Assembly (NCBI GenBank): GCA_017936785.1
Contig: JAGBEV010000025.1
Location: forward strand, 1 to 52,610
Source: Lachnospiraceae bacterium
Lineage (GTDB): Bacteria; Bacillota; Clostridia; Lachnospirales; Lachnospiraceae
DNA length: 52,610 bases
Reading direction: 5' to 3'
Shown: positions 1 to 52,610 of the stretch, one piece after another
How positions within the stretch are numbered: position 1 is the stretch's first letter
How the letters are laid out: each line of letters opens with the position of its first letter
The notes under the pieces: generated by a model
The model's input: the letters and a program-made list of their open reading frames with translations, nothing else
The model's database searches: none
What the model was told of the DNA's origin: nothing
Program-made: the position numbers and the translations under genes

Positions 1-100
1 CAGAGTCCGAATAATTCCACAACGCTTTTTTTCAGACCAGCACTGGTGTGGTGGTTTTATTGTGATACCTGTTTTTCAACCTGTATAAAATTTTCAATGT

Positions 101-697
101 TCAGCAATTTAGCCTTGACTTTTTATTTGCAGGCTCAAAATATTTTAACATATCACTTAATTCTTTACTAGGATTCCCCTTCATTCCTTTTGTAAACAAA
201 TAAATAATCGTTACACCATCTTTATAGACAATTTCCTCATCCTCTACACATCGATTCTGAATGGTGTAGACCATTCTGTTTTTTCCAAATGGATCATAAG
301 GAAGAATCATGATAATATAGACATTTTTCATCGATTCATAATTTGCTCCTGTCTCCAGCAGCTTTGAATCAATCAATGCATGATAAAATCTCGTCCGGTA
401 CGGAAGCCCTCTCTTTTCATAATGCAGATTGGGTTCCAGATCATAAACCTCCTGTTTTGCTTCGCCACTTTCCTGTTCTTCACCCTCAATATAGGCATCC
501 AGACAGATTCCGTGATATGCAGTATCACATCCATATATTGTTTTTTGAGGAATCACCCGGATATTGGAAATTTTTCTTCCTAATATTGCACTTAACAGCT
601 TTTCAATGATAAAGGTTCCCTGATTCCCGTAGGAAATCACCTCATGAAACAGAAAATTATCCAACAGGTTCAATTCTTTTAATGTTCTTTTTGCCAT
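101..697 (-). CDS. Truncated Rpn/PD-(D/E)XK nuclease-family protein
   Basis: Resembles the Rpn (recombination-promoting nuclease / putative transposase) family seen in many copies in Lachnospiraceae. The N-terminal half carries the family pattern: a conserved start (MAKRTLKELNLLDNFLF), an LDAY stretch near residue 69 and YDLE near residue 87, where family members have the acidic nuclease residues. The protein is about 198 residues, while relatives are usually near 270-330, and it stops shortly after the strand ending in LKYFEP, so the C-terminal helical part is missing. The ATG at 697 is chosen because AGGAG lies eight bases upstream; an earlier in-frame GTG touches that site and is unlikely. 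Probably a decayed or minimal copy; activity is doubtful. Family assignment is from pattern only. Confidence 0.6.
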   Translation of the reverse strand: MAKRTLKELNLLDNFLFHEVISYGNQGTFIIEKLLSAILGRKISNIRVIPQKTIYGCDTAYHGICLDAYIEGEEQESGEAKQEVYDLEPNLHYEKRGLPYRTRFYHALIDSKLLETGANYESMKNVYIIMILPYDPFGKNRMVYTIQNRCVEDEEIVYKDGVTIIYLFTKGMKGNPSKELSDMLKYFEPANKKSRLNC

Positions 698-838
698 AGA
701 CAGCACTCCTTTGAATTTATAGATTTGAATGTTTGAAATCTGCGGAGAAATCCCGCACTGAAAACATAAGATGAAATAACTGAATGTTATTCCGATTTGT
801 CAGCTTTATTTTTTAAGCCTGATTGCATTATAAAATAG

Positions 839-864
839 AAAAGCCCATTTTTCAATAGGCTTTT
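839..864 (-). terminator. Terminator after the carboxyltransferase gene
   Basis: Inverted repeat AAAAGCC..GGCTTTT with an A/T-rich loop, about 50 bases beyond the stop of the carboxyltransferase gene. Read on the minus strand it is followed by a T-rich stretch (CTATTTTA). Its symmetry could also let it act on the other strand. Confidence 0.6.
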
Positions 865-913
865 AAAATATTTTTATACGTTTTTTCGTTTATATGATTT
901 TATGGGCAAAAAA

Positions 914-2527
914 CTACAATGGAATATTACCATGTTTCTTTTCCGGATTCTTTACCTTTTTACCTTTTAATCCATTTAATGCCTTCAGCAATTTATCCCT
1001 GGTCTCCTCAGGCTTGATCACTTCATTGACATATCCTCTGGATGCCGCCACATAAGGATTCAGAAATCTGTTTTCATACTCCTTTTTATATGCAGCTCTT
1101 GCTGCTTCAGGATCATAGGATTCTTTTATTTTGCGCTTAAATGCAATATTAACTGCTCCATCTGCTCCCATAACAGCAATTTCCGCTATAGGCCATGCAA
1201 ATACCAGGTCTGCTCCCATTTCTTTGGAATTCATGGCAATATATGCTCCGCCATAGGCTTTTCTCATGATCAGGGTAATCTTGGGCACTGTTGCTTCCGA
1301 ATAAGCATACAACACCTTAGCTCCATGACGGATGATACCATTATGTTCCTGCTTTGTACCAGGCAAAAATGCCGGTACATCCACTAAAGTGATCAGCGGT
1401 ATATTAAAACAGTCACAAAAGCGGATAAATCTTGCCATCTTATCAGATGCATGATAATCGATGGAACCTCCCATAACCGCAGGCTGGTTGCAAACAAACC
1501 CTATACTGTGTCCGTTCATTCTGCCAAATCCCACTACAGCATTGGCAGCAAATTCTTTTTGCACTTCAAAAAACGAACCGTTATCCACAATACACTCCAA
1601 CACTTCATGAACATCATACGCATGCCGGGAATTATCGGGTACGATTTCCTGCAGTTTGGAACAATCATTTTGGGTTTCTCTGGAATTTCTGTTTAATTTT
1701 CCCAATACTTTTTGTAAGCCCGTTTTAATGCCGCTGCTTTCTCCTGCCGCCGGAATAACAGGCGCCTTCTCCTCCCAACTGCTGGGAAGATAACACAACA
1801 GCTTTCTCACCCCCATCAGGCACTCCGGTTCGCTGTCATAAGTAAAGTGGGACACACCGGATTTGTGGGCGTGTACGGCTGCTCCGCCCAGTTCTTCTAC
1901 AGATACCTCTTCATTAATAACTGTTTTTACTACATTAGGACCTGTTATAAACATTTTGGAAGTTTCTTTTACCATAAAGATAAAATCACAGATTGCCGGC
2001 GCATAGCAGGCTCCTCCGGAACAAGGTCCCAAAATAACTGCAATCTGGGGAATCATTCCTGAAGCTTTTGTATGACGCAGAAACATTCCTGAATATCCGC
2101 TTAAGGACGAAATTCCTTCTTCAATTCTTGCCCCGCCGCTGTCATTAATGCAGATGAGCGGTGCCTTCATTTCCATTGCCATATCCTGAATACGGGTAAT
2201 CTTAAAAGAATGATATTCGCCCAGCGTACCTCCGATCACAGTAAAATCCTCACTTGCCACAAAAACCAGACGACCGTCTATTTTTCCATATCCGGTCACA
2301 ACACCGTCTCCGGGCACGCGCTTCTTATCCAGATCAAAATCATCAATACGGGATTCCATAAAATTGTCCACTTCTACAAAGGTGTCTTTATCCAGCAGAA
2401 TCTCAATTCTCTCTCTTGCAGTCAGTTTACCGCTTTTATGCTGCTTCTCAATTCGTGCTTCGCCGCCGCCTTGCAGCGCCTTTTCCCTTCGCTCGTCCAA
2501 TTCCCTGATCGCATCATCCCAGTTCAT
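914..2527 (-). CDS. Acyl-CoA carboxylase carboxyltransferase (beta) subunit, PccB/MmdA type
   Basis: Carboxyl transferase of about 537 residues with two crotonase-like halves, the usual length for propionyl-CoA carboxylase beta, methylmalonyl-CoA decarboxylase alpha (MmdA) and glutaconyl-CoA decarboxylase alpha subunits. Visible family signatures are LTARERIEILLD near the N terminus, INDSGGARIEEG and GPCSGGACYAPA in the first half, and RHGAKVLYAYSEATVPK and RKAYGGAYIAMNSK in the second. It would move a carboxyl group between biotin and an acyl-CoA. No biotin carrier, carboxylase or membrane partner is next to it, so the substrate is open. The ATG at 2527 is preferred (GGAGG eight bases upstream) over an ATG ten codons earlier. 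A FabT-like palindrome at its promoter favours a role linked to fatty-acid or malonyl-CoA metabolism (inference). Confidence 0.88.
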   Translation of the reverse strand: MNWDDAIRELDERREKALQGGGEARIEKQHKSGKLTARERIEILLDKDTFVEVDNFMESRIDDFDLDKKRVPGDGVVTGYGKIDGRLVFVASEDFTVIGGTLGEYHSFKITRIQDMAMEMKAPLICINDSGGARIEEGISSLSGYSGMFLRHTKASGMIPQIAVILGPCSGGACYAPAICDFIFMVKETSKMFITGPNVVKTVINEEVSVEELGGAAVHAHKSGVSHFTYDSEPECLMGVRKLLCYLPSSWEEKAPVIPAAGESSGIKTGLQKVLGKLNRNSRETQNDCSKLQEIVPDNSRHAYDVHEVLECIVDNGSFFEVQKEFAANAVVGFGRMNGHSIGFVCNQPAVMGGSIDYHASDKMARFIRFCDCFNIPLITLVDVPAFLPGTKQEHNGIIRHGAKVLYAYSEATVPKITLIMRKAYGGAYIAMNSKEMGADLVFAWPIAEIAVMGADGAVNIAFKRKIKESYDPEAARAAYKKEYENRFLNPYVAASRGYVNEVIKPEETRDKLLKALNGLKGKKVKNPEKKHGNIPL

Positions 2528-2604
2528 ATTTACATCCTCCATAATGCTTAGCTGCATACTCTTATAACCGTCTGTTCTTTTAATATTTGGTTTTCATAAT
2601 ATTT

Positions 2605-2660
2605 GTATTTCAAATACTTTGATTCTCAAACTATTATAGCAGAGATTTCTTATTTTGCAA
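2605..2660 (-). promoter_or_regulatory. Promoter with FabT-like operator for the carboxyltransferase gene
   Basis: On the minus strand a -35 TTGCAA (2655-2660), a 16-base spacer and a TGC-extended -10 TATAAT (2633-2638). Directly downstream, over the expected start point, lies a 17-base palindrome, ACTTTGATTCTCAAACT on the plus strand (2616-2632). It closely matches the known streptococcal FabT motif ANTTTGATTATCAAATT. A second, perfect 13-base palindrome GTATTTCAAATAC overlaps it (2605-2617). This placement suggests repression by a MarR-type fatty-acid regulator; the regulator gene is not in this window. Confidence 0.5.
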
Positions 2661-2692
2661 GATAAAAATATAGAATGCTTAAAAATAAACAA

Positions 2693-2713
2693 CCGCAGGC
2701 TGTCAGCCTGCGG
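2693..2713 (-). terminator. Terminator overlapping the end of glf
   Basis: Perfect GC-rich inverted repeat CCGCAGGC / GCCTGCGG with a five-base loop. The TGA stop of the mutase gene (2703-2705) lies in the loop, and on the minus strand the stem is followed by TTGTTTATTTTT. It closes the HTH-glf transcription unit. Confidence 0.75.
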
Positions 2714-3815
2714 CATTTTCCTTTTTTACCATATTCAAAGCACTGCGAACTACTTTGTCCATATCAAAATATTGATACTGTCCTAACCGTCCGCCAAAAA
2801 TCACATTTCCTTCCCGGTCAGCCAGTTCTTTATATTTCTGATATAAAACACTATTGTTTTCATCATTAATGGGATAATAAGGTTCGTCTCCTTTTTTCCA
2901 CACTGCAGGATACTCCCGGGTAATGACCGTGCCCTCTCCTTGTCCAAACTCAAAATGCTTATGCTCAATGATGCGGGTATAAGGAATTTCCCGCTCTGTA
3001 TAATTCACTACAGCATTTCCCTGAAAATTATCACAATCCGGCAGAATTTCTTCTTCAAAACGAAGGGATCTGTATTCCAATGCTCCAAAACAATAATTAT
3101 AAAAAGCGTCTATCATTCCTGTATAGAGGACTTTAGCAAAAGTATCTTTACCTGTCCCAGCCATAAACCGGTGATATTCCGTATTCAGCAATACAGGAAC
3201 TCCTTCTAAAAGTTTCTCTATAATCTGGGTATACCCACCCTGGGGAATGCCCTGATAAGGGTCATTGAAATAGTTGTTATCATATACAAAACGAAGGGGA
3301 ATCCGCTTAATGATAAAAGCCGGAAGCTCCTTGCAGCTTCTCCCCCACTGCTTTTCCGTATATCCTTTTATCAACTTTTCGTAAACATCCCGTCCTGCCA
3401 GAAAAATTGCCTGTTCTTCTAAATTGCAGGGATCTGTAATTCCCGATTCTTCAATCTGTCTCTGTATGATCTCCTTCGCCTGTGCCGGGGTACGGATTCC
3501 CCACATTTTGGAAAAAGTATTCATATTAAAAGGCAGATTATACAACTCATCCTTATAAACAGCTACAGGAGAATTGACATAATGATTAAACACAGCAAAC
3601 TGCTGTACATAATCCCACACTTCTCTATCAGAAGTATGAAAAATATGTGCACCATATTTATGCACCTGTATCCCATTTACATTTTCTGTATAGATATTGC
3701 CGGCAATATGATCTCTTTGATCGATAACAAGGCACTTTTTACCTCTTTCCTTCATTTCATGAGCAAAGACAGCACCAAAAAGTCCGGCGCCTACCACCAA
3801 ATAATCATAATTCAT
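2703..3815 (-). CDS. glf: UDP-galactopyranose mutase
   Basis: Flavoenzyme that interconverts UDP-galactopyranose and UDP-galactofuranose, giving galactofuranose for cell-surface glycans. The 370-residue length is typical. The N terminus is an FAD-binding Rossmann fold (DYLVVGAGLFGAVFAHE), followed by the family hallmark GNIYTE near residue 40 and KYGAHIFHT near residue 53. Further signatures are NLPFNMNTF, YTEKQWG and the C-terminal IFGGRLGQYQYFDMD. The start codon overlaps the stop of the upstream HTH gene by one base (TAATG), so translation is probably coupled. A terminator overlaps the 3' end. Galactofuranose could feed the glycosyltransferases that follow, although no galactofuranosyltransferase can be named with confidence. 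Confidence 0.95.
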   Translation of the reverse strand: MNYDYLVVGAGLFGAVFAHEMKERGKKCLVIDQRDHIAGNIYTENVNGIQVHKYGAHIFHTSDREVWDYVQQFAVFNHYVNSPVAVYKDELYNLPFNMNTFSKMWGIRTPAQAKEIIQRQIEESGITDPCNLEEQAIFLAGRDVYEKLIKGYTEKQWGRSCKELPAFIIKRIPLRFVYDNNYFNDPYQGIPQGGYTQIIEKLLEGVPVLLNTEYHRFMAGTGKDTFAKVLYTGMIDAFYNYCFGALEYRSLRFEEEILPDCDNFQGNAVVNYTEREIPYTRIIEHKHFEFGQGEGTVITREYPAVWKKGDEPYYPINDENNSVLYQKYKELADREGNVIFGGRLGQYQYFDMDKVVRSALNMVKKENAAG

Positions 3816-4156
3816 TATTTTAATCTGTACTTCTTAAGAGAAGTGAAATCCTCCATTAAACCGAGAATCTTATCTTTACCGTCCTGATTAAGCTTTACGT
3901 AATAGGACATAACCTGATTTTCCAAAAGCTGTTCAGAAACAGTTGTATCCTCTAAAGACTTAAATGTTACAGGGTTTAAGTTTAATTTATCACAAATCCT
4001 GATGACAGTTCCATATGCCATTCCTTCTATACCACGGTCAAGCGCTGTCACTAATGTACTATAAGGAATTCCCATTTCCAAAGCGAACTGTCTGATACTC
4101 TTATACTGATTTAAGATTTCTTTTTTTAAAATTTTAGATTTAGCCACTGCTGCCAT
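3815..4156 (-). CDS. Small helix-turn-helix regulator coupled to glf
   Basis: A 113-residue protein with an XRE-like helix-turn-helix in its first half (SIRQFALEMGIPYSTLVTAL followed by a second helix pair) and a predicted helical tail that may allow dimer formation. The start has GGAGGAGAAA just upstream. The gene overlaps glf by one base, so it probably regulates its own two-gene unit. An imperfect 20-base palindrome in the leader (4188-4207) is a candidate operator. No ligand-binding domain is visible. The HTH call is good; the regulon is inference. Confidence 0.7.
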   Translation of the reverse strand: MAAVAKSKILKKEILNQYKSIRQFALEMGIPYSTLVTALDRGIEGMAYGTVIRICDKLNLNPVTFKSLEDTTVSEQLLENQVMSYYVKLNQDGKDKILGLMEDFTSLKKYRLK

Positions 4157-4187
4157 ATTTTTTCTCCTCCAAAATCCTTGTATAATG

Positions 4188-4244
4188 CCCTTATGGACAA
4201 CTTAGGGACTTATTTATTATATCGGATTTTGAAGAATAAGTACA
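4188..4244 (-). promoter_or_regulatory. Candidate promoter and palindromic operator of the HTH-glf unit
   Basis: A perfect -10 TATAAT on the minus strand at 4216-4221 with a weak -35 (TGTACT, 4239-4244) at 17 bases. Just downstream of the expected start point is the palindrome CCCTTATGGACAACTTAGGG (4188-4207), which is imperfect in the centre. This arrangement fits autorepression by the first gene. The rest of the 4157-4354 gap is A+T-rich with no other clear signal. Confidence 0.35.
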
Positions 4245-4354
4245 TAGGAATTAGGGGAGAATTTGGATTTTTTACAACACAACCCACTGTAAATGCGTTT
4301 CAAATTCGTATATACGTATTATATAACTGATTTTCTCCATTGTCAAGCAGTTTT

Positions 4355-4699
4355 TCATAACCTTTTTTCCTGCAGGGCTTCCAGATACCCCCAGATTCTT
4401 CCTTTATCTGACTGTTTTAAAGAACGATAAGAATCCAGCAGAATATACTCCTCAGTCCCTTTTTCAATCCGGATATATTCTGTCTGTCTGTTTCCCCTAC
4501 ACTCAGTTTCACTCAGCAGCTCATCCGGGGTAATCCCAAGGACTTCGCATATGATCAAAATCTTATCCGCTGCCGGATTGGTTTTTTTCCGCTTCCAGTC
4601 ACTGATCGTACTTTGGGCAATACCTGTCCGTTCTGAAAAAACCTTTTGAGTAATCTTCTTTTCTTCTAAAATTTTAAAAATACGCTCGCTGATTATCAT
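4355..4699 (-). CDS. XRE-family transcriptional regulator
   Basis: A 114-residue protein starting with a classic Cro/CI-type HTH: ISERIFKILEEKKITQKVF, then SERTGIAQSTISDWKRKKTNP and ILGITPDELL around residues 8-60. The remaining 50 residues are helical and charged, ending in a YRSLKQSDKGRIWGYLEAL segment often seen at the C terminus of small Clostridial XRE proteins. It follows the glycosyltransferase-methyltransferase fusion gene after 77 bases without a clear ribosome site or terminator between, so it may be co-transcribed with it. The target is unknown. Confidence 0.85.
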   Translation of the reverse strand: MIISERIFKILEEKKITQKVFSERTGIAQSTISDWKRKKTNPAADKILIICEVLGITPDELLSETECRGNRQTEYIRIEKGTEEYILLDSYRSLKQSDKGRIWGYLEALQEKRL

Positions 4700-4776
4700 C
4701 TTTTACCATCTCTTCCCGTTATTCCCTGCCACAGTCCCTTTAAACTGCCTTTCACGGTCTTTTGAACCGCCTGATT

Positions 4777-6741
4777 CTATAGCTGTTCAGACTTTTTTGT
4801 CAATATAAACAATCTGGCTACATCAGAAAAACCATACGATTCATAATAAAAATCGCCAAACCAGTTTATATCTGCCGTCTGTACTTCAAACCCAGCCTCT
4901 GTAAACTGTGACACCAGTTTTTCCTTAGAATAGACCCTGCAGACATCCTCCAAGCCGAAATTCTCCCAGCATTCTGCACCAGTAATATCCGGTCTCTCCT
5001 CAGCCGCTTCTCCTGTTGAAAGTGCCGAAACTACCACAATCCCCACACCATCGTCCGCCAGCATTTCATACATTTCCTCTAACACAGCAATATCATCCGG
5101 AGACTGTTCCAATATATCTGCGCAAAGGATCACATCCGCCTTTTCTCCATTATCCGGTTCCGGCTTTTGATCGATGTATTCCAGATATGTTCTTTTTTCT
5201 GCATATCCTTTTACATACTCTTCTGTTTCACTCTTTTCGCTTCCTTTAGGCTTCATACAGAATATTTTCAGGCTTTCATCGCCTTCCGGCTGGACATCCT
5301 CCATGAAGCCTACCAAAAACCGATCTTTTTGCGCCGCACCACAAACAGGACATCTATCCTTATTTTCATCTTCAAATAAAAACTCAACATTCTCTCTCTG
5401 ATAACCGTAATGAGCCCTCATTACTTTCCTGTAGGGTGAAAGAGGCAGAAAACGCACCTTGCTGCCACATACAGTGCAAATATTTTGAGAATCTCCAATC
5501 TGTCTCATCAGCTCTTTTGCTTCTTCAAGCACACCGTTCAAAACTTCACAAAGAATCTGACCAGATCCCTGCTCCTTTCCCAATTCAGCTTCCAATTCCC
5601 CGAACCTTGCTCTTTCCTTTTGGGGATGAAGTGACAGATCTGTATATTCTTTAATATCTCCGATCACTTCTCTTAGTGCCTGACAGATTGCTGCATTGTT
5701 TTTACAAACCATAGAAGGATTCTGACTTATATTATTCTGCAGTTTACTTAGGCTCTCCGTTAATCTGCCAATTTGTCCTGCGGCATTTTGATAATAAGCA
5801 CTTCTGTCTCCCCTTTGGGATTTTCCAAACGTCATTGCCGCTTTACGGATACTCTTCTTTATTTCTGCTCCTTTTGCAGCATCACATTTTTGTTCGCACA
5901 ACTGAAGGATCTGTTCATAAAAATATTCTTCACAGTCATAATTTTCAGCCTGCTGCCTGATCAGATCTATTTTTTCCTGTAAAATTCCATATTCACACAG
6001 AAATTCATACATAGTATCCAAAATATACAGTTCTGTATCTATTTTGCTTTTGAACCGCTTATTGACACTTCCCGGCGTGTCATAAATAATCATCAGGGGC
6101 TCTTCCACAAATAAGATCCGGTATTTACTTGCCATTCTCAAATAAAACTCATAATCTTCTATACTTCCCAGCTTTTCATTGAATCCCCCCAATTCATCCA
6201 GACAAGATTTCCTGATAAGGGATGCGGTTGCACCAATCATGGGATATAAAAGCATATGGCGGAAAATATCTTTAGATTTCCACTCCAGCGGAATGTCTCT
6301 TGATGGAATAAAGGCGGAAGCCCCCTGCTCCTGCATCTCGTGGTAAATCATCCCTGTTTCTTCAGTTCTTTCTTTTGTCCAGACTTCCATTAAGGTAGCA
6401 AGCTTCTCAGGCTTCCATTCGTCATCATCATCCTGAAACGCAAGAAGTTCCCCTTTTGCCAAAGATGCCCCTCTGTTTTTAGAAGCGGAAAGCCCCAAAT
6501 TATTCTCATTCCGGTAATAGCGTATCCGCTTATCCGAAAGCCCTTTTACAAATTCTCCTGTATTGTCTGCAGAACAGTCGTCAATAATCAAAAGCTCCAG
6601 ATTGGTATAAGTCTGAGACAAAACGCTTTCAATGGAACGTCCCAACAATCCCACGCGATTATAGGTGCAAATAATGACACTGATTAATTCATCCTGCTTC
6701 TCTCTCTCCTCTGCCACACTACTTCTTTCATTCAAGTCCAT
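4777..6741 (-). CDS. Family 2 glycosyltransferase fused to a methyltransferase-like C terminus
   Basis: A 654-residue multidomain protein. Residues 20-230 are a GT-A family 2 transferase: SVIICTYNR (21-29), IIDDCSADNT (52-61) and a metal-binding FQDDDD (102-107). Residues about 230-415 are helical and charged, possibly a coiled linker. Residues 422-425 (CTVC) and 464-467 (CPVC) look like paired zinc-knuckle cysteines of the kind that precede SAM-dependent methyltransferases. The final 170 residues contain ADVILCADILEQSPDD, which resembles the methyltransferase post-I/II region (D-I-L-E-H). However, the glycine-rich SAM motif I is not evident, so this part may be degenerate. The start has GGGGG upstream and a TGC-extended -10 promoter. 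A soluble sugar transferase for a surface or flagellar glycan is likely; the sugar is unknown. Confidence 0.8.
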   Translation of the reverse strand: MDLNERSSVAEEREKQDELISVIICTYNRVGLLGRSIESVLSQTYTNLELLIIDDCSADNTGEFVKGLSDKRIRYYRNENNLGLSASKNRGASLAKGELLAFQDDDDEWKPEKLATLMEVWTKERTEETGMIYHEMQEQGASAFIPSRDIPLEWKSKDIFRHMLLYPMIGATASLIRKSCLDELGGFNEKLGSIEDYEFYLRMASKYRILFVEEPLMIIYDTPGSVNKRFKSKIDTELYILDTMYEFLCEYGILQEKIDLIRQQAENYDCEEYFYEQILQLCEQKCDAAKGAEIKKSIRKAAMTFGKSQRGDRSAYYQNAAGQIGRLTESLSKLQNNISQNPSMVCKNNAAICQALREVIGDIKEYTDLSLHPQKERARFGELEAELGKEQGSGQILCEVLNGVLEEAKELMRQIGDSQNICTVCGSKVRFLPLSPYRKVMRAHYGYQRENVEFLFEDENKDRCPVCGAAQKDRFLVGFMEDVQPEGDESLKIFCMKPKGSEKSETEEYVKGYAEKRTYLEYIDQKPEPDNGEKADVILCADILEQSPDDIAVLEEMYEMLADDGVGIVVVSALSTGEAAEERPDITGAECWENFGLEDVCRVYSKEKLVSQFTEAGFEVQTADINWFGDFYYESYGFSDVARLFILTKKSEQL

Positions 6742-6804
6742 AATTCTCCCCCTTGTAACCTTTCCCGCTTATGCCATTTCTCTATTTGTTTAAATTTCCT
6801 ACTA

Positions 6805-6833
6805 TCGACACTCTTTTTTAAAACTGTTATAAT
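6805..6833 (+). promoter_or_regulatory. Promoter of the GT2-TPR gene
   Basis: TCGACA (6805-6810), 17-base spacer, TGT-extended TATAAT (6828-6833): a strong SigA-type promoter reading toward the gene at 6972. The leader holds a small hairpin, CTCCGC..GCGGAG near 6889-6909. Confidence 0.6.
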
Positions 6834-6834
6834 C

Positions 6835-6863
6835 ATTATAGCATAAACAGGCTTATAAGAGAA
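6835..6863 (-). promoter_or_regulatory. Promoter of the GT2-methyltransferase fusion gene
   Basis: TGC-extended -10 TATAAT (6835-6840) on the minus strand with a poor -35 (TTCTCT, 6858-6863). It lies back-to-back with the plus-strand promoter for the GT2-TPR gene, so the two genes probably compete for or share control. Confidence 0.45.
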
Positions 6864-6971
6864 AAGAAATCCCCGGTACAGCCAAATACTCCGCCGCAAG
6901 CAGCGGAGCATCAAACATGAAAGGTTGCTGGCTTATTGCCTGCAGAATAAATCGAAAGGAAGCACCAGCTT

Positions 6972-8051
6972 ATGGCAGAGAAGCATCCCATTTCCATCTG
7001 CATCATTACCAAAGACGAAAGCAGTCTATTGAAGCAATGTTTAGAATGCTTATTCCCCCATGCCCAGCATGGCGGACATGAAATCGTAGTGGTCGATACC
7101 GGTTCAACGGATGATACCATAAAAATGTGCCGGGAATATACAGACAGCGTTTATGAATTTACGTGGATCAACGATTTTTCAGCCGCGCGAAATTATGCGG
7201 CGGATCATGCCGCAAACGATTGGATTCTCTGTATTGACAGCGATGAATTTATTACCAAATGGAATGAAGAAAACCTTCAGGATCAGATTGCCAGATATTC
7301 AAAAGCCATCGGCGGCTTTTCCCTTTACAGTACCTGCGGCACGGGACACAACCAGTATTTATCCAAAAGCCAGATATACCGCCTTTATAACCGAAATTAT
7401 TTTCATTTTGAACGTCCCATTCATGAGCAGATCACACCTTTTGATGCTGCACTGGGACATCCCTGTTTTTCTCTGGATATAGAAGCTGATCACTTTTCCT
7501 ATGCCGGAAGTGCTGAAGAACTGGCAGCTAAATCCCAACGGAACATTAAGCTCCTAAAGGAAGAATTGCAAAAAAATCCCCACGATCCTTATGTCCTGTT
7601 CCAATTAGGACAAAGCTATTACATGATAGACGATTTTGAAACAGCTCTTCATTATTATGATCTGGGACTTTCAGAAGATGTGGACCCCCGCCTGGGCTAT
7701 GTAAACACCATGGTAGTTTCCTATGGTTATACATTGCTGAACCTGAAACAATACCGGAAGTCACTGGATCTGGAAGGCATCTATGACACCTTTGGGAACA
7801 GGGCAGACTTTGTTTTCCTCATGGGAATGATCTATTTAAATAATGGTTTTCTGGACGACGCTGTTGCACAATTCCAAAAAGCTACCACATTTGAAGATGC
7901 GGAAGTCGTAGGAGCCAATTCATTCCGTGCATGGCACAATCTGGGCGTGATCTATGAATGTGCCGGTCATACCAAGGAAGCGGAGAAATATTATAAAAAA
8001 TGCGGAGATTTTCCTCCTGCTATAGAACGTCTGAAGGCATTAAGGGCATAA
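6972..8051 (+). CDS. Family 2 glycosyltransferase with TPR tail
   Basis: A 359-residue cytosolic glycosyltransferase. The GT-A core has ISICIITKDE at 8-17, VVVDTGSTDDT near residue 38 and a CIDSDEF metal-binding motif near residue 87, typical of SunS/WaaE-like family 2 enzymes that modify proteins or lipid-linked sugars. From about residue 195 to the end there are tetratricopeptide-like repeats (PYVLFQLGQSYYMIDDFETA, and FRAWHNLGVIYECAGHTKEA), which usually bind a protein acceptor. GT2-TPR proteins of this type often sit beside flagellin genes in Lachnospiraceae, so a flagellin glycosyltransferase is a reasonable inference. The gene has its own promoter, is the only plus-strand gene in the first 45 kb and converges on the next gene. 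Confidence 0.85.
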   Translation: MAEKHPISICIITKDESSLLKQCLECLFPHAQHGGHEIVVVDTGSTDDTIKMCREYTDSVYEFTWINDFSAARNYAADHAANDWILCIDSDEFITKWNEENLQDQIARYSKAIGGFSLYSTCGTGHNQYLSKSQIYRLYNRNYFHFERPIHEQITPFDAALGHPCFSLDIEADHFSYAGSAEELAAKSQRNIKLLKEELQKNPHDPYVLFQLGQSYYMIDDFETALHYYDLGLSEDVDPRLGYVNTMVVSYGYTLLNLKQYRKSLDLEGIYDTFGNRADFVFLMGMIYLNNGFLDDAVAQFQKATTFEDAEVVGANSFRAWHNLGVIYECAGHTKEAEKYYKKCGDFPPAIERLKALRA

Positions 8052-8089
8052 GCGCTCAAACACCGGAAACCTTGTTATGCCTTCTGCCA

Positions 8090-9259
8090 TCAAAGCATAT
8101 CCAGGATCTGCTTTACCCTGCAGTCATAGGTATGTTTTTCCTTAACTTTTTCATACCCGTTTTGGGCAATCTGTTTTCTCTTTTCTTCATGCTCCAGATA
8201 ATATGCTACCTTGGCATACAAATCTTCGGGTGTAGTATAAAACACATAATCCTCATCCGGTACAAACAATTCCCCAAAATCTGACTGAAAATCAGAAACC
8301 AAAAACCCGCCACAGCCCATAATATCAAAGGCACGCAAGGGAATTCCTGAATAAATACTTTTTAAGGAAATATTCAGATTGATCTGGGAATTTTTAAATA
8401 CATAAGGCATTTCATTACAATAATCCACCGGTCCCTTGTTATCCACATTGGAAAACTGCGGAGTAGGCTCCGGAGTATATAATTTTAACTGATGATCATT
8501 TCCGATATGTTCCAGTAACATGGTTCTCTCTCTGGCAGTTACCTGTCTTGCCAAAAAGTAATTGGCATACATCCATGCCTCTGACTGCATTTCATCCTCT
8601 TCTGCTATAAAAGGATATACTCGCTGCATGTCCGCAACAATCTCCGGTCTTAAAAACTTTTCTAATATGGGCATGGCATAAGATTGCAGCTGCATTCCCA
8701 TAAGTGCTTCCAGATACTGCCTGCTCTCCGGTCTGATGCCCTCTAAGTTTTTCATTAAATCCTGCCGTTCCTCCGTATATAAGGAACCTACAAAAGAGAC
8801 CTCCGACTGATATGTTTTACGAATAGCAGAACTGCTGTATAGTGAGTCATAATAATCCGTTGGTGCCGCCATTGGAAGATAATGGATTGTCCTTATCCCT
8901 TTTCCCCGCAGTTCTTCCACTGTTGCCTTATCAAAAACAAAGGCAAGGTTGGTATCAAATGCAATGGTAGTGGAATACAGGAACATGAAAGGGCTGTCAT
9001 AGGTCCAGGAAACATATTTGTCCCCTGTTTTATGACAGGCAAGTGCCACTGCCGGAAAATAATTAAATGAAAACACAAATTCATATTCATTTCCACCTAT
9101 ATGTTTTACAAGCCCGGCTTCAAATTCCTCATCATGCCGCATACTGATCTTTCCATAAGGCAATGGATACATTTCCACATCCATACCAGCCTTTTTCAGG
9201 CTTTCACATATATATTCTTCTCCAAAGCAGTCCCATTGCAAATACAGCACTCTTCTCAT
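8090..9259 (-). CDS. CgeB/DUF3880-type glycosyltransferase
   Basis: A 389-residue GT-B-fold protein. The N-terminal half matches the DUF3880 pattern (FVFSFNYFPAVALAC, then KYVSWTYDSPFMFLYS), and the C-terminal half the Glyco_trans_1_2 pattern (IPLRAFDIMGCGGFLVSDFQ, then LYAKVAYYLEHEEKR and the AQNGYEKVKEKHTYDCRV tail). CgeB-like enzymes are found in spore-coat and flagellin glycosylation loci. The gene starts 70 bases after the flagellin terminator with GAGGGAGC as ribosome site. Its position directly behind flagellin suggests it decorates the filament. The donor sugar is unknown. Confidence 0.85.
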   Translation of the reverse strand: MRRVLYLQWDCFGEEYICESLKKAGMDVEMYPLPYGKISMRHDEEFEAGLVKHIGGNEYEFVFSFNYFPAVALACHKTGDKYVSWTYDSPFMFLYSTTIAFDTNLAFVFDKATVEELRGKGIRTIHYLPMAAPTDYYDSLYSSSAIRKTYQSEVSFVGSLYTEERQDLMKNLEGIRPESRQYLEALMGMQLQSYAMPILEKFLRPEIVADMQRVYPFIAEEDEMQSEAWMYANYFLARQVTARERTMLLEHIGNDHQLKLYTPEPTPQFSNVDNKGPVDYCNEMPYVFKNSQINLNISLKSIYSGIPLRAFDIMGCGGFLVSDFQSDFGELFVPDEDYVFYTTPEDLYAKVAYYLEHEEKRKQIAQNGYEKVKEKHTYDCRVKQILDML

Positions 9260-9328
9260 TTTGCTCCCTCTTTACTCAATTATCAAATAATTTTTCATTC
9301 AAAATAATAATATTATTAGCAGAAAAAA

Positions 9329-9353
9329 GAGGGTTGGAATAATTCCAACCCTC
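9329..9353 (-). terminator. Strong terminator of the flagellin gene
   Basis: An 11-base-pair perfect stem GAGGGTTGGAA / TTCCAACCCTC with a three-base loop, followed on the minus strand by TTTTTTC. It lies 27 bases after the flagellin stop codon and isolates the abundant flagellin message from the downstream glycosyltransferase. Confidence 0.92.
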
Positions 9354-9380
9354 CCGGTAGTTTTGCGATTATGCTCTTTC

Positions 9381-10190
9381 TTACTGAAGTAAGGATAATA
9401 CGCCCTGGTTAGCCTGATTGGACTGAGCAAGCATTGCCTGACCTGCCTGAGCAAGGATGTTAGCATTGCTGTACTTAACCATCTCTGTAGCCATATCTGT
9501 GTCACGTACACGAGATTCAGCTGCTGTAGTATTCTCTACTAAGTTATCCAGGTTGTTGATTGTGTGCTCTAAACGGTTCTGTTTAGCACCAAGCTCGGAT
9601 CTCCAAGAAGAAATCTTCTCAAGACCTGCTCTAACCGATTTAAGTGCTGCTTTTGCTGCAGAGTTTGTAGAAATAGAAATTTTAGATCCACATACACCCG
9701 ATGCTGTTAAGCTGTGAGCTGTAATCTCAATATCTTCACTTGACTCAGTTTCACCAACAAAGATTTTTCTTGCTGTACTGTTAAAGATCTTCTGACCATT
9801 GAAGTTAGAATCTTTACCGATACGATCAATTTCAGTATTCAGGTTATCAATCTCATCATTGATGTAACCGATCTGAGTTGTGCTGTTTGTTCCGTTTGCA
9901 GCCTGTACTAACAGTTCGTTCATTCTCTGTAACATATCCTGAACTTCTGTTAAAGCACCTTCAGCAGACTGTGCAAAAGAAATACCATCCTGAGCATTTC
10001 TGGAAGCCTGTGTAAGACCTCTGATCTGACGTCTCATGGATTCGGAAATAGATAAACCAGCTGCATCATCTGCTGCACGGTTAATTCTGTAACCGGAAGA
10101 TAATTTCTCTGTTGACTTTGTCTGTGCGGTTGCTGTTAATCCCAGCATTCTGTTAGAGTTCATCGCTCTCATATTGTGTTGTACTACCAT
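9381..10190 (-). CDS. fliC: Flagellin
   Basis: Short flagellin of 269 residues consisting almost only of the conserved D0/D1 domains. The N terminus has VVQHNMRAMNSNRMLG, KLSSGYRINRAADDAAGLSI and the D1 segment LQRMNELLVQAANGTNS (87-103), which overlaps the region recognised by TLR5 in other flagellins. The C terminus is ILAQAGQAMLAQSNQANQGV-LSLLQ. The variable centre is only about 50 residues (roughly 135-185), rich in Ser/Thr, and includes a cysteine (Cys167), which is unusual in flagellins. These Ser/Thr residues are the likely O-glycan sites. A SigD-like promoter, a long leader with CsrA-type sites and a strong terminator surround it. It is secreted by the flagellar type III system after FliS binding. 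Confidence 0.97.
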   Translation of the reverse strand: MVVQHNMRAMNSNRMLGLTATAQTKSTEKLSSGYRINRAADDAAGLSISESMRRQIRGLTQASRNAQDGISFAQSAEGALTEVQDMLQRMNELLVQAANGTNSTTQIGYINDEIDNLNTEIDRIGKDSNFNGQKIFNSTARKIFVGETESSEDIEITAHSLTASGVCGSKISISTNSAAKAALKSVRAGLEKISSWRSELGAKQNRLEHTINNLDNLVENTTAAESRVRDTDMATEMVKYSNANILAQAGQAMLAQSNQANQGVLSLLQ

Positions 10191-10320
10191 AATTTATTCC
10201 TCCTTGAATTTAATGTCGCTTCCATGCGACTATTTTGGGTGTAACCGCATCCCTTCAAAGACCGTACGCTTCTTCTCCACTTTGCGATTACGAAGTTTTG
10301 AAGTAATTTGTTTTACTTGT
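10191..10320 (-). promoter_or_regulatory. Flagellin mRNA leader with candidate CsrA binding sites
   Basis: The leader of about 130 bases contains the hairpin GTCGC-ATGGAA-GCGAC (10215-10230) with GGA in its loop. The AAGGAGGAA ribosome site follows with another GGA about 20 bases later. This is the two-site arrangement known for CsrA repression of hag in Bacillus subtilis. Further GGA triplets occur upstream (GTGGAG, AGGGATG), and a second weak hairpin GGGATG-CGGTTA-CACCC sits near 10237-10253. csrA and fliW are in the same window, supporting the reading. Confidence 0.6.
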
Positions 10321-10325
10321 ATTAT

Positions 10326-10351
10326 ATATCGGTGGCTTTTGAAAATACTTA
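10326..10351 (-). promoter_or_regulatory. SigD (sigma-28)-type promoter of flagellin
   Basis: TAAG (10348-10351), 14-base spacer, ACCGATAT (10326-10333) on the minus strand. It is a close variant of the sigma-28 consensus TAAA-N15-GCCGATAA that occurs exactly at two other places in this window. No strong terminator is seen between the upstream LicD fusion gene and this promoter, so some read-through into flagellin is possible. Confidence 0.7.
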
Positions 10352-10430
10352 ACCCCTATTTATAAAATTTTTTAATTTTTTTAAAATAATTTTCCATCAT
10401 ATAACAGCCATAAACTCGCCTTTTTGATGA

Positions 10431-12959
10431 TTAAGCATTTCTCAAAATGTCATATATTATAGTTCCGGTCATCTTTTCCGGGGGCTTTTGCACAGACATT
10501 TTAACAGCCCGTATATGTTTCTCTAACTGCTCTATTGACTTTTCCGAAGTCTCATAAACTGTTTTTTCCTCCAATTCCTGATCAGGGACAACTGCCCCAA
10601 AGACCTCCTCTGATCCAGATGATACGGATTTTGTGGCTTTTCTATTCAACACTTCTACATTCTGGATCATAGACGGCATACCAGACTGCTTACAGATCCT
10701 GACAATGCTGGAAGGGTCTCCATAATAGCCGTCACTGATGCGGATTGCCTGATTCGACTCCGGTGCATCATCACAAATTCCCCAGCCTTCAGAACAATAT
10801 TCTTCCACCAGCCTATGATACCTCTTCCACAACTTCGGTCTTATGGTCTTTATTATTGTTTCCCTCTGTAAAACCGGCTGCCAAATCAGGGCAATATCTT
10901 CCCTTCTTTCCTTAAAGACCTCCAGAACATTTTTTATTTTAAAAAGCAGCTTCTCATCATGTTCCAGCAAAGCATCCGGATTAGTATGATATAAGATGAC
11001 TATCTTTTTTGTACCATCCGGCTTAAGCAAAATGTTTTCCCATTTGGCAGGAAACTTAATATCAGCTTTCTCCTCCAGTTCCTTGTCAAGCTTGGGAGAT
11101 CCCAGTCCTAAAATCTTCTTTTCCCATATGGGTCTGGTGTTATCACCGGCAAAATCTGTCAGAGCTTTTATATAACAACGTCGCATCTGCTCTGATTGTA
11201 AAATAACTTTATCCGCATGGATTACTCCCGGAACTGTACATATATGTTCCATGGTCGCAGCCGCATATTCATCCCAGTCCTTAAATTCGTCCAGAACAAA
11301 ATAAGGAATGTATATCAGATTTTCTGTAAATTTCTGCAATTCCCTGGAATAAAAAAACGGATGAACGCTGGCAGAAAAATTATATTCATCAAAGGGATTA
11401 TGTATAAATATCATATCCGGCTGATGTAAGCCAAAGTCAAAGGTCTTATAATCGGTTATGGATACATAATCCGGGTATTGATCTCCATCGTAATGCATTT
11501 TTCCCAAGCTGCCATCGATTGCCTTATCATAATACGGAATGGGAACCACATACACATCACAAGCCGTATCCGCACAGGCTGCTTTCCAAACACTTTCAAA
11601 AGAATCCCATGCTGAGGCTTTAAAAGGTAAAAACACTGCGGATCTGCGTAGTAAAACATCTTCCTGCGCCTTTTTTTCCAGCTTGGAAAGAATTTCTTCA
11701 AGCATCTCATTTAACGCATCTGCATCCACATTATCATTGACCAGAATCATCTCGTGAATATTATATAGGATTTCACAGTATTGCTCCAAAATACCGATGA
11801 CAGCCAATCCTTCTCCCTTGATCTCTTCTATTTTGGTCCCCAGGGCAATTGCTCCTTCCTGACAGCTTTCCAGAAGTTCTGCTGCTAAAGAGAAGTTCCC
11901 CTGTCCAATGGTATCCATAACACTTTTCTGGATGACTCTGAACAGCCGGAGCATTCCCTGAGTATATGTTTTTAAACTCCCCTTGTCTGCTGCCTCTGCT
12001 CTTTCCAGCTCTTTCTCTGAAAATGCATATTTCCCCAGTATTTGTCTGCCCTTTGTATCCAGTTCCCTCTCCTGCCGCTTGTAAAAAGGGTACTCATGAC
12101 CGCCACCACCCCGTAACAATTCCATATAGCATTTGTATTTGCATCTTAACGCAGCATCATATGAAGCCGGAACCGCTATCTGACCGGTCTCAAAGGGCAC
12201 CATAAGTGTTTCTTCATAATACTTGCGTGGAATTTTATAATCCCAGCGGGTACGTGATGCAATATTGGTAATATATTCTGAGCCTTCTCCTGTATATGTT
12301 CTTAATATCTGCTCTGAAAGCATGTAAACCTGCCGTTTTAATGGTTTTGTTCTATCAAATTTTACATCATAGGTTTTTTCTATCTGCTGCAAATATTCTT
12401 CCTGTTCCTCAGGCTTCATAATTCCGATCCCCAGACCCACAGTAGACAAAACCGAGATCTGTTCACACAGCATTTTGTCCTCTTCTTCATCAGGGGGAAT
12501 AAAATCCATGGGAAAAATATCCATTCCTGCCACATAAGGAAATCCATGAAATTTGTCCAGAAAAGGTTTATCCAACCGTATTCTGTTGCTGTTGTAAACA
12601 CGGATCAGATAATCATCACATTTAAAATCACCATCATCTGAGTGCTCAAAATTCAGAATTCCATATCCTTCAGGAAGTTCATCCAGTGCAACCTTCACGA
12701 ACATATCATAATCTTTTCTGGGCATACTGATATCCATATCATCATCCCATGGTATAAATCCCCCATGCCGAATGGCACCGATCAGAGTCCCCCAGTCGGC
12801 ATGATAATGAAGATCGTATTTCTCACATACTTTGGCAATATCCTCCAACACTTCCAGTTGTGCTGCCCATGCCCTTTTCATCAATCCCGGCACATAGAAT
12901 CCGTCTCTTACCTCATCTTCAAAAAAACTATTCGGAAACTGCATCTTATATTTCTCCAA
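10431..12959 (-). CDS. LicD phosphotransferase fused to a CDP-glycerol-transferase-like domain
   Basis: An 842-residue protein. The N-terminal domain (about 20-300) is LicD-like, with GTLIGAIRHGGFIPWDDDMD at 57-76. LicD enzymes transfer phosphocholine or similar phospho-groups from a CDP carrier to sugars. Residues about 320-440 are helical, and 440-800 resemble GT-B CDP-glycerol glycerophosphotransferases. This second half is clearly paralogous to the whole protein at 15287-16780: shared FLPFK, PYYDxxxDGSLGK, IHNPxDEYN, ILQSE and GSPKxDK. It has WQPVL at 694-698 where the paralogue has WRPHP, and GDPSS where the paralogue has SDYSS. The likely catalytic His is therefore absent and the domain may be structural or altered in specificity. 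It is the last gene of the phosphonate run and directly upstream of flagellin, so it is a candidate for adding a CMP-activated phosphonate to a glycan (inference). Confidence 0.85.
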   Translation of the reverse strand: MEKYKMQFPNSFFEDEVRDGFYVPGLMKRAWAAQLEVLEDIAKVCEKYDLHYHADWGTLIGAIRHGGFIPWDDDMDISMPRKDYDMFVKVALDELPEGYGILNFEHSDDGDFKCDDYLIRVYNSNRIRLDKPFLDKFHGFPYVAGMDIFPMDFIPPDEEEDKMLCEQISVLSTVGLGIGIMKPEEQEEYLQQIEKTYDVKFDRTKPLKRQVYMLSEQILRTYTGEGSEYITNIASRTRWDYKIPRKYYEETLMVPFETGQIAVPASYDAALRCKYKCYMELLRGGGGHEYPFYKRQERELDTKGRQILGKYAFSEKELERAEAADKGSLKTYTQGMLRLFRVIQKSVMDTIGQGNFSLAAELLESCQEGAIALGTKIEEIKGEGLAVIGILEQYCEILYNIHEMILVNDNVDADALNEMLEEILSKLEKKAQEDVLLRRSAVFLPFKASAWDSFESVWKAACADTACDVYVVPIPYYDKAIDGSLGKMHYDGDQYPDYVSITDYKTFDFGLHQPDMIFIHNPFDEYNFSASVHPFFYSRELQKFTENLIYIPYFVLDEFKDWDEYAAATMEHICTVPGVIHADKVILQSEQMRRCYIKALTDFAGDNTRPIWEKKILGLGSPKLDKELEEKADIKFPAKWENILLKPDGTKKIVILYHTNPDALLEHDEKLLFKIKNVLEVFKERREDIALIWQPVLQRETIIKTIRPKLWKRYHRLVEEYCSEGWGICDDAPESNQAIRISDGYYGDPSSIVRICKQSGMPSMIQNVEVLNRKATKSVSSGSEEVFGAVVPDQELEEKTVYETSEKSIEQLEKHIRAVKMSVQKPPEKMTGTIIYDILRNA

Positions 12960-12973
12960 TTCTTAAGCATGAC

Positions 12974-14095
12974 TTAGTTAATATGTTTCATAAACTCTGC
13001 TTTATTTTCTACCGCACTTTCAACAGGTCTTCCAAGATCCTTTCTGGAATCCATTGCCACCTTGATTTCCACAAAAGACAATCCCGCCCTGTTTAAAATT
13101 TGTGGGAATGCCTTGTCCAGTTCATGATAACTTTCGATCACTTCAGAATGCTCATATCCCAGATCTTTGGCATTTTTCCAATAATCCGGTGCCGCCCCTG
13201 TGGGCATCCCGCCTACAGATTCATGAGCTTCGTTATTCAAACATATATGTACCATATTTTTAGGTTTTTGTTTGCCAAGAAACGCCATGGAGCCCATGTG
13301 CATCAGCACAGCACCATCCCCCTCAATACAAATCACCCTTTTATGAGGATTTTCCACGGCAATTCCAAAGGCGATCATGGAAGCATGTCCCATTCCTCCC
13401 ACAGTCAAAAAGCATTCTGAATGTCCGCCAAATATCCGGTTGCTCTGTTCATACACTTCCCTGGAAATTTTTCCCGTAGTGGATACCACAATATCTTTTT
13501 CACCCAGACTGCCCAGAATCTTCCTGATGGCATCTTCCCGGATGATAGAATATGTATTTTCATAGCTTCCTGCTTCTTCTTCCTCAAAAGCTCCCGGCGC
13601 CGCAACAATGGCATATTGCTTATTGCCATCCAGACATTTCCTTGCCTGCCGGAAAACAATTTCCAGTTCTTCTTTCGTCGTTTCCGAAGAAATCACAGCA
13701 TAAGGTATGGATAAGACGTCCAGCATGGGAAGCGTAATCTCTCCCATAAATTTGTGCTGGGGTTCATCTTTTCTTCCGGGCTGCCCCCTCCAACCGATCA
13801 GAAGCAGCATGGGAATATCATATACCTTTTCATTGGCAAGGGATGTAATGGGATTTACCGTATTTCCCAATCCGCTGTTCTGCATATAAATACACGCAGG
13901 ATTGCCGGAAGCCAAATAGCTCCCAATGGCAATTCCAACTGCCGCCCCTTCATTTGCCGGAACAAAATGACAAAAAGAAGGGTCCAGATGGGTATTAACA
14001 TAATTACAAAAGGGCTTTAATGCCGAATCGGGCACTCCTGCTATTGTATGGATATGTAATTCTTTTAATTTTTCAATCAAAAAACCTACTTGCAT
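12974..14095 (-). CDS. aepY: Phosphonopyruvate decarboxylase
   Basis: Thiamine-diphosphate enzyme that decarboxylates phosphonopyruvate to phosphonoacetaldehyde, the irreversible step that pulls the PEP mutase equilibrium toward C-P bond formation. The 373-residue length fits Ppd. Visible motifs are GVPDSALKPF and VPANEGAAVGIAIG near the N terminus (the Glu that activates TPP), NSGLGNTVNPITSL, and the C-terminal TPP/Mg site EGDGAVLMHMGSMA-x-LNNEAHESVGGMP. The ATG at 14095 is chosen because CAGGAG lies ten bases upstream, leaving a 13-base gap after the preceding dehydrogenase gene. A PEP mutase gene four genes upstream in the same run supports the assignment over other TPP enzymes such as sulfopyruvate decarboxylase. 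Confidence 0.93.
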   Translation of the reverse strand: MQVGFLIEKLKELHIHTIAGVPDSALKPFCNYVNTHLDPSFCHFVPANEGAAVGIAIGSYLASGNPACIYMQNSGLGNTVNPITSLANEKVYDIPMLLLIGWRGQPGRKDEPQHKFMGEITLPMLDVLSIPYAVISSETTKEELEIVFRQARKCLDGNKQYAIVAAPGAFEEEEAGSYENTYSIIREDAIRKILGSLGEKDIVVSTTGKISREVYEQSNRIFGGHSECFLTVGGMGHASMIAFGIAVENPHKRVICIEGDGAVLMHMGSMAFLGKQKPKNMVHICLNNEAHESVGGMPTGAAPDYWKNAKDLGYEHSEVIESYHELDKAFPQILNRAGLSFVEIKVAMDSRKDLGRPVESAVENKAEFMKHIN

Positions 14096-14108
14096 TTTTA
14101 CGCTCCTG

Positions 14109-15290
14109 TTATTGTTGAATCGTTGGCTTAATAATTTCATTGATCAATATCTCAGCAACAGAATCAATCTGCCCGAAAGGCACTTCCTTGGGAAGGCAGA
14201 CTCCAAATCTGTCTTTTACCTTGTTTAGCAGACTGTCCGTATAGATGAGTCTGCCGCCTTCTACATTTTCTATTCCATCAAAGGCGATAGATTTTCTATT
14301 TGCTTTTCTCATATCTTCCATGGAAAATACAGATGTATCTATTCCCATCTCCACATTGTTTCCGGATGCATCTATGATGACCGGATAACCTCCGATCTCT
14401 CCAAATGCCCCAGGAGAGAAAAACCGCTTAACGCTTTTTCCTCTTATTGCATCTATGATCTTGCATATGATGTCATAATTGCTGGAAGCATTCATGATAT
14501 TCCTTTTTCCATCTACAGGCATGGCTATTTTGCATCTTTCAAAAACTGCCTTCTGGTCCAGCTGCACTTCCTTTCCCTCATAGAAAATTTTCAGAAGCTG
14601 TTCCATTCCTTCCGTATGCCCTTCTTTACTGATGACCACATCATGAAAATGAGCTGTAGCCAGCATAACATCCACATTCCAGAAATCTTCTATTCCCATC
14701 ATTGTGGCTGCCGCATATTTGATACGGGGAACCAGATGATTCAGGTTGCCGCTTCCAAAGTCAGGATAATTCTTTCCCGCAGTCTTTAGCCAGGGAATTA
14801 CCGCATCAGAATAAGAGGTATTTATGATAATGGCTTTGGAATCCACCATGGAAATGGCTTCCATCAAATTTTTAATATACTTAATGGATAAGGGACTCCA
14901 TATACCATATGCTCTTAAATTGGTCCAGGAAATGCTTCCGTATTTTAATCCGGAGTAGACACGGCTGGAATTAACGATAAAATCCGGCTCATGCTTTTTG
15001 ATAACCTCTGCCATTTGGGCTGCATTGTTAAAATCCACATTGGATTCCATGGTAACATGAGATTTATTTAATCCCCTGATCAATGCGCCGATCCGGACAA
15101 TATTTACATTGCTTTCCATCTTTTCTGCGCTGCGTCCCACAACTACTATTTTGAGCGCTTCATCATTCCTGCTTAAAAGATAATCCAGTAAATAGGTCCC
15201 TACACTGCCAAGTCCCATGATCATAACCGTAATACTGTTTTCCGTTATATGTTCTTCTAAAGCACTCAATTTTTCTTTCAAATCTTTCAT
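14109..15290 (-). CDS. NAD(P)-binding Rossmann oxidoreductase of the phosphonate cluster
   Basis: A 393-residue protein with an N-terminal dinucleotide fold (TVMIMGLGSVGTYLLDYLLS, 22-41, then VVVGRS) and a large second domain that I cannot place in a named family. Other visible stretches are VNSSRVYSG, IIINTSYSDAVIPWL and FFSPGAFGEIGGYPVII. It has no YxxxK short-chain dehydrogenase signature and no iron-alcohol-dehydrogenase motifs. It lies between the CDP-glycerol-type transferase (overlapping it by four bases, ATGA) and phosphonopyruvate decarboxylase. A role on phosphonoacetaldehyde or a later intermediate is therefore plausible, for example reduction to 2-hydroxyethylphosphonate. That role is inference; no aminotransferase for aminoethylphosphonate is present in the window. 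Confidence 0.6.
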   Translation of the reverse strand: MKDLKEKLSALEEHITENSITVMIMGLGSVGTYLLDYLLSRNDEALKIVVVGRSAEKMESNVNIVRIGALIRGLNKSHVTMESNVDFNNAAQMAEVIKKHEPDFIVNSSRVYSGLKYGSISWTNLRAYGIWSPLSIKYIKNLMEAISMVDSKAIIINTSYSDAVIPWLKTAGKNYPDFGSGNLNHLVPRIKYAAATMMGIEDFWNVDVMLATAHFHDVVISKEGHTEGMEQLLKIFYEGKEVQLDQKAVFERCKIAMPVDGKRNIMNASSNYDIICKIIDAIRGKSVKRFFSPGAFGEIGGYPVIIDASGNNVEMGIDTSVFSMEDMRKANRKSIAFDGIENVEGGRLIYTDSLLNKVKDRFGVCLPKEVPFGQIDSVAEILINEIIKPTIQQ

Positions 15291-16780
15291 TCCTGATTCT
15301 CCCTGTTTTCTATTATTTTCATGATTGCTTTATGTGTTTTCAGTCCACAGGTTCCATCCCCGTTTGCTACGGATTTTTCTGCAAACATTATTCTCTCTTC
15401 CTGATTATCATCGGCTTCATTTTTTATCATTTTAATAAAATCGATTACTTCCACACCGTCAGAAACAAAATAATTGGAAAAATAATCACAAAACACTTCA
15501 TTTTCCCGGTACTTTCTGCATCCTTCTAAAAGTAATACAGGCTTTCCTGAAAAAGTGTACTGTAATACCAGCGAACTATAATCACTGATCATACCATCAG
15601 AAGCAGCTACAGCATCCATATAATCCTCACTCAGATCCAAAATCCCGTTTTCTGCTGTTTCCACTTTTTGACAGATCTTCTCATATTCTTCCAGATATTC
15701 CGCTTTCAAAGACCGTATGGTCTGAGCTAATAAAGGATGAGGTCTCCAGATCAATACCATATCCTCATCTGACAACACCTGTTCCACAATACCATCCACA
15801 TGCCCCAGCCAGTCTTCCTGATTCAAAAAGGTACTCAGACCGGAATTCAACAGCAGGACTTTCTTCCCGTCTGTCATCTGCCGCCATTCATCTTTTTCCT
15901 TTCTGCCCTTTTCCCGCAATTCACACATCTTATCTATTTTAGGACTTCCTGTTACGATCAGCTTTTCACCTGTTATTCCGCAATGCTCATAAGCTGCTTT
16001 CAATTTTTCTGATTGCAGGATGATATAATCACTGCAAAAGGCTCCTTTTGTCCTGCAGGAAGAAGCCATATTATCAAATTTCAGACAATAACCTGATAGA
16101 TAATAAGGAACATATACTAAAACAGCGCCGCATTTCTTGATTTTTTCCATAAAAAATGCCGGAGCAATACAGGTCACTTTATTGTATTCATCATAGGGAT
16201 TATGAATATATACTATATCCGGCTGCTCCGCCTCCAGATCATAACTTTGATAATCCATAATTCCTGTTTCCTCAGGGAAAAAATCCCCTTCATAGCGAAA
16301 TTTTCCCAGGCTTCCGTCCTGTTCTCTATCATAATACGGAACGGGAATTACCTGACAATCACAATTTTTATCCTCACATGCCGCCTTCCATATGCTTTCC
16401 ATACAGTCCCACATGGAATATTTGTATGGAAGAAACGCAACCTTTATCTTTACATCCAACTGCTCTGCATATTGCCATATCTCAAGCAGTTTCTTATTGC
16501 AGTTATTCCACAATCCGGCAGCATCATTTCTATTTATAACAGCTTCCCCAAGCCGGTAAACAATCTCACAATATTTCTCCAGCCCGCTTATTAAGGACAC
16601 ATGAGGTTCATCCTGTTCCTCCACCGTTTGACCGATTTCCATTGCCGCTTCCTGCAGTTGTGCAAACCACTCAAATAAAACACTTTTTTCCTCTATCTGC
16701 CATCGTTCTTCAATAACCTTCTGCATATCCTTCATGAGGTTTAAAGTTTTCATGATCTCCCGTTTTAACAGCAATCTCAT
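15287..16780 (-). CDS. CDP-glycerol glycerophosphotransferase-like enzyme
   Basis: A 497-residue protein with a helical N-terminal region (1-110) followed by a GT-B fold of the TagB/TagF type. GSPKIDK (278-284), WRPHP (345-349, the probable catalytic His) and SDGMISDYSSLVLQYTFSGK (394-413) match the nucleotide-binding part of that family. Such enzymes move a phospho-alcohol from a CDP carrier. In this setting the donor could be a CMP-activated phosphonate rather than CDP-glycerol, since no glycerol-phosphate cytidylyltransferase stands alone here (inference). Start choice is uncertain: the first ATG has no clear ribosome site, and ATGs at codons 10 and 16 are alternatives. It is paralogous to the C-terminal half of the LicD fusion downstream. 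Confidence 0.8.
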   Translation of the reverse strand: MRLLLKREIMKTLNLMKDMQKVIEERWQIEEKSVLFEWFAQLQEAAMEIGQTVEEQDEPHVSLISGLEKYCEIVYRLGEAVINRNDAAGLWNNCNKKLLEIWQYAEQLDVKIKVAFLPYKYSMWDCMESIWKAACEDKNCDCQVIPVPYYDREQDGSLGKFRYEGDFFPEETGIMDYQSYDLEAEQPDIVYIHNPYDEYNKVTCIAPAFFMEKIKKCGAVLVYVPYYLSGYCLKFDNMASSCRTKGAFCSDYIILQSEKLKAAYEHCGITGEKLIVTGSPKIDKMCELREKGRKEKDEWRQMTDGKKVLLLNSGLSTFLNQEDWLGHVDGIVEQVLSDEDMVLIWRPHPLLAQTIRSLKAEYLEEYEKICQKVETAENGILDLSEDYMDAVAASDGMISDYSSLVLQYTFSGKPVLLLEGCRKYRENEVFCDYFSNYFVSDGVEVIDFIKMIKNEADDNQEERIMFAEKSVANGDGTCGLKTHKAIMKIIENRENQE

Positions 16781-16788
16781 CCCGATAC

Positions 16789-17538
16789 CTATAAGTCCCT
16801 CTCACATCGCTCAAAATCATTTCTCGTATTACAGTTTATCCAATATTTTATACGCATGATCTCAACATTTTTTCTATCCGCTTTATTAAAGTATCTTTCA
16901 ATGAACTTTAAATTCGTTCCCTGCCATTCTTCTTCCGGCATTTCTTCCATTACAGCTTCTACAATATTTCTTTCAGACATTTTCCAAATCTGCCCCGAAT
17001 TATATATTTTGTAAAAAGGTTCTGTAATCACAAAAAAGCCATGAGAAGTATCATACTGATACTTTATCTCATCCTTATCATTGGTATATAAAATGACTGA
17101 TCTGGCAGAACAGATGTCCTCACAATTTACAGTAATGCAATTTTTCTCCGACTGCCTGATCATCTCAAAACTTTCTTCATCTACTGCCAGATCCCCTTCC
17201 GCAAACAGGATCTCTGAACAATCCTGATTTTCCAGGCATGCCTTCATTCCAACAAAAAGGCTGTATCCCGAACCATACTTTTCAAAAAAGGGATTGTAAA
17301 CCGTTTCGATTAAAAATGGGAATTCCCCTTCAAATTCATGGATATATGTCTGCAGGGAATCAAATTGGTATCCTCCCACAACAATCACCTTGTCATATCC
17401 TACACACTTTTTTAGCATGGAATATAAAAGGGTTTTTCTCTTTTCTTTATGATAAAAGATACATTTCAATCTGGGATGCTCCATATCCCTGTTAAATCTT
17501 TCTGAACAGCCTGCAACTGTAATAATGGCACATTTCAT
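16789..17538 (-). CDS. LicC/PntC-like nucleotidyltransferase
   Basis: A 249-residue GT-A-type nucleotidyltransferase. The N terminus KCAIITVAGCSERFNRD replaces the usual LAAGxGxRM loop, followed by KCIFYHKEKRKTLLYSMLKK, IVVGGY and FAEGDLAVDEESF with the metal-binding Asp. The size and pattern resemble CTP:phosphocholine cytidylyltransferase LicC and the PntC enzymes known to make CMP-2-aminoethylphosphonate. It sits between an SDR gene (five-base gap) and the CDP-glycerol-type transferase (eight-base gap), within a run containing PEP mutase. CMP activation of a phosphonate headgroup is the best guess. Substrate identity is not visible in the sequence. Confidence 0.75.
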   Translation of the reverse strand: MKCAIITVAGCSERFNRDMEHPRLKCIFYHKEKRKTLLYSMLKKCVGYDKVIVVGGYQFDSLQTYIHEFEGEFPFLIETVYNPFFEKYGSGYSLFVGMKACLENQDCSEILFAEGDLAVDEESFEMIRQSEKNCITVNCEDICSARSVILYTNDKDEIKYQYDTSHGFFVITEPFYKIYNSGQIWKMSERNIVEAVMEEMPEEEWQGTNLKFIERYFNKADRKNVEIMRIKYWINCNTRNDFERCERDL

Positions 17539-17542
17539 TTTA

Positions 17543-18541
17543 TCAATCCTTTTTGCTCATATGGTAATCAGCACATCTTTTTATTCCTTCATTCAAGGAA
17601 ACCATAGGACTCCAATTCGTTCTTTCCCGCAGTTTTTTAGAGGATAACAGTCTCCGTTCAGGATCTGCGGATCGATACCCTTCAAATTCTATTTGATAGT
17701 CCTCCAGATTCAAAGCCTTTGCACAAATGTCTACCAATTCCAAAATAGATACTTCTTCTTCGGTAGCAACATTGTATACAGAACCATCCAAAGTATTTTT
17801 ACCCTCTATTACTGCAAGCACAGCCTGGCAGCTGTCAAAATTATGTAAAAATGTCCTTTTATTCTTCCTTGAATTTTCCAATAGCGTAACAGACTGTTTT
17901 TCCAGCAGACTGGTAATGATATGCGGAATAATATGTTTTGCATATAATTCATTGTCACTGTATACATTTGCAAATCTCAGAGAACATCCTTTGATTTTTC
18001 CCTTATCCACAGCATCTTTCATAAAAAATTCCGTCAGCAGTTTTCCCGCAGCATAACTGGTTCTTTGACTATGTTCGGCAGTTGCGAATAAAATGTAATC
18101 TTCTTCACTTACACCGCCTTCATTCCAGGACTGCATGGAATACACTTCCGAAGTGGAGCAATTGATATAAGCATCAGCGCCCACCCTGATCGCCTGTTCC
18201 AAAAAGCTTCTCATTCCCAATACATTTGTCTGAAAGGTAGCCTCAACATCATAAAAGTATTCTGTATGGACTACGGCTGCGCAGTTGATATACACTATTC
18301 TTCCATAGTTATCCTTCTCCAACGCCACCCTGTTTTCCAATTCTTTCATTGCCATTTCATCATTGATATCCCATTCAAAAAAATTCATGGCATCCTGATC
18401 CAAAATATCCTGAATTGTGTGGAGCGATGACGCAAAAAAATTATCAAATCCTATAACCGTTCCGCCTTTAGCAATGATCTGACGGGCAAGTTCATTTCCC
18501 GTCATTCCGGTAACACCGCTTATAACAAATAATTCTTTCAT
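17543..18541 (-). CDS. Extended SDR, NAD-dependent epimerase/dehydratase
   Basis: A 332-residue extended short-chain dehydrogenase. Motifs: GVTGMTG nucleotide loop at 9-15, ID/FDNF near residue 36, INCAAVVH near residue 85, INCSTSEVY near residue 127, catalytic YAAGK near residue 163, and RFANVYSDN near residue 190. The family acts on nucleotide-sugars; a UDP- or CMP-sugar 4-epimerase, dehydratase or reductase would fit. The neighbours are PEP mutase upstream and a nucleotidyltransferase downstream, so it might instead act on a nucleotide-activated phosphonate. Specificity cannot be read. Confidence 0.85.
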   Translation of the reverse strand: MKELFVISGVTGMTGNELARQIIAKGGTVIGFDNFFASSLHTIQDILDQDAMNFFEWDINDEMAMKELENRVALEKDNYGRIVYINCAAVVHTEYFYDVEATFQTNVLGMRSFLEQAIRVGADAYINCSTSEVYSMQSWNEGGVSEEDYILFATAEHSQRTSYAAGKLLTEFFMKDAVDKGKIKGCSLRFANVYSDNELYAKHIIPHIITSLLEKQSVTLLENSRKNKRTFLHNFDSCQAVLAVIEGKNTLDGSVYNVATEEEVSILELVDICAKALNLEDYQIEFEGYRSADPERRLLSSKKLRERTNWSPMVSLNEGIKRCADYHMSKKD

Positions 18542-18557
18542 GATGATTCACCTCAAT

Positions 18558-19853
18558 TTATTTTACGGGTATTAATGATAAAATTTCTTTAATGGACAGG
18601 CACTCCTGACTTGCCTCATAGCACCGCTCATTTTCCAAAATGGAACAAGCTGCCTTTTTCATTGCAGGAAATGCTGCGCGCAACAAATGATTAGCATAAA
18701 TGACAATATTAAATCCATGCGCCTTCAACTGATCTTCATATACACGATTATAGGTTGTGGGAACTGCCACCAAGGGAATATCCGCATATTTGCTCTTAAA
18801 ACGATCGGCAAATTCAAAAATCTCATCGGGTTCTGCAGCCCTGCTGTGTATCATAATGCCGTCAGCTCCGGCTTCTACGTATGCAAATGCTCTCTCCAAT
18901 GCGTCTTCCACACCCATTTCCAATATCAGGCTTTCCACCCTGGCTATGAGCATGAAATTTTTGGAAAGCACGGATTCTTTTCCTGTCTTTATCTTCTGGC
19001 AAAAATTCTCTATGGTGTCCTGATGCTGCTCAACTTCATTTCCCAACAGGGAATTTCTCTTCAGACCGATCTTGTCCTCAATAATGACCGCAGAAACTCC
19101 TACCCGCTCCAGAGTTTTGATATTATACGCAAAATGCTCGATCAGCCCTCCTGTATCTGCATCAAAAATAATAGGCTTGGTTGTCACTTCCATAATGTCT
19201 TCCAGATTCCTGATTCTGGATGTCAGGTCCACCAGTTCAATATCCGGTTTCCCCTTAACTGTGGAATCACAAAGACTGGACAGCCAGATACCGTCAAACT
19301 GCTTTCTCTTTCCGTTATTCTCCACAGAGGTTTTTTCAACCAGCAGCGCACTCAAACCGTCATAGGCAACCATGACCTTAACCATTTCGCCTTTGCGGAT
19401 CTTCATTCTCAACCTTTGTCTTCGCAGCTCCGGTAGTCCCCTGCTGTCCTGCATATAGCTGTCAAATAAGGAAAGTCCTTCATTCTTATAATAGGGAATC
19501 TCTATGATCTGTCCGCCCCACTCCTGCAAAACCTTTGCCGCTCTCTCTTTTACTTCTTTTTGATAGCCCCTGTTCCAGTTGTCTCCGTGTATCACATAAT
19601 CCGGCTTGATCTTCCTGAGATTTTCATCATAAAAAATATCATTTTGAATGATTACATGTGTTACACCTTTAATATTCTCAATGATCTTCATGCGTTCTTC
19701 CAATGGGATGATCGGAGGCTTTTCATATATGGCAACATATTCATCTATCAGGACTCCTACCGTTACTTCACCATATTCAGCAGCTCTTTTAATAATATTG
19801 ATATGACCTGTATGAATAATATCTGTAGACAAACACATATATACCTTTTTCAT
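18558..19853 (-). CDS. pepM: Cytidylyltransferase-phosphoenolpyruvate mutase fusion
   Basis: A 431-residue bifunctional enzyme. Residues 1-135 are a TagD/GCT-type nucleotidyltransferase with HTGH (14-17) and IHGDNW (88-93). Residues about 155-431 are a PEP mutase of the isocitrate-lyase superfamily, including FDADTGG (230-236) and the diagnostic EDKIGLKRNS (259-268), matching the EDKxxxKxNS signature that separates PEP mutase from PEP hydrolases and methylisocitrate lyases. The mutase isomerises PEP to phosphonopyruvate, forming the C-P bond. The fused domain probably adds CMP to a later phosphonate. The gene begins one base after the metallophosphoesterase stop and has GAT/AAG-rich spacing but no strong ribosome site, which suggests translational coupling. 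Confidence 0.95.
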   Translation of the reverse strand: MKKVYMCLSTDIIHTGHINIIKRAAEYGEVTVGVLIDEYVAIYEKPPIIPLEERMKIIENIKGVTHVIIQNDIFYDENLRKIKPDYVIHGDNWNRGYQKEVKERAAKVLQEWGGQIIEIPYYKNEGLSLFDSYMQDSRGLPELRRQRLRMKIRKGEMVKVMVAYDGLSALLVEKTSVENNGKRKQFDGIWLSSLCDSTVKGKPDIELVDLTSRIRNLEDIMEVTTKPIIFDADTGGLIEHFAYNIKTLERVGVSAVIIEDKIGLKRNSLLGNEVEQHQDTIENFCQKIKTGKESVLSKNFMLIARVESLILEMGVEDALERAFAYVEAGADGIMIHSRAAEPDEIFEFADRFKSKYADIPLVAVPTTYNRVYEDQLKAHGFNIVIYANHLLRAAFPAMKKAACSILENERCYEASQECLSIKEILSLIPVK

Positions 19854-19854
19854 C

Positions 19855-20586
19855 TTATATCCCCCTTTTTATCCGTTCTCTGTAAAATGCATCCACTGCA
19901 TCTGAGTATTTCCGAACTTCTGATTCTATATCATATTTTACCGCCATAAGCTCAACTGTTCCATTATCCCCGTCTAATATTGCAAACTGGGCATTGGGAT
20001 TATGATTTCTGGGTTGTCCCACAGAACCGGGATTGATAAAAACAGTTCGTTTTTTATACCGGAATTCCTCCTGGTCGCTCTCATAAAAGTGCTGGTAAAC
20101 ATGAGGGATATGGGAATGCCCTGAAAACACATACTCATATTCCCGATATTTCAAAGCGCATTCACCTGCTACAATGCTTTTCCAGAAAACATCCTCTAAA
20201 GACCCATGGACTGCCAGACACTTTTTTCCGTTTATAGAGAATTCATATATTCCCTCTTTCGTCATGCAATTTAAATAATCCATTGATGCCTGTGTTAATT
20301 GTTTTCTTGTATACCTTGCCGATACCGCTCCCCGTTCACTGGAAAAATGCCTGTAATCCTCATTCATAATAGCATTTTCATGATTCCCCCAGATATTGAC
20401 CACAATCATTTCCTGTGGGATATCCCCTATCCTTTTAATAACTTCATTAGAACCGGGACCATAATCAATCAGATCCCCTAACAGGATAATTCCCTCTATA
20501 TCCTTATTTGCAACTGATTTCAGCACTTCATCCAATGCAGTTATATTTCCATGAATATCCGATAAAATCAAAATTTTTTTCATCAT
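19855..20586 (-). CDS. Calcineurin-like metallophosphoesterase (YfcE/DR1281-like)
   Basis: A phosphoesterase of about 243 residues with the full set of metal-binding motifs: LSDIHGN, LLGDLIDYGPGS, WGNHE, AVHGS and FSGHSHIP, ending in the FINPGSVGQPR strand typical of the YfcE-like group. The first ATG of the open frame (20631) lacks a ribosome site. I place the start at the tandem ATGs at 20586/20583, just before KKILILSD where the family normally begins; a TTG at 20595 with AAGGGG upstream is another option. It follows the flagellar chaperone gene after about 60 bases and precedes pepM. It may hydrolyse a phospho- or nucleotide intermediate of the glycan pathway, or be unrelated housekeeping. 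Confidence 0.8.
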   Translation of the reverse strand: MMKKILILSDIHGNITALDEVLKSVANKDIEGIILLGDLIDYGPGSNEVIKRIGDIPQEMIVVNIWGNHENAIMNEDYRHFSSERGAVSARYTRKQLTQASMDYLNCMTKEGIYEFSINGKKCLAVHGSLEDVFWKSIVAGECALKYREYEYVFSGHSHIPHVYQHFYESDQEEFRYKKRTVFINPGSVGQPRNHNPNAQFAILDGDNGTVELMAVKYDIESEVRKYSDAVDAFYRERIKRGI

Positions 20587-20647
20587 TTCTTTCAAAAGAT
20601 TATGCCCCTTCTCACACAGGAGCAGAGGCATAAAAATTTTACCTGCT

Positions 20648-21121
20648 TTATTTTTTCTTATCTAAAAAATATGAATCCACATATTTCAGATTATTACTTG
20701 TTTTATAATAGTCCGAAACCGCTTTCATGGATGTTTTCTTTTGAGAAAGCTCTCTTCTGCTTTTTACTAAAGCAACCGATAACTTATCCTTAGTCCGTGC
20801 CTCTGTAGCATGAATCTGTGCGCCCAGATCCACAGTGTTTTTGATCAGCTTCTGCAGCACTGCGATTTCCGTTTTGTATTGTTCCTTTTTTTCCGGCAGT
20901 TCATCCCTGATATGCTGATAGGTACTGTCAAAGCCTTCGTCCAGCTTCTCCATTTCTGCAAGCAGTTCTGTCTTATCATCTACCAGTCCGTCAAACTTTT
21001 CCGTATCCAGACTGTCTGCGCCTGCCAGCTCCAGCTGCATTTTGCTCTTATCCAGTATTTGCTGCAGTACCTTTTCTTTTTTCTGCAGCGCTTCTTTCAA
21101 CAACTGTAATTCGTTCGTCAC
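20648..21121 (-). CDS. FlgN/FliT-like flagellar export chaperone
   Basis: A 157-residue, highly helical and charged protein. It overlaps the fliS stop by four bases (ATGA), the position occupied by fliT in many flagellar operons. Heptad-like leucines (LLKEALQKKEKVLQQILDK and the LLAEMEKLDEGF region) and the C-terminal YYKT..YVDSYFLDKKK resemble FlgN/FliT family chaperones of Clostridia. It would keep a filament-cap or junction protein (FliD is likely by position) soluble before export. Assignment rests on context and helical pattern rather than a sharp motif. Confidence 0.65.
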   Translation of the reverse strand: MTNELQLLKEALQKKEKVLQQILDKSKMQLELAGADSLDTEKFDGLVDDKTELLAEMEKLDEGFDSTYQHIRDELPEKKEQYKTEIAVLQKLIKNTVDLGAQIHATEARTKDKLSVALVKSRRELSQKKTSMKAVSDYYKTSNNLKYVDSYFLDKKK

Positions 21122-21507
21122 GCTTCCGATCCTTTCTCAGCCAGCTTCATAACTTCCTTCCACGTATCCCGGATCATTCTGGTATATTCCAGCGCTCTTT
21201 CCAGTTCATCCTTATTTTTTTTAATATTTCCCTGGATCAAAGCCTGCATAATACATCCGTAAATATTTTCGAAATCCTTGGAAACAGGATATTTATCATT
21301 GAGAGTTGCCGACAGATGGTCGATAATTCTCTCCGCTTTTATAATATTGTTATTGGCTTTTTCATAATTCTTTTCATCAATCGCCCCTATAGCGATATTG
21401 ACAAATTTAATAACACCATCATAAAGCATTAAGGTCAATTCTGCAGGAGAAGCTGTCAAAATTTTACTGTTCTGATATTTTGCGTACGGATTTCCAACTA
21501 TCGCCAT
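21118..21507 (-). CDS. fliS: Flagellin export chaperone FliS
   Basis: A 129-residue four-helix protein, the usual FliS length. Family hallmarks: NPYAKYQNSKILTASPAELT at 6-25, LMLYDGVIKF, AIDEKNYEKANNNIIKAERI and the C-terminal TWKEVMKLAEK. It binds the C terminus of flagellin in the cytosol and delivers it to the export gate; in Bacillus it also frees FliW for CsrA control. It follows fliD by 55 bases and overlaps the next chaperone gene. The ribosome site is a modest AAGGAGT before the ATG. Confidence 0.95.
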   Translation of the reverse strand: MAIVGNPYAKYQNSKILTASPAELTLMLYDGVIKFVNIAIGAIDEKNYEKANNNIIKAERIIDHLSATLNDKYPVSKDFENIYGCIMQALIQGNIKKNKDELERALEYTRMIRDTWKEVMKLAEKGSEA

Positions 21508-21562
21508 TTCTCATACTCCTTATAGTATTCAATCTAAGACCTTTCTTCTTTACACCATGATC

Positions 21563-23077
21563 TTATGAAGTGAAAAGTCCGCTGATGGCATTCTGTTTGG
21601 AAGACAGCTTTGCAAGGGCTGTTTCCATTGCAGAAAACTTTTCATACCATTTATCTTCATATGCAGTTAAAGCTTCCTCTGCTTCTGAAATTTTGGTTTC
21701 ATAATCACTCAGCTCTTTATCTAACTGCTGGTCGTTGTATACTTTATACATACTCTTAAAGTCCTGCACTCTTTCCATGGTCGTTGTCATGGAATTATAC
21801 AAATTGTTGGACAATTGTGTAAAGAAACTCTTAACCGTCTCCGGATCGCTGGCGATCATGGATTTTAAAACATCTGTATTGCCTGAAACTGCAGAATCAT
21901 TAGGATCTCCGTCAATATGATATGCATGTCTTTCATTCTCTTCGGAGTTAAAATAACCCAATGTGCTGATTCCAAAGCTGGATAAGTACATTTCCTTGCC
22001 GTTTACTGTCACACTGCCCATCATGGTAGTAGTCATTGCAGAAATAACGGAACTGAGAGAAGAGTCTCTTCTAAGCAGGGAACCCTTGATCTTGTTTTCC
22101 CAATCTTCAACCTCCGATTCAGATAATGCTTCTTTCTCTTCGGAAGTCAAAGGCTCATACCCTTTAGAAGACTCTGCATTATACAGTTTATCCATTTCAT
22201 TGACCAGCTTATTATACTCTGTAAAGAAATTCCTGATCGTATCATAAATGCCATCATAATCATCAGTAGTAGTAATGCTGGTCTCTTTTAAGGTTCCGTC
22301 TGCATTTTTGTCGGAAACAGCATTTACTGTATATGTGGTTCCATTGATCTGGAATGTATTGGTATCGGATTCAAATTTTGCTCCATTCAGATATAAAACA
22401 GCATCAGAGCCGTCAATCTTAACAGCTCCGTCCGGATTGCCCGGATCTTCTACAAGACCTAATGTCTTTAATGCACTGTCATCTCCGCTGAAAGAAAAGT
22501 CATTGGCTTTTCCGGTTTCTTTAGCACTGATAAACAATCTCTGCTGTGTTTCATCAAAGTTGGCATTGACTCCCGCAGCACTTAACTGGCTTACCAGTCC
22601 TGACATGGTAGTATCATCTCCGATGGTGATCTCTGTATCCTTGCCGCCGGATGTAATGGTAAAGGAAGTGCCTGCAGCGATTCCCAGATCTGTTACTTTG
22701 GTATCTCCTGTAACTTTTCCGCCGTCTGCAGTCTTTAATTTGCCCCCTGTCAGATATCCTGCCTTTGCCAGACTTTCAACACTTGCAGTCTGTACGCCGT
22801 TTACGGATTTTTCTCCGGAAACAACAGTTAAAAGACCACTGTCGGAAACTGTTGATTTTTTCTTAACATAGGCATTGTCAAAACGCAGTTTATCAACAGT
22901 ATTTCTATACAGGCTGAATATCTTGGTGTTTAATTCCTTCCAAGCATCTACCTTCCAGCTCAGTTTGGTTCTTTCCTTCTTTAAATTATCAACAGATACC
23001 TTTTTTGCGCTGACAAGCTCTGTGATAATGCTTTCTGTATCCAGTCCGGAATTCAATCCTGTTATTCTGATCGCCAT
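21563..23077 (-). CDS. fliD: Flagellar filament cap protein FliD
   Basis: A 504-residue filament cap (HAP2). The N terminus RITGLNSGLDTESIITELVS is the classic FliD_N start, with LSWKVDAWKELNTKIFSLY following. The C-terminal FliD_C region includes DYDGIYDTIRNFFTEYNKL-x-EM, LGISTLGYF-like SSFGISTLGYF, and the coiled end YETKISEAEEALTAYEDKWYEKFSAMETALAKLSSKQ. It caps the growing filament and catalyses flagellin assembly. GGAGGGGATATC precedes the ATG. It is the second gene of the SigD operon after flaG, with an 11-base gap. Confidence 0.97.
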   Translation of the reverse strand: MAIRITGLNSGLDTESIITELVSAKKVSVDNLKKERTKLSWKVDAWKELNTKIFSLYRNTVDKLRFDNAYVKKKSTVSDSGLLTVVSGEKSVNGVQTASVESLAKAGYLTGGKLKTADGGKVTGDTKVTDLGIAAGTSFTITSGGKDTEITIGDDTTMSGLVSQLSAAGVNANFDETQQRLFISAKETGKANDFSFSGDDSALKTLGLVEDPGNPDGAVKIDGSDAVLYLNGAKFESDTNTFQINGTTYTVNAVSDKNADGTLKETSITTTDDYDGIYDTIRNFFTEYNKLVNEMDKLYNAESSKGYEPLTSEEKEALSESEVEDWENKIKGSLLRRDSSLSSVISAMTTTMMGSVTVNGKEMYLSSFGISTLGYFNSEENERHAYHIDGDPNDSAVSGNTDVLKSMIASDPETVKSFFTQLSNNLYNSMTTTMERVQDFKSMYKVYNDQQLDKELSDYETKISEAEEALTAYEDKWYEKFSAMETALAKLSSKQNAISGLFTS

Positions 23078-23088
23078 GATATCCCCTC

Positions 23089-23514
23089 CTATCGCCTTTC
23101 ATCTACTAAAATACCTGCCATCTCCCAAACCTTTGCGATCATATCAAGGGTTTTTTCCGGGGGCAGTTCTTTGATTACCTTCTTTGTATCTTTGTCCACG
23201 ATCTTAATGGTAAGTCTCTGTGTTGCCTCATGAATACCGAATACAGCTTCTGAATTGGTCATGCTCTTATTGAGTTTCTCAACCGCCTGCTTGATCTGTT
23301 CATTGCTGGGCTGCTGATTTTGGTATTGGGCATCGTTGGATGCGCCTTCTTCCTTACCCTGAACCTGACTGACAACTGCTGTTGTTTCATCCGGTGCAAC
23401 TTTACTGGTCTGCAGATTCGCTTCCGTGCTTCCTGCTGCAGGTTGTACAGGCTCAACCTTTTGTACTGCCTGTGTCTGGATTGTCATAATACTTCCTAAT
23501 GGTTCAATTGCCAT
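23089..23514 (-). CDS. flaG: FlaG-family flagellar protein
   Basis: About 141 residues: a low-complexity, Gln/Ala/Thr-rich N-terminal half and a conserved C-terminal FlaG domain (FGIHEATQRLTIKIVDKDTK, then VIKELPPEKTLDMIAKVWEM-x-GILVDERR). FlaG proteins affect filament length and are secreted late. The ATG at 23514 has GGAGG ten bases upstream; a start five codons earlier would overlap that site. It is the first gene after the consensus SigD promoter at 23585-23611. Confidence 0.92.
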   Translation of the reverse strand: MAIEPLGSIMTIQTQAVQKVEPVQPAAGSTEANLQTSKVAPDETTAVVSQVQGKEEGASNDAQYQNQQPSNEQIKQAVEKLNKSMTNSEAVFGIHEATQRLTIKIVDKDTKKVIKELPPEKTLDMIAKVWEMAGILVDERR

Positions 23515-23584
23515 TTTTTCCACCTCCATGTGAATTTTACCTAAAGTAATGCGCCTAAAGCTTCTGATACGCTTCTTAGTATTT

Positions 23585-23611
23585 TTATCGGCAAAAAAAG
23601 AAAAATGTTTA
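23585..23611 (-). promoter_or_regulatory. Consensus SigD promoter of flaG-fliD-fliS and downstream genes
   Basis: Exact match to the sigma-28 consensus on the minus strand: TAAA (23608-23611), 15 bases, GCCGATAA (23585-23592). The -35 element and spacer lie inside the csrA terminator hairpin and its T-tract, so the two signals share DNA. Confidence 0.9.
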
Positions 23612-23633
23612 TAGATATCATAAACATTTTTCT
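23595..23633 (-). terminator. Terminator of the flgM-to-csrA operon
   Basis: A/T-rich inverted repeat AGAAAAATGTTTA / TAAACATTTTTCT with a nine-base loop, 33 bases after the csrA stop. On the minus strand it is followed by TTTTTTT. The T-tract doubles as the spacer of the flaG SigD promoter. Confidence 0.8.
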
Positions 23634-23665
23634 TGTAATTTGCAAATCAAATTGTATTCTCTTTA

Positions 23666-23881
23666 CTAAAACAATTTTTTCAATGCATCCAGAGACGCAT
23701 TTGCAGCCGCTTCTTTTGTAGATTCCTGAATCTGTACATATACCTCCTTGCGGTATACGGGAACTTCCTTGGGCGCACTGATTCCCAGCTTTACCTGCTC
23801 ACCCTTGACTTCAAGCACGGTGATTTCGATGTCATTATTGATCACAAGCGCCTCGCCTTTTTTTCTGGATAATGCCAACAT
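23666..23881 (-). CDS. csrA: Translational regulator CsrA
   Basis: A 71-residue RNA-binding protein: MLALSRKKGEALVINNDIEI, TVLEVKGEQVKLGISAPKEV and PVYRKEVY are the standard CsrA strands, and the C-terminal tail is slightly long. It represses translation of flagellin mRNA by binding GGA in hairpin loops; candidate sites are in the fliC leader at 10191-10320. Start at the ATG (23881) with AAGGAGGG eight bases upstream; the GTG three codons earlier touches the ribosome site. It begins one base after the fliW stop, the usual coupled fliW-csrA pair. Confidence 0.97.
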   Translation of the reverse strand: MLALSRKKGEALVINNDIEITVLEVKGEQVKLGISAPKEVPVYRKEVYVQIQESTKEAAANASLDALKKLF

Positions 23882-23882
23882 C

Positions 23883-24341
23883 TTACTCACCCTCCTTCTT
23901 TGCCTTCAAAATGTCATATACCGGAAATTTCACCTGCAGCCCGTCATTTTCAGCTATTACCTGACACGCTTTGCAGTTTGCGGCATTAATGACAATAGGT
24001 CCTTTTAAATTGATTGTCATGCGGGTAACATCTTCCGGTACGGTAATGGTTACCAGTACCAGCATATCCTCCGGTGCCAGTTCTCCCAAAGGAGCCAATA
24101 ATTCATCTTCCACAACAGGGTTATAGCTCTCCAGTATCTGCAGCGGATTTACTACGGGGAGCGCAAAATTCCCATCCTGCATGGACTGAAGCCACTGTAC
24201 GCCTTCTCCCATGCCGCCTTCTCCGTCATGAATCAGCGCAAAGTCCTTTAATCCGGGAAAGCCCACCAGACCATTGATAAAATGAATGATCTTGCCATCT
24301 TCAATCTTAATATCCCCAAATAATCTTGTGCTTACTTCCAT
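23883..24341 (-). CDS. fliW: Flagellar assembly factor FliW
   Basis: A 152-residue FliW: ISTRLFG-like VSTRLFGDIKIEDGKIIHF, GLVGFPGLKDFALI, FALPVVNPLQILESYNP and the PEDVTRMTINLKGPIVINA segment are family hallmarks. FliW binds flagellin and, when free, antagonises CsrA, forming the partner switch that couples flagellin export to its translation. AGGAGGTTGGAAA precedes the ATG. It lies between flgL (61-base gap) and csrA (one-base gap). Confidence 0.97.
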   Translation of the reverse strand: MEVSTRLFGDIKIEDGKIIHFINGLVGFPGLKDFALIHDGEGGMGEGVQWLQSMQDGNFALPVVNPLQILESYNPVVEDELLAPLGELAPEDMLVLVTITVPEDVTRMTINLKGPIVINAANCKACQVIAENDGLQVKFPVYDILKAKKEGE

Positions 24342-24402
24342 TTTCCAACCTCCTGTTCACAATTACATTTTTATCAGACCTGCAAAATAATTTTGTTTTA
24401 AT

Positions 24403-25977
24403 TTACAGATAGTTGAGCAGTGATGTCTGGGTGATCTTTCCGGTAGCCATCAGTGCTGCCTGATAGGACAATTCTACGCTGCCCAATTGTACAGCCACTT
24501 CCGTAATATCTGCATCTTCATTTTCAGAAGAAAGGGTTTTAAAACTGGTTTCCTGTGAAGACAGGCGGTTTTCCACCAATTCTATTCTGGCAGAACGGTT
24601 ACCTACTGTGGTCAATGCAGTATTGGCACGGTCAAGATAGCCCTGTGTTCTTGTAATACCGCCTTCAAAATCCTTTTGCATTTTGTCCTTTAAATAAGTC
24701 AGTGCTTTATTTGCCGCATCCAGCTTATCCTGCATCGTCTTTTTCTTAGTAGTATCTGTTTCATTTTCAATCAGGCCTTCTAATTTGGAAACTGTATCTT
24801 CCATGTCTATAACAGCCTCCACATTGGCTATCATCTCTTCCAGGTCACGACCTATATCATGGGTAAACACTTCATTTGCAATGGTATTGACCCTTACTTC
24901 CTGTCCAAATCCCACATCAAAGGAAATGATCTGTCTGGTATCATCATCGGGCTGTGCCGTAAGATAACCTTCATTATAAACCAGTTTCTTTGCTGCGTTA
25001 TCAGCAGGAGTCTCACAATAGAAGAAATGCTCAGGACGAAGATCGTTTTTGTCCCACTCCTCTTTTGTATAGGTAATACGGATTTTCCCTTCATCAATTT
25101 CATTTCCGGCAGCATCTTTTGTTCCCGTTTTATCTTTTACATTCTGAAGATCCGCATATAAGGAATCACTCAATATCACTTCACCGGTTTCAGGAATAAA
25201 AACTGCTTTCTTACCTGTCTCATTTTGTAATGCCAGATACGGATTCTTTTGGGGATCATTGGCTGAGATCACATCCGCTGTTACGGTCTGAAGGGTTCCG
25301 TTGCTGTCATAATACTGAATAACCGGCGCTGATGCCGCATCTGCAGAACATTGATTATAGGAAAGACGGATTCTGTGAAACGTATTTATTGTAATATCCT
25401 TTTCCTGAGTCGTTCCCGTAGGAGCATTTGTTGCCGTAAGATTCTCTAACCCTTTGGTATCAATATAAGTATAATCTCCCACCCTGTCTGAACCAAGTTG
25501 TTCCGTAATGGTATATTTCTTTTGGGTATCCTTTTCAAAGGCAAGGGATGTATCAGTCCTGTATCCGGTAAACACATAACGCCCTGCGCTTTCCGCATTA
25601 CCGATGGAATAGATTTCATCCCGGAGACCTTTCATATTTTCCAGTGTCTTCTGGCGGTCTTTTGCAGTCTTAAATCCTTCCGAACCGGAGGTGCAGTCCC
25701 CATACATATCCGTAATGACTTCTATTGCAGTATCGATCGCCGACTCTGTAATGGTAAGCCAGCTGTTAGCATCCGGCACATTCTTTTTGTAATATTGCTG
25801 TACCTCGCTTAAATTGGTACGCAGTCTCAATGCCCTGATGGCAACTACCGGATCATCGCTGGGTCTGTTTATCTTTTTTCCTGTAGCAAGCTGGTTATTG
25901 AGCTTATCTTCCAATACTTTATTACCATTAATATTGGTGATCGCATTATTTTGTATGATTTTGTTGGTAATCCTCAT
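24403..25977 (-). CDS. flgL: Flagellar hook-filament junction protein FlgL (HAP3)
   Basis: A 524-residue HAP3. The flagellin-like N terminus RITNKIIQNNAITNINGNKV with LNNQLATGKKINRPSDDP is diagnostic, as is the C terminus ENRLSSQETSFKTLSSENED-ADITEVAVQLGSVELSYQAA. The middle domain (about 170-390) is unusually long compared with the ~300-residue FlgL of Bacillus, giving a surface-exposed insert. It forms the second junction ring between hook and filament. GGGAGGGATAAC precedes the start; it follows the second flgK copy by 33 bases. Confidence 0.93.
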   Translation of the reverse strand: MRITNKIIQNNAITNINGNKVLEDKLNNQLATGKKINRPSDDPVVAIRALRLRTNLSEVQQYYKKNVPDANSWLTITESAIDTAIEVITDMYGDCTSGSEGFKTAKDRQKTLENMKGLRDEIYSIGNAESAGRYVFTGYRTDTSLAFEKDTQKKYTITEQLGSDRVGDYTYIDTKGLENLTATNAPTGTTQEKDITINTFHRIRLSYNQCSADAASAPVIQYYDSNGTLQTVTADVISANDPQKNPYLALQNETGKKAVFIPETGEVILSDSLYADLQNVKDKTGTKDAAGNEIDEGKIRITYTKEEWDKNDLRPEHFFYCETPADNAAKKLVYNEGYLTAQPDDDTRQIISFDVGFGQEVRVNTIANEVFTHDIGRDLEEMIANVEAVIDMEDTVSKLEGLIENETDTTKKKTMQDKLDAANKALTYLKDKMQKDFEGGITRTQGYLDRANTALTTVGNRSARIELVENRLSSQETSFKTLSSENEDADITEVAVQLGSVELSYQAALMATGKITQTSLLNYL

Positions 25978-26010
25978 GTTATCCCTCCCTATCGGAATGC
26001 TGCTTTACCA

Positions 26011-27897
26011 TTATACCCCGGTATCCAGAATCAGTTTGTCATATACTTCCGTCAAAACAGAGATCATTTGAGAAGCCAGATTATAGGAATGCTGGAACTG
26101 AACCAGATTCAACGCTTCTTCATCAGAATCCACACCACTGATGGACAATCTCTGATTATCGATGCTGCCTGCAATATTGGCATAGCTTTCAGACAAAATA
26201 TTGGCGCTTTGTGCATTTAATGCCACATCTGCCAGTATACACTGTAAAAAGTCACCTGCACTGCAGCCCCTGAAGCTCATCATGGATGTGTCGGTTTTCA
26301 ATTTCAAAAGATCATCCACAACATCGCTTTTGCTTTCCCCTTCTGTTTCTCCCGTATGGGTAGCCAGCTTCTGGGGATCATCTACCATGTCTTTATTTAC
26401 ATTAAAATTCTTTGCTGTCAGATAATAGTAGCTGTCTCCGTTACTGGATATGACAGTACCATCAGTAATCTTCTTCCGGGAATCCAGGAATTTTCTCTGG
26501 GTGTTGTCTGTTGCCTCGTCTGCCGTAAATACAATATCCGCAGGCTGTGCATATCCATCCACGCTTCCATCCTGGGTTACAACATTATTAAATGCTTCCG
26601 CAAAAATTCTGACCCATTCGTTTAACTGTTCCTGATAATAAGGAATTCCCTGATAGGATACTGTATAACCTACGCTGGCATCCTTCCCTATACGGCCTGA
26701 ATCCGGCATCTGGGCATTTTTATTGGGATCATCACTAATAATAAAAGTATAGTTCTTAATATTGCCGTCTCCGTCATAGGTTACATCAAAGCTGTCAAAA
26801 TAATATTCCTTATTGCCCAGGGTAATAAGACCTCCGTTATTGGGAAGGATACAACTGGAAAGGCTTTTCAGATAATCCGCTGTAATATCTACTGTTACTG
26901 TCATTTTTCCTTCGTTGTTTCTTGAGACATCAGCTACGGTTCCCTTAAAATTCTCTCCGTTATTTCCATCCCGGATTTCAATCAGTCCTCTTAATTCTCC
27001 ACCGATCTGATTGCTGTAAACAGAAAATTCTCTTCCATCATTCCAGTAGATCCGATAAAGACCTTCCGCATCGGACTGATTCATATTTTCATAATTAGGT
27101 CTCGCCTCGCAGACCAGCTCGTTATAACGGCTGGAATCTACCAGAGTCTGTCCTCCTGCAATCTTAACAATATAGCGGGTTGCTCCTGTTACCCTGTCCG
27201 GATAATTGGAATCATACACCGGCTGTTCATCTACAGTGGTGTCCACGATCTTGGAAAGCTTATCAATGATCAGATCCCTCTGGTCACGCAGTTCGTTTGC
27301 TCTGGCACCTGTTAATTCGATGACATTGATCTGCTTATTCAAAGAAGCGATCTCCTGGGAATAAGAATTGATCTGTTCAATTTTATTTTTAATCTCCAGA
27401 TTCACATCTACCTGCATGCGTTCCAGATTTGCCGCCATAGTGTTAAAGTAATAGGTGAGATTTCCTGCAAATCCGATAAACTGCTCTTTGGTAGTAGAAT
27501 CTCCGGAATTCTTCTTCAACTCTTCTATAGTAGTATACATTTTTTCAAAGATCGTTGCGAAACCATCTACAGTGGTATCATCCTTGAAATAATCCTCAAT
27601 CTGCTTCATATAATATTCAAGCTCTTGAAATTCTCCAAGATGGGCATTATTATTCCAGTATTTGAAATCATAAAAAGCATCCCGCTGTCTCTCAATGGCA
27701 ATGGTATCCACGCCGCTTCCGGCACAGCCGTATGTAGTATATGTCCTAAGGGCATTAGATGCCTGCTGGGTAACTGTCTGCCTGGAATATCCCTCTGTAT
27801 TTACATTGGAAATATTATTTGCAGTTGTATTGAGTCCGGCATTTGCTGCCGTAAGTCCTGTATAAGCAATATTCAGTCCAAAAAATGTAGATGACAT
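26011..27897 (-). CDS. flgK: Second FlgK-type hook-filament junction protein
   Basis: A 628-residue HAP1 homologue. The N-terminal rod/hook motif is LNIAYTGLTAANAGLNTTAN with NISNVNTEGYSRQTV at 28-42. The C-terminal hook-family end is DSDEEALNLVQFQHSYNLAS-QMISVLTEVYDKLI. It lies 15 bases after another complete flgK gene and is about 75 residues longer, with a larger central region carrying several cysteines. The two are clearly paralogous but well diverged, so this is an old tandem duplication, not an assembly repeat. Whether both build the same ring, or one replaces the other under some condition, is unknown. Confidence 0.9.
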   Translation of the reverse strand: MSSTFFGLNIAYTGLTAANAGLNTTANNISNVNTEGYSRQTVTQQASNALRTYTTYGCAGSGVDTIAIERQRDAFYDFKYWNNNAHLGEFQELEYYMKQIEDYFKDDTTVDGFATIFEKMYTTIEELKKNSGDSTTKEQFIGFAGNLTYYFNTMAANLERMQVDVNLEIKNKIEQINSYSQEIASLNKQINVIELTGARANELRDQRDLIIDKLSKIVDTTVDEQPVYDSNYPDRVTGATRYIVKIAGGQTLVDSSRYNELVCEARPNYENMNQSDAEGLYRIYWNDGREFSVYSNQIGGELRGLIEIRDGNNGENFKGTVADVSRNNEGKMTVTVDITADYLKSLSSCILPNNGGLITLGNKEYYFDSFDVTYDGDGNIKNYTFIISDDPNKNAQMPDSGRIGKDASVGYTVSYQGIPYYQEQLNEWVRIFAEAFNNVVTQDGSVDGYAQPADIVFTADEATDNTQRKFLDSRKKITDGTVISSNGDSYYYLTAKNFNVNKDMVDDPQKLATHTGETEGESKSDVVDDLLKLKTDTSMMSFRGCSAGDFLQCILADVALNAQSANILSESYANIAGSIDNQRLSISGVDSDEEALNLVQFQHSYNLASQMISVLTEVYDKLILDTGV

Positions 27898-27912
27898 CTA
27901 ATCACTTCCCTT

Positions 27913-29568
27913 CTATGATGCTCCCAGTGTATTGATGATATGTTCCATCATTTCGTCAATCACATTGATATAACGGCTTGATGCATTATAAGCGTTCTGG
28001 AATTTTATCATATTGCTCAATTCCTCATCATCCGAAACGCCCACAACCTGCTGTCTGGCACATTCCGTACTGTCTACTGTGGTTGACTGGTTTTCATATA
28101 CGCTTTTAAATACCGAACCGCCATATGCCACATGACTGACAATATTGGAGTAAAAATCGACGAGATTGCTTTTATTTGTCACATTAGGGTTTAATGTATA
28201 AGCCTCTGTTGTAAATACATCCTGCAGCAGCTGCGCCACTTTGTAATCTTCCTTTTCATCCGGTCTGATAAAGCCCAGTAATGCAGCTTCCTTCTTTAAG
28301 TCCGGGTTAATGACCATATTGGCAATGGTATATAAAGTACTTTCATTACCGGGTGTGGGGTCCTCTTTGACATAAACACCGTTTTCATCATATCCCGGCG
28401 AAGTGATCTTTTGAAATAACTGAATCGGATTTCCGTTTTTATCCACCAGATAATTGTTATCCGCATCTGCTGAAGCAGCCAGCGCTGCATTCATCTGGAT
28501 TGCAATGTTATGGACCAGTTTGTCAAATTCCGCCTGTACATTCATGATCACAGACTGTCCGATGGTTTTATTATATGTTTCCGCATCCTGATCCAGATCG
28601 GTGTAATTCGCCCTATGATCTCCTCTGGCAAGAAGCTGTGCCTTCATGGTTCCTATATCCGTATTTCTTGCCGTGGACATTTCCTGGGTCAGGTCAAAAA
28701 CCTTACTGTTGGTCAGATCAGGCACTTCTGTGCCATCTGCCAGTGTAGTGATCCTGGCATCCATCCGCCAGTATGGTGTATAAAAGCCCGTTTCAGAATC
28801 CCTTGCCACGCTCATTTCAAAAACGCTGCTTCTTGTAACCAGCTGGTGTCCTTCTGCCTTGACCAGCACGGCACCGTCAAAATCTTCTTTATATTCTATA
28901 TGTACAATGCTTCCTAATTCATCCAGAAGCGCATTTCTTTCATCTCTCAGATCGTTGGCGTGTTCAAACCCGCCTGCTTCTATTTTTAAAATAGAATTAT
29001 TCAACTCATAAATTCTGTCTGCAATTTCATTTACCCGGTCTACATTCCCCTTGATCTGAACATTCAGATTGTCCTGAAAATCGCTCATATCTTTATAAAC
29101 AGCCTGGGCACGCTCTAAAAACTGAGATGCGCGCTGTACCAGAAGTCCCTGTTTAACAGTGCTGGAAGGCTCCTTTGCCAATTCACCTACAGCCTCCCAT
29201 AAATTGCCAAGAGAATCTGCAAAAGACTCTCCGTTCAATTCTCCCAGAAGATCTTCAACCTCTGTAAAGGCATTATAAGACACCTGATAAAAGGACATCC
29301 TGCCAGCCTCACGACGATAGGTCTGGTCCAGAAAATAGTCTCTTATCTGTCTTGTCTGGGCATAATATACTCCTAATCCTGTTTGTTTATTGGAAACAGC
29401 TTTTGAATCTACAGATATGGTATTATAACTTCTTGCAGCCTGGGCAACCTGCTGTCTTGTATAACCTCCGGTTTCTACATTGGACAGGTTGTGAGCTACG
29501 GTATTAAGACCATTTTGACTTGTTTGTAATCCGGATGTTCCCACATATAAAGCGCCGAATAAAGACAT
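27913..29568 (-). CDS. flgK: Flagellar hook-filament junction protein FlgK (HAP1)
   Basis: A 551-residue HAP1 with the canonical N terminus GALYVGTSGLQTSQNGLNTV and NLSNVETGGYTRQQVAQ. A coiled segment follows (VNEIADRIYELNNSILKIEA), then GFEHANDLRDERNALLDELG, and the C terminus is DDEELSNMIKFQNAYNASSR-YINVIDEMMEHIINTL. It forms the first junction ring on the hook. It lies 22 bases after flgN and 15 bases before the second flgK. The shorter length and position directly after flgN make this the more standard copy. Confidence 0.95.
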   Translation of the reverse strand: MSLFGALYVGTSGLQTSQNGLNTVAHNLSNVETGGYTRQQVAQAARSYNTISVDSKAVSNKQTGLGVYYAQTRQIRDYFLDQTYRREAGRMSFYQVSYNAFTEVEDLLGELNGESFADSLGNLWEAVGELAKEPSSTVKQGLLVQRASQFLERAQAVYKDMSDFQDNLNVQIKGNVDRVNEIADRIYELNNSILKIEAGGFEHANDLRDERNALLDELGSIVHIEYKEDFDGAVLVKAEGHQLVTRSSVFEMSVARDSETGFYTPYWRMDARITTLADGTEVPDLTNSKVFDLTQEMSTARNTDIGTMKAQLLARGDHRANYTDLDQDAETYNKTIGQSVIMNVQAEFDKLVHNIAIQMNAALAASADADNNYLVDKNGNPIQLFQKITSPGYDENGVYVKEDPTPGNESTLYTIANMVINPDLKKEAALLGFIRPDEKEDYKVAQLLQDVFTTEAYTLNPNVTNKSNLVDFYSNIVSHVAYGGSVFKSVYENQSTTVDSTECARQQVVGVSDDEELSNMIKFQNAYNASSRYINVIDEMMEHIINTLGAS

Positions 29569-29590
29569 ACGATATCACCTCGTTACCAAT

Positions 29591-30109
29591 CTACTGCTTT
29601 GCATCAAAGCTTTTCTGAATACTTCCCATAGTACTTCCCGAATTAAATGCATCCCGGGTATAATTAGCAGTCTCCGGAGCGGCTTTCATGCTCTTTAACA
29701 CATTCATGTTGTACTGAATCATTTCCAGAGAGCTTTGGATCAGATCCCTGTTCTGGTCATTGACACGGACCATCTGATTCATTGTGATCTTCAATCTGCC
29801 ATGAATATCTGACAAACGTTTCTGTTCAGCAGGTCTTCCTGCCAAAAGCGTAGTTAATTGGCTTAATTTTAATGTTTGAACGTCCCTGTTCAATACTGTG
29901 GCAATATCCTTCATGACTTTTTCCCGTTCCTTATCCAAACGGTTTACTCTGCCCACAATAATTTGTTCCTCATCCGTGATCTTTTCTAATTTTGCAATAT
30001 CCCCTTCGATGATCACCGGGGTTTTCTGCATGGATAATTCCAACAGCTTTTCATATTCACTATTTTCCTGTTCCAGAAGATCCATTAGATTTTCCATTAA
30101 ACTAGCCAT
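29591..30109 (-). CDS. flgN: FlgN-family export chaperone
   Basis: A 172-residue helical protein starting MASLMENLMDLLEQENSEYE-KLLELSMQKTPVIIEGDIAKLEKITDEEQ, the N-terminal pattern of FlgN (one to two long helices with a hydrophobic 'KTPVIIEGD' turn). FlgN keeps FlgK and FlgL unfolded for secretion. It lies between flgM (17-base gap) and flgK (22-base gap), its standard place in Firmicutes. The ribosome site is GAGGTAATTCC before the ATG. Confidence 0.9.
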   Translation of the reverse strand: MASLMENLMDLLEQENSEYEKLLELSMQKTPVIIEGDIAKLEKITDEEQIIVGRVNRLDKEREKVMKDIATVLNRDVQTLKLSQLTTLLAGRPAEQKRLSDIHGRLKITMNQMVRVNDQNRDLIQSSLEMIQYNMNVLKSMKAAPETANYTRDAFNSGSTMGSIQKSFDAKQ

Positions 30110-30126
30110 TGGAATTACCTCATTTC

Positions 30127-30411
30127 CTACAGAGCCAAGGTGCCCTGATTGATTTTCTCTAAAAGCTTATCAGCAAAGCTGTCGGCACTTACCTGATAGG
30201 TTCCTGCATCCACCTGTGCTTTGATGGAATCTACAAGTCCTGTTCTGATATCAGGCGCTGCTGCCACTGCCGCTTTTGCAGTCTGAATGCCTTTCCCTGT
30301 ATTGGAAATGGAGACTGCATCAGAAAATCCTTTTTTCTGGGTCTTAGATGTTTTTGCAGTCTGTGTTGTACTGTACATCTGCTGTATTTGTGTATATGAT
30401 CCAATACGCAT
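30127..30411 (-). CDS. flgM: Anti-sigma-28 factor FlgM
   Basis: A 94-residue FlgM: an N-terminal flexible part (MRIGSYTQIQQMYSTTQTAK) and a C-terminal sigma-binding helix region, DIRTGLVDSIKAQVDAGTYQ followed by VSADSFADKLLEKINQG. It holds SigD inactive until secreted after hook completion. The ATG at 30411 has AAGGAGG nine bases upstream; the longer open frame would start inside the SigD promoter. It is the first gene of the late operon and is itself transcribed from a SigD promoter, a feedback loop. Confidence 0.93.
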   Translation of the reverse strand: MRIGSYTQIQQMYSTTQTAKTSKTQKKGFSDAVSISNTGKGIQTAKAAVAAAPDIRTGLVDSIKAQVDAGTYQVSADSFADKLLEKINQGTLAL

Positions 30412-30454
30412 AAGACGTTCCTCCTTCCGTGGATTATGCTGTGTCTTATTATGA

Positions 30455-30481
30455 TTATCGGCAAGTTTCACAAATTCTTTA
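30455..30481 (-). promoter_or_regulatory. Consensus SigD promoter of flgM-flgN-flgK-flgK-flgL-fliW-csrA
   Basis: Exact sigma-28 consensus on the minus strand: TAAA (30478-30481), 15-base spacer, GCCGATAA (30455-30462). The TAA of the -35 is the stop codon of coaBC (30479-30481). No terminator separates coaBC from flgM, so read-through from the pantothenate operon may also reach the flagellar genes. Confidence 0.9.
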
Positions 30482-31681
30482 GCAGCTTTTTGGAAAAATT
30501 TTTAATAACTCTGAAAGCAGCTCATCTGCCGCCTCTTCTTTTGCCATCATAGGAACATCTCTGGTATCTTCCCCGGTGATCAGTGTCAGATGGTTGGTAT
30601 CCGTTCCGAATCCCGCTCCCGCCTCACGCAGGCTGTTGGCTGCGATCATATCCGCATTTTTCTTTAAGAGCTTTTGTCTGGAATTTTCCAATACCTGCTC
30701 CGTTTCCATGGAAAAACCGCAAAGTACCTGGCCTTCTTTCTTATGCTCTCCCAGATATGCCAGAATATCCCTGGTCCTTGTAAGGGCAACGGACATATCA
30801 CCTTCGCTTTTTTTGATCTTATGATCCGCTGTTTCTACAGGCGTATAATCTGCCACAGCAGCCGCCATAACGATCATGTCCGCATTTTCACTTTCTGCAG
30901 TCACTGCCTGAAACATATCTTCAGCGCTTTCCGTATAGACAGTTTTTACAAAAGGCGGCGGTGCCAGCTCCACAGGACCGCTGATGAGGGTTACATCCGC
31001 TCCCCGAAGCATTGCCTGTCTTGCTATGGCATATCCCATTTTACCTGTGGAATGGTTGGTAATAAAGCGGACCGGGTCTATGCTTTCTCTGGTAGGTCCT
31101 GCCGTTACCAATACCTTTTTCCCTGCCATATCCTTTTCTTTGGCAATTTCATAAAGCACATGATCCACCAGCACTTCTTCCCTTGGCATTTTGCCCGCTC
31201 CCACATCCCGGCATGCCAGTCTGCCCACCTCCGGCGGGATCACGGTTATTCCATATTGTTTTAATTTTTCCAGGTTGTTCTGTACTATTTTATTTTCAAA
31301 CATATTGGTATTCATCGCCGGAGACACCAAAATAGGGCATTTTGCCGCAAGGAGCATGGTGGAAAGCATATCGTCGGCAATCCCGTTTGCCATCTTTCCG
31401 ATGATATTTGCCGATGCCGGCGCTACCAGAAACACATCCGCCTGTTTGGACAGTGAAACATGCGCTACATGAAACTGAAAGTTCCTGTCAAAGGTATCCA
31501 CCAGACATTTATGATTGGTCAGCGTTTCAAAAGTAATGGGATTGATAAAATTTACTGCATTTTCCGTCATGACCACATGAACCTCTGCACCCATCTTTAC
31601 CAGCATGGATGCTACATTTGCCATTTTGTATGCAGCGATGGAGCCGGTAACCCCCAGTACAACTGTTTTTCCTTCTAACAT
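30479..31681 (-). CDS. coaBC: Phosphopantothenoylcysteine decarboxylase/synthetase CoaBC
   Basis: A 400-residue bifunctional enzyme of CoA synthesis. The N-terminal flavoprotein CoaC domain shows LGVTGSIAAYKMANVASMLV, THVSLSK-like HVAHVSLSKQADVFLVAPAS-ANIIGKMANGIADDMLSTM and PAMNTNMF. The C-terminal CoaB synthetase shows VLVTAGPTRESIDPVRFITN, HSTGKMGYAIA, AAAVADYTP and FSMETE. It converts 4'-phosphopantothenate and cysteine to 4'-phosphopantetheine with CTP. The start abuts the panD stop (TAAATG). Its stop codon is part of the downstream SigD promoter. Confidence 0.96.
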   Translation of the reverse strand: MLEGKTVVLGVTGSIAAYKMANVASMLVKMGAEVHVVMTENAVNFINPITFETLTNHKCLVDTFDRNFQFHVAHVSLSKQADVFLVAPASANIIGKMANGIADDMLSTMLLAAKCPILVSPAMNTNMFENKIVQNNLEKLKQYGITVIPPEVGRLACRDVGAGKMPREEVLVDHVLYEIAKEKDMAGKKVLVTAGPTRESIDPVRFITNHSTGKMGYAIARQAMLRGADVTLISGPVELAPPPFVKTVYTESAEDMFQAVTAESENADMIVMAAAVADYTPVETADHKIKKSEGDMSVALTRTRDILAYLGEHKKEGQVLCGFSMETEQVLENSRQKLLKKNADMIAANSLREAGAGFGTDTNHLTLITGEDTRDVPMMAKEEAADELLSELLKIFPKSC

Positions 31682-32074
31682 TTATTCCAAATCCTCCAGT
31701 CTTCCGTGTTTTTCATAACGGGTAATCCGGGAGGCATGATTGTCTTCATCCACAAAAACAACTCTGGGGGGATTCTCTTTCAATTCTTCCGGTGTCATCA
31801 TGGCGTATGCCATAATGATGATCTTATCTCCCACGGATACCATTCTGGCAGCCGCACCGTTTAAGCAGATCATGCCGCTGCCCCGTTTTCCGCTGATCAC
31901 ATAGGTTTCAAACCGGGAACCGTTGTCAATATCCACGATCTGTACTTTTTCATATTCCATGATTCCCGATTGCTCCAAAAGTTCCTCATCAATGGTAATG
32001 CTTCCGATATAATTAAGCTCCGCCTGTATCACGGTAGCGCGGTGAATTTTGCTTTTCAATGCCTGTATCTGCAT
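31682..32074 (-). CDS. panD: Aspartate 1-decarboxylase PanD
   Basis: A 130-residue pyruvoyl enzyme precursor. The self-cleavage site is in YIGSITID (Gly-Ser near residues 24-25), and [25 protein letters not shown]-like [34 protein letters not shown] and IIMAYAMM are the family strands. It makes beta-alanine from aspartate for pantothenate. AGGAGAAAAATT precedes the ATG. Adjacent to panC and coaBC. Confidence 0.96.
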
Positions 32075-32148
32075 AATTTTTCTCCTTTCGACTGCCTGTG
32101 ATCATCAATTTTGAGTTTCATGATCATCCATGGTATCCTGAGCACTGC

Positions 32149-32994
32149 TTATGATTCTACAATAAAGTTATCGATCAGACGGGTCTTTCCGATATAAACC
32201 GCCATTGCTACCAGAGTATTCTTTCCTATGGTATCCACTTTTTCAATATCATCCATGCTGACCGCCTCTACATAGTCAATCTTAGCCAAAGGCTCTTTTT
32301 CAATATTGGCTTTCATGGCTGCCACAAGCTCTCCGGCATCTTTCACACCTTCCGAAACCAGCTTTTCTCCCAAACGGATGGTCCGGCTTAAGATCAGCGC
32401 TGCCTTCCTCTCCTCTTCATTTAAATAGGTGTTTCTGGAGCTTTTGGCAAGTCCGTCTTCTTCTCTGATAATAGGACATCCTACGATCTCCACATCCATA
32501 TTCAGATCCTTTACCATACGGCGGATCACTGCTAACTGCTGGGCATCCTTTTGTCCAAAGAACGCCTTGTCCGGCGTTACGATGTTAAACAGCTTGTTTA
32601 CCACAGTGCAGACACCACGAAAATGAATGGGTCTGGATTTTCCGCAAAGCTCCTTGGTCAGTCCGTTCATGTCCACGAAAGAACAGAAGCCTTCTGCATA
32701 CATTTCTTCTACTTCGGGATGGAAGATCAGATCCACACCGATGGATTCACAAAGCTTTGCATCCGCTTCCAGATCTCTGGGATAGCTGTCTAAATCTTCA
32801 TTTGCCCCAAACTGCATGGGATTGACAAATATACTTGCCACTACCTTGTCACATTCGCTCCTTGCGCGCTTCATCAGGCTTCCATGACCTTCATGGAGAT
32901 ATCCCATGGTAGGCACAAATCCTACGGTCAGTCCCTCTCTTTTCCATTCTTTTACCTGTGATCTTACTTCACTGATTTTTCCTGTTATCTGCAT
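32149..32994 (-). CDS. panC: Pantothenate synthetase PanC
   Basis: A 281-residue ATP-dependent ligase joining pantoate and beta-alanine. It shows VGFVPTMGYLHEGHGSLM (HxGH nucleotide-binding motif near residues 34-37), VASIFVNPMQFGANEDLDSY-PRDLEADAKLC, VDLIFHPEVEEMY, FRGVCTVVNKLFNIVTPDKA and FFGQKDAQQLAVIRRMVKDL. The KSSRNTYLNEEER motif of the active site is present. Standard length. The gap to panD is 74 bases, without a terminator. Confidence 0.97.
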   Translation of the reverse strand: MQITGKISEVRSQVKEWKREGLTVGFVPTMGYLHEGHGSLMKRARSECDKVVASIFVNPMQFGANEDLDSYPRDLEADAKLCESIGVDLIFHPEVEEMYAEGFCSFVDMNGLTKELCGKSRPIHFRGVCTVVNKLFNIVTPDKAFFGQKDAQQLAVIRRMVKDLNMDVEIVGCPIIREEDGLAKSSRNTYLNEEERKAALILSRTIRLGEKLVSEGVKDAGELVAAMKANIEKEPLAKIDYVEAVSMDDIEKVDTIGKNTLVAMAVYIGKTRLIDNFIVES

Positions 32995-33043
32995 TTTTTC
33001 CAGCTCCTCTGAATTTAATCTGTTTTATTTTCCTTATCCCGAT

Positions 33044-33871
33044 TTAGTACAGTTTCTCTAATACATCATCTGCAATGGTATACTCATGTTCTTTTGCCGG
33101 GAAAGTTCCTTCCTGCACTTCTTTACAATATGCCTGAAAGGCTTCCTTCATCACTTCTCCCACATTGGCAAATCTCTTTACGAATTTAGGTGTAAAATCG
33201 GAAAACATTCCTAACATATCCTGATATACCAGCACCTGTCCGTCACAGACATTTCCTGCACCGATTCCAATGGTAGGGATTTCCAGTTCCTTTGAGATCA
33301 GCTCTGCCAGCTTAGCAGGAACACATTCCAATACTACACCGAAAGCGCCTGCTTCTTCAATTGCCTTTGCATCTTCCAACAGCTTTCTGGCTGCAGCCTC
33401 ATTCTTACCCTGTACCTTAAATCCTCCAAAGGCATTGATAGATTGCGGGGTCAATCCTAAATGTGCCATAACAGGAATGCCTGCCGCAGTGATGGCTTTG
33501 ATCTGAGGACACACTTCTGCGCCGCCTTCCAGTTTTACCGCATCTGCCCTGCCTTCCTTCATCAGGCGTCCTGCATTTACTACTGCATCATATACGCTGG
33601 TCTGATAAGACATAAAAGGCATATCGATGATCAGCAGGGCATTCTTTACACCTCTTGCAACTGCAGCGCCGTGATGTATCATATCTTCCATTGTAACGGA
33701 AATGGTATCTTCATATCCCAATACCACATTTCCCAAAGAATCTCCTACTAAAATTGAGTTTACACCGGACTCATCAATGAGCTTTGCCGTAGAATAATCA
33801 TAAGCTGTGAGCATGGTCAGTTTTTCGCCTTTTTTCTTTGCTTCTCTAAATGTTACAACTGTGTTTTTCAT
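33044..33871 (-). CDS. panB: 3-methyl-2-oxobutanoate hydroxymethyltransferase PanB
   Basis: A 275-residue ketopantoate-forming enzyme using methylene-THF. Motifs: [68 protein letters not shown] and [20 protein letters not shown], with a C-terminal [20 protein letters not shown]. The ATG at 33871 (AAAGGGATTGG upstream) is preferred over an in-frame TTG eight codons earlier. It lies between panC and the DUF2520 gene. Confidence 0.97.
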
Positions 33872-33920
33872 TTTTCCAATCCCTTTCTTTTTCAATTCTC
33901 CAAATTCTCCGCTGAACTTT

Positions 33921-34766
33921 TCAGGAATTTTGCAGAATATGTTTTAAATCGTCATAATCTCTGTCCGGATTTTTCCGTTCTGCAATTTTTACTAGCTGCT
34001 GCGATAATAGTCTGTAAATTTCCCGTTCTTCTCCTGTCAGAACCTGCAGATGTTTTTCCACTGTTCCTGCATCCGCCCGCTCAACAGGTCCTGTCAGCGC
34101 TCGGGTCACTCCCTGCGCCCCGATATTTTCTGCATTTCCCAGAAATAAAGGAAGCAATGCCTGATCCGAAAACGCTTCACTTAGTCCGCAATCCCTGAGC
34201 ATCCGTAAAGCCGTCTCATAAAGTCCTACCACCAGATTGCTGGCAAACACTGCTGCTCCATGATATTTCACCTTTTCCTCTGGAGCAATGACTTCCATGG
34301 GATTGCCAAGTCCGTGAAACAGATCCAGGAAAACCGACAGATATTTTTCGTCTCCTTCAATTGTAAAATATGCTTTGGATAAATCCTGACTGCCGGTCAG
34401 CTTATCACTGACGGCACATATTGGATGGATGGAGTACCCATAGGCACCCTTAAGACTGATACCGGAAAAAACCGAAGAAGATAATGCCCCGCTGCAATGA
34501 ACAAGAGCTTTCCCTTCTATATCCCATTGAATGATTTCAGAATAAACCTTACGGATGCTCCCATCGGGAACCGTAAGAAACAGAGTATCACTTTCTTTGA
34601 TAATATCTTCCAATTTCTGGTAATACTTTGTTTTTGTAAATGCTGCCGCTTCTTTTGAAGATTCCGGATTACGACTATAGTAGCCGGACACACAGATATC
34701 ATGTTCCGTAAAGTATTTTCCCATGGAAAATCCAACTTTACCCGCTCCTATAAATCCTATTGTCAT
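33921..34766 (-). CDS. Rossmann/DUF2520 oxidoreductase, probable ketopantoate reductase (PanG-like)
   Basis: A 281-residue protein with an N-terminal NADP fold ([20 protein letters not shown]) and a C-terminal helical DUF2520 domain ([35 protein letters not shown]). It heads the panB-panC-panD-coaBC operon, which otherwise lacks a ketopantoate reductase (panE). Related proteins have been described as the alternative reductase PanG, so reduction of ketopantoate to pantoate is the likely role (established family plus context). Start at 34766 with GGCAGGTGG upstream; the ATG 13 codons earlier is less likely. Confidence 0.8.
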
Positions 34767-34845
34767 TTGACCACCTGCCTTCACTTTCGTTGTGTTTTCA
34801 CACATACAATGTTTTGAGGTGACACTCTTTTCTTCCGCCGAAGGT

Positions 34846-34873
34846 TACAGTTTCTTTTTGGTACAGTTTCTTT
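34846..34873 (-). repeat. 12-base direct repeat in the pan operon leader
   Basis: TACAGTTTCTTT occurs twice (34846-34857 and 34862-34873), spaced by one and a half helical turns (16 bases), just downstream of the pan promoter. It may be a regulator site; no known motif recognised. Confidence 0.4.
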
Positions 34874-34892
34874 CGAATACCATCCAAAAAGG

Positions 34893-34921
34893 AGTTTATC
34901 ATTAGTAAGGGATTTTTTCAA
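34893..34921 (-). promoter_or_regulatory. Promoter of the pantothenate operon
   Basis: TTGAAA (34916-34921), 17-base spacer, TGA-extended TAAACT (34893-34898) on the minus strand, about 127 bases before the PanG-like start. Confidence 0.55.
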
Positions 34922-34929
34922 CATAATTG

Positions 34930-34965
34930 CAATAAAAAGAAATGATAAATTATTCCTTTTTATTG
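34930..34965 (-). terminator. Candidate terminator of the ulosonic-acid glycan operon
   Basis: Perfect 10-base-pair A/T-rich stem CAATAAAAAG / CTTTTTATTG around a 16-base loop, overlapping the stop codon of the last FkbM gene. The T-run lies in the descending arm, so this is a weaker terminator than the others here. Confidence 0.45.
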
Positions 34966-36102
34966 AGGGATTCCATATAAGATGCTGTCTCCCGCAGAGA
35001 GCATGTAATGTCTCAAGACCAATTTGTAATTACAATTTAAAGATTTTATAAAATCAGACAGCACAAGAATATCATCCTGCAGATGATATGTGCAGATTGC
35101 CAGTATGGGTCTGTGTTTCCTGATGATGCCCTCAGCCCCCAGAAGGGCTTTTCTCTCTGCACCTTCTATATCCAGCTTGATAAGACCTACATTTTGATAC
35201 GCAAAGTCATCAATACGCTCTGCATTTACTCTCATATCATTTGCCTCTTTTATATGTCCTGACAATCCTGTTCCGCCAAAACCGATCTCTTCCTTTTTAT
35301 CCCAAAGGGCTGCTTTATGTAAAAAAACACGATGAGGATTCCATTCTCCTTTTGCCATTTTCTCCTCAATAACTACAATATTTTTAGTTTCCGCTTCATA
35401 ACAATGTATTTCAAGAACATTGCCATTCCCTGCTTTATTTATAAACAATTCTACTGTATCTCCGTCAAAAGCACCGCCATCTATTATAGACCCATGCTGG
35501 ACCATTTTATAATGTTCCTCATCTATTACAGTTCTGTCTAAATACGAAGTTTCATTGCTCTTGATTTTATGAAGCCATGTATCATCCCGTGTTAACCGGT
35601 AATTTAAAATTCCTTCCAAAGTCAGCTTTGATTGTTCATCTTCAAATTCCTCATACAGCTTTTCAAATTCTGCTTCATGCGCCCTGATATATTCATACTC
35701 TTTTGATTGGTATTGTCTGTCCGCAGTTTCCCATGCCATGGAAGTAAGCAGATCATAAGTTCGTTCCGAAAGAGCTCCATCATATTCACAGATCTGCCTA
35801 TAAATTTCCTCACGCCACATGGACGCAATACAGATTGCCGGCTCTTTATATTCTCCTATGGCTGCTTCAAAAGATCTGATGATCAGACCATTTCTGGACT
35901 TTCCCCATTTTCTTGAGGAATTATCGCAATAACATTTGGGGAATATGTTATTTTTTCTTAAGAGATTAACCGCCCAGTCACCACTATCTCCGGCACCGAA
36001 AACAATAATATTTTCATAGCCTCTCAATTCCTTCAATATATTATTATTTATGATGCTGTCAGTTGCTTTTTCAAATTCAAGGCGCATAACCCTGTTCCTC
36101 AT
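34960..36102 (-). CDS. FkbM-family methyltransferase with N-terminal FGAG module (copy 1)
   Basis: A 380-residue protein. Residues about 28-110 form a dinucleotide-binding-like module (IIVFGAGDSGDWAVNLLRKN, then CYCDNSSRKWG). The C-terminal half is an FkbM SAM-dependent methyltransferase: IIDGGAFDGDTVELF near residue 210 (SAM loop), IHCYEAETKN, IKLDIEGAERKALLGAEGII near residue 310 and RPILAICTYHLQDD. FkbM enzymes O-methylate sugars in surface glycans. The start overlaps the previous gene by four bases (ATGA); an ATG five codons later has GAGG nine bases upstream and may be used instead. It is paralogous to the gene just upstream. Confidence 0.85.
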   Translation of the reverse strand: MRNRVMRLEFEKATDSIINNNILKELRGYENIIVFGAGDSGDWAVNLLRKNNIFPKCYCDNSSRKWGKSRNGLIIRSFEAAIGEYKEPAICIASMWREEIYRQICEYDGALSERTYDLLTSMAWETADRQYQSKEYEYIRAHEAEFEKLYEEFEDEQSKLTLEGILNYRLTRDDTWLHKIKSNETSYLDRTVIDEEHYKMVQHGSIIDGGAFDGDTVELFINKAGNGNVLEIHCYEAETKNIVVIEEKMAKGEWNPHRVFLHKAALWDKKEEIGFGGTGLSGHIKEANDMRVNAERIDDFAYQNVGLIKLDIEGAERKALLGAEGIIRKHRPILAICTYHLQDDILVLSDFIKSLNCNYKLVLRHYMLSAGDSILYGIPQ

Positions 36103-37250
36103 TTCATTTTTCTTGATTTCGGCATAGCATATAAAACTGTCTCTGACTGTCCGTAACGATACTGCCTTACATAAAATATATACTCATCCTCTAAAATATC
36201 TTCAATGGTTTCCGGAATATCAAAAAAATCTTCCTGTTTATGGTAAATACATATTGTCAATATGGGTCTATTTTTTCTAATCAGTTCTTTTGCGCCAGAT
36301 AAAGCCTTTTTTTCTGCTCCTTCAATATCCATTTTGATAAAATCAACACTTTTTCCCTCAAGAAGATGATCCAGACAGTCGCAGTCCACAATCTCGCCAT
36401 TATCGCTGACCCTGCTGCCGCCGCCGTCTCCAAAGGTTGTGGTATCAAACTTCAGTGTTCCTTCCTCGTCCCATACAGCATACTGATAAGGATATACATT
36501 TTTGTAATTCATTTTACTGATATTTTCACATAGTCGTCCATATACCACAGTCCCGGCTTCCATACAATAGTAATTCCCTTTAAAATCCGGGTAATGATGA
36601 AAGAATGCAGAAATCGTATCTCCTATATATGCCCCTGCATCAACAAAACCTTCCGAAAAGAAGTATTGATTTAATATTTCTTCATCAAAATATTGGTTTT
36701 CTTCCCTGTCCACACTGTCCTTAATATCTTCTAAATAAAAAACTCTTTTTGAAATTCTGTAATTTAACAGACTCCGATAGATCTTCCGGGATTTTTCGTC
36801 TGCCAGCTTATCATATATTGCTTCAAACCTGTCCATATTTTCCTTGATAAATAAAATATCCTGACTTCCGCTGAGAGAAATGCCCGCTGGTTGAAAGAAA
36901 TATATATTTGAAGGCCCTATTCCCATATTCACAAGCTGTTCAAATATAATATCAAAAGCTGTACTGCATACCAAAACCAGCTGTTTTTCATTATTTGTAA
37001 TATTTCCCGGTGCAATGACAGGTTTTCCCAGATAAAAACTTCCGATTTTATCCTTGTTATTATCAGAAAAAGCTTTTATCTTCTCCGACTGTCCATGTTC
37101 TTCCAAAAGATCACAGGTCATCCTGCCCCCAATCCCTGCTCCGAATATTATCACTTCGTTATAGGTCTTTACTTTCTCCAATAAATCATTTTCGAAGGTG
37201 GATGTCCCGTCAACCCACTCTAATTCATCCTTTAGCCTGCTCTTTTTCAT
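36099..37250 (-). CDS. FkbM-family methyltransferase with N-terminal FGAG module (copy 2)
   Basis: About 383 residues with the same architecture as the neighbouring FkbM protein: an N-terminal module (VIIFGAGIGGRMTCDLLEEH, FSDNNKDKIGSF) and a C-terminal FkbM domain (FVDAGAYIGDTISAF, YYCMEAGTVVYGRL, FIKMDIEGAEKKALSGAKEL, RPILTICIYHKQED). It probably methylates another position or sugar of the same glycan. The ATG at 37250 is chosen because AAAAGGG lies eight bases upstream; a GTG at 37277, overlapping the previous stop, and an ATG at 37271 are alternatives without ribosome sites. Confidence 0.85.
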   Translation of the reverse strand: MKKSRLKDELEWVDGTSTFENDLLEKVKTYNEVIIFGAGIGGRMTCDLLEEHGQSEKIKAFSDNNKDKIGSFYLGKPVIAPGNITNNEKQLVLVCSTAFDIIFEQLVNMGIGPSNIYFFQPAGISLSGSQDILFIKENMDRFEAIYDKLADEKSRKIYRSLLNYRISKRVFYLEDIKDSVDREENQYFDEEILNQYFFSEGFVDAGAYIGDTISAFFHHYPDFKGNYYCMEAGTVVYGRLCENISKMNYKNVYPYQYAVWDEEGTLKFDTTTFGDGGGSRVSDNGEIVDCDCLDHLLEGKSVDFIKMDIEGAEKKALSGAKELIRKNRPILTICIYHKQEDFFDIPETIEDILEDEYIFYVRQYRYGQSETVLYAMPKSRKMK

Positions 37251-37273
37251 GTTCTTTGCCCTTTTCCCCATTT

Positions 37274-37924
37274 TCACACACGTAAAACATTATCTGCCAA
37301 TACCTGTGCAAATTGCAGATCTTCCATTGTATCAATATCAACGGACTCAATTTCTCCCACCTCCTGAATATAGGGATGAAATCCGATCCGCCGTCCATGG
37401 TTTACCCACAGTTCCTTAGTAAAAATAAAAAATGCACTGGTTTCCACATAAACCGGTTCCATATCCTGTGTCCTTGGCACATTGCTGATGTCATAGTTAA
37501 TGGGTTTCCCCTGATACCAGGCAAAGGTCTGCATCTTTTTAGCTGTAAAAGCAGAATCATATCCTTCGTAGAGAACCTTATGCAGCGCATTCTCCAGCGT
37601 CTCTTTCTTTGTAAACGGAGAGGTGGTACACATGGCAATATAAATATCCGCATCCACATCATTGACAAATGCCGTATAGGTATCCTTGGCTCTTATTTCA
37701 TTTCCGTCCAGCCATTTTTCACGCTGTAAAAAATTTGCTTTTTCCGGAATATAATTGATGACAGCCTCATCACTGCAGTACACATATACATCATCTATTT
37801 CTTCAACCTGCAATGCCGTATTCACAATGTGATAACACAACGGCTTGCTTCCGATAGGCTGCGTATTCTTATGGGGTACTCTCTCGCTGTTCAGTTTAAT
37901 CGTGGCAAATGCAACTATTTTCAT
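37274..37924 (-). CDS. CMP-ulosonic acid synthetase (NeuA/KdsB-like cytidylyltransferase)
   Basis: A 216-residue acylneuraminate/KDO cytidylyltransferase. The N terminus IVAFATIKLNSERVPHKNTQ-PIGSKPLCYHIV matches the R-(x)-S-K-R-P-x-K-N nucleotide loop with variation. Further family strands are VYVYCSDEAVINY, IAMCTTSPFTKKETLENAL, SAFTAKK and the metal-binding ESVDIDTMEDLQFAQVL. It should activate a 3-deoxy-ulosonic acid as its CMP form. Because kdsA- and kdsC-like genes lie three to four genes upstream, a KDO-like acid is the expected substrate; a nonulosonate is possible. Start at 37924 with GAGAGGG upstream, one base after the epimerase stop. Confidence 0.85.
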   Translation of the reverse strand: MKIVAFATIKLNSERVPHKNTQPIGSKPLCYHIVNTALQVEEIDDVYVYCSDEAVINYIPEKANFLQREKWLDGNEIRAKDTYTAFVNDVDADIYIAMCTTSPFTKKETLENALHKVLYEGYDSAFTAKKMQTFAWYQGKPINYDISNVPRTQDMEPVYVETSAFFIFTKELWVNHGRRIGFHPYIQEVGEIESVDIDTMEDLQFAQVLADNVLRV

Positions 37925-37925
37925 T

Positions 37926-38591
37926 TTACCCTCTCCCCTCAATGGCATCTTTGATCTGTTTCATATGTTCCTGATAATTCATATCACCATAAAACAATCC
38001 TGCTGTCCCAAGGACAAAATTTTCTACGCCCATTTTGCTTAAATGCTTTACCTTTTCCCTTGTTACAGCCCCGTCCATACCAATGGAAAAGCCATATTTC
38101 CCTTTTAACTCCAGTAACTGTTCAATCTTATTCTCCGCATAAGGAAGATACATCTGACCTGCCTGCCCGGGATTTACTCCCATAACAAGAACTCTGTTTA
38201 CCAGATTCAATAATTCCACCACAGAGCCTACTGATGTGCCGGGATTTAACACGATTCCTGCCTCCAGCCCCAGCTCATCTATTTTCTGCAGTGTTGTAAT
38301 GGCATGATACTCCGATTCCGGATGTATATAAATAATATCTACACCGCAATCTGCAAACAATTCTACATATCTCATGGGGTTTTCGATCATTAAATGAACC
38401 TCTGTCTTTACAGACGCACACTGGCAGATACATTTAATATCCTGTAATCCCATGCCGAAATTAGGTACAAACTGTCCATCCATCACATCAAGATGTAATA
38501 TATCTGCTCCTGCTTTTTCCAACAGTTGTACTTCCCGTTCCAAATTACTGTAATTTGCACACATCATAGAAGGGCATAATTTTATGCTCAT
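37926..38591 (-). CDS. Ribulose-phosphate 3-epimerase family (Rpe/AlsE-like)
   Basis: A 221-residue TIM-barrel sugar-phosphate epimerase. Motifs: LCPSMMCANYSNLEREVQLL, ILHLDVMDGQFVPNFGMG (metal His/Asp), VHLMIENPMRYVELF, VLNPGTSVGSV, VLVMGVNPGQAGQMYLPYA and MDGAVTREKV. The M-x-C-A start and other details are closer to AlsE-type ketohexose-phosphate epimerases than to housekeeping Rpe, though this is a judgement from memory. Placed between kdsC and the CMP-synthetase, it probably prepares an unusual sugar phosphate for the ulosonic-acid pathway rather than serving the pentose phosphate route. Confidence 0.85.
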   Translation of the reverse strand: MSIKLCPSMMCANYSNLEREVQLLEKAGADILHLDVMDGQFVPNFGMGLQDIKCICQCASVKTEVHLMIENPMRYVELFADCGVDIIYIHPESEYHAITTLQKIDELGLEAGIVLNPGTSVGSVVELLNLVNRVLVMGVNPGQAGQMYLPYAENKIEQLLELKGKYGFSIGMDGAVTREKVKHLSKMGVENFVLGTAGLFYGDMNYQEHMKQIKDAIEGRG

Positions 38592-38623
38592 TTCGTTTCT
38601 CCAATTCCATTTAGATTCTTCTG

Positions 38624-39103
38624 TTATATCAGACCTTCATCTGACAGCCATTCTATAAAGTCTCTGACAGCGCCATCTCCTCCATTTTTAGAGGAAACAA
38701 AATCACAAACTTCCTTTACCTCCCGGACAGCATCTGCCGGACAGCCATTGATTCCACACAGCTTCATCCCACCAATGTCAATCATATCATCACCGATATA
38801 GGCAAACTCTGCAGTATCATATCCCAGTTCTGCTGCAAGCTGCCTTATGGCGCTTCCCTTATCCTTCACATTCTGCAGAACATGACCGATCTCTAATTCG
38901 CGCGCCCGGTTCATGACGATCTTAGAGGTTCTTCCCGTCAGGATCACAGTAGTTACCCCGTGCTCCGGCAGAATCTCATGAATACCATAGCCGTCTTTTA
39001 TATTAAAGGCTTTAAACATTTCTCCGTTTTCGCCCATATATATTTTTCCATCTGTCATGGTCCCATCAACATCCATGACAAACACCTTAATTTTTTTCTC
39101 CAT
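38624..39103 (-). CDS. kdsC: KDO-8-phosphate phosphatase-like HAD hydrolase
   Basis: A 159-residue cap-less HAD phosphatase, the standard KdsC/YrbI size. VFVMDVDGTMTDGKIYMGEN carries the catalytic Asp pair, VTTVILTGRTS is motif II, and FAYIGDDMIDIGGMKLCGIN gives motif IV; the AFNIKDGYGI segment is shared by KDO-8-P and KDN-9-P phosphatases. It removes phosphate from the 3-deoxy-ulosonate phosphate made by KdsA. It overlaps the manA-like gene by 17 bases. Confidence 0.9.
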   Translation of the reverse strand: MEKKIKVFVMDVDGTMTDGKIYMGENGEMFKAFNIKDGYGIHEILPEHGVTTVILTGRTSKIVMNRARELEIGHVLQNVKDKGSAIRQLAAELGYDTAEFAYIGDDMIDIGGMKLCGINGCPADAVREVKEVCDFVSSKNGGDGAVRDFIEWLSDEGLI

Positions 39104-40001
39104 CCGCTTTCCTTATCCTTGCCACCATCGCAGTATCTATTGCTACATTTGAAATTTCTTCTCCGGGCAGCAGCAGAATGCTCATACCGCTTTTCACAGG
39201 ACAGTTTTCACATTCGCCTTCTCCCTCGATAACAGAAACACATTCCAATGTTTCTGAATTATTTTTATATTCCTTTAAATTTGTTTTTCTGCATATCTCA
39301 TAGTTATTTTCACGCATCCACACTTCATCCTGCAGTTTTCCGTTTTTCGGTACAATCTGCGGATTGATCGCCTTTAGCGCCTTATCAATATGCAGTTCTC
39401 TGGCATTTCCTTCTCCATCCCGCCTGTCATAATCATAAAAGCGGTAAGTATAATCGCTGCCATATTCTATTTCATAGACAAAACATCCTGCTGTCATGGC
39501 ATGAAGTGTTCCGGCTTCCACACATACATAATCGCCCTTCGTAATTTCCAAATGTCCGGTTATCTGCTCCATTTCACCGTTTAAAACAGCAGTCTCCACT
39601 TCCTTTTTTGTTTTACAGCGGCATCCTGCATATATCCAGCCTGACCCGGGCGCATCAAGAAAAACCCAGGACTCTGTTTTTCCTATCCGCTCATGCTCAA
39701 TCTCTTCCGCCGTTATATCATCAGGATGCACCTGGATGCTCAGATGATCTGCTGCATCCACCAGCGCAATGGTCAGAGGAAATTCCTCATATTCCTCCAT
39801 ATCCCATTCCCTTTTCCTGTCTGCAAATATTTCCCTTAGAGTCTTTCCTTTACAATCCCCATTTAAAATGACATTAGACATTTCCTTATGTCCGTTGACC
39901 ATATACAGATGTCCCAGCCTGTCACTGCTGTTTGGAACATATCGGTTTAATTTTATTCCTCCCCATATGGTTTTATGGGGAACAGGTTCTAATATGTACA
40001 T
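39087..40001 (-). CDS. Mannose-6-phosphate isomerase-like cupin (ManA family)
   Basis: A 304-residue class I phosphomannose isomerase-like protein. KTIWGGIKLNRY at the N terminus, SIQVHPDD (zinc ligand His), GKTESWVFLDAPGSGWIYAG and CVEAGTLHAMTAGCFVYEIE are the family motifs. PMI interconverts fructose-6-P and mannose-6-P. In a cluster with an epimerase and KdsA, it may instead supply the aldose phosphate for the condensing step, since no arabinose-5-phosphate isomerase (SIS-domain KdsD) is present. The start abuts the kdsA stop (TAAATG). Confidence 0.85.
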   Translation of the reverse strand: MYILEPVPHKTIWGGIKLNRYVPNSSDRLGHLYMVNGHKEMSNVILNGDCKGKTLREIFADRKREWDMEEYEEFPLTIALVDAADHLSIQVHPDDITAEEIEHERIGKTESWVFLDAPGSGWIYAGCRCKTKKEVETAVLNGEMEQITGHLEITKGDYVCVEAGTLHAMTAGCFVYEIEYGSDYTYRFYDYDRRDGEGNARELHIDKALKAINPQIVPKNGKLQDEVWMRENNYEICRKTNLKEYKNNSETLECVSVIEGEGECENCPVKSGMSILLLPGEEISNVAIDTAMVARIRKADGEKN

Positions 40002-40823
40002 TTATAACACTCCGTATGAATATTTATTTTGGATCGCTCTGATTTCCAGAAGTTCTTTTAAAAGGGTTTCTGTTTTGTCCAGATGGAGCATACAGCTTCC
40101 ATCACACTTGGCATGATCGGGATCATTATGGACTTCCATAAAAATGCCGTCAATAACTCCTGTTGCCATGGCAGCCCTTGCCAGATAGGGCACAAATTCT
40201 CTTTTCCCGCTGTTTCCATAATTTTCTCCGCCGCCGGAGATCTGGACGCTATGGGTTGCATCAAATACTACCGGATACCCCAGCTTTTTCATCCTTACAA
40301 GCCCTGTCATATCAACGATCAGGCTGTTGTAGCCAAAGCTTGTTCCTCTTTCACACAACATGATATCCCTGTTTCCGAAAAACTCGCATTTTCCTACCAC
40401 ATTTCCCATTTCCTCAGGGCTTAAAAACTGTGCCTTTTTAATATTGAGCACTTTACCTGTTTTTGCTGCCGCTTCTATTAAATCCGTCTGTCTGCAGAGA
40501 AATGCCGGAATCTGTATGATATCCGCAACTTCTGCTATCTTTTCCGCCTGCCACGCTTCATGAATATCGGTTGCAATGCAGACACCCAATTCTTCTTTTG
40601 CCTTTTTTAATATGCGAATGCCTTCTTCCAAGCCAAGTCCCCTGTATTTTGTAGCAGATGTGCGATTGGCTTTATCCCAGGACACCTTAAAGCAATATCT
40701 GATTCCCAGCTTGTCCGTAATCTTTTTAAGCTCGGAAGCCAGATACATAACATTTTCTTCCGATTCCAGCGCACAGGGTCCGGCAATCAGGAAAAAATTA
40801 TCTTTACATAAAAAAGAATTCAT
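40002..40823 (-). CDS. kdsA: 3-deoxy-8-phosphooctulonate synthase-like enzyme
   Basis: A 273-residue KdsA homologue condensing PEP with a sugar phosphate (arabinose-5-P in the standard reaction). Motifs: FLIAGPCALESEENVM near residues 11-26, YCFKVSWDKANRTSATKYRG, ATDIHEAWQAEKIAEVADII, FLCRQTDLIEAAAKTGK, CERGTSFGYNSLIVDM, VFDATHSVQ and MEVHNDPDHAKCDG. The Cys in GPC (residue 17), the His of DATHS, the Glu of MEVH and the Asp of KCDG match the four metal ligands of the metal-dependent (Aquifex-type) class. KDO-type chemistry is unusual in a Gram-positive organism that lacks lipopolysaccharide. AGGGAGAAGC precedes the ATG. Confidence 0.93.
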   Translation of the reverse strand: MNSFLCKDNFFLIAGPCALESEENVMYLASELKKITDKLGIRYCFKVSWDKANRTSATKYRGLGLEEGIRILKKAKEELGVCIATDIHEAWQAEKIAEVADIIQIPAFLCRQTDLIEAAAKTGKVLNIKKAQFLSPEEMGNVVGKCEFFGNRDIMLCERGTSFGYNSLIVDMTGLVRMKKLGYPVVFDATHSVQISGGGENYGNSGKREFVPYLARAAMATGVIDGIFMEVHNDPDHAKCDGSCMLHLDKTETLLKELLEIRAIQNKYSYGVL

Positions 40824-40843
40824 TTCCGCTTCTCCCTTATTCT

Positions 40844-41725
40844 TTATTTCTCACCATATACAACAATATAATCAGCCAACTCCCGTTCTTCACAGCTTGC
40901 GATCCAGCTTTTTTCCACACTGGCTGCTACATAAGGATATTCCACATTTCCCATAGGCTTTTTATATTTCAGCCAGGAAACCAGGTTTCCCAAGCCATAT
41001 CTTTGTTTGTATTTCACTTCTACATTCTTAAATCCTGCCTGTCTGGCTGATATTTCCAGACTTTTTTTATTCAGTACCCACAAATGCTGTGTCGAAAAGA
41101 GAAATTTGTCATATTCGCCGTCCAGTGCCATCCGCATAACCGGCTGCTCTGTAGGGGTTCCGATCACAATCTTTCCGCCTGCGCTGCACAATTCATAACA
41201 ATCCTTCATAAACTGAAGGGGATTTTCTACATGCTCGATCACATCAAAAGAGGTGATAATATCCACCTGTCCTTTACAATCCCTTATGGCATCCTCTGCA
41301 TAGGTATATGGGAAGATTCCCTTTTCCCTAAGCCTCTTGTGATACTCCTGCGTAGGCTCTATCCCGATACATTTCGAAGCTGCGCCTTTTACAAAATCCA
41401 AAAAACTGCCGCCTGCACAGCCTATATCAGCTACTACTTTATTTCTGAAAACTTCAGTTCCCGTATAGTTGAGTTTTTCTAAAACCTCTCTGTCATGAAG
41501 TTTTTCATAATCATCTGTTTTTTCTCCCATACTTTCCCTGTATTTTTCGCTCTGATAAAACTCCTCTTCATTGCCCTGAATGCTTTCGTGATACATTGCA
41601 CCACATTCCCGGCACTGATAAATTTCCACGTCCTCTTTTGTATAATTGCCGAAACGTCCATCCCGGATAACACCTTTATAAATTATTTTGGACTCCTTGC
41701 AGCCGCATATCTTACATCCCATCAA
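40844..41725 (-). CDS. Class I SAM methyltransferase with N-terminal zinc ribbon
   Basis: A 293-residue methyltransferase. The N terminus has paired cysteines (CKICGC at 4-9 and YQCRECGAMYH near residue 36), a zinc ribbon that precedes many sugar methyltransferases. The SAM fold shows VVADIGCAGGSFLDFVKGAA (motif I), IGIEPTQEYHKRL, QVDIITSFDVIEHVENPLQF and AGGKIVIGTPT. This pattern occurs in nucleotide-sugar methyltransferases, including C-methyltransferases. The gene sits between the Maf-like gene and kdsA with short gaps; the acceptor is unknown. Confidence 0.85.
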   Translation of the reverse strand: MMGCKICGCKESKIIYKGVIRDGRFGNYTKEDVEIYQCRECGAMYHESIQGNEEEFYQSEKYRESMGEKTDDYEKLHDREVLEKLNYTGTEVFRNKVVADIGCAGGSFLDFVKGAASKCIGIEPTQEYHKRLREKGIFPYTYAEDAIRDCKGQVDIITSFDVIEHVENPLQFMKDCYELCSAGGKIVIGTPTEQPVMRMALDGEYDKFLFSTQHLWVLNKKSLEISARQAGFKNVEVKYKQRYGLGNLVSWLKYKKPMGNVEYPYVAASVEKSWIASCEERELADYIVVYGEK

Positions 41726-41743
41726 TTGTATTTTCCCTTTCTC

Positions 41744-42907
41744 TCATTTGCCTAACAGTTCTTCCAGGGAAGTTCTTTCGAAAACTTCCAGTTTCCCGCC
41801 TCTTGTTGCATTTTTAATGATGATCCCTCTTGCCTCACATTCCTCTTTTCCCTTCTGAAATGCCAGTCTTGCCGCATATAACGGCGCTACTACTGCAATG
41901 GCATCTTCCAGCCCTTCATCGTAGCTTTTACTGAAATGATTTTCCTTCACATCATTTTCAACAATCGTTCCGTCTTCCAAAACTTCAAATTTGTAATCAC
42001 AATCCACTCCGTAAAGATATATTTCGGAGAATCCCATATAGACCGCAATCTGTATAGCATCATACAGCACAGTCTGACCGCCCCGCACAACCTCTTCGAT
42101 ATTATCAGAAAATTCAAATTCTTTACTTCTTATGATCTTTCCGTTTTTTATACTTACACAATTAACCGTTCTGTTATAATATGTAATTTCATCGTATATC
42201 TCGCCTGCTGCCAGCGCCCTTTCAATGGGAACAAATCTTAATTGGGCATCTATCCTGTTGATTTCCTTATGGTCCAGTCCATACATCAAATAATCGGTAC
42301 AAAGATAATAAGTAGGTCTCCAGTCTGTATTCTCAAATAGTTTAAATATCCTATTTGCCCCAAAAGTGATTTCTCCTTTTAAAAGTTCCAGATCCTCTAT
42401 TCTAAGGCTTGGTCCGTTTCCAATAATAAAACATCTCTGCCCTTTATATTTACTCTTTAATTTTAAATCGGATAAGATTTTTTTCCATTCCTTATAGGGG
42501 GATTTTTCAATTTCCCGGGTAAAGAACCTTTCCACATTCAGATTCGGATAACTGCACACCGCATTGTACATGTAGCATTCCATATCCTTAATTGCCGCAA
42601 CATCCTTTAACTGGTGATAGATTTCAACATAAAAGGCACATGTGATCAAAAGCACATACTCCCTGACATCAATTGTGTTTAAGGTTTCCACGCTCTTAAT
42701 ATCAAACTGTTGCCCGCAATATTCAAATTTCAAGCCATGCTTATTCCTGTCATTATCGACAAAAAAAGCAATGTACTTTTCCAGATCATCTATTTTCAGC
42801 ACTTCATAATCTGCCTCGATCAGTGTACTTCCTGCACCGAAGCATATAACTTTTCTTCCATTCAGCGCCGCAATGAATTCTTCCCCTTTGCAATTTTTCA
42901 GCCTCAC
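41744..42907 (-). CDS. Maf-like DUF115 protein, probable flagellin glycosyltransferase
   Basis: A 387-residue protein. Residues about 15-100 form the same FGAG module found in the two FkbM proteins (VICFGAGSTLIEADYEVLKI, then FFVDNDRNKHG). Residues 155-340 match the DUF115/MptE-like core of motility accessory factors: CFIIGNGPSLRIEDLELLKG (159-178), TFGANRIFKL, YYLCTDYLMYG and IYLYGVDCDY. Maf proteins transfer CMP-activated nonulosonic acids, and reportedly KDO, to flagellin Ser/Thr. Because this operon makes a CMP-ulosonic acid, transfer to flagellin is the natural hypothesis. A lipid or glycan acceptor cannot be excluded; this protein is shorter than classical Maf. Confidence 0.75.
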   Translation of the reverse strand: MRLKNCKGEEFIAALNGRKVICFGAGSTLIEADYEVLKIDDLEKYIAFFVDNDRNKHGLKFEYCGQQFDIKSVETLNTIDVREYVLLITCAFYVEIYHQLKDVAAIKDMECYMYNAVCSYPNLNVERFFTREIEKSPYKEWKKILSDLKLKSKYKGQRCFIIGNGPSLRIEDLELLKGEITFGANRIFKLFENTDWRPTYYLCTDYLMYGLDHKEINRIDAQLRFVPIERALAAGEIYDEITYYNRTVNCVSIKNGKIIRSKEFEFSDNIEEVVRGGQTVLYDAIQIAVYMGFSEIYLYGVDCDYKFEVLEDGTIVENDVKENHFSKSYDEGLEDAIAVVAPLYAARLAFQKGKEECEARGIIIKNATRGGKLEVFERTSLEELLGK

Positions 42908-42923
42908 AATATTCCTCCTCGTT

Positions 42924-43781
42924 TTAAAATTGAAAGTCGGATGTGGGTATATGGGTCTCCCTGTCCTTTAAAGGCGGAGGTGACATGTAGTCCTTTCCAT
43001 AAAGCGTAACCAGCAGCTCCTTTTCCTTTTGAGGTACACATATTTCCTTTCCCTCAAAAAGCATCCTCTTTGTATTCAGATAATATTCTCTCTTAAACCC
43101 CGGCTCTCCTTTTACCCAGCAGTCTTTAAAAGATAAACAGGTCACATAATCCGCTTTTCTTTCATCATATTTTGCTGCCAGAAAATCAAGAACATCGAAC
43201 ACTTTATATATCGGAATTTTATTCAAAATACTGAACCACAACCTCATTGCCGCAGTTTTACAGCTTACTTTGCCCACCTCAGACCACATGATCTTTCTGC
43301 AGCAGACTCTTATGGTATTAAATATTGCTTTTTCCACAGGATTTTTGGGTATGCCGTCCATTGGAAAAATCTCCACATATACGCCTCTCTTCATTTTCAT
43401 ATGTTCCTGCCCGTAACGGACAAAGGAAGTTCCATTTTTAAGGACCTTTGCATATCCCCACCTGTAATTGGGATCGGTATCATGAGTCTGGAAAAAATAT
43501 TTTTCTCTATCCAGTTCTTTTTCACATGCCCGGCAAAATTTCCTGTACTGACTGCGCACCATGGCAATATCAACATCATCATCCCAGGGTATGAAGCCCT
43601 GATGCCTTACTGTCCCTAGAAGAGTGCCTCCCTCTACAGAATATGCAATATGATATTTTGTGCAGATCCTGTCAACTTCTTCTAACAGTTCCAACTGGAT
43701 AAGCTGCATTCTCCGCAATTCATCCCGGCTCATTTTTTTAATTTTATATTTTTTTTGATTTTTCTTATGATTTCCAGCCAT
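42924..43781 (-). CDS. LicD-family phosphotransferase
   Basis: A 285-residue stand-alone LicD. The signature GGTLLGTVRHQGFIPWDDDV-DIAM at 51-74 holds the catalytic Asp cluster; RWGYAKVLKNGTSFVR and VYVEIFPMDGIPKN are further family strands. It is the second LicD in the window and the first gene of the ulosonic-acid operon. It may attach a CMP-activated phospho- or phosphono-group to the sugar made downstream, linking the two arms (inference). AGAGGG lies 14 bases before the ATG, a long spacing; no better start is seen. Confidence 0.88.
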   Translation of the reverse strand: MAGNHKKNQKKYKIKKMSRDELRRMQLIQLELLEEVDRICTKYHIAYSVEGGTLLGTVRHQGFIPWDDDVDIAMVRSQYRKFCRACEKELDREKYFFQTHDTDPNYRWGYAKVLKNGTSFVRYGQEHMKMKRGVYVEIFPMDGIPKNPVEKAIFNTIRVCCRKIMWSEVGKVSCKTAAMRLWFSILNKIPIYKVFDVLDFLAAKYDERKADYVTCLSFKDCWVKGEPGFKREYYLNTKRMLFEGKEICVPQKEKELLVTLYGKDYMSPPPLKDRETHIPTSDFQF

Positions 43782-43849
43782 AAATATTATGTTTACCCTC
43801 TTACTTTTTCTGCATATCTGATTCTATCAATAACAAATTGATTATATTT

Positions 43850-43878
43850 ATCTTATTATTTTTTCTAATTTGCGTCAA
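43850..43878 (-). promoter_or_regulatory. Promoter of the ulosonic-acid glycan operon
   Basis: TTGACG (43873-43878), 17-base spacer, TAAGAT (43850-43855) on the minus strand, in an A/T-rich stretch; a TATAAT shortly downstream is a weaker alternative. It lies between the lipoprotein terminator and the LicD gene and has no SigD features. Confidence 0.5.
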
Positions 43879-43904
43879 CAATTTACCCCTGTTTATAAAC
43901 CTTA

Positions 43905-43945
43905 TTAAAAAAATCCGATGCTCCCGGCCGGGAAATCATCGGATT
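43905..43945 (-). terminator. Terminator of the lipoprotein gene
   Basis: Stem AATCCGATG / CATCGGATT with an inner CCCGGCCGGG palindrome, followed on the minus strand by TTTTTTTAATAAGG. 20 bases after the lipoprotein stop. Confidence 0.85.
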
Positions 43946-43964
43946 CCTTTTATCCTTCATTTCA

Positions 43965-44900
43965 TTATGGTGTTATTTCAAAAGTTTCATCAACAAAATA
44001 TGCAGTGGAAATGTTATCTGCATCATATACCCGGAACTGCATTGTGATATTTTCAACATCCGTAATTCCGTTTGCTTCAAAATCTGAGGAAGACCAGCTT
44101 ATATTGCTGATTTCTTTCTTACCTGCAGCCACCTCTGTTGCCCAGAGGGGATTGCTCATATATCCATTAACTGACGAACTTTCAATGGCATACATGAGAT
44201 TCTGGTCCGTTTTATTTTCCAGATATACATTGATTGTATACCCCCACATATTATCAGGTTCAATACTTGTGATAGTTACCGCACAGTTTTCATCATCATA
44301 TAAAACAACGTCTGTACTCTCCGGTTCCCTGATATATGTCGCATAGGCATCTTCCCCTGACGGATATATGGTATAAATTTCATTTACAACATTGTCCGCT
44401 GTCCAGTCATTGGCATCGTACACCCGAAGTTTAAACTCAATATCCGTTACGTCGGAAATATGGTATTTCTCAAAATCATCAGCTTTAAAGCTTATGTCTG
44501 TATTATCTTTCATTCCCGCATTTACTGTAGATGCCCAGAAGGGATCGCACATATATCCATTGACAGATGCATTTTCCATGGCAAACATGAGATCCTTGTC
44601 TGTCTTATTTTCCAAATATACTTTTAAGGTATATCCCCACATATTATCAGCATCAATGGATTCAATGATAAAAGTAACTTCTTCATTATCTACGATTACC
44701 GTTTCCGGGAAGTCAATAATTTCTTCTGTTTTCGCCTCATCTGTAAGATCTTCCTCACTGATATTATCCTCTTTTGCATTTTGCTCTTCCACATCAACTG
44801 TATCAGCCGCCGGTGTACCGGATGACTCCCGGACAGTACCGCAGGATGTAATACCTATCATTAAAGCTGCTGATAACAATATTACACTGATTTTCTTCAT
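43965..44900 (-). CDS. Lipoprotein with two tandem repeat domains
   Basis: A 311-residue secreted lipoprotein: signal peptide MKKISVILLSAALMIGITSC with the lipidated Cys at residue 20, an acidic linker (about 25-70) and two homologous domains of about 115 residues (about 70-190 and 195-311). Both repeat SIxxDNMWGYT, VYLENKTD, SVNGYM, a WAxxVxAG stretch and FRVYD/LRVYD before the end of the unit. No named family recognised; the repeats look like beta-sandwich extracellular domains. GGGGGAAGAAC precedes the ATG. It is adjacent to a small membrane protein (12-base gap) and a regulator-kinase pair, suggesting a surface or sensing role. Confidence 0.8.
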   Translation of the reverse strand: MKKISVILLSAALMIGITSCGTVRESSGTPAADTVDVEEQNAKEDNISEEDLTDEAKTEEIIDFPETVIVDNEEVTFIIESIDADNMWGYTLKVYLENKTDKDLMFAMENASVNGYMCDPFWASTVNAGMKDNTDISFKADDFEKYHISDVTDIEFKLRVYDANDWTADNVVNEIYTIYPSGEDAYATYIREPESTDVVLYDDENCAVTITSIEPDNMWGYTINVYLENKTDQNLMYAIESSSVNGYMSNPLWATEVAAGKKEISNISWSSSDFEANGITDVENITMQFRVYDADNISTAYFVDETFEITP

Positions 44901-44912
44901 GTTCTTCCCCCT

Positions 44913-45281
44913 TTATGATTCCTGTCCAAGATTTTTATTTCCCTTGACAAGGGAAACGATTGCCAACACCCCACAGACCAGACACCATGCGGACCAGATT
45001 ATAAGATCTTTAAATACACCATGTCCTGCAAAACCGATCAGGGCTGCCAATCCAAACAAAATGATCAGTGCAATGTTTCCACCCTTCCCCTTTGCCTTGC
45101 AGGAAGCAATAGATACAATACCGCCTGCTAACATCAGCACTGCAACAAGAATTCCGCTGCCGCCGCCTGTTCCTCCTGTTCCCTCCACAGCGTCTACAAA
45201 GCCTGCTGCGCAGGATTGAAGTGCAACCAGAATAAATAATACACATGATAAAATTCCGGATATCAGTTTCCACGTTTTCAT
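44913..45281 (-). CDS. Small multi-pass membrane protein
   Basis: A 122-residue hydrophobic protein with about four membrane spans (roughly 5-27, 38-57, 65-85 and 92-112) and a glycine-rich loop GTGGTGGGSG between the first two. Cys residues cluster near span boundaries. No family recognised. The ATG at 45281 is chosen because AGGAGGG lies ten bases upstream; a longer open frame has no ribosome site. A TGT-extended -10 promoter lies 30 bases further upstream. Likely co-transcribed with the downstream lipoprotein gene. Confidence 0.75.
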   Translation of the reverse strand: MKTWKLISGILSCVLFILVALQSCAAGFVDAVEGTGGTGGGSGILVAVLMLAGGIVSIASCKAKGKGGNIALIILFGLAALIGFAGHGVFKDLIIWSAWCLVCGVLAIVSLVKGNKNLGQES

Positions 45282-45312
45282 AAAATACTCCCTCCTTGTT
45301 TTTATGAAAAAT

Positions 45313-45321
45313 ATTATAACA
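45313..45321 (-). promoter_or_regulatory. Extended -10 promoter for the membrane protein-lipoprotein unit
   Basis: TGTTATAAT on the minus strand, directly after the XRE terminator hairpin. No convincing -35, which an extended -10 can tolerate. Confidence 0.45.
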
Positions 45322-45324
45322 GAC

Positions 45325-45370
45325 AAAAAATCGGTTCGTTGCCCCCATAATGGGGCAAAAACCGATTTTT
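45325..45370 (-). terminator. Terminator of the XRE regulator gene
   Basis: Long hairpin: outer stem AAAAATCGGTT / AACCGATTTTT and inner stem TGCCCC / GGGGCA, followed on the minus strand by TTTTTTGTCTG. The outer arms make it nearly symmetrical, so it could work in both directions. 16 bases after the regulator stop. Confidence 0.85.
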
Positions 45371-45385
45371 ATCTGCCTGATTTTA

Positions 45386-45847
45386 CTATTCCTGAATACC
45401 ACTGGTACGAAGCGGTTCCATATTTTGTTTTTTCAGCATCGCATTTACCTCAAGGATACTCCCCGGATGCTCATTAAAAGCAATCATAAGCACTGCATCT
45501 CTGGGTATTTTTGCATATAATGGTGACATGCCATAAAGTTTTAATGCACGCTGTGTTTCCTCAAGTGTAAATTCAGATGCGTAACATATTCTTAAAATAA
45601 CGTCTCTCTGTTTTGTATGTTTTTCTTCTGACAACAGCTTGTATCCGTATCTTTCCGGCACATCCGCCTGAATGAAAATGTCCTGCTGCCTTAAATTCTT
45701 TTCCCTGATCAACTTTTTCATATAAGTGACAAAGGGCCTTTTCTCATCCAGAAGATAGTCTGCATATTCCTTTAAATACTTGTCCGTATCGCTGACATGT
45801 GTTTTATTCAATACATTTTCCAATTCCCCTGTTGATTTTGGCTGCAT
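45386..45847 (-). CDS. XRE-like helix-turn-helix regulator divergent from a protein kinase
   Basis: A 153-residue protein with an HTH of the XRE/Cro type in the middle (KLIREKNLRQQDIFIQADVP, ERYGYKLLSEEKHTKQRDVI, LRICYASEFTLEETQRALKL, about residues 45-105). Proteins of this type often sit beside Ser/Thr kinases in Lachnospiraceae. The ATG at 45847 has AAGG before it; an in-frame TTG seven codons earlier overlaps a GGAGG and is less likely. It is divergent from the kinase gene and shares the 175-base intergenic region, so it may control the kinase or be its target. Confidence 0.7.
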   Translation of the reverse strand: MQPKSTGELENVLNKTHVSDTDKYLKEYADYLLDEKRPFVTYMKKLIREKNLRQQDIFIQADVPERYGYKLLSEEKHTKQRDVILRICYASEFTLEETQRALKLYGMSPLYAKIPRDAVLMIAFNEHPGSILEVNAMLKKQNMEPLRTSGIQE

Positions 45848-45887
45848 GGTTTTCCTTAACCTCCACAAATTCTCTTTTGTTTACAAT

Positions 45888-45916
45888 TTGAATCTCACCC
45901 TGGTCTGCGCTATAAT
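45888..45916 (+). promoter_or_regulatory. Promoter of the Ser/Thr kinase gene
   Basis: TTGAAT (45888-45893), 17-base spacer, TATAAT (45911-45916), about 100 bases before the kinase ATG. Confidence 0.7.
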
Positions 45917-46021
45917 AAAATATCATGTCACAGACAAGAGTGCAGTATGACCGCCGGCAACATACCGTTCATCCCTGCTCCCGTTTCACTGACGCCTATT
46001 ATAACACGAAAGAGGTTATTT

Positions 46022-47107
46022 ATGACAATAGAATCACAGCTTGCCCTGTCATATTATGAAGATATCGCTGAAATAAACGCAGAACACAAGATTTTTCTTG
46101 TTCAGCATCGTGAAACGAAAAAAATATTTATCAAAAAGATATTAAATGTTTTTAATCTATCCGTTTTTCAATATTTGCAAGCAAATCCAATCAAAAATAC
46201 ACCTCATATCTATGAGGTGATGGAAGATGGGGACAGACTGATTTTAATTGAAGAATACATTTCCGGATCCACTCTTGAAGAGCTTTTAAATAAACAGGGC
46301 TCATTTTCAGAAGCACAGGTCATCAATTACATGATACAGCTTTGTACCATACTGGAAGCATTCCATAACTGCAATCCTGCGATCATCCACAGGGATATAA
46401 AGCCTTCCAACATCATACTTTCCCCAGATGGCGTAATCAAACTGCTGGATCTAAACGCAGCCAAATATTCAGATGATACAAAGGAACAGGATACAAAATT
46501 ATTAGGAACCCAGGGATATGCTGCCCCTGAACAGTACGGTTTCGGTTCTTCAAGCGTGCAAACCGATATTTATTCCGTTGGCATCATGATGAATGAGCTT
46601 CTTACGGGAAGACTGTCACGGGAAAACATTGCAGCCGGCAAACTTGCTTCCGTTATCAGAAAATGTATCATGATGAATCCTTCCGATCGTTATGGCACTG
46701 TTGCCCAATTAAGAAATGTATTATACACCTTTCATGACACCAGCCCCCAGGATCAAGTCCGCCAATCATGGCGTTCCTTTCTGCCGCCTGGTTTCCGCAC
46801 TAAGAATTTTCTCCACATGTTAATTGCGGTTATGGGTTATATTATGGTTTTTTATCTTGGCATTACGTTAGAAATGAAAAATTCCTCAGGTGCCAGGCTT
46901 CAGCTGGAGCGCTGTGTGGTCACCCTTATGATGCTGTCCATTGTACTGTTTTCTGCCAACTACAAAAATGTTCAAAAAAGTCTTCCTTTGTGCAGCTCAA
47001 AAAACATAATTGTACGCATAATCGGAGTTGTCATAGCAGATTGTCTTATTTTTGTACTTTGGGTAATTCTGCTTATGATATTGGAGAGTATCTTTTTTAC
47101 TCTATAA
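46022..47107 (+). CDS. Membrane-anchored serine/threonine protein kinase
   Basis: A 361-residue Hanks-type kinase. Catalytic motifs: FIKK (ATP-site Lys), HRDIKPSNII (catalytic loop), LLDLNAAK in place of the usual DFG, and GTQGYAAPEQYG (activation end/APE), followed by SVGIMMNELLTG. The kinase domain spans about 1-255. Three predicted membrane spans follow (about 265-285, 298-316 and 330-361) in place of the PASTA tail of PrkC-type kinases. DLN for DFG is common in bacterial kinases of this group and need not mean inactivity. The ATG at 46022 has AAAGAGG upstream; 25 codons of open frame before it lack a site. Substrate unknown. Confidence 0.88.
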   Translation: MTIESQLALSYYEDIAEINAEHKIFLVQHRETKKIFIKKILNVFNLSVFQYLQANPIKNTPHIYEVMEDGDRLILIEEYISGSTLEELLNKQGSFSEAQVINYMIQLCTILEAFHNCNPAIIHRDIKPSNIILSPDGVIKLLDLNAAKYSDDTKEQDTKLLGTQGYAAPEQYGFGSSSVQTDIYSVGIMMNELLTGRLSRENIAAGKLASVIRKCIMMNPSDRYGTVAQLRNVLYTFHDTSPQDQVRQSWRSFLPPGFRTKNFLHMLIAVMGYIMVFYLGITLEMKNSSGARLQLERCVVTLMMLSIVLFSANYKNVQKSLPLCSSKNIIVRIIGVVIADCLIFVLWVILLMILESIFFTL

Positions 47108-47137
47108 ATTTTATAAAAATTTGAAACATGATCAAAA

Positions 47138-47175
47138 AAGGGACACTTCCAAATGCTCATTCGGAAAGTGCCCTT
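47138..47175. terminator. Hairpin downstream of the kinase gene
   Basis: AAGGGACACTTCC / GGAAAGTGCCCTT, a stem with one bulge and a 12-base loop. The T-run (TTTTTTG) follows it on the minus strand, so as a terminator it fits transcripts coming from relBE, although it lies 220 bases from relE. On the plus strand it would lack a T-tract behind the kinase gene. Confidence 0.5.
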
Positions 47176-47203
47176 AAAATATCAGAAACAGTTATGATTT
47201 TGA

Positions 47204-47233
47204 TTTATTTATCAAGTGACTTCATCGTCGGGA
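47204..47233 (-). repeat. Left copy of a 30-base direct repeat flanking the accessory region
   Basis: 27 of 30 bases match 52447-52476. Read on the minus strand both copies end an open frame with PTMKSLDK-stop. The only three differing bases change one serine codon (TCA here, AGT in the other copy), so the similarity looks like conserved protein sequence. Upstream in the same frame this copy reads EKFWKVMYYDVFTI, from an ATG near 47326, giving a remnant of about 40 codons. The 47108-47395 gap also contains a TTGCCCA..TGGGCAA palindrome (47340-47360) and repeated TTGGGCA words. Confidence 0.6.
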
Positions 47234-47395
47234 TTGTAAATACATCATAATACATAACTTTCCAAAACTTCTCAAAGCCTGGTTTTAAACCATTTCTATT
47301 ATTTCTTATATTATTATAACTTTCCATATTTTAATGGTTTTGCCCATCCAACTTGGGCAAATTCTGGGCACGATTTGGGCAATGGAAATTCGATA

Positions 47396-47728
47396 CTATT
47401 CCCAATCCATTTTAGCAAGCTGTACCAGTTGATTCCGTTTCGCATAAATCACTGCTGTTACCTGAACCCGCATATTTTCATCATCAACCCAAAAGTAAAT
47501 GAGGAAATTCTTAACAACAATTTTTCTTACACCCTCGCTTCTCCACGGTTCTTCATCAACCAGAGAATGTCTTTTCGGCATATCAGACAATGCATTGATC
47601 GACTCCTGCATTTTATCAAGCAAATTTGCCGCTGCTTCGGGTGCAAGCAGTTCATTCGTTATATATAACACAATTTCCCTCATTTGTCCATAAGCCTGTT
47701 TTGTAACCTTTACTTCATAAGAAGTCAT
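47396..47728 (-). CDS. RelE/ParE-family toxin
   Basis: A 110-residue small basic protein with the RelE/ParE fold pattern: VKVTKQAYGQMREIVLYITN, a central helical stretch (AAANLLDKMQESINALSDMP), then VRKIVVKNFLIYFWVDDENM and VTAVIYAKRNQ. The R..Y..Y-type end (VIYAKRNQ) is typical. It overlaps the antitoxin gene by four bases (ATGA), the usual coupled order. RelE-type toxins cleave mRNA on the ribosome and ParE-type poison gyrase; which applies cannot be read. It marks an accessory region. Confidence 0.88.
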   Translation of the reverse strand: MTSYEVKVTKQAYGQMREIVLYITNELLAPEAAANLLDKMQESINALSDMPKRHSLVDEEPWRSEGVRKIVVKNFLIYFWVDDENMRVQVTAVIYAKRNQLVQLAKMDWE

Positions 47729-48033
47729 TTTGCAAGCTCCAATCTCAGATTTGCGAATGCCTCATCTGCCATCAGCGAATCATCCTCTTTCGCCTGTGTT
47801 AATCCTGTTGCCATCATTTTATTAAATTCAGCTTCGGATATGCTGTCTCTGGTTTTCATTTTATTTGGAATCTCTAACGAAAACGGTACGCCATCATGCA
47901 TGATTACCTGTCTGTAGGTCATATCAATAAACACAGAAACAGGGATTCCAAGCCTTTCCAAAATTGCTTCCGCAGTTTCTTTAATATCCGGCTGAATACG
48001 TGCTGTTACATTTGCTGTTTTTGCTGCTGCCAT
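47725..48033 (-). CDS. RelB/DinJ-family antitoxin
   Basis: A 102-residue antitoxin. The N-terminal ribbon-helix-helix is TANVTARIQPDIKETAEAIL with GIPVSVFIDMTYRQVI, and the C-terminal half is the flexible toxin-binding tail (SISEAEFNKMMATGLTQAKE). AGGAGGTACTAAT precedes the start. A promoter with an overlapping palindrome (48065-48095) upstream supports autorepression by the RelBE complex. Confidence 0.9.
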   Translation of the reverse strand: MAAAKTANVTARIQPDIKETAEAILERLGIPVSVFIDMTYRQVIMHDGVPFSLEIPNKMKTRDSISEAEFNKMMATGLTQAKEDDSLMADEAFANLRLELAK

Positions 48034-48064
48034 ATTAGTACCTCCTCACTTTCTGGATATTCTA

Positions 48065-48095
48065 ATTGTACCACCTTGTATTGCAATTTGCAACA
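48065..48095 (-). promoter_or_regulatory. RelBE promoter with palindromic operator
   Basis: TTGCAA (48088-48093), 17-base spacer, TACAAT (48065-48070) on the minus strand. The -35 is part of an inverted repeat, TGTATTGCAATTTGCAACA on the plus strand (48077-48095), the expected place for autorepression by RelB. Confidence 0.6.
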
Positions 48096-48120
48096 CATCA
48101 TTTGGAATTATCCCTCATTT

Positions 48121-48764
48121 TCATAACAGTTCGTTTTTATTATCCCCCTTTTTCTGCTCTTTTAATTTACTCTCCAAATCACCAAATTCACGCTGTTTCA
48201 ATTCCTTTGTTATATCGGTGTAAAGGTATGACGCAGGGAATGACAGGAAAATTTTGGAAGCAATACAGAATTTCTGCCACCCTTTGTAAGCTGGTAATCA
48301 TTACAATCTCTAATAATACGGCGTATTGCCTTATTCAAATCGCCCTGATGCTGTACATTTCCAAATCGGTTGATAAAGATGAAGTCTGTATATCCATCAA
48401 TCGTAACATTACATTTCAGATTATTAAACTCTTGATACACTTTCTCCATGAGAAAGGCTTCCCTTACTTCCTCTAACATGGGAATCGTTCTTGTCCCCGC
48501 TCTGATCTTCGTCTTATGGTGATATTGAGTATCTTCTCTTTTCAGAAAATCCATAAACATTTCCTGCTCCGCAACTGTCAATGCACTTTTGCGGTCATTT
48601 TCTATATTGTGGCTCTGCTTTAGCTCCTTCAGCAGGTTATCCGCAATATTTGTTCTCATATAATTTTCTTCGACCGCTAATGTAAAAATCTGATGCAGAA
48701 CAGTATGTACATTATCCATCATCGCTACTTTTAATTCTCTTTCCTCCAGAAACATATTATACAA
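48121..48764 (-). pseudogene. Decayed tyrosine integrase
   Basis: Fragments of a phage/ICE-type tyrosine recombinase. From 48764 the frame reads VHTVLHQIFTLAVEENYMRT, SALTVAEQEMFMDFLKRE, then jumps to KIRAGTRTIPMLEEVREAFL. This omits the segment that normally carries the first catalytic Arg (GCRIGE-L-W). The frame continues to SCHSLRHTF (the H-x-x-R motif) and ends at 48210 as TFTPI. In the next frame the sequence continues YTDITKELKQREFGDLESKL to a stop at 48121, which looks like the true C terminus. The box between HTF and YTDI, including GHxxxxxT and the region of the nucleophilic Tyr, is gone. At least two deletions and a frame change make it inactive. Confidence 0.85.
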
Positions 48765-48773
48765 TCTCTATAC

Positions 48774-48812
48774 CAAAAAATCGCTAAAATCTCACGACCT
48801 CAGCGATTTTTG
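48774..48812. terminator. Terminator behind the restriction-modification operon
   Basis: Stem AAAAATCGCT / AGCGATTTTT with a 16-base loop. T-runs follow on both strands (TTTTTTGG on minus, TTTTTGTTTG on plus), so it may be bidirectional. It lies about 125 bases after the S-subunit stop; the interval 48813-48937 holds no gene that I can see. Confidence 0.8.
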
Positions 48813-48937
48813 TTTGTGTCAACACTTTCTTGCCAATAAAAATTATACACTAACGCGATTTTTTCTTAGAGGAGTCTTTTTACAGCCTCTTATTTTATCC
48901 TATTTACTTTTTTCCACATATAGGACTACATCTTTAA

Positions 48938-50056
48938 TTAACTTTTTTTCATCATGCAAATAAACATATCCATAAATTGATAATCTATTTGACCATTCTT
49001 ACTTGGCAGCAGCATTTTTTTATTTTTAACGACATTCCAACCTCCAAGTTTATTTTTATAGGAATATATTGGTAAATCAGTTACTTTATTAATACATGTA
49101 ACCATAAACAAATATTGATTTTCTGTTATAATTTGTTTATTATCTTTCCAACAAACAGCATACGCATCGGATAATACAGTAAATTCTTTAGGTTGATAAT
49201 ACGCTCGATATACATCGCTATTTGATGGAATAGATATAACATTTTTTAATATTGTAGCTCCTTCTTTAGTGACGAAATAATTCAAGCCCTGATTTCTGAA
49301 GCTTGATGTTAAACATGGTAACACATTATTCCCAGTAGGACTATTAGGTAAATCTTTTGCCTTATATGGTAGTTTATTCGTTTTTATCTTAACAAATAGC
49401 TCCCCAATTCGGTATTCCTTCCATTGTATCTGATTTAGCTTATCACTTAGCGACGCAGTTATATCCATTCCAGCTATAAACTCTCTCTCATTATCAGAAA
49501 ACTTGTAATCATATAATTTATTTTCTCGGAGATGGTCTTCAACATTTGCTATATGATATTTTTTCAATTCAGACATTAATTCTTGCATGGAATCAAAATC
49601 GATTTCCCCATCTTTTGTTGGCAATTTAACTTTTATATTTTCAAAAGTATCATCAACATTTCTAACTAATACTGAAAGCAATAAAGGCTTTTGTTGATTT
49701 AGTACAGTTGTAAAAAATGGAATTGCTTGGTTTGGAATGTTAATCTTTGGTACTATCTTTCTTACAAACTGACCTGCATACCATTCTCGGTTTCTATAAA
49801 AGAAATCCATTTGTAAAAGTCCCAAGCTCCAAGTTCCTGCTTCATTTATATTTTCTTCATTAATAAAACCTGTACCGCACATTACTCCTTGATTTGTAGA
49901 AGTTCTTGTAACATAATCATACTCATTTCCGTAAACAAGGTTATCAGCATTAAAACTTGATGTGCTTTTAATTTCAAACAAATCACCCAATCTATATTCG
50001 CCCCACTCAATATTATCTAATTTTGCATTGAGTGAGGCATTTATTTTCCCAAGCAC
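48938..50056 (-). CDS. Restriction-modification specificity (S) subunit, BcgIB-like
   Basis: A 372-residue specificity protein with two target-recognition halves: IEWGEYRLGDLFEIKSTSSF at about 16-35 and IQWKEYRIGELFVKIKTNKL at about 215-234, each starting with the W-x-E-Y-R-(L/I)-G-(D/E)-L-F motif. Each half ends with a similar KLPTKDGEIDF / LLPSKNGQIDY turn. This internal repeat is typical of S subunits that recognise bipartite sites. Start is a GTG at 50056 with TTGAGGG just upstream, overlapping the nuclease-methylase gene by 16 bases. Size and partner resemble BcgIB. The closing segment MDMFICMMKKS suggests a complete end. Confidence 0.88.
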   Translation of the reverse strand: MLGKINASLNAKLDNIEWGEYRLGDLFEIKSTSSFNADNLVYGNEYDYVTRTSTNQGVMCGTGFINEENINEAGTWSLGLLQMDFFYRNREWYAGQFVRKIVPKINIPNQAIPFFTTVLNQQKPLLLSVLVRNVDDTFENIKVKLPTKDGEIDFDSMQELMSELKKYHIANVEDHLRENKLYDYKFSDNEREFIAGMDITASLSDKLNQIQWKEYRIGELFVKIKTNKLPYKAKDLPNSPTGNNVLPCLTSSFRNQGLNYFVTKEGATILKNVISIPSNSDVYRAYYQPKEFTVLSDAYAVCWKDNKQIITENQYLFMVTCINKVTDLPIYSYKNKLGGWNVVKNKKMLLPSKNGQIDYQFMDMFICMMKKS

Positions 50057-52089
50057 GAACCCTCAATATCATTATTCTTTATAAGGCTTGATATCTCCCA
50101 AACCAAATAATCGCTAACCGTATTATTAAAATCTTTGATTGAAGGTTTAGTATCGATTGGAGCAGTTTGATTCCAATCACAACCACTTTCTATATTAATT
50201 TTCCCTTCATAATATTCATTTTCTGTTAGTAATTTTAATTTTGATTTTCCAAAGCGAACTAAATCCACTACTTCTTGATATCTTTCTTTTGCATTATCAG
50301 TATCTCTTAAATTACTAGTAGATTTCTTTCTGTTGCTTCTTGTATATCCGTCATTTGAAAAATCTATAAATTTTACTATATCATCATTCTGATGAGCTTC
50401 ACCAACTCTGAAAACATATATATTTGTCTGTACACTGGATTTTCCAACAAATAAATCTAAAGGCATTTTTATGCTTGCTAAAAGTGTACTATGTTTCAAA
50501 ATTTTCTTATTATATGAAGACGCTTTACCCGAACCTGCTGAATTTTGAATAATAATTGCCGCATAGCCTTTTTCCATCATAGAAAGTGCTTTTTCAACAA
50601 AAACCATTCCATTTCCCGCCGCCGAGTATGGCGGATTCAGGACAAACGCATCTGCTGGAAATTTCTCGTTTGGCTTTGCAAAACCATAGTTCCCATTAAA
50701 GTCTTTCAAAGAATCCTTATTTAAGATATTTGAACTTCCATCACCCATTAAAATCATATTTAAAATGGCAAGCATATATACACTTGATAATATTTCTAAT
50801 CCTAAAATATGATTTGCCTTTATATCTGCCGAAGTAACCGCTAGCTGTTCTGGGGACTTAATTTTTTGCTTAGCATCAATCAACATCTCATTCATTGCTG
50901 CCACTAGCAACCCTGCTGAACCTGTAGCAAAATCCCATACATATGATTTATAATTAACACGAGCCAATTTAACTAGTAAATTTGCAACATATGATGGTGT
51001 TAAAACTACATCATTTAATTTGTCTTGTGTAAATCCAAGCCAGCTGTACATTTCATTAAACAATTTGCCTGTAAAATCTGTTGTTAATCCAATCTTATAA
51101 TAAATGCCTAAATCATCAACTATTTTAGAAAAAACTCTTTTTAATTGGCTCTCTCCATTTTCAACTTTATTAATATTATCTGTAGTTAAAGTATTTTGCA
51201 GTGTCCTTATAATAAGTTCTTTCTTTTCTTCTGGTAATTTCTTCTCATTTAGAAAAGCCTTTATCTTTCTAACCATAATATCGCCATCTTTATTACCTTC
51301 CTCTGTCGATGACTTTAAATCTGTCTTTTCCAATGGTGATACTTTTCCCGCCACTCCCAAAGTCGCGATTATTGATGCCGCTACCAGATAAACCCTATCA
51401 TTTTCACCTAGCCCTTTTTCATTCTGATAAATATCATTATTTAGTTTTACTAAACTTGCATCTATCTCTTTTTCTCTTTTTTCTTTTAATCTGTCAAGCT
51501 CTTCTTGTGATAGTTTTAAGTTTTTTACCTTCTGTATAAATTCATCGAAGTTTTCTTTTTTCAAAAAAGATAAATCTGTGTATTCGTCTACTTTTTGTCC
51601 CACACCCAAATTATCCTTTGAAACATAGTAAACCCCAATAGAGTGTACAATATCTCCATTTTCATCTTTATATCCTGTCATACCTATAGAAATAATATCT
51701 GTATAACTTGTATAGTGAAGTAATGCATTCGCATAATGAATCGCCCCATTTACAGCATATGAATTAATATTTTTATATATAGGCTCATTTTTTGAATTGC
51801 GATTTTCTACTTGTCCATTATCATCTAATTTTTCTAGTTTATCCTTATATCCTTTATACTCTATCAAAATCGGATAAAAATTCAGTGCCTTATCTTGTAA
51901 TAACAATTTTGCATCTGGTCTATTTCCGCCAACACCGCCATTTTTTGAATAGTATTCATTAAGTGCTTTATCTATTTCAGTATTTAATGATTCTTGCTCT
52001 AATTTATAATCCAATCCATACGATTTCATCCAACCATTAGCCAAATCAGCTATAATTGGTTCAATTGATTGAGTTGAAGTCTTTGCCAT
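50041..52089 (-). CDS. Fused restriction endonuclease-DNA adenine methyltransferase, BcgIA-like
   Basis: A 682-residue protein. The N terminus holds a PD-(D/E)XK-type site: RPDAKLLL near residue 57 and YPILIEYKGY near residue 72 (E-x-K). The C-terminal two thirds are an N6-adenine methyltransferase of the HsdM type: VWDFATGSAGLLVAAMNEML near residue 385 (SAM loop) and FVLNPPYSAAGNGMVFVEKA near residue 480 (NPPY). The methylase and S subunit are separate while the nuclease is fused to the methylase, the layout of type IIB BcgI-like systems that cut on both sides of their site. No separate HsdR gene is visible, consistent with this. The ribosome site GAAAGGAG lies 13 bases before the ATG; the gene overlaps the RHH gene by 40 bases. 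Confidence 0.88.
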   Translation of the reverse strand: MAKTSTQSIEPIIADLANGWMKSYGLDYKLEQESLNTEIDKALNEYYSKNGGVGGNRPDAKLLLQDKALNFYPILIEYKGYKDKLEKLDDNGQVENRNSKNEPIYKNINSYAVNGAIHYANALLHYTSYTDIISIGMTGYKDENGDIVHSIGVYYVSKDNLGVGQKVDEYTDLSFLKKENFDEFIQKVKNLKLSQEELDRLKEKREKEIDASLVKLNNDIYQNEKGLGENDRVYLVAASIIATLGVAGKVSPLEKTDLKSSTEEGNKDGDIMVRKIKAFLNEKKLPEEKKELIIRTLQNTLTTDNINKVENGESQLKRVFSKIVDDLGIYYKIGLTTDFTGKLFNEMYSWLGFTQDKLNDVVLTPSYVANLLVKLARVNYKSYVWDFATGSAGLLVAAMNEMLIDAKQKIKSPEQLAVTSADIKANHILGLEILSSVYMLAILNMILMGDGSSNILNKDSLKDFNGNYGFAKPNEKFPADAFVLNPPYSAAGNGMVFVEKALSMMEKGYAAIIIQNSAGSGKASSYNKKILKHSTLLASIKMPLDLFVGKSSVQTNIYVFRVGEAHQNDDIVKFIDFSNDGYTRSNRKKSTSNLRDTDNAKERYQEVVDLVRFGKSKLKLLTENEYYEGKINIESGCDWNQTAPIDTKPSIKDFNNTVSDYLVWEISSLIKNNDIEGSCLGK

Positions 52090-52262
52090 TTGTTAATCAT
52101 TCTCCTTTCATTGTTATCTGCAATAATCTTTGACGCCCCTAAAAAAGCTGTTCTTCTCACAAACTCACTATAAGAGCCATATGCTTCTAGCCTTGCTGCC
52201 TGCTTTAGCTTATCTAACTCCTCTTTGCCAACTCTAATACTCATTGAATAGGTTTTGTTCAT
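52050..52262 (-). CDS. Small ribbon-helix-helix protein
   Basis: A 70-residue protein with a ribbon-helix-helix/MobC-like pattern: YSMSIRVGKEELDKLKQAAR followed by GSYSEFVRRTAFLGAS. AAGAGGG precedes the ATG and a good promoter lies just upstream. Its last 40 bases overlap the restriction-methylase gene, so it may be a controller of the RM operon or a fragment of a mobilisation protein. Composition and spacing support a real gene. Confidence 0.65.
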   Translation of the reverse strand: MNKTYSMSIRVGKEELDKLKQAARLEAYGSYSEFVRRTAFLGASKIIADNNERRMINKWQRLQLNQLNQL

Positions 52263-52282
52263 ATCTAAGCCCTCTTAAAAGA

Positions 52283-52311
52283 ATTATATACTCTGCGTAG
52301 AACATTTACAA
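52283..52311 (-). promoter_or_regulatory. Promoter of the RHH-restriction-modification operon
   Basis: TTGTAA (52306-52311), 17-base spacer, TATAAT (52283-52288) on the minus strand. Confidence 0.65.
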
Positions 52312-52333
52312 TGCAACTCTCCACAACAAATTT

Positions 52334-52369
52334 CAAAAAATAGAACCCCTTGTAAATGGGGTTCTATTT
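52334..52369 (-). terminator. Hairpin terminator upstream of the RM operon
   Basis: Twelve-base-pair stem AAATAGAACCCC / GGGGTTCTATTT with an eight-base loop, followed on the minus strand by TTTTTTGAAA. It would stop transcripts entering from beyond the window. The ATTTACAAGGGGT word in its loop recurs at about 52424-52436. Confidence 0.8.
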
Positions 52370-52446
52370 GAACATGCTCTCTTAAATTTGTCGTAAATTA
52401 GTCATAAATCTCAATTGTCATTATTGTACCCCTTGTAAATACTGGC

Positions 52447-52476
52447 TTTATTTATCAAGACTCTTCATCGTCGGGA
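52447..52476 (-). repeat. Right copy of the 30-base direct repeat
   Basis: Partner of 47204-47233 (27/30 bases). The minus-strand frame reads IILQLFTEGAKKLPTMKSLD-K-stop after an in-frame TAA, so the homologous tail is longer than the bare repeat but cut off upstream. The rest of 52370-52610 has no convincing gene; a tiny frame MTIEIYD after AAGGGG (near 52400-52425) is noted without a claim. Confidence 0.6.
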
Positions 52477-52610
52477 GCTTTTTCGCTCCTTCTGTAAAGA
52501 GCTGTAAGATAATTTATATTCCTTTAAATCTTTACAAGAATTTCTGTACCAAGCTTTACTAAAATAGTCAATTTAAAAGCATTTTTTAGTCATATATTGG
52601 TCAAATGAAA

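Follow-up and report, generated by a model that had tools for sequence, protein, structure and literature searches.

Genes between fliS and flagellin

The 52,610-nt stretch of DNA analysed here (the window) covers positions 1 to 52,610 of contig JAGBEV010000025.1 from a gut Lachnospiraceae bacterium (assembly GCA_017936785.1; genome G000). It carries a phosphonate cassette in the interval from fliS to flagellin, which holds co-directional minus-strand genes for a phosphoesterase, a cytidylyltransferase-PEP mutase fusion, an SDR, a DUF6564 protein, a CDP-glycerol-type transferase, a Rossmann oxidoreductase (SacDH), phosphonopyruvate decarboxylase and LicD. The genes named in a preliminary description are all present on that strand within the interval it gave. 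In that description the metallophosphoesterase appeared only as an end coordinate (20586), and the extended SDR, the Rossmann oxidoreductase, and the lack of PhnW and Fe-ADH from the locus, with a different module present, went unmentioned.

23586..23611, minus: SigD-like promoter site TAAA-N16-CCGATA, 5' of flaG; exact match, in the CsrA-FlaG gap
23089..23529, minus: FlaG; PF03646, 103 bits
21563..23077, minus: FliD filament cap; PF07195, PF02465
21118..21507, minus: FliS flagellin chaperone; PF02561, 120.7 bits
20648..21121, minus: unk157, 157 aa, 3' of fliS; no Pfam match
20600..20633, minus: terminator- or attenuator-like hairpin between unk157 and the cassette; fold -17.1 kcal/mol, z -2.0
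19855..20586, minus: calcineurin-like metallophosphoesterase (MPE), module gene 1; PF12850, 74.7 bits; closest PDB entry 3rqz, E 4.1e-18
18558..19853, minus: PF01467 cytidylyltransferase domain fused to PEP mutase (PepM); PF01467 and PF13714, TIGR02320 above cut-off
17543..18541, minus: extended SDR (epimerase/dehydratase type), module gene 2; PF01370, 102.3 bits
16789..17538, minus: DUF6564 protein, predicted nucleotidyltransferase fold, module gene 3; PF20202, 270 bits
15287..16780, minus: CDP-glycerol/TagF-type phosphotransferase (GlyP); PF04464, 52.1 bits
14109..15290, minus: Rossmann oxidoreductase (SacDH), module gene 4; PF03435, 30 bits
12974..14140, minus: phosphonopyruvate decarboxylase; TIGR03297, 443.5 bits, cut-off 312.5
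10431..12944, minus: LicD phosphotransferase, C-terminal half GlyP-like; PF04991, 116.7 bits
10327..10351, minus: SigD-like site TAAG-N15-CCGATA, 5' of flagellin
9381..10190, minus: flagellin, 269 aa; PF00669, PF00700
8090..9259, minus: DUF3880-type glycosyltransferase; PF13524, PF12996; relatives adjoin flagellin in L098, L099, L139 and L006
4777..6741, minus: GT2 glycosyltransferase with methyltransferase domain; PF00535, PF13489; relatives 3' of flagellin in L098 and L099

Intergenic gaps from FlaG-FliD to LicD range from -32 to +55 nt for the longest ORFs; the gap 5' of the phosphoesterase becomes 61 nt once its preferred start is used (20586 or 20583, versus 20631 for the longest ORF), and the preferred LicD start is the ATG at 12944 rather than the TTG at 12959 of the longest ORF. 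LicD and flagellin are separated by 240 nt. Promoters were sought with the SigD consensus. The SigD-like sites in the window are not above chance by count (16 of 100 shuffles held at least two); the flaG site has an identical counterpart in L004, at position -89 relative to flaG there, and similar sites lie 5' of flagellin in L098, L099, L101, L042, L073 and L139. Hairpins also follow unk157 in L004 (-13.7, z -1.0, then seven T) and L098 (-17.0, z -3.7), and together with that of the window they weigh somewhat against a simple single transcript.

Two artefactual or trivial origins were set aside. Base composition shows no island signature, GC being 0.357-0.429 in the cassette genes and 0.399 in the window, and an assembly chimera is unlikely, the order from flgK to LicD recurring in the separately assembled locus L004 (genome G006), where PepM is 84% identical. 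The contamination flag on the window's own genome stands at 8.77%.

Phosphonate enzymes and the accompanying module

The fused protein scores 399.6 bits against TIGR02320 (cut-off 319.55) and carries EDKIGLKRNS, the PepM motif being defined as EDKXXXXXNS in PMC6697681; the decarboxylase likewise exceeds its cut-off. That there are two cytidylyltransferases, as the preliminary description held, is right in kind, but they form an unlike pair, one a PF01467 domain fused to PepM and the other a free DUF6564 protein. Among solved structures, the relatives of the fused protein include 5x3d (E 1.4e-38), labelled PEP phosphomutase in the database and presumably the Fom1 domain, and 1m1b (E 2.8e-37). 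LicD and GlyP are 33% identical over 439 columns, and the window LicD is 53% identical over 765 columns to those of L098 and L099.

The remaining proteins are known mainly by fold. The DUF6564 protein is predicted to fold like the nucleotidyltransferases PntC and LicC: its model, built on an alignment (A2) that includes two non-DUF6564 rows, has PntC-AEPT (6pd2) as its top Foldseek match (E 6.8e-11, TMq 0.69), with LicC and many sugar-phosphate nucleotidyltransferases matching about as well. A profile of the DUF6564 rows found LicC 1jyk alone among solved structures (E 0.0012), and the protein gave no match at E<=0.001 to PF12804, which marks the PntC-type family. The A2 profile, with its two non-DUF6564 rows, had matched LicC (E 4e-10) and PntC-AEPT (E 2e-7); once those rows were taken out, LicC at E 0.0012 was all that was left. 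For the SDR, the best PDB match is the UDP-glucose 4-epimerase 7k3p (E 1e-14). The SacDH model (alignment A1, 18 rows; pLDDT 90.8) matches malate/lactate dehydrogenases best, a weak fold match with TMq about 0.5; SacDH gave nothing significant against the PDB by sequence, and its profile reached only E 0.015 there, with carboxyspermidine dehydrogenase and a Gfo/Idh/MocA protein.

The phosphoesterase, SDR, DUF6564 protein and SacDH recur together: among 80 PntC-PepM loci, 18 carry this module, in two cases incompletely. The 80 were taken as the top-ranking among 326 relatives of the protein in the window, which biases the sampling. Within the same best 80 of 326, PhnW (AEP transaminase) or Fe-ADH (Fe-alcohol dehydrogenase, the phosphonoacetaldehyde reductase beside PepM) occurs within the sequence covered in none of the 18 module loci versus 52 of the 62 others (Fisher 3.7e-11), 10 of the 62 having neither, and in loci flanked by 5 kb or more on each side the counts are 0 of 9 versus 37 of 39. 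These are cluster-based figures in which the names rest on 4 of 37 PhnW members and 1 of 16 Fe-ADH members, exact substrates are not certain, and the named Fe-ADH member scores 223 against a TIGR03405 cut-off of 423.7. A stricter single-query count (150 bits) over 86 loci gave 29 with PhnW, 8 with Fe-ADH, 23 with SacDH (including L025) and 26 with none. L025 speaks against strict exclusion: a distant SacDH relative (31% identical) and a phosphoesterase stand there alongside Fe-ADH and a PhnW scoring 248.6 (cut-off 360.8). Having no SDR or DUF6564 match and a very long tree branch, it was not taken as a module locus and was placed among the 62 others.

The window itself holds no relative of PhnW or Fe-ADH. 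The PhnW model TIGR03301 is unmatched at E<=1e-20 in G000 and G006 and finds nothing above its cut-off in 10 module genomes, with weaker relatives in G726 and G483. Among 397 family genomes, the SacDH profile matched 41 at E<=0.001. Only five of these matches were full-length and scored over 590 bits; the remaining 36, of about 18-27 bits across the Rossmann part, were dropped. Separate searches of the 397 found DUF6564 and true SacDH in the same five genomes, each of which has PepM, and 14 control genomes yielded no DUF6564. Module and PepM are found on separate contigs in G483; in G359 one contig holds PepM and DUF6564, and SacDH is split across two.

From this mutual exclusion, the SacDH module appears to replace PhnW or Fe-ADH, and on sequence evidence it looks like a third way of handling phosphonoacetaldehyde beside those two. 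A different division of labour, in which the module supplies its own nucleotide-activated partner, for instance a CDP-polyol or a sugar, while phosphonoacetaldehyde is handled by an enzyme encoded elsewhere in the genome, seems rather improbable. By analogy, a CDP-alditol pathway could well employ such a set of phosphatase, nucleotidyltransferase and oxidoreductases, the DUF6564 model matches sugar- and inositol-phosphate nucleotidyltransferases almost as closely as it does PntC, and the SDR resembles nucleotide-sugar enzymes; against this stand the lack of PhnW and Fe-ADH from all 18 module loci in the best 80 of 326, the TIGR03301 results, and the restriction of DUF6564 and SacDH to PepM genomes in the family searches.

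Residues of the cytidylyltransferase domain fused to PepM bear on the headgroup itself, for the cassette might instead produce hydroxyethylphosphonate (HEP), with SacDH a plain aldehyde reductase and CMP-HEP formed by a Fom1-like domain, a prospect to which we give little credence. The best solved relative of the fused domain is 5x3d, and the SacDH model resembles malate/lactate dehydrogenases. Fom1 acts on HEP, according to PMC6697681. The five-row clade of the window agrees with Fe-ADH loci at position 9 (S, 5/5), 18 (I, 4/5) and 27 (3/5) and groups with Fe-ADH rows on the tree, on a long branch that makes the placement unsure. However, K44 occurs in 0 of 25 module rows versus 15 of 15 Fe-ADH loci, and N92 in 25 of 25 module rows and 34 of 36 PhnW rows, with D in 14 of 15 Fe-ADH rows; 5x3d has K and D at these positions. 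Positions 44 and 92 were chosen after the list had been seen, and in 20 module rows descent alone explains them, because those rows sit inside the PhnW clade. For the clade of the window, positions 30 and 88 favour an amine whereas 9, 18 and 27 oppose it. With 76 of 87 rows compared (10 with neither enzyme and one with both being left out), the residue evidence on the headgroup is mixed.

Flagellar linkage across relatives

The pairing of fliS with the cassette is repeated in a second species (L004/G006). Two of nine genus genomes have pepM; in the sister species G008 and G005 the order is fliS-unk157-LicD-flagellin and the cassette is absent, unk157 lying 3' of fliS also in G006, G002, G003 and G004. 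The cassette sits in the site that holds LicD and flagellin after fliS in sister species, and because LicD occupies that site without pepM it need not be the phosphonate transferase. More widely, 11 of 86 distinct loci have a flagellar gene no more than about 10 kb from PntC-PepM, and in every one of them the two point in the same direction; such linkage is spread over several branches of the PepM tree. Rough Poisson estimates give P 8e-8 to 0.008, by assumed density, for at least 10 flagellum-near loci and 5e-4 to 0.21 for at least six independent events; the low densities are too kind, because many of the 12 genomes behind the loci carry several flagellins.

Linkage is not universal. Of 25 rows (24 module loci and L025), 19 lack flagellin in the stretch examined, or 18 if L004 is set aside for its other flagellar genes, so the module is not flagellum-specific, and in G006 the flagellin lies on the cassette contig about 33 kb downstream. 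These rows lend some weight to an alternative that we nevertheless hold unlikely, namely that the phosphonate decorates a wall teichoic-acid-like or capsular polymer, the flagellar position reflecting motility-linked expression or a convenient insertion site. Cluster 4 is represented in six module loci (L010, L011, L014, L016, L039 and L043); its member in L010, the only one scanned, is a YidC-domain/PF04464 fusion. According to PMC6697681, the phosphonate capacity of bacteria serves mostly to tailor the cell surface. Against a wall or capsule target are the placement of the cassette within the fliS block in both the window and G006, the same-site LicD adjoining flagellin in sister species that lack pepM, and the recurrence of flagellar linkage on several PepM branches.

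A proposed route to the filament and its precedents

In the reading we favour, somewhat better than an even prospect, the cassette makes a CMP-activated phosphonate that is most likely placed on a flagellar filament glycan. PEP mutase would convert PEP to phosphonopyruvate, and the decarboxylase would yield phosphonoacetaldehyde. SacDH, with the phosphoesterase, SDR and DUF6564 protein, would then carry the aldehyde on to the finished headgroup, a task for which PhnW or Fe-ADH is used elsewhere. To judge from family and fold, the CMP-phosphonate may come from the PepM-fused domain, the DUF6564 protein or both. GlyP and/or the LicD-GlyP protein might take the phosphonyl group off CMP and place it on a flagellin sugar added by the neighbouring glycosyltransferases, a step modelled on position and on that proposed for CD0244 with CDP-threonine in Clostridium difficile.

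Both the target, flagellin, and the headgroup are ones that we infer. The flagellar reading is favoured by the family assignments, the cassette behind fliS in L004/G006, the exclusion counts, the 11 of 86 linked loci and the SigD-like sites, and by precedents in C. difficile; counting against it are the hairpins, the 19 of 25 rows without flagellin, the distance in G006, the rough chance level, the weak SacDH matches and L025. The earlier interpretation is partly supported overall: that a flagellar operon encodes phosphonate synthesis together with CMP activation and transfer of the LicD/TagF type is borne out by family calls, SigD-like sites and linkage elsewhere, but its statement that no flagellin phosphonate glycan has been described was mistaken. 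According to PMC8861647, the type A flagellin glycan of C. difficile carries 2-AEP (2-aminoethylphosphonate) on GlcNAc by mass spectrometry, and the species came out negative for pepM, the source of AEP there being unknown; transfer from CDP-threonine to flagellin GlcNAc by a TagF-like enzyme has been proposed for type A (PMC10714395).

Comparison with known systems illustrates what is shared and what is distinctive. Like cd0240-cd0244 of C. difficile, the window combines flagellin with a nucleotidyltransferase (there CD0242, proposed to use CTP) and a TagF-like transferase (there CD0244), a correspondence at the level of family or fold only (GlyP PF04464, the DUF6564 fold, flagellin at 9381-10190). 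Unlike type A, PepM and the decarboxylase are encoded here, and the phosphoesterase is calcineurin-type whereas CD0241 is phosphoserine-phosphatase-like. The Pfam matches of the cassette include neither a CD0241-like phosphoserine phosphatase nor a CD0243-like methyltransferase, although a methyltransferase domain occurs in the GT2 protein at 4777-6741. The b-type locus of P. aeruginosa PAO1 (pa1088-pa1091) likewise pairs a glycosyltransferase with a phosphotransferase and a phospho-linked group on flagellin, but what the phospho-group links there is N,N-dimethylthreonine, and the word phosphonate occurs 0 times in PMC11833859. PntC/Pnt clusters of T. denticola and relatives share PepM, a cytidylyltransferase and nearby LicD-like phosphotransferases, and Fom1 of fosfomycin synthesis shares the N-terminal PF01467 cytidylyltransferase fused to PepM (both PMC6697681, in which "flagell" occurs 0 times). 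The window differs from the former in that its fused domain is PF01467, its free one is DUF6564 and PhnW/AEPT is missing from the locus, and from the latter in residues 44 and 92 relative to 5x3d and in a flagellar rather than an antibiotic setting.

A broader proposal, which we advance only tentatively, is that the phosphoesterase-SDR-DUF6564-SacDH module is a third, previously undescribed phosphonoacetaldehyde route to a new, possibly amine-bearing headgroup, served by two cytidylyltransferases; in several lineages of gut Clostridia this headgroup would be produced within the flagellin block and borne on the filament. In the literature searched, the precedent for a flagellin phosphonate is a single mass-spectrometry study, made on a species that lacks pepM. 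Having pepM in a cassette within the fliS-flagellin block offers a genetic handle on C-P groups on host-sensed filaments, and the uncharacterised DUF6564 and SacDH proteins seem to replace the usual phosphonate step. If the proposal is true, such bacteria could also be a source of the 2-AEP on C. difficile flagellin.

Phosphonate genes within the flagellar block

The preliminary description placed phosphonate genes within a flagellar block, and the gene content and its single direction were found as claimed, with PepM and Ppd (phosphonopyruvate decarboxylase) of the window both scoring over curated family cut-offs. The window covers contig 3 of a 3.41 Mb genome from its first base to base 52,610, and its features are as follows.

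Features of the window
Flagellar genes, minus strand, in order: flgN, two flgK-type genes, a flagellin-domain gene in the flgL position, fliW, csrA, flaG, fliD, fliS
After fliS, minus strand: unk157 (157 aa, no family assigned), phosphoesterase, a cytidylyltransferase-PEP mutase fusion (PntC-PepM), SDR, DUF6564, a CDP-glycerol/TagF-type phosphotransferase (GlyP), the Rossmann oxidoreductase SacDH, Ppd, LicD
240 nt beyond LicD, minus strand: flagellin
20600-20633: hairpin directly 3' of unk157
33044-33895: weak second PEP-mutase Pfam match, rejected as a phosphonate gene; it is ketopantoate hydroxymethyltransferase
34960-43781, minus strand: second glycan cluster, with two FkbM methyltransferases, CTP_transf_3 cytidylyltransferase, ribulose-phosphate epimerase, HAD, PMI-like, DAHP-synthase-family, methyltransferase, MptE-like (presumably Maf-like) and LicD genes; its content resembles a pathway of ulosonic-acid type together with a Maf-like transferase
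101-706, one end: ORF with a PDDEXK transposase match (24.2 bits, below the cut-off of 27.4)
48938-52089, other end: type I restriction-modification S and N6-methylase-type genes

A SigD-like site lies upstream of flaG, identical in L004, the closest PntC-PepM relative found (labelled Lachnospiraceae), and a second precedes flagellin, as do similar sites in six other loci. The number of such sites in the window is by itself not above chance, and the argument for them lies in their positions. The hairpin 3' of unk157 recurs in L004 (about 9160-9225, followed by seven T) and in the sister-species locus L098 (870-935), within sequence that otherwise differs among the three species. It would be an attenuator or terminator between chaperone and glycan genes that may stop or weaken transcription ahead of the cassette that starts with the phosphoesterase, so that a single transcript across the block stays a proposal.

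The cassette site within the genus

L004 belongs to a genome of the window's own genus, where pepM is present in two of nine genomes, and its gene order from flgK to LicD is identical to that of the window. The site without pepM is visible in four others. Two of these (G008 and G005, whose nearly identical flagellins may make them one case) have fliS-unk157-LicD-flagellin without the cassette, their LicD sharing 53% identity with that of the window over 765 columns. G003 has fliS-unk157-flagellin-LicD. In the remaining three, the contig ends after unk157 (G004), FliS gives only a weak match (G001) or no FliS match was obtained (G007). Seven window genes thus intervene between unk157 and a LicD that sister species have at this site without them; the base composition of these genes bears no mark of recent foreign DNA.

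In the fourth genome (G002; L100:984-5582), fliS-unk157 is followed by three tandem LicD/GlyP-related genes, of which one matches the window LicD whole, one its LicD half only and one its GlyP half only. Comparison of these sequences suggests that LicD and GlyP domains have split and fused over time.

Flagellar linkage beyond the genus

Pooling the nearest 80 of 326 confirmed PntC-PepM relatives with the window itself and additional retrieved loci gave 86 distinct loci. In 11 of them (12/88 with the duplicates L097 and L144 kept), PntC-PepM has a flagellar gene no more than about 10 kb away, co-directional in all 11: the window, L004, L006, L018, L032, L042, L056 (FlgK), L071, L073, L082 and L139. 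Pfam confirmed flagellins in L018, L032, L071, L073, L139 and L082, the last being a C-terminal fragment situated at the edge of its locus. Linkage exceeds the rough chance expectation of 1 to 2.4 loci, for which the densities are guesses and many of these genomes have several flagellins; counted as about six independent events, the case is weaker (P 5e-4 to 0.21). Among the 80 loci, linkage occurs in 5/18 of those with the phosphoesterase-SDR-DUF6564-SacDH module versus 4/62 others (P 0.024).

L018 (1318-9128) and L071 (5166-12751; Oscillospiraceae) constitute a separate flagellin-phosphonate neighbourhood, in which flagellin and PntC-PepM are accompanied by a radical SAM-cytidylyltransferase fusion, identified by a scan of the L018 copy, and by a protein of ~676 aa (no Pfam match in L018), and the SacDH module is absent.

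A module in the position of PhnW or Fe-ADH

In surface phosphonate pathways, phosphonoacetaldehyde is usually converted to 2-aminoethylphosphonate (AEP) by the transaminase PhnW or to the alcohol by an Fe-alcohol dehydrogenase (Fe-ADH). Neighbour clustering placed PhnW-type genes in 37/80 loci and Fe-ADH-type genes in 16/80, one locus (L025) having both, with cluster names resting on four PhnW-type members and one Fe-ADH-type member. The module occurs in 18/80 loci and, in the stretch available, is incomplete in L005 (without SacDH and Ppd) and L006 (SDR and DUF6564 only). Within the available stretch, PhnW or Fe-ADH accompanies none of the 18 module loci versus 52/62 others (Fisher 3.7e-11), a contrast that holds when only loci flanked by 5 kb in each direction are counted (0/9 vs 37/39; P 3e-8). 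No PhnW-family match over cut-off was found in ten module genomes, with weaker relatives in G726 and G483.

When 397 family genomes were searched twice, DUF6564 (PF20202) and full-length SacDH turned up in the same five, all with PepM; across the class, SacDH was recovered from 5/391. PepM adjoins SacDH in four of the latter (the window, G796, G726 and G612), and in G483 they lie on different contigs. Mapped onto the 87-row PntC-PepM tree, the module label must change 10 times, and well-supported branches force seven or more of these changes, so module and PepM are not strictly co-travelling. L082, with a SacDH/module near that of the window yet a PntC-PepM inside the PhnW clade, is an apparent recombination of the two.

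The DUF6564 model (pLDDT 93.6) has a nucleotidyltransferase-like fold, with the PntC-AEPT fusion 6pd2 as top match and inositol-, sugar- and choline-phosphate enzymes narrowly next; the SacDH model (pLDDT 90.8) is a Rossmann protein weakly matching malate/lactate dehydrogenases overall. In the fused cytidylyltransferase, K44, the Fe-ADH pattern, occurs in 0/25 sequences from module loci, N92 occurs in 25/25 of these and in 34/36 PhnW rows, and positions 9 and 18 have the Fe-ADH-type residue in the window's own clade. As these signals are mixed and partly reflect descent, an amine-bearing product is only possible. The phosphonate would be CMP-activated, by the logic proposed in PMC6697681, and transferred to a flagellin sugar in TagF-like fashion, as PMC10714395 proposes for C. 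difficile CD0242/CD0244.

Searched literature gave no mention of DUF6564 and no match for flagellin, phosphocholine and LicD jointly; titles and abstract openings among the matches listed for phosphonates and flagella, a scope outside which most subscription papers fall, held no description of pepM in a flagellar locus. PMC8861647 reports 2-AEP on the type A GlcNAc of C. difficile flagellin, and a large survey in which that species is pepM-negative. The earlier proposal that the headgroup is placed on the filament is plausible, and partly anticipated by that result. What this analysis adds is a module that, judged from gene neighbourhoods, occupies the place expected for PhnW or Fe-ADH.
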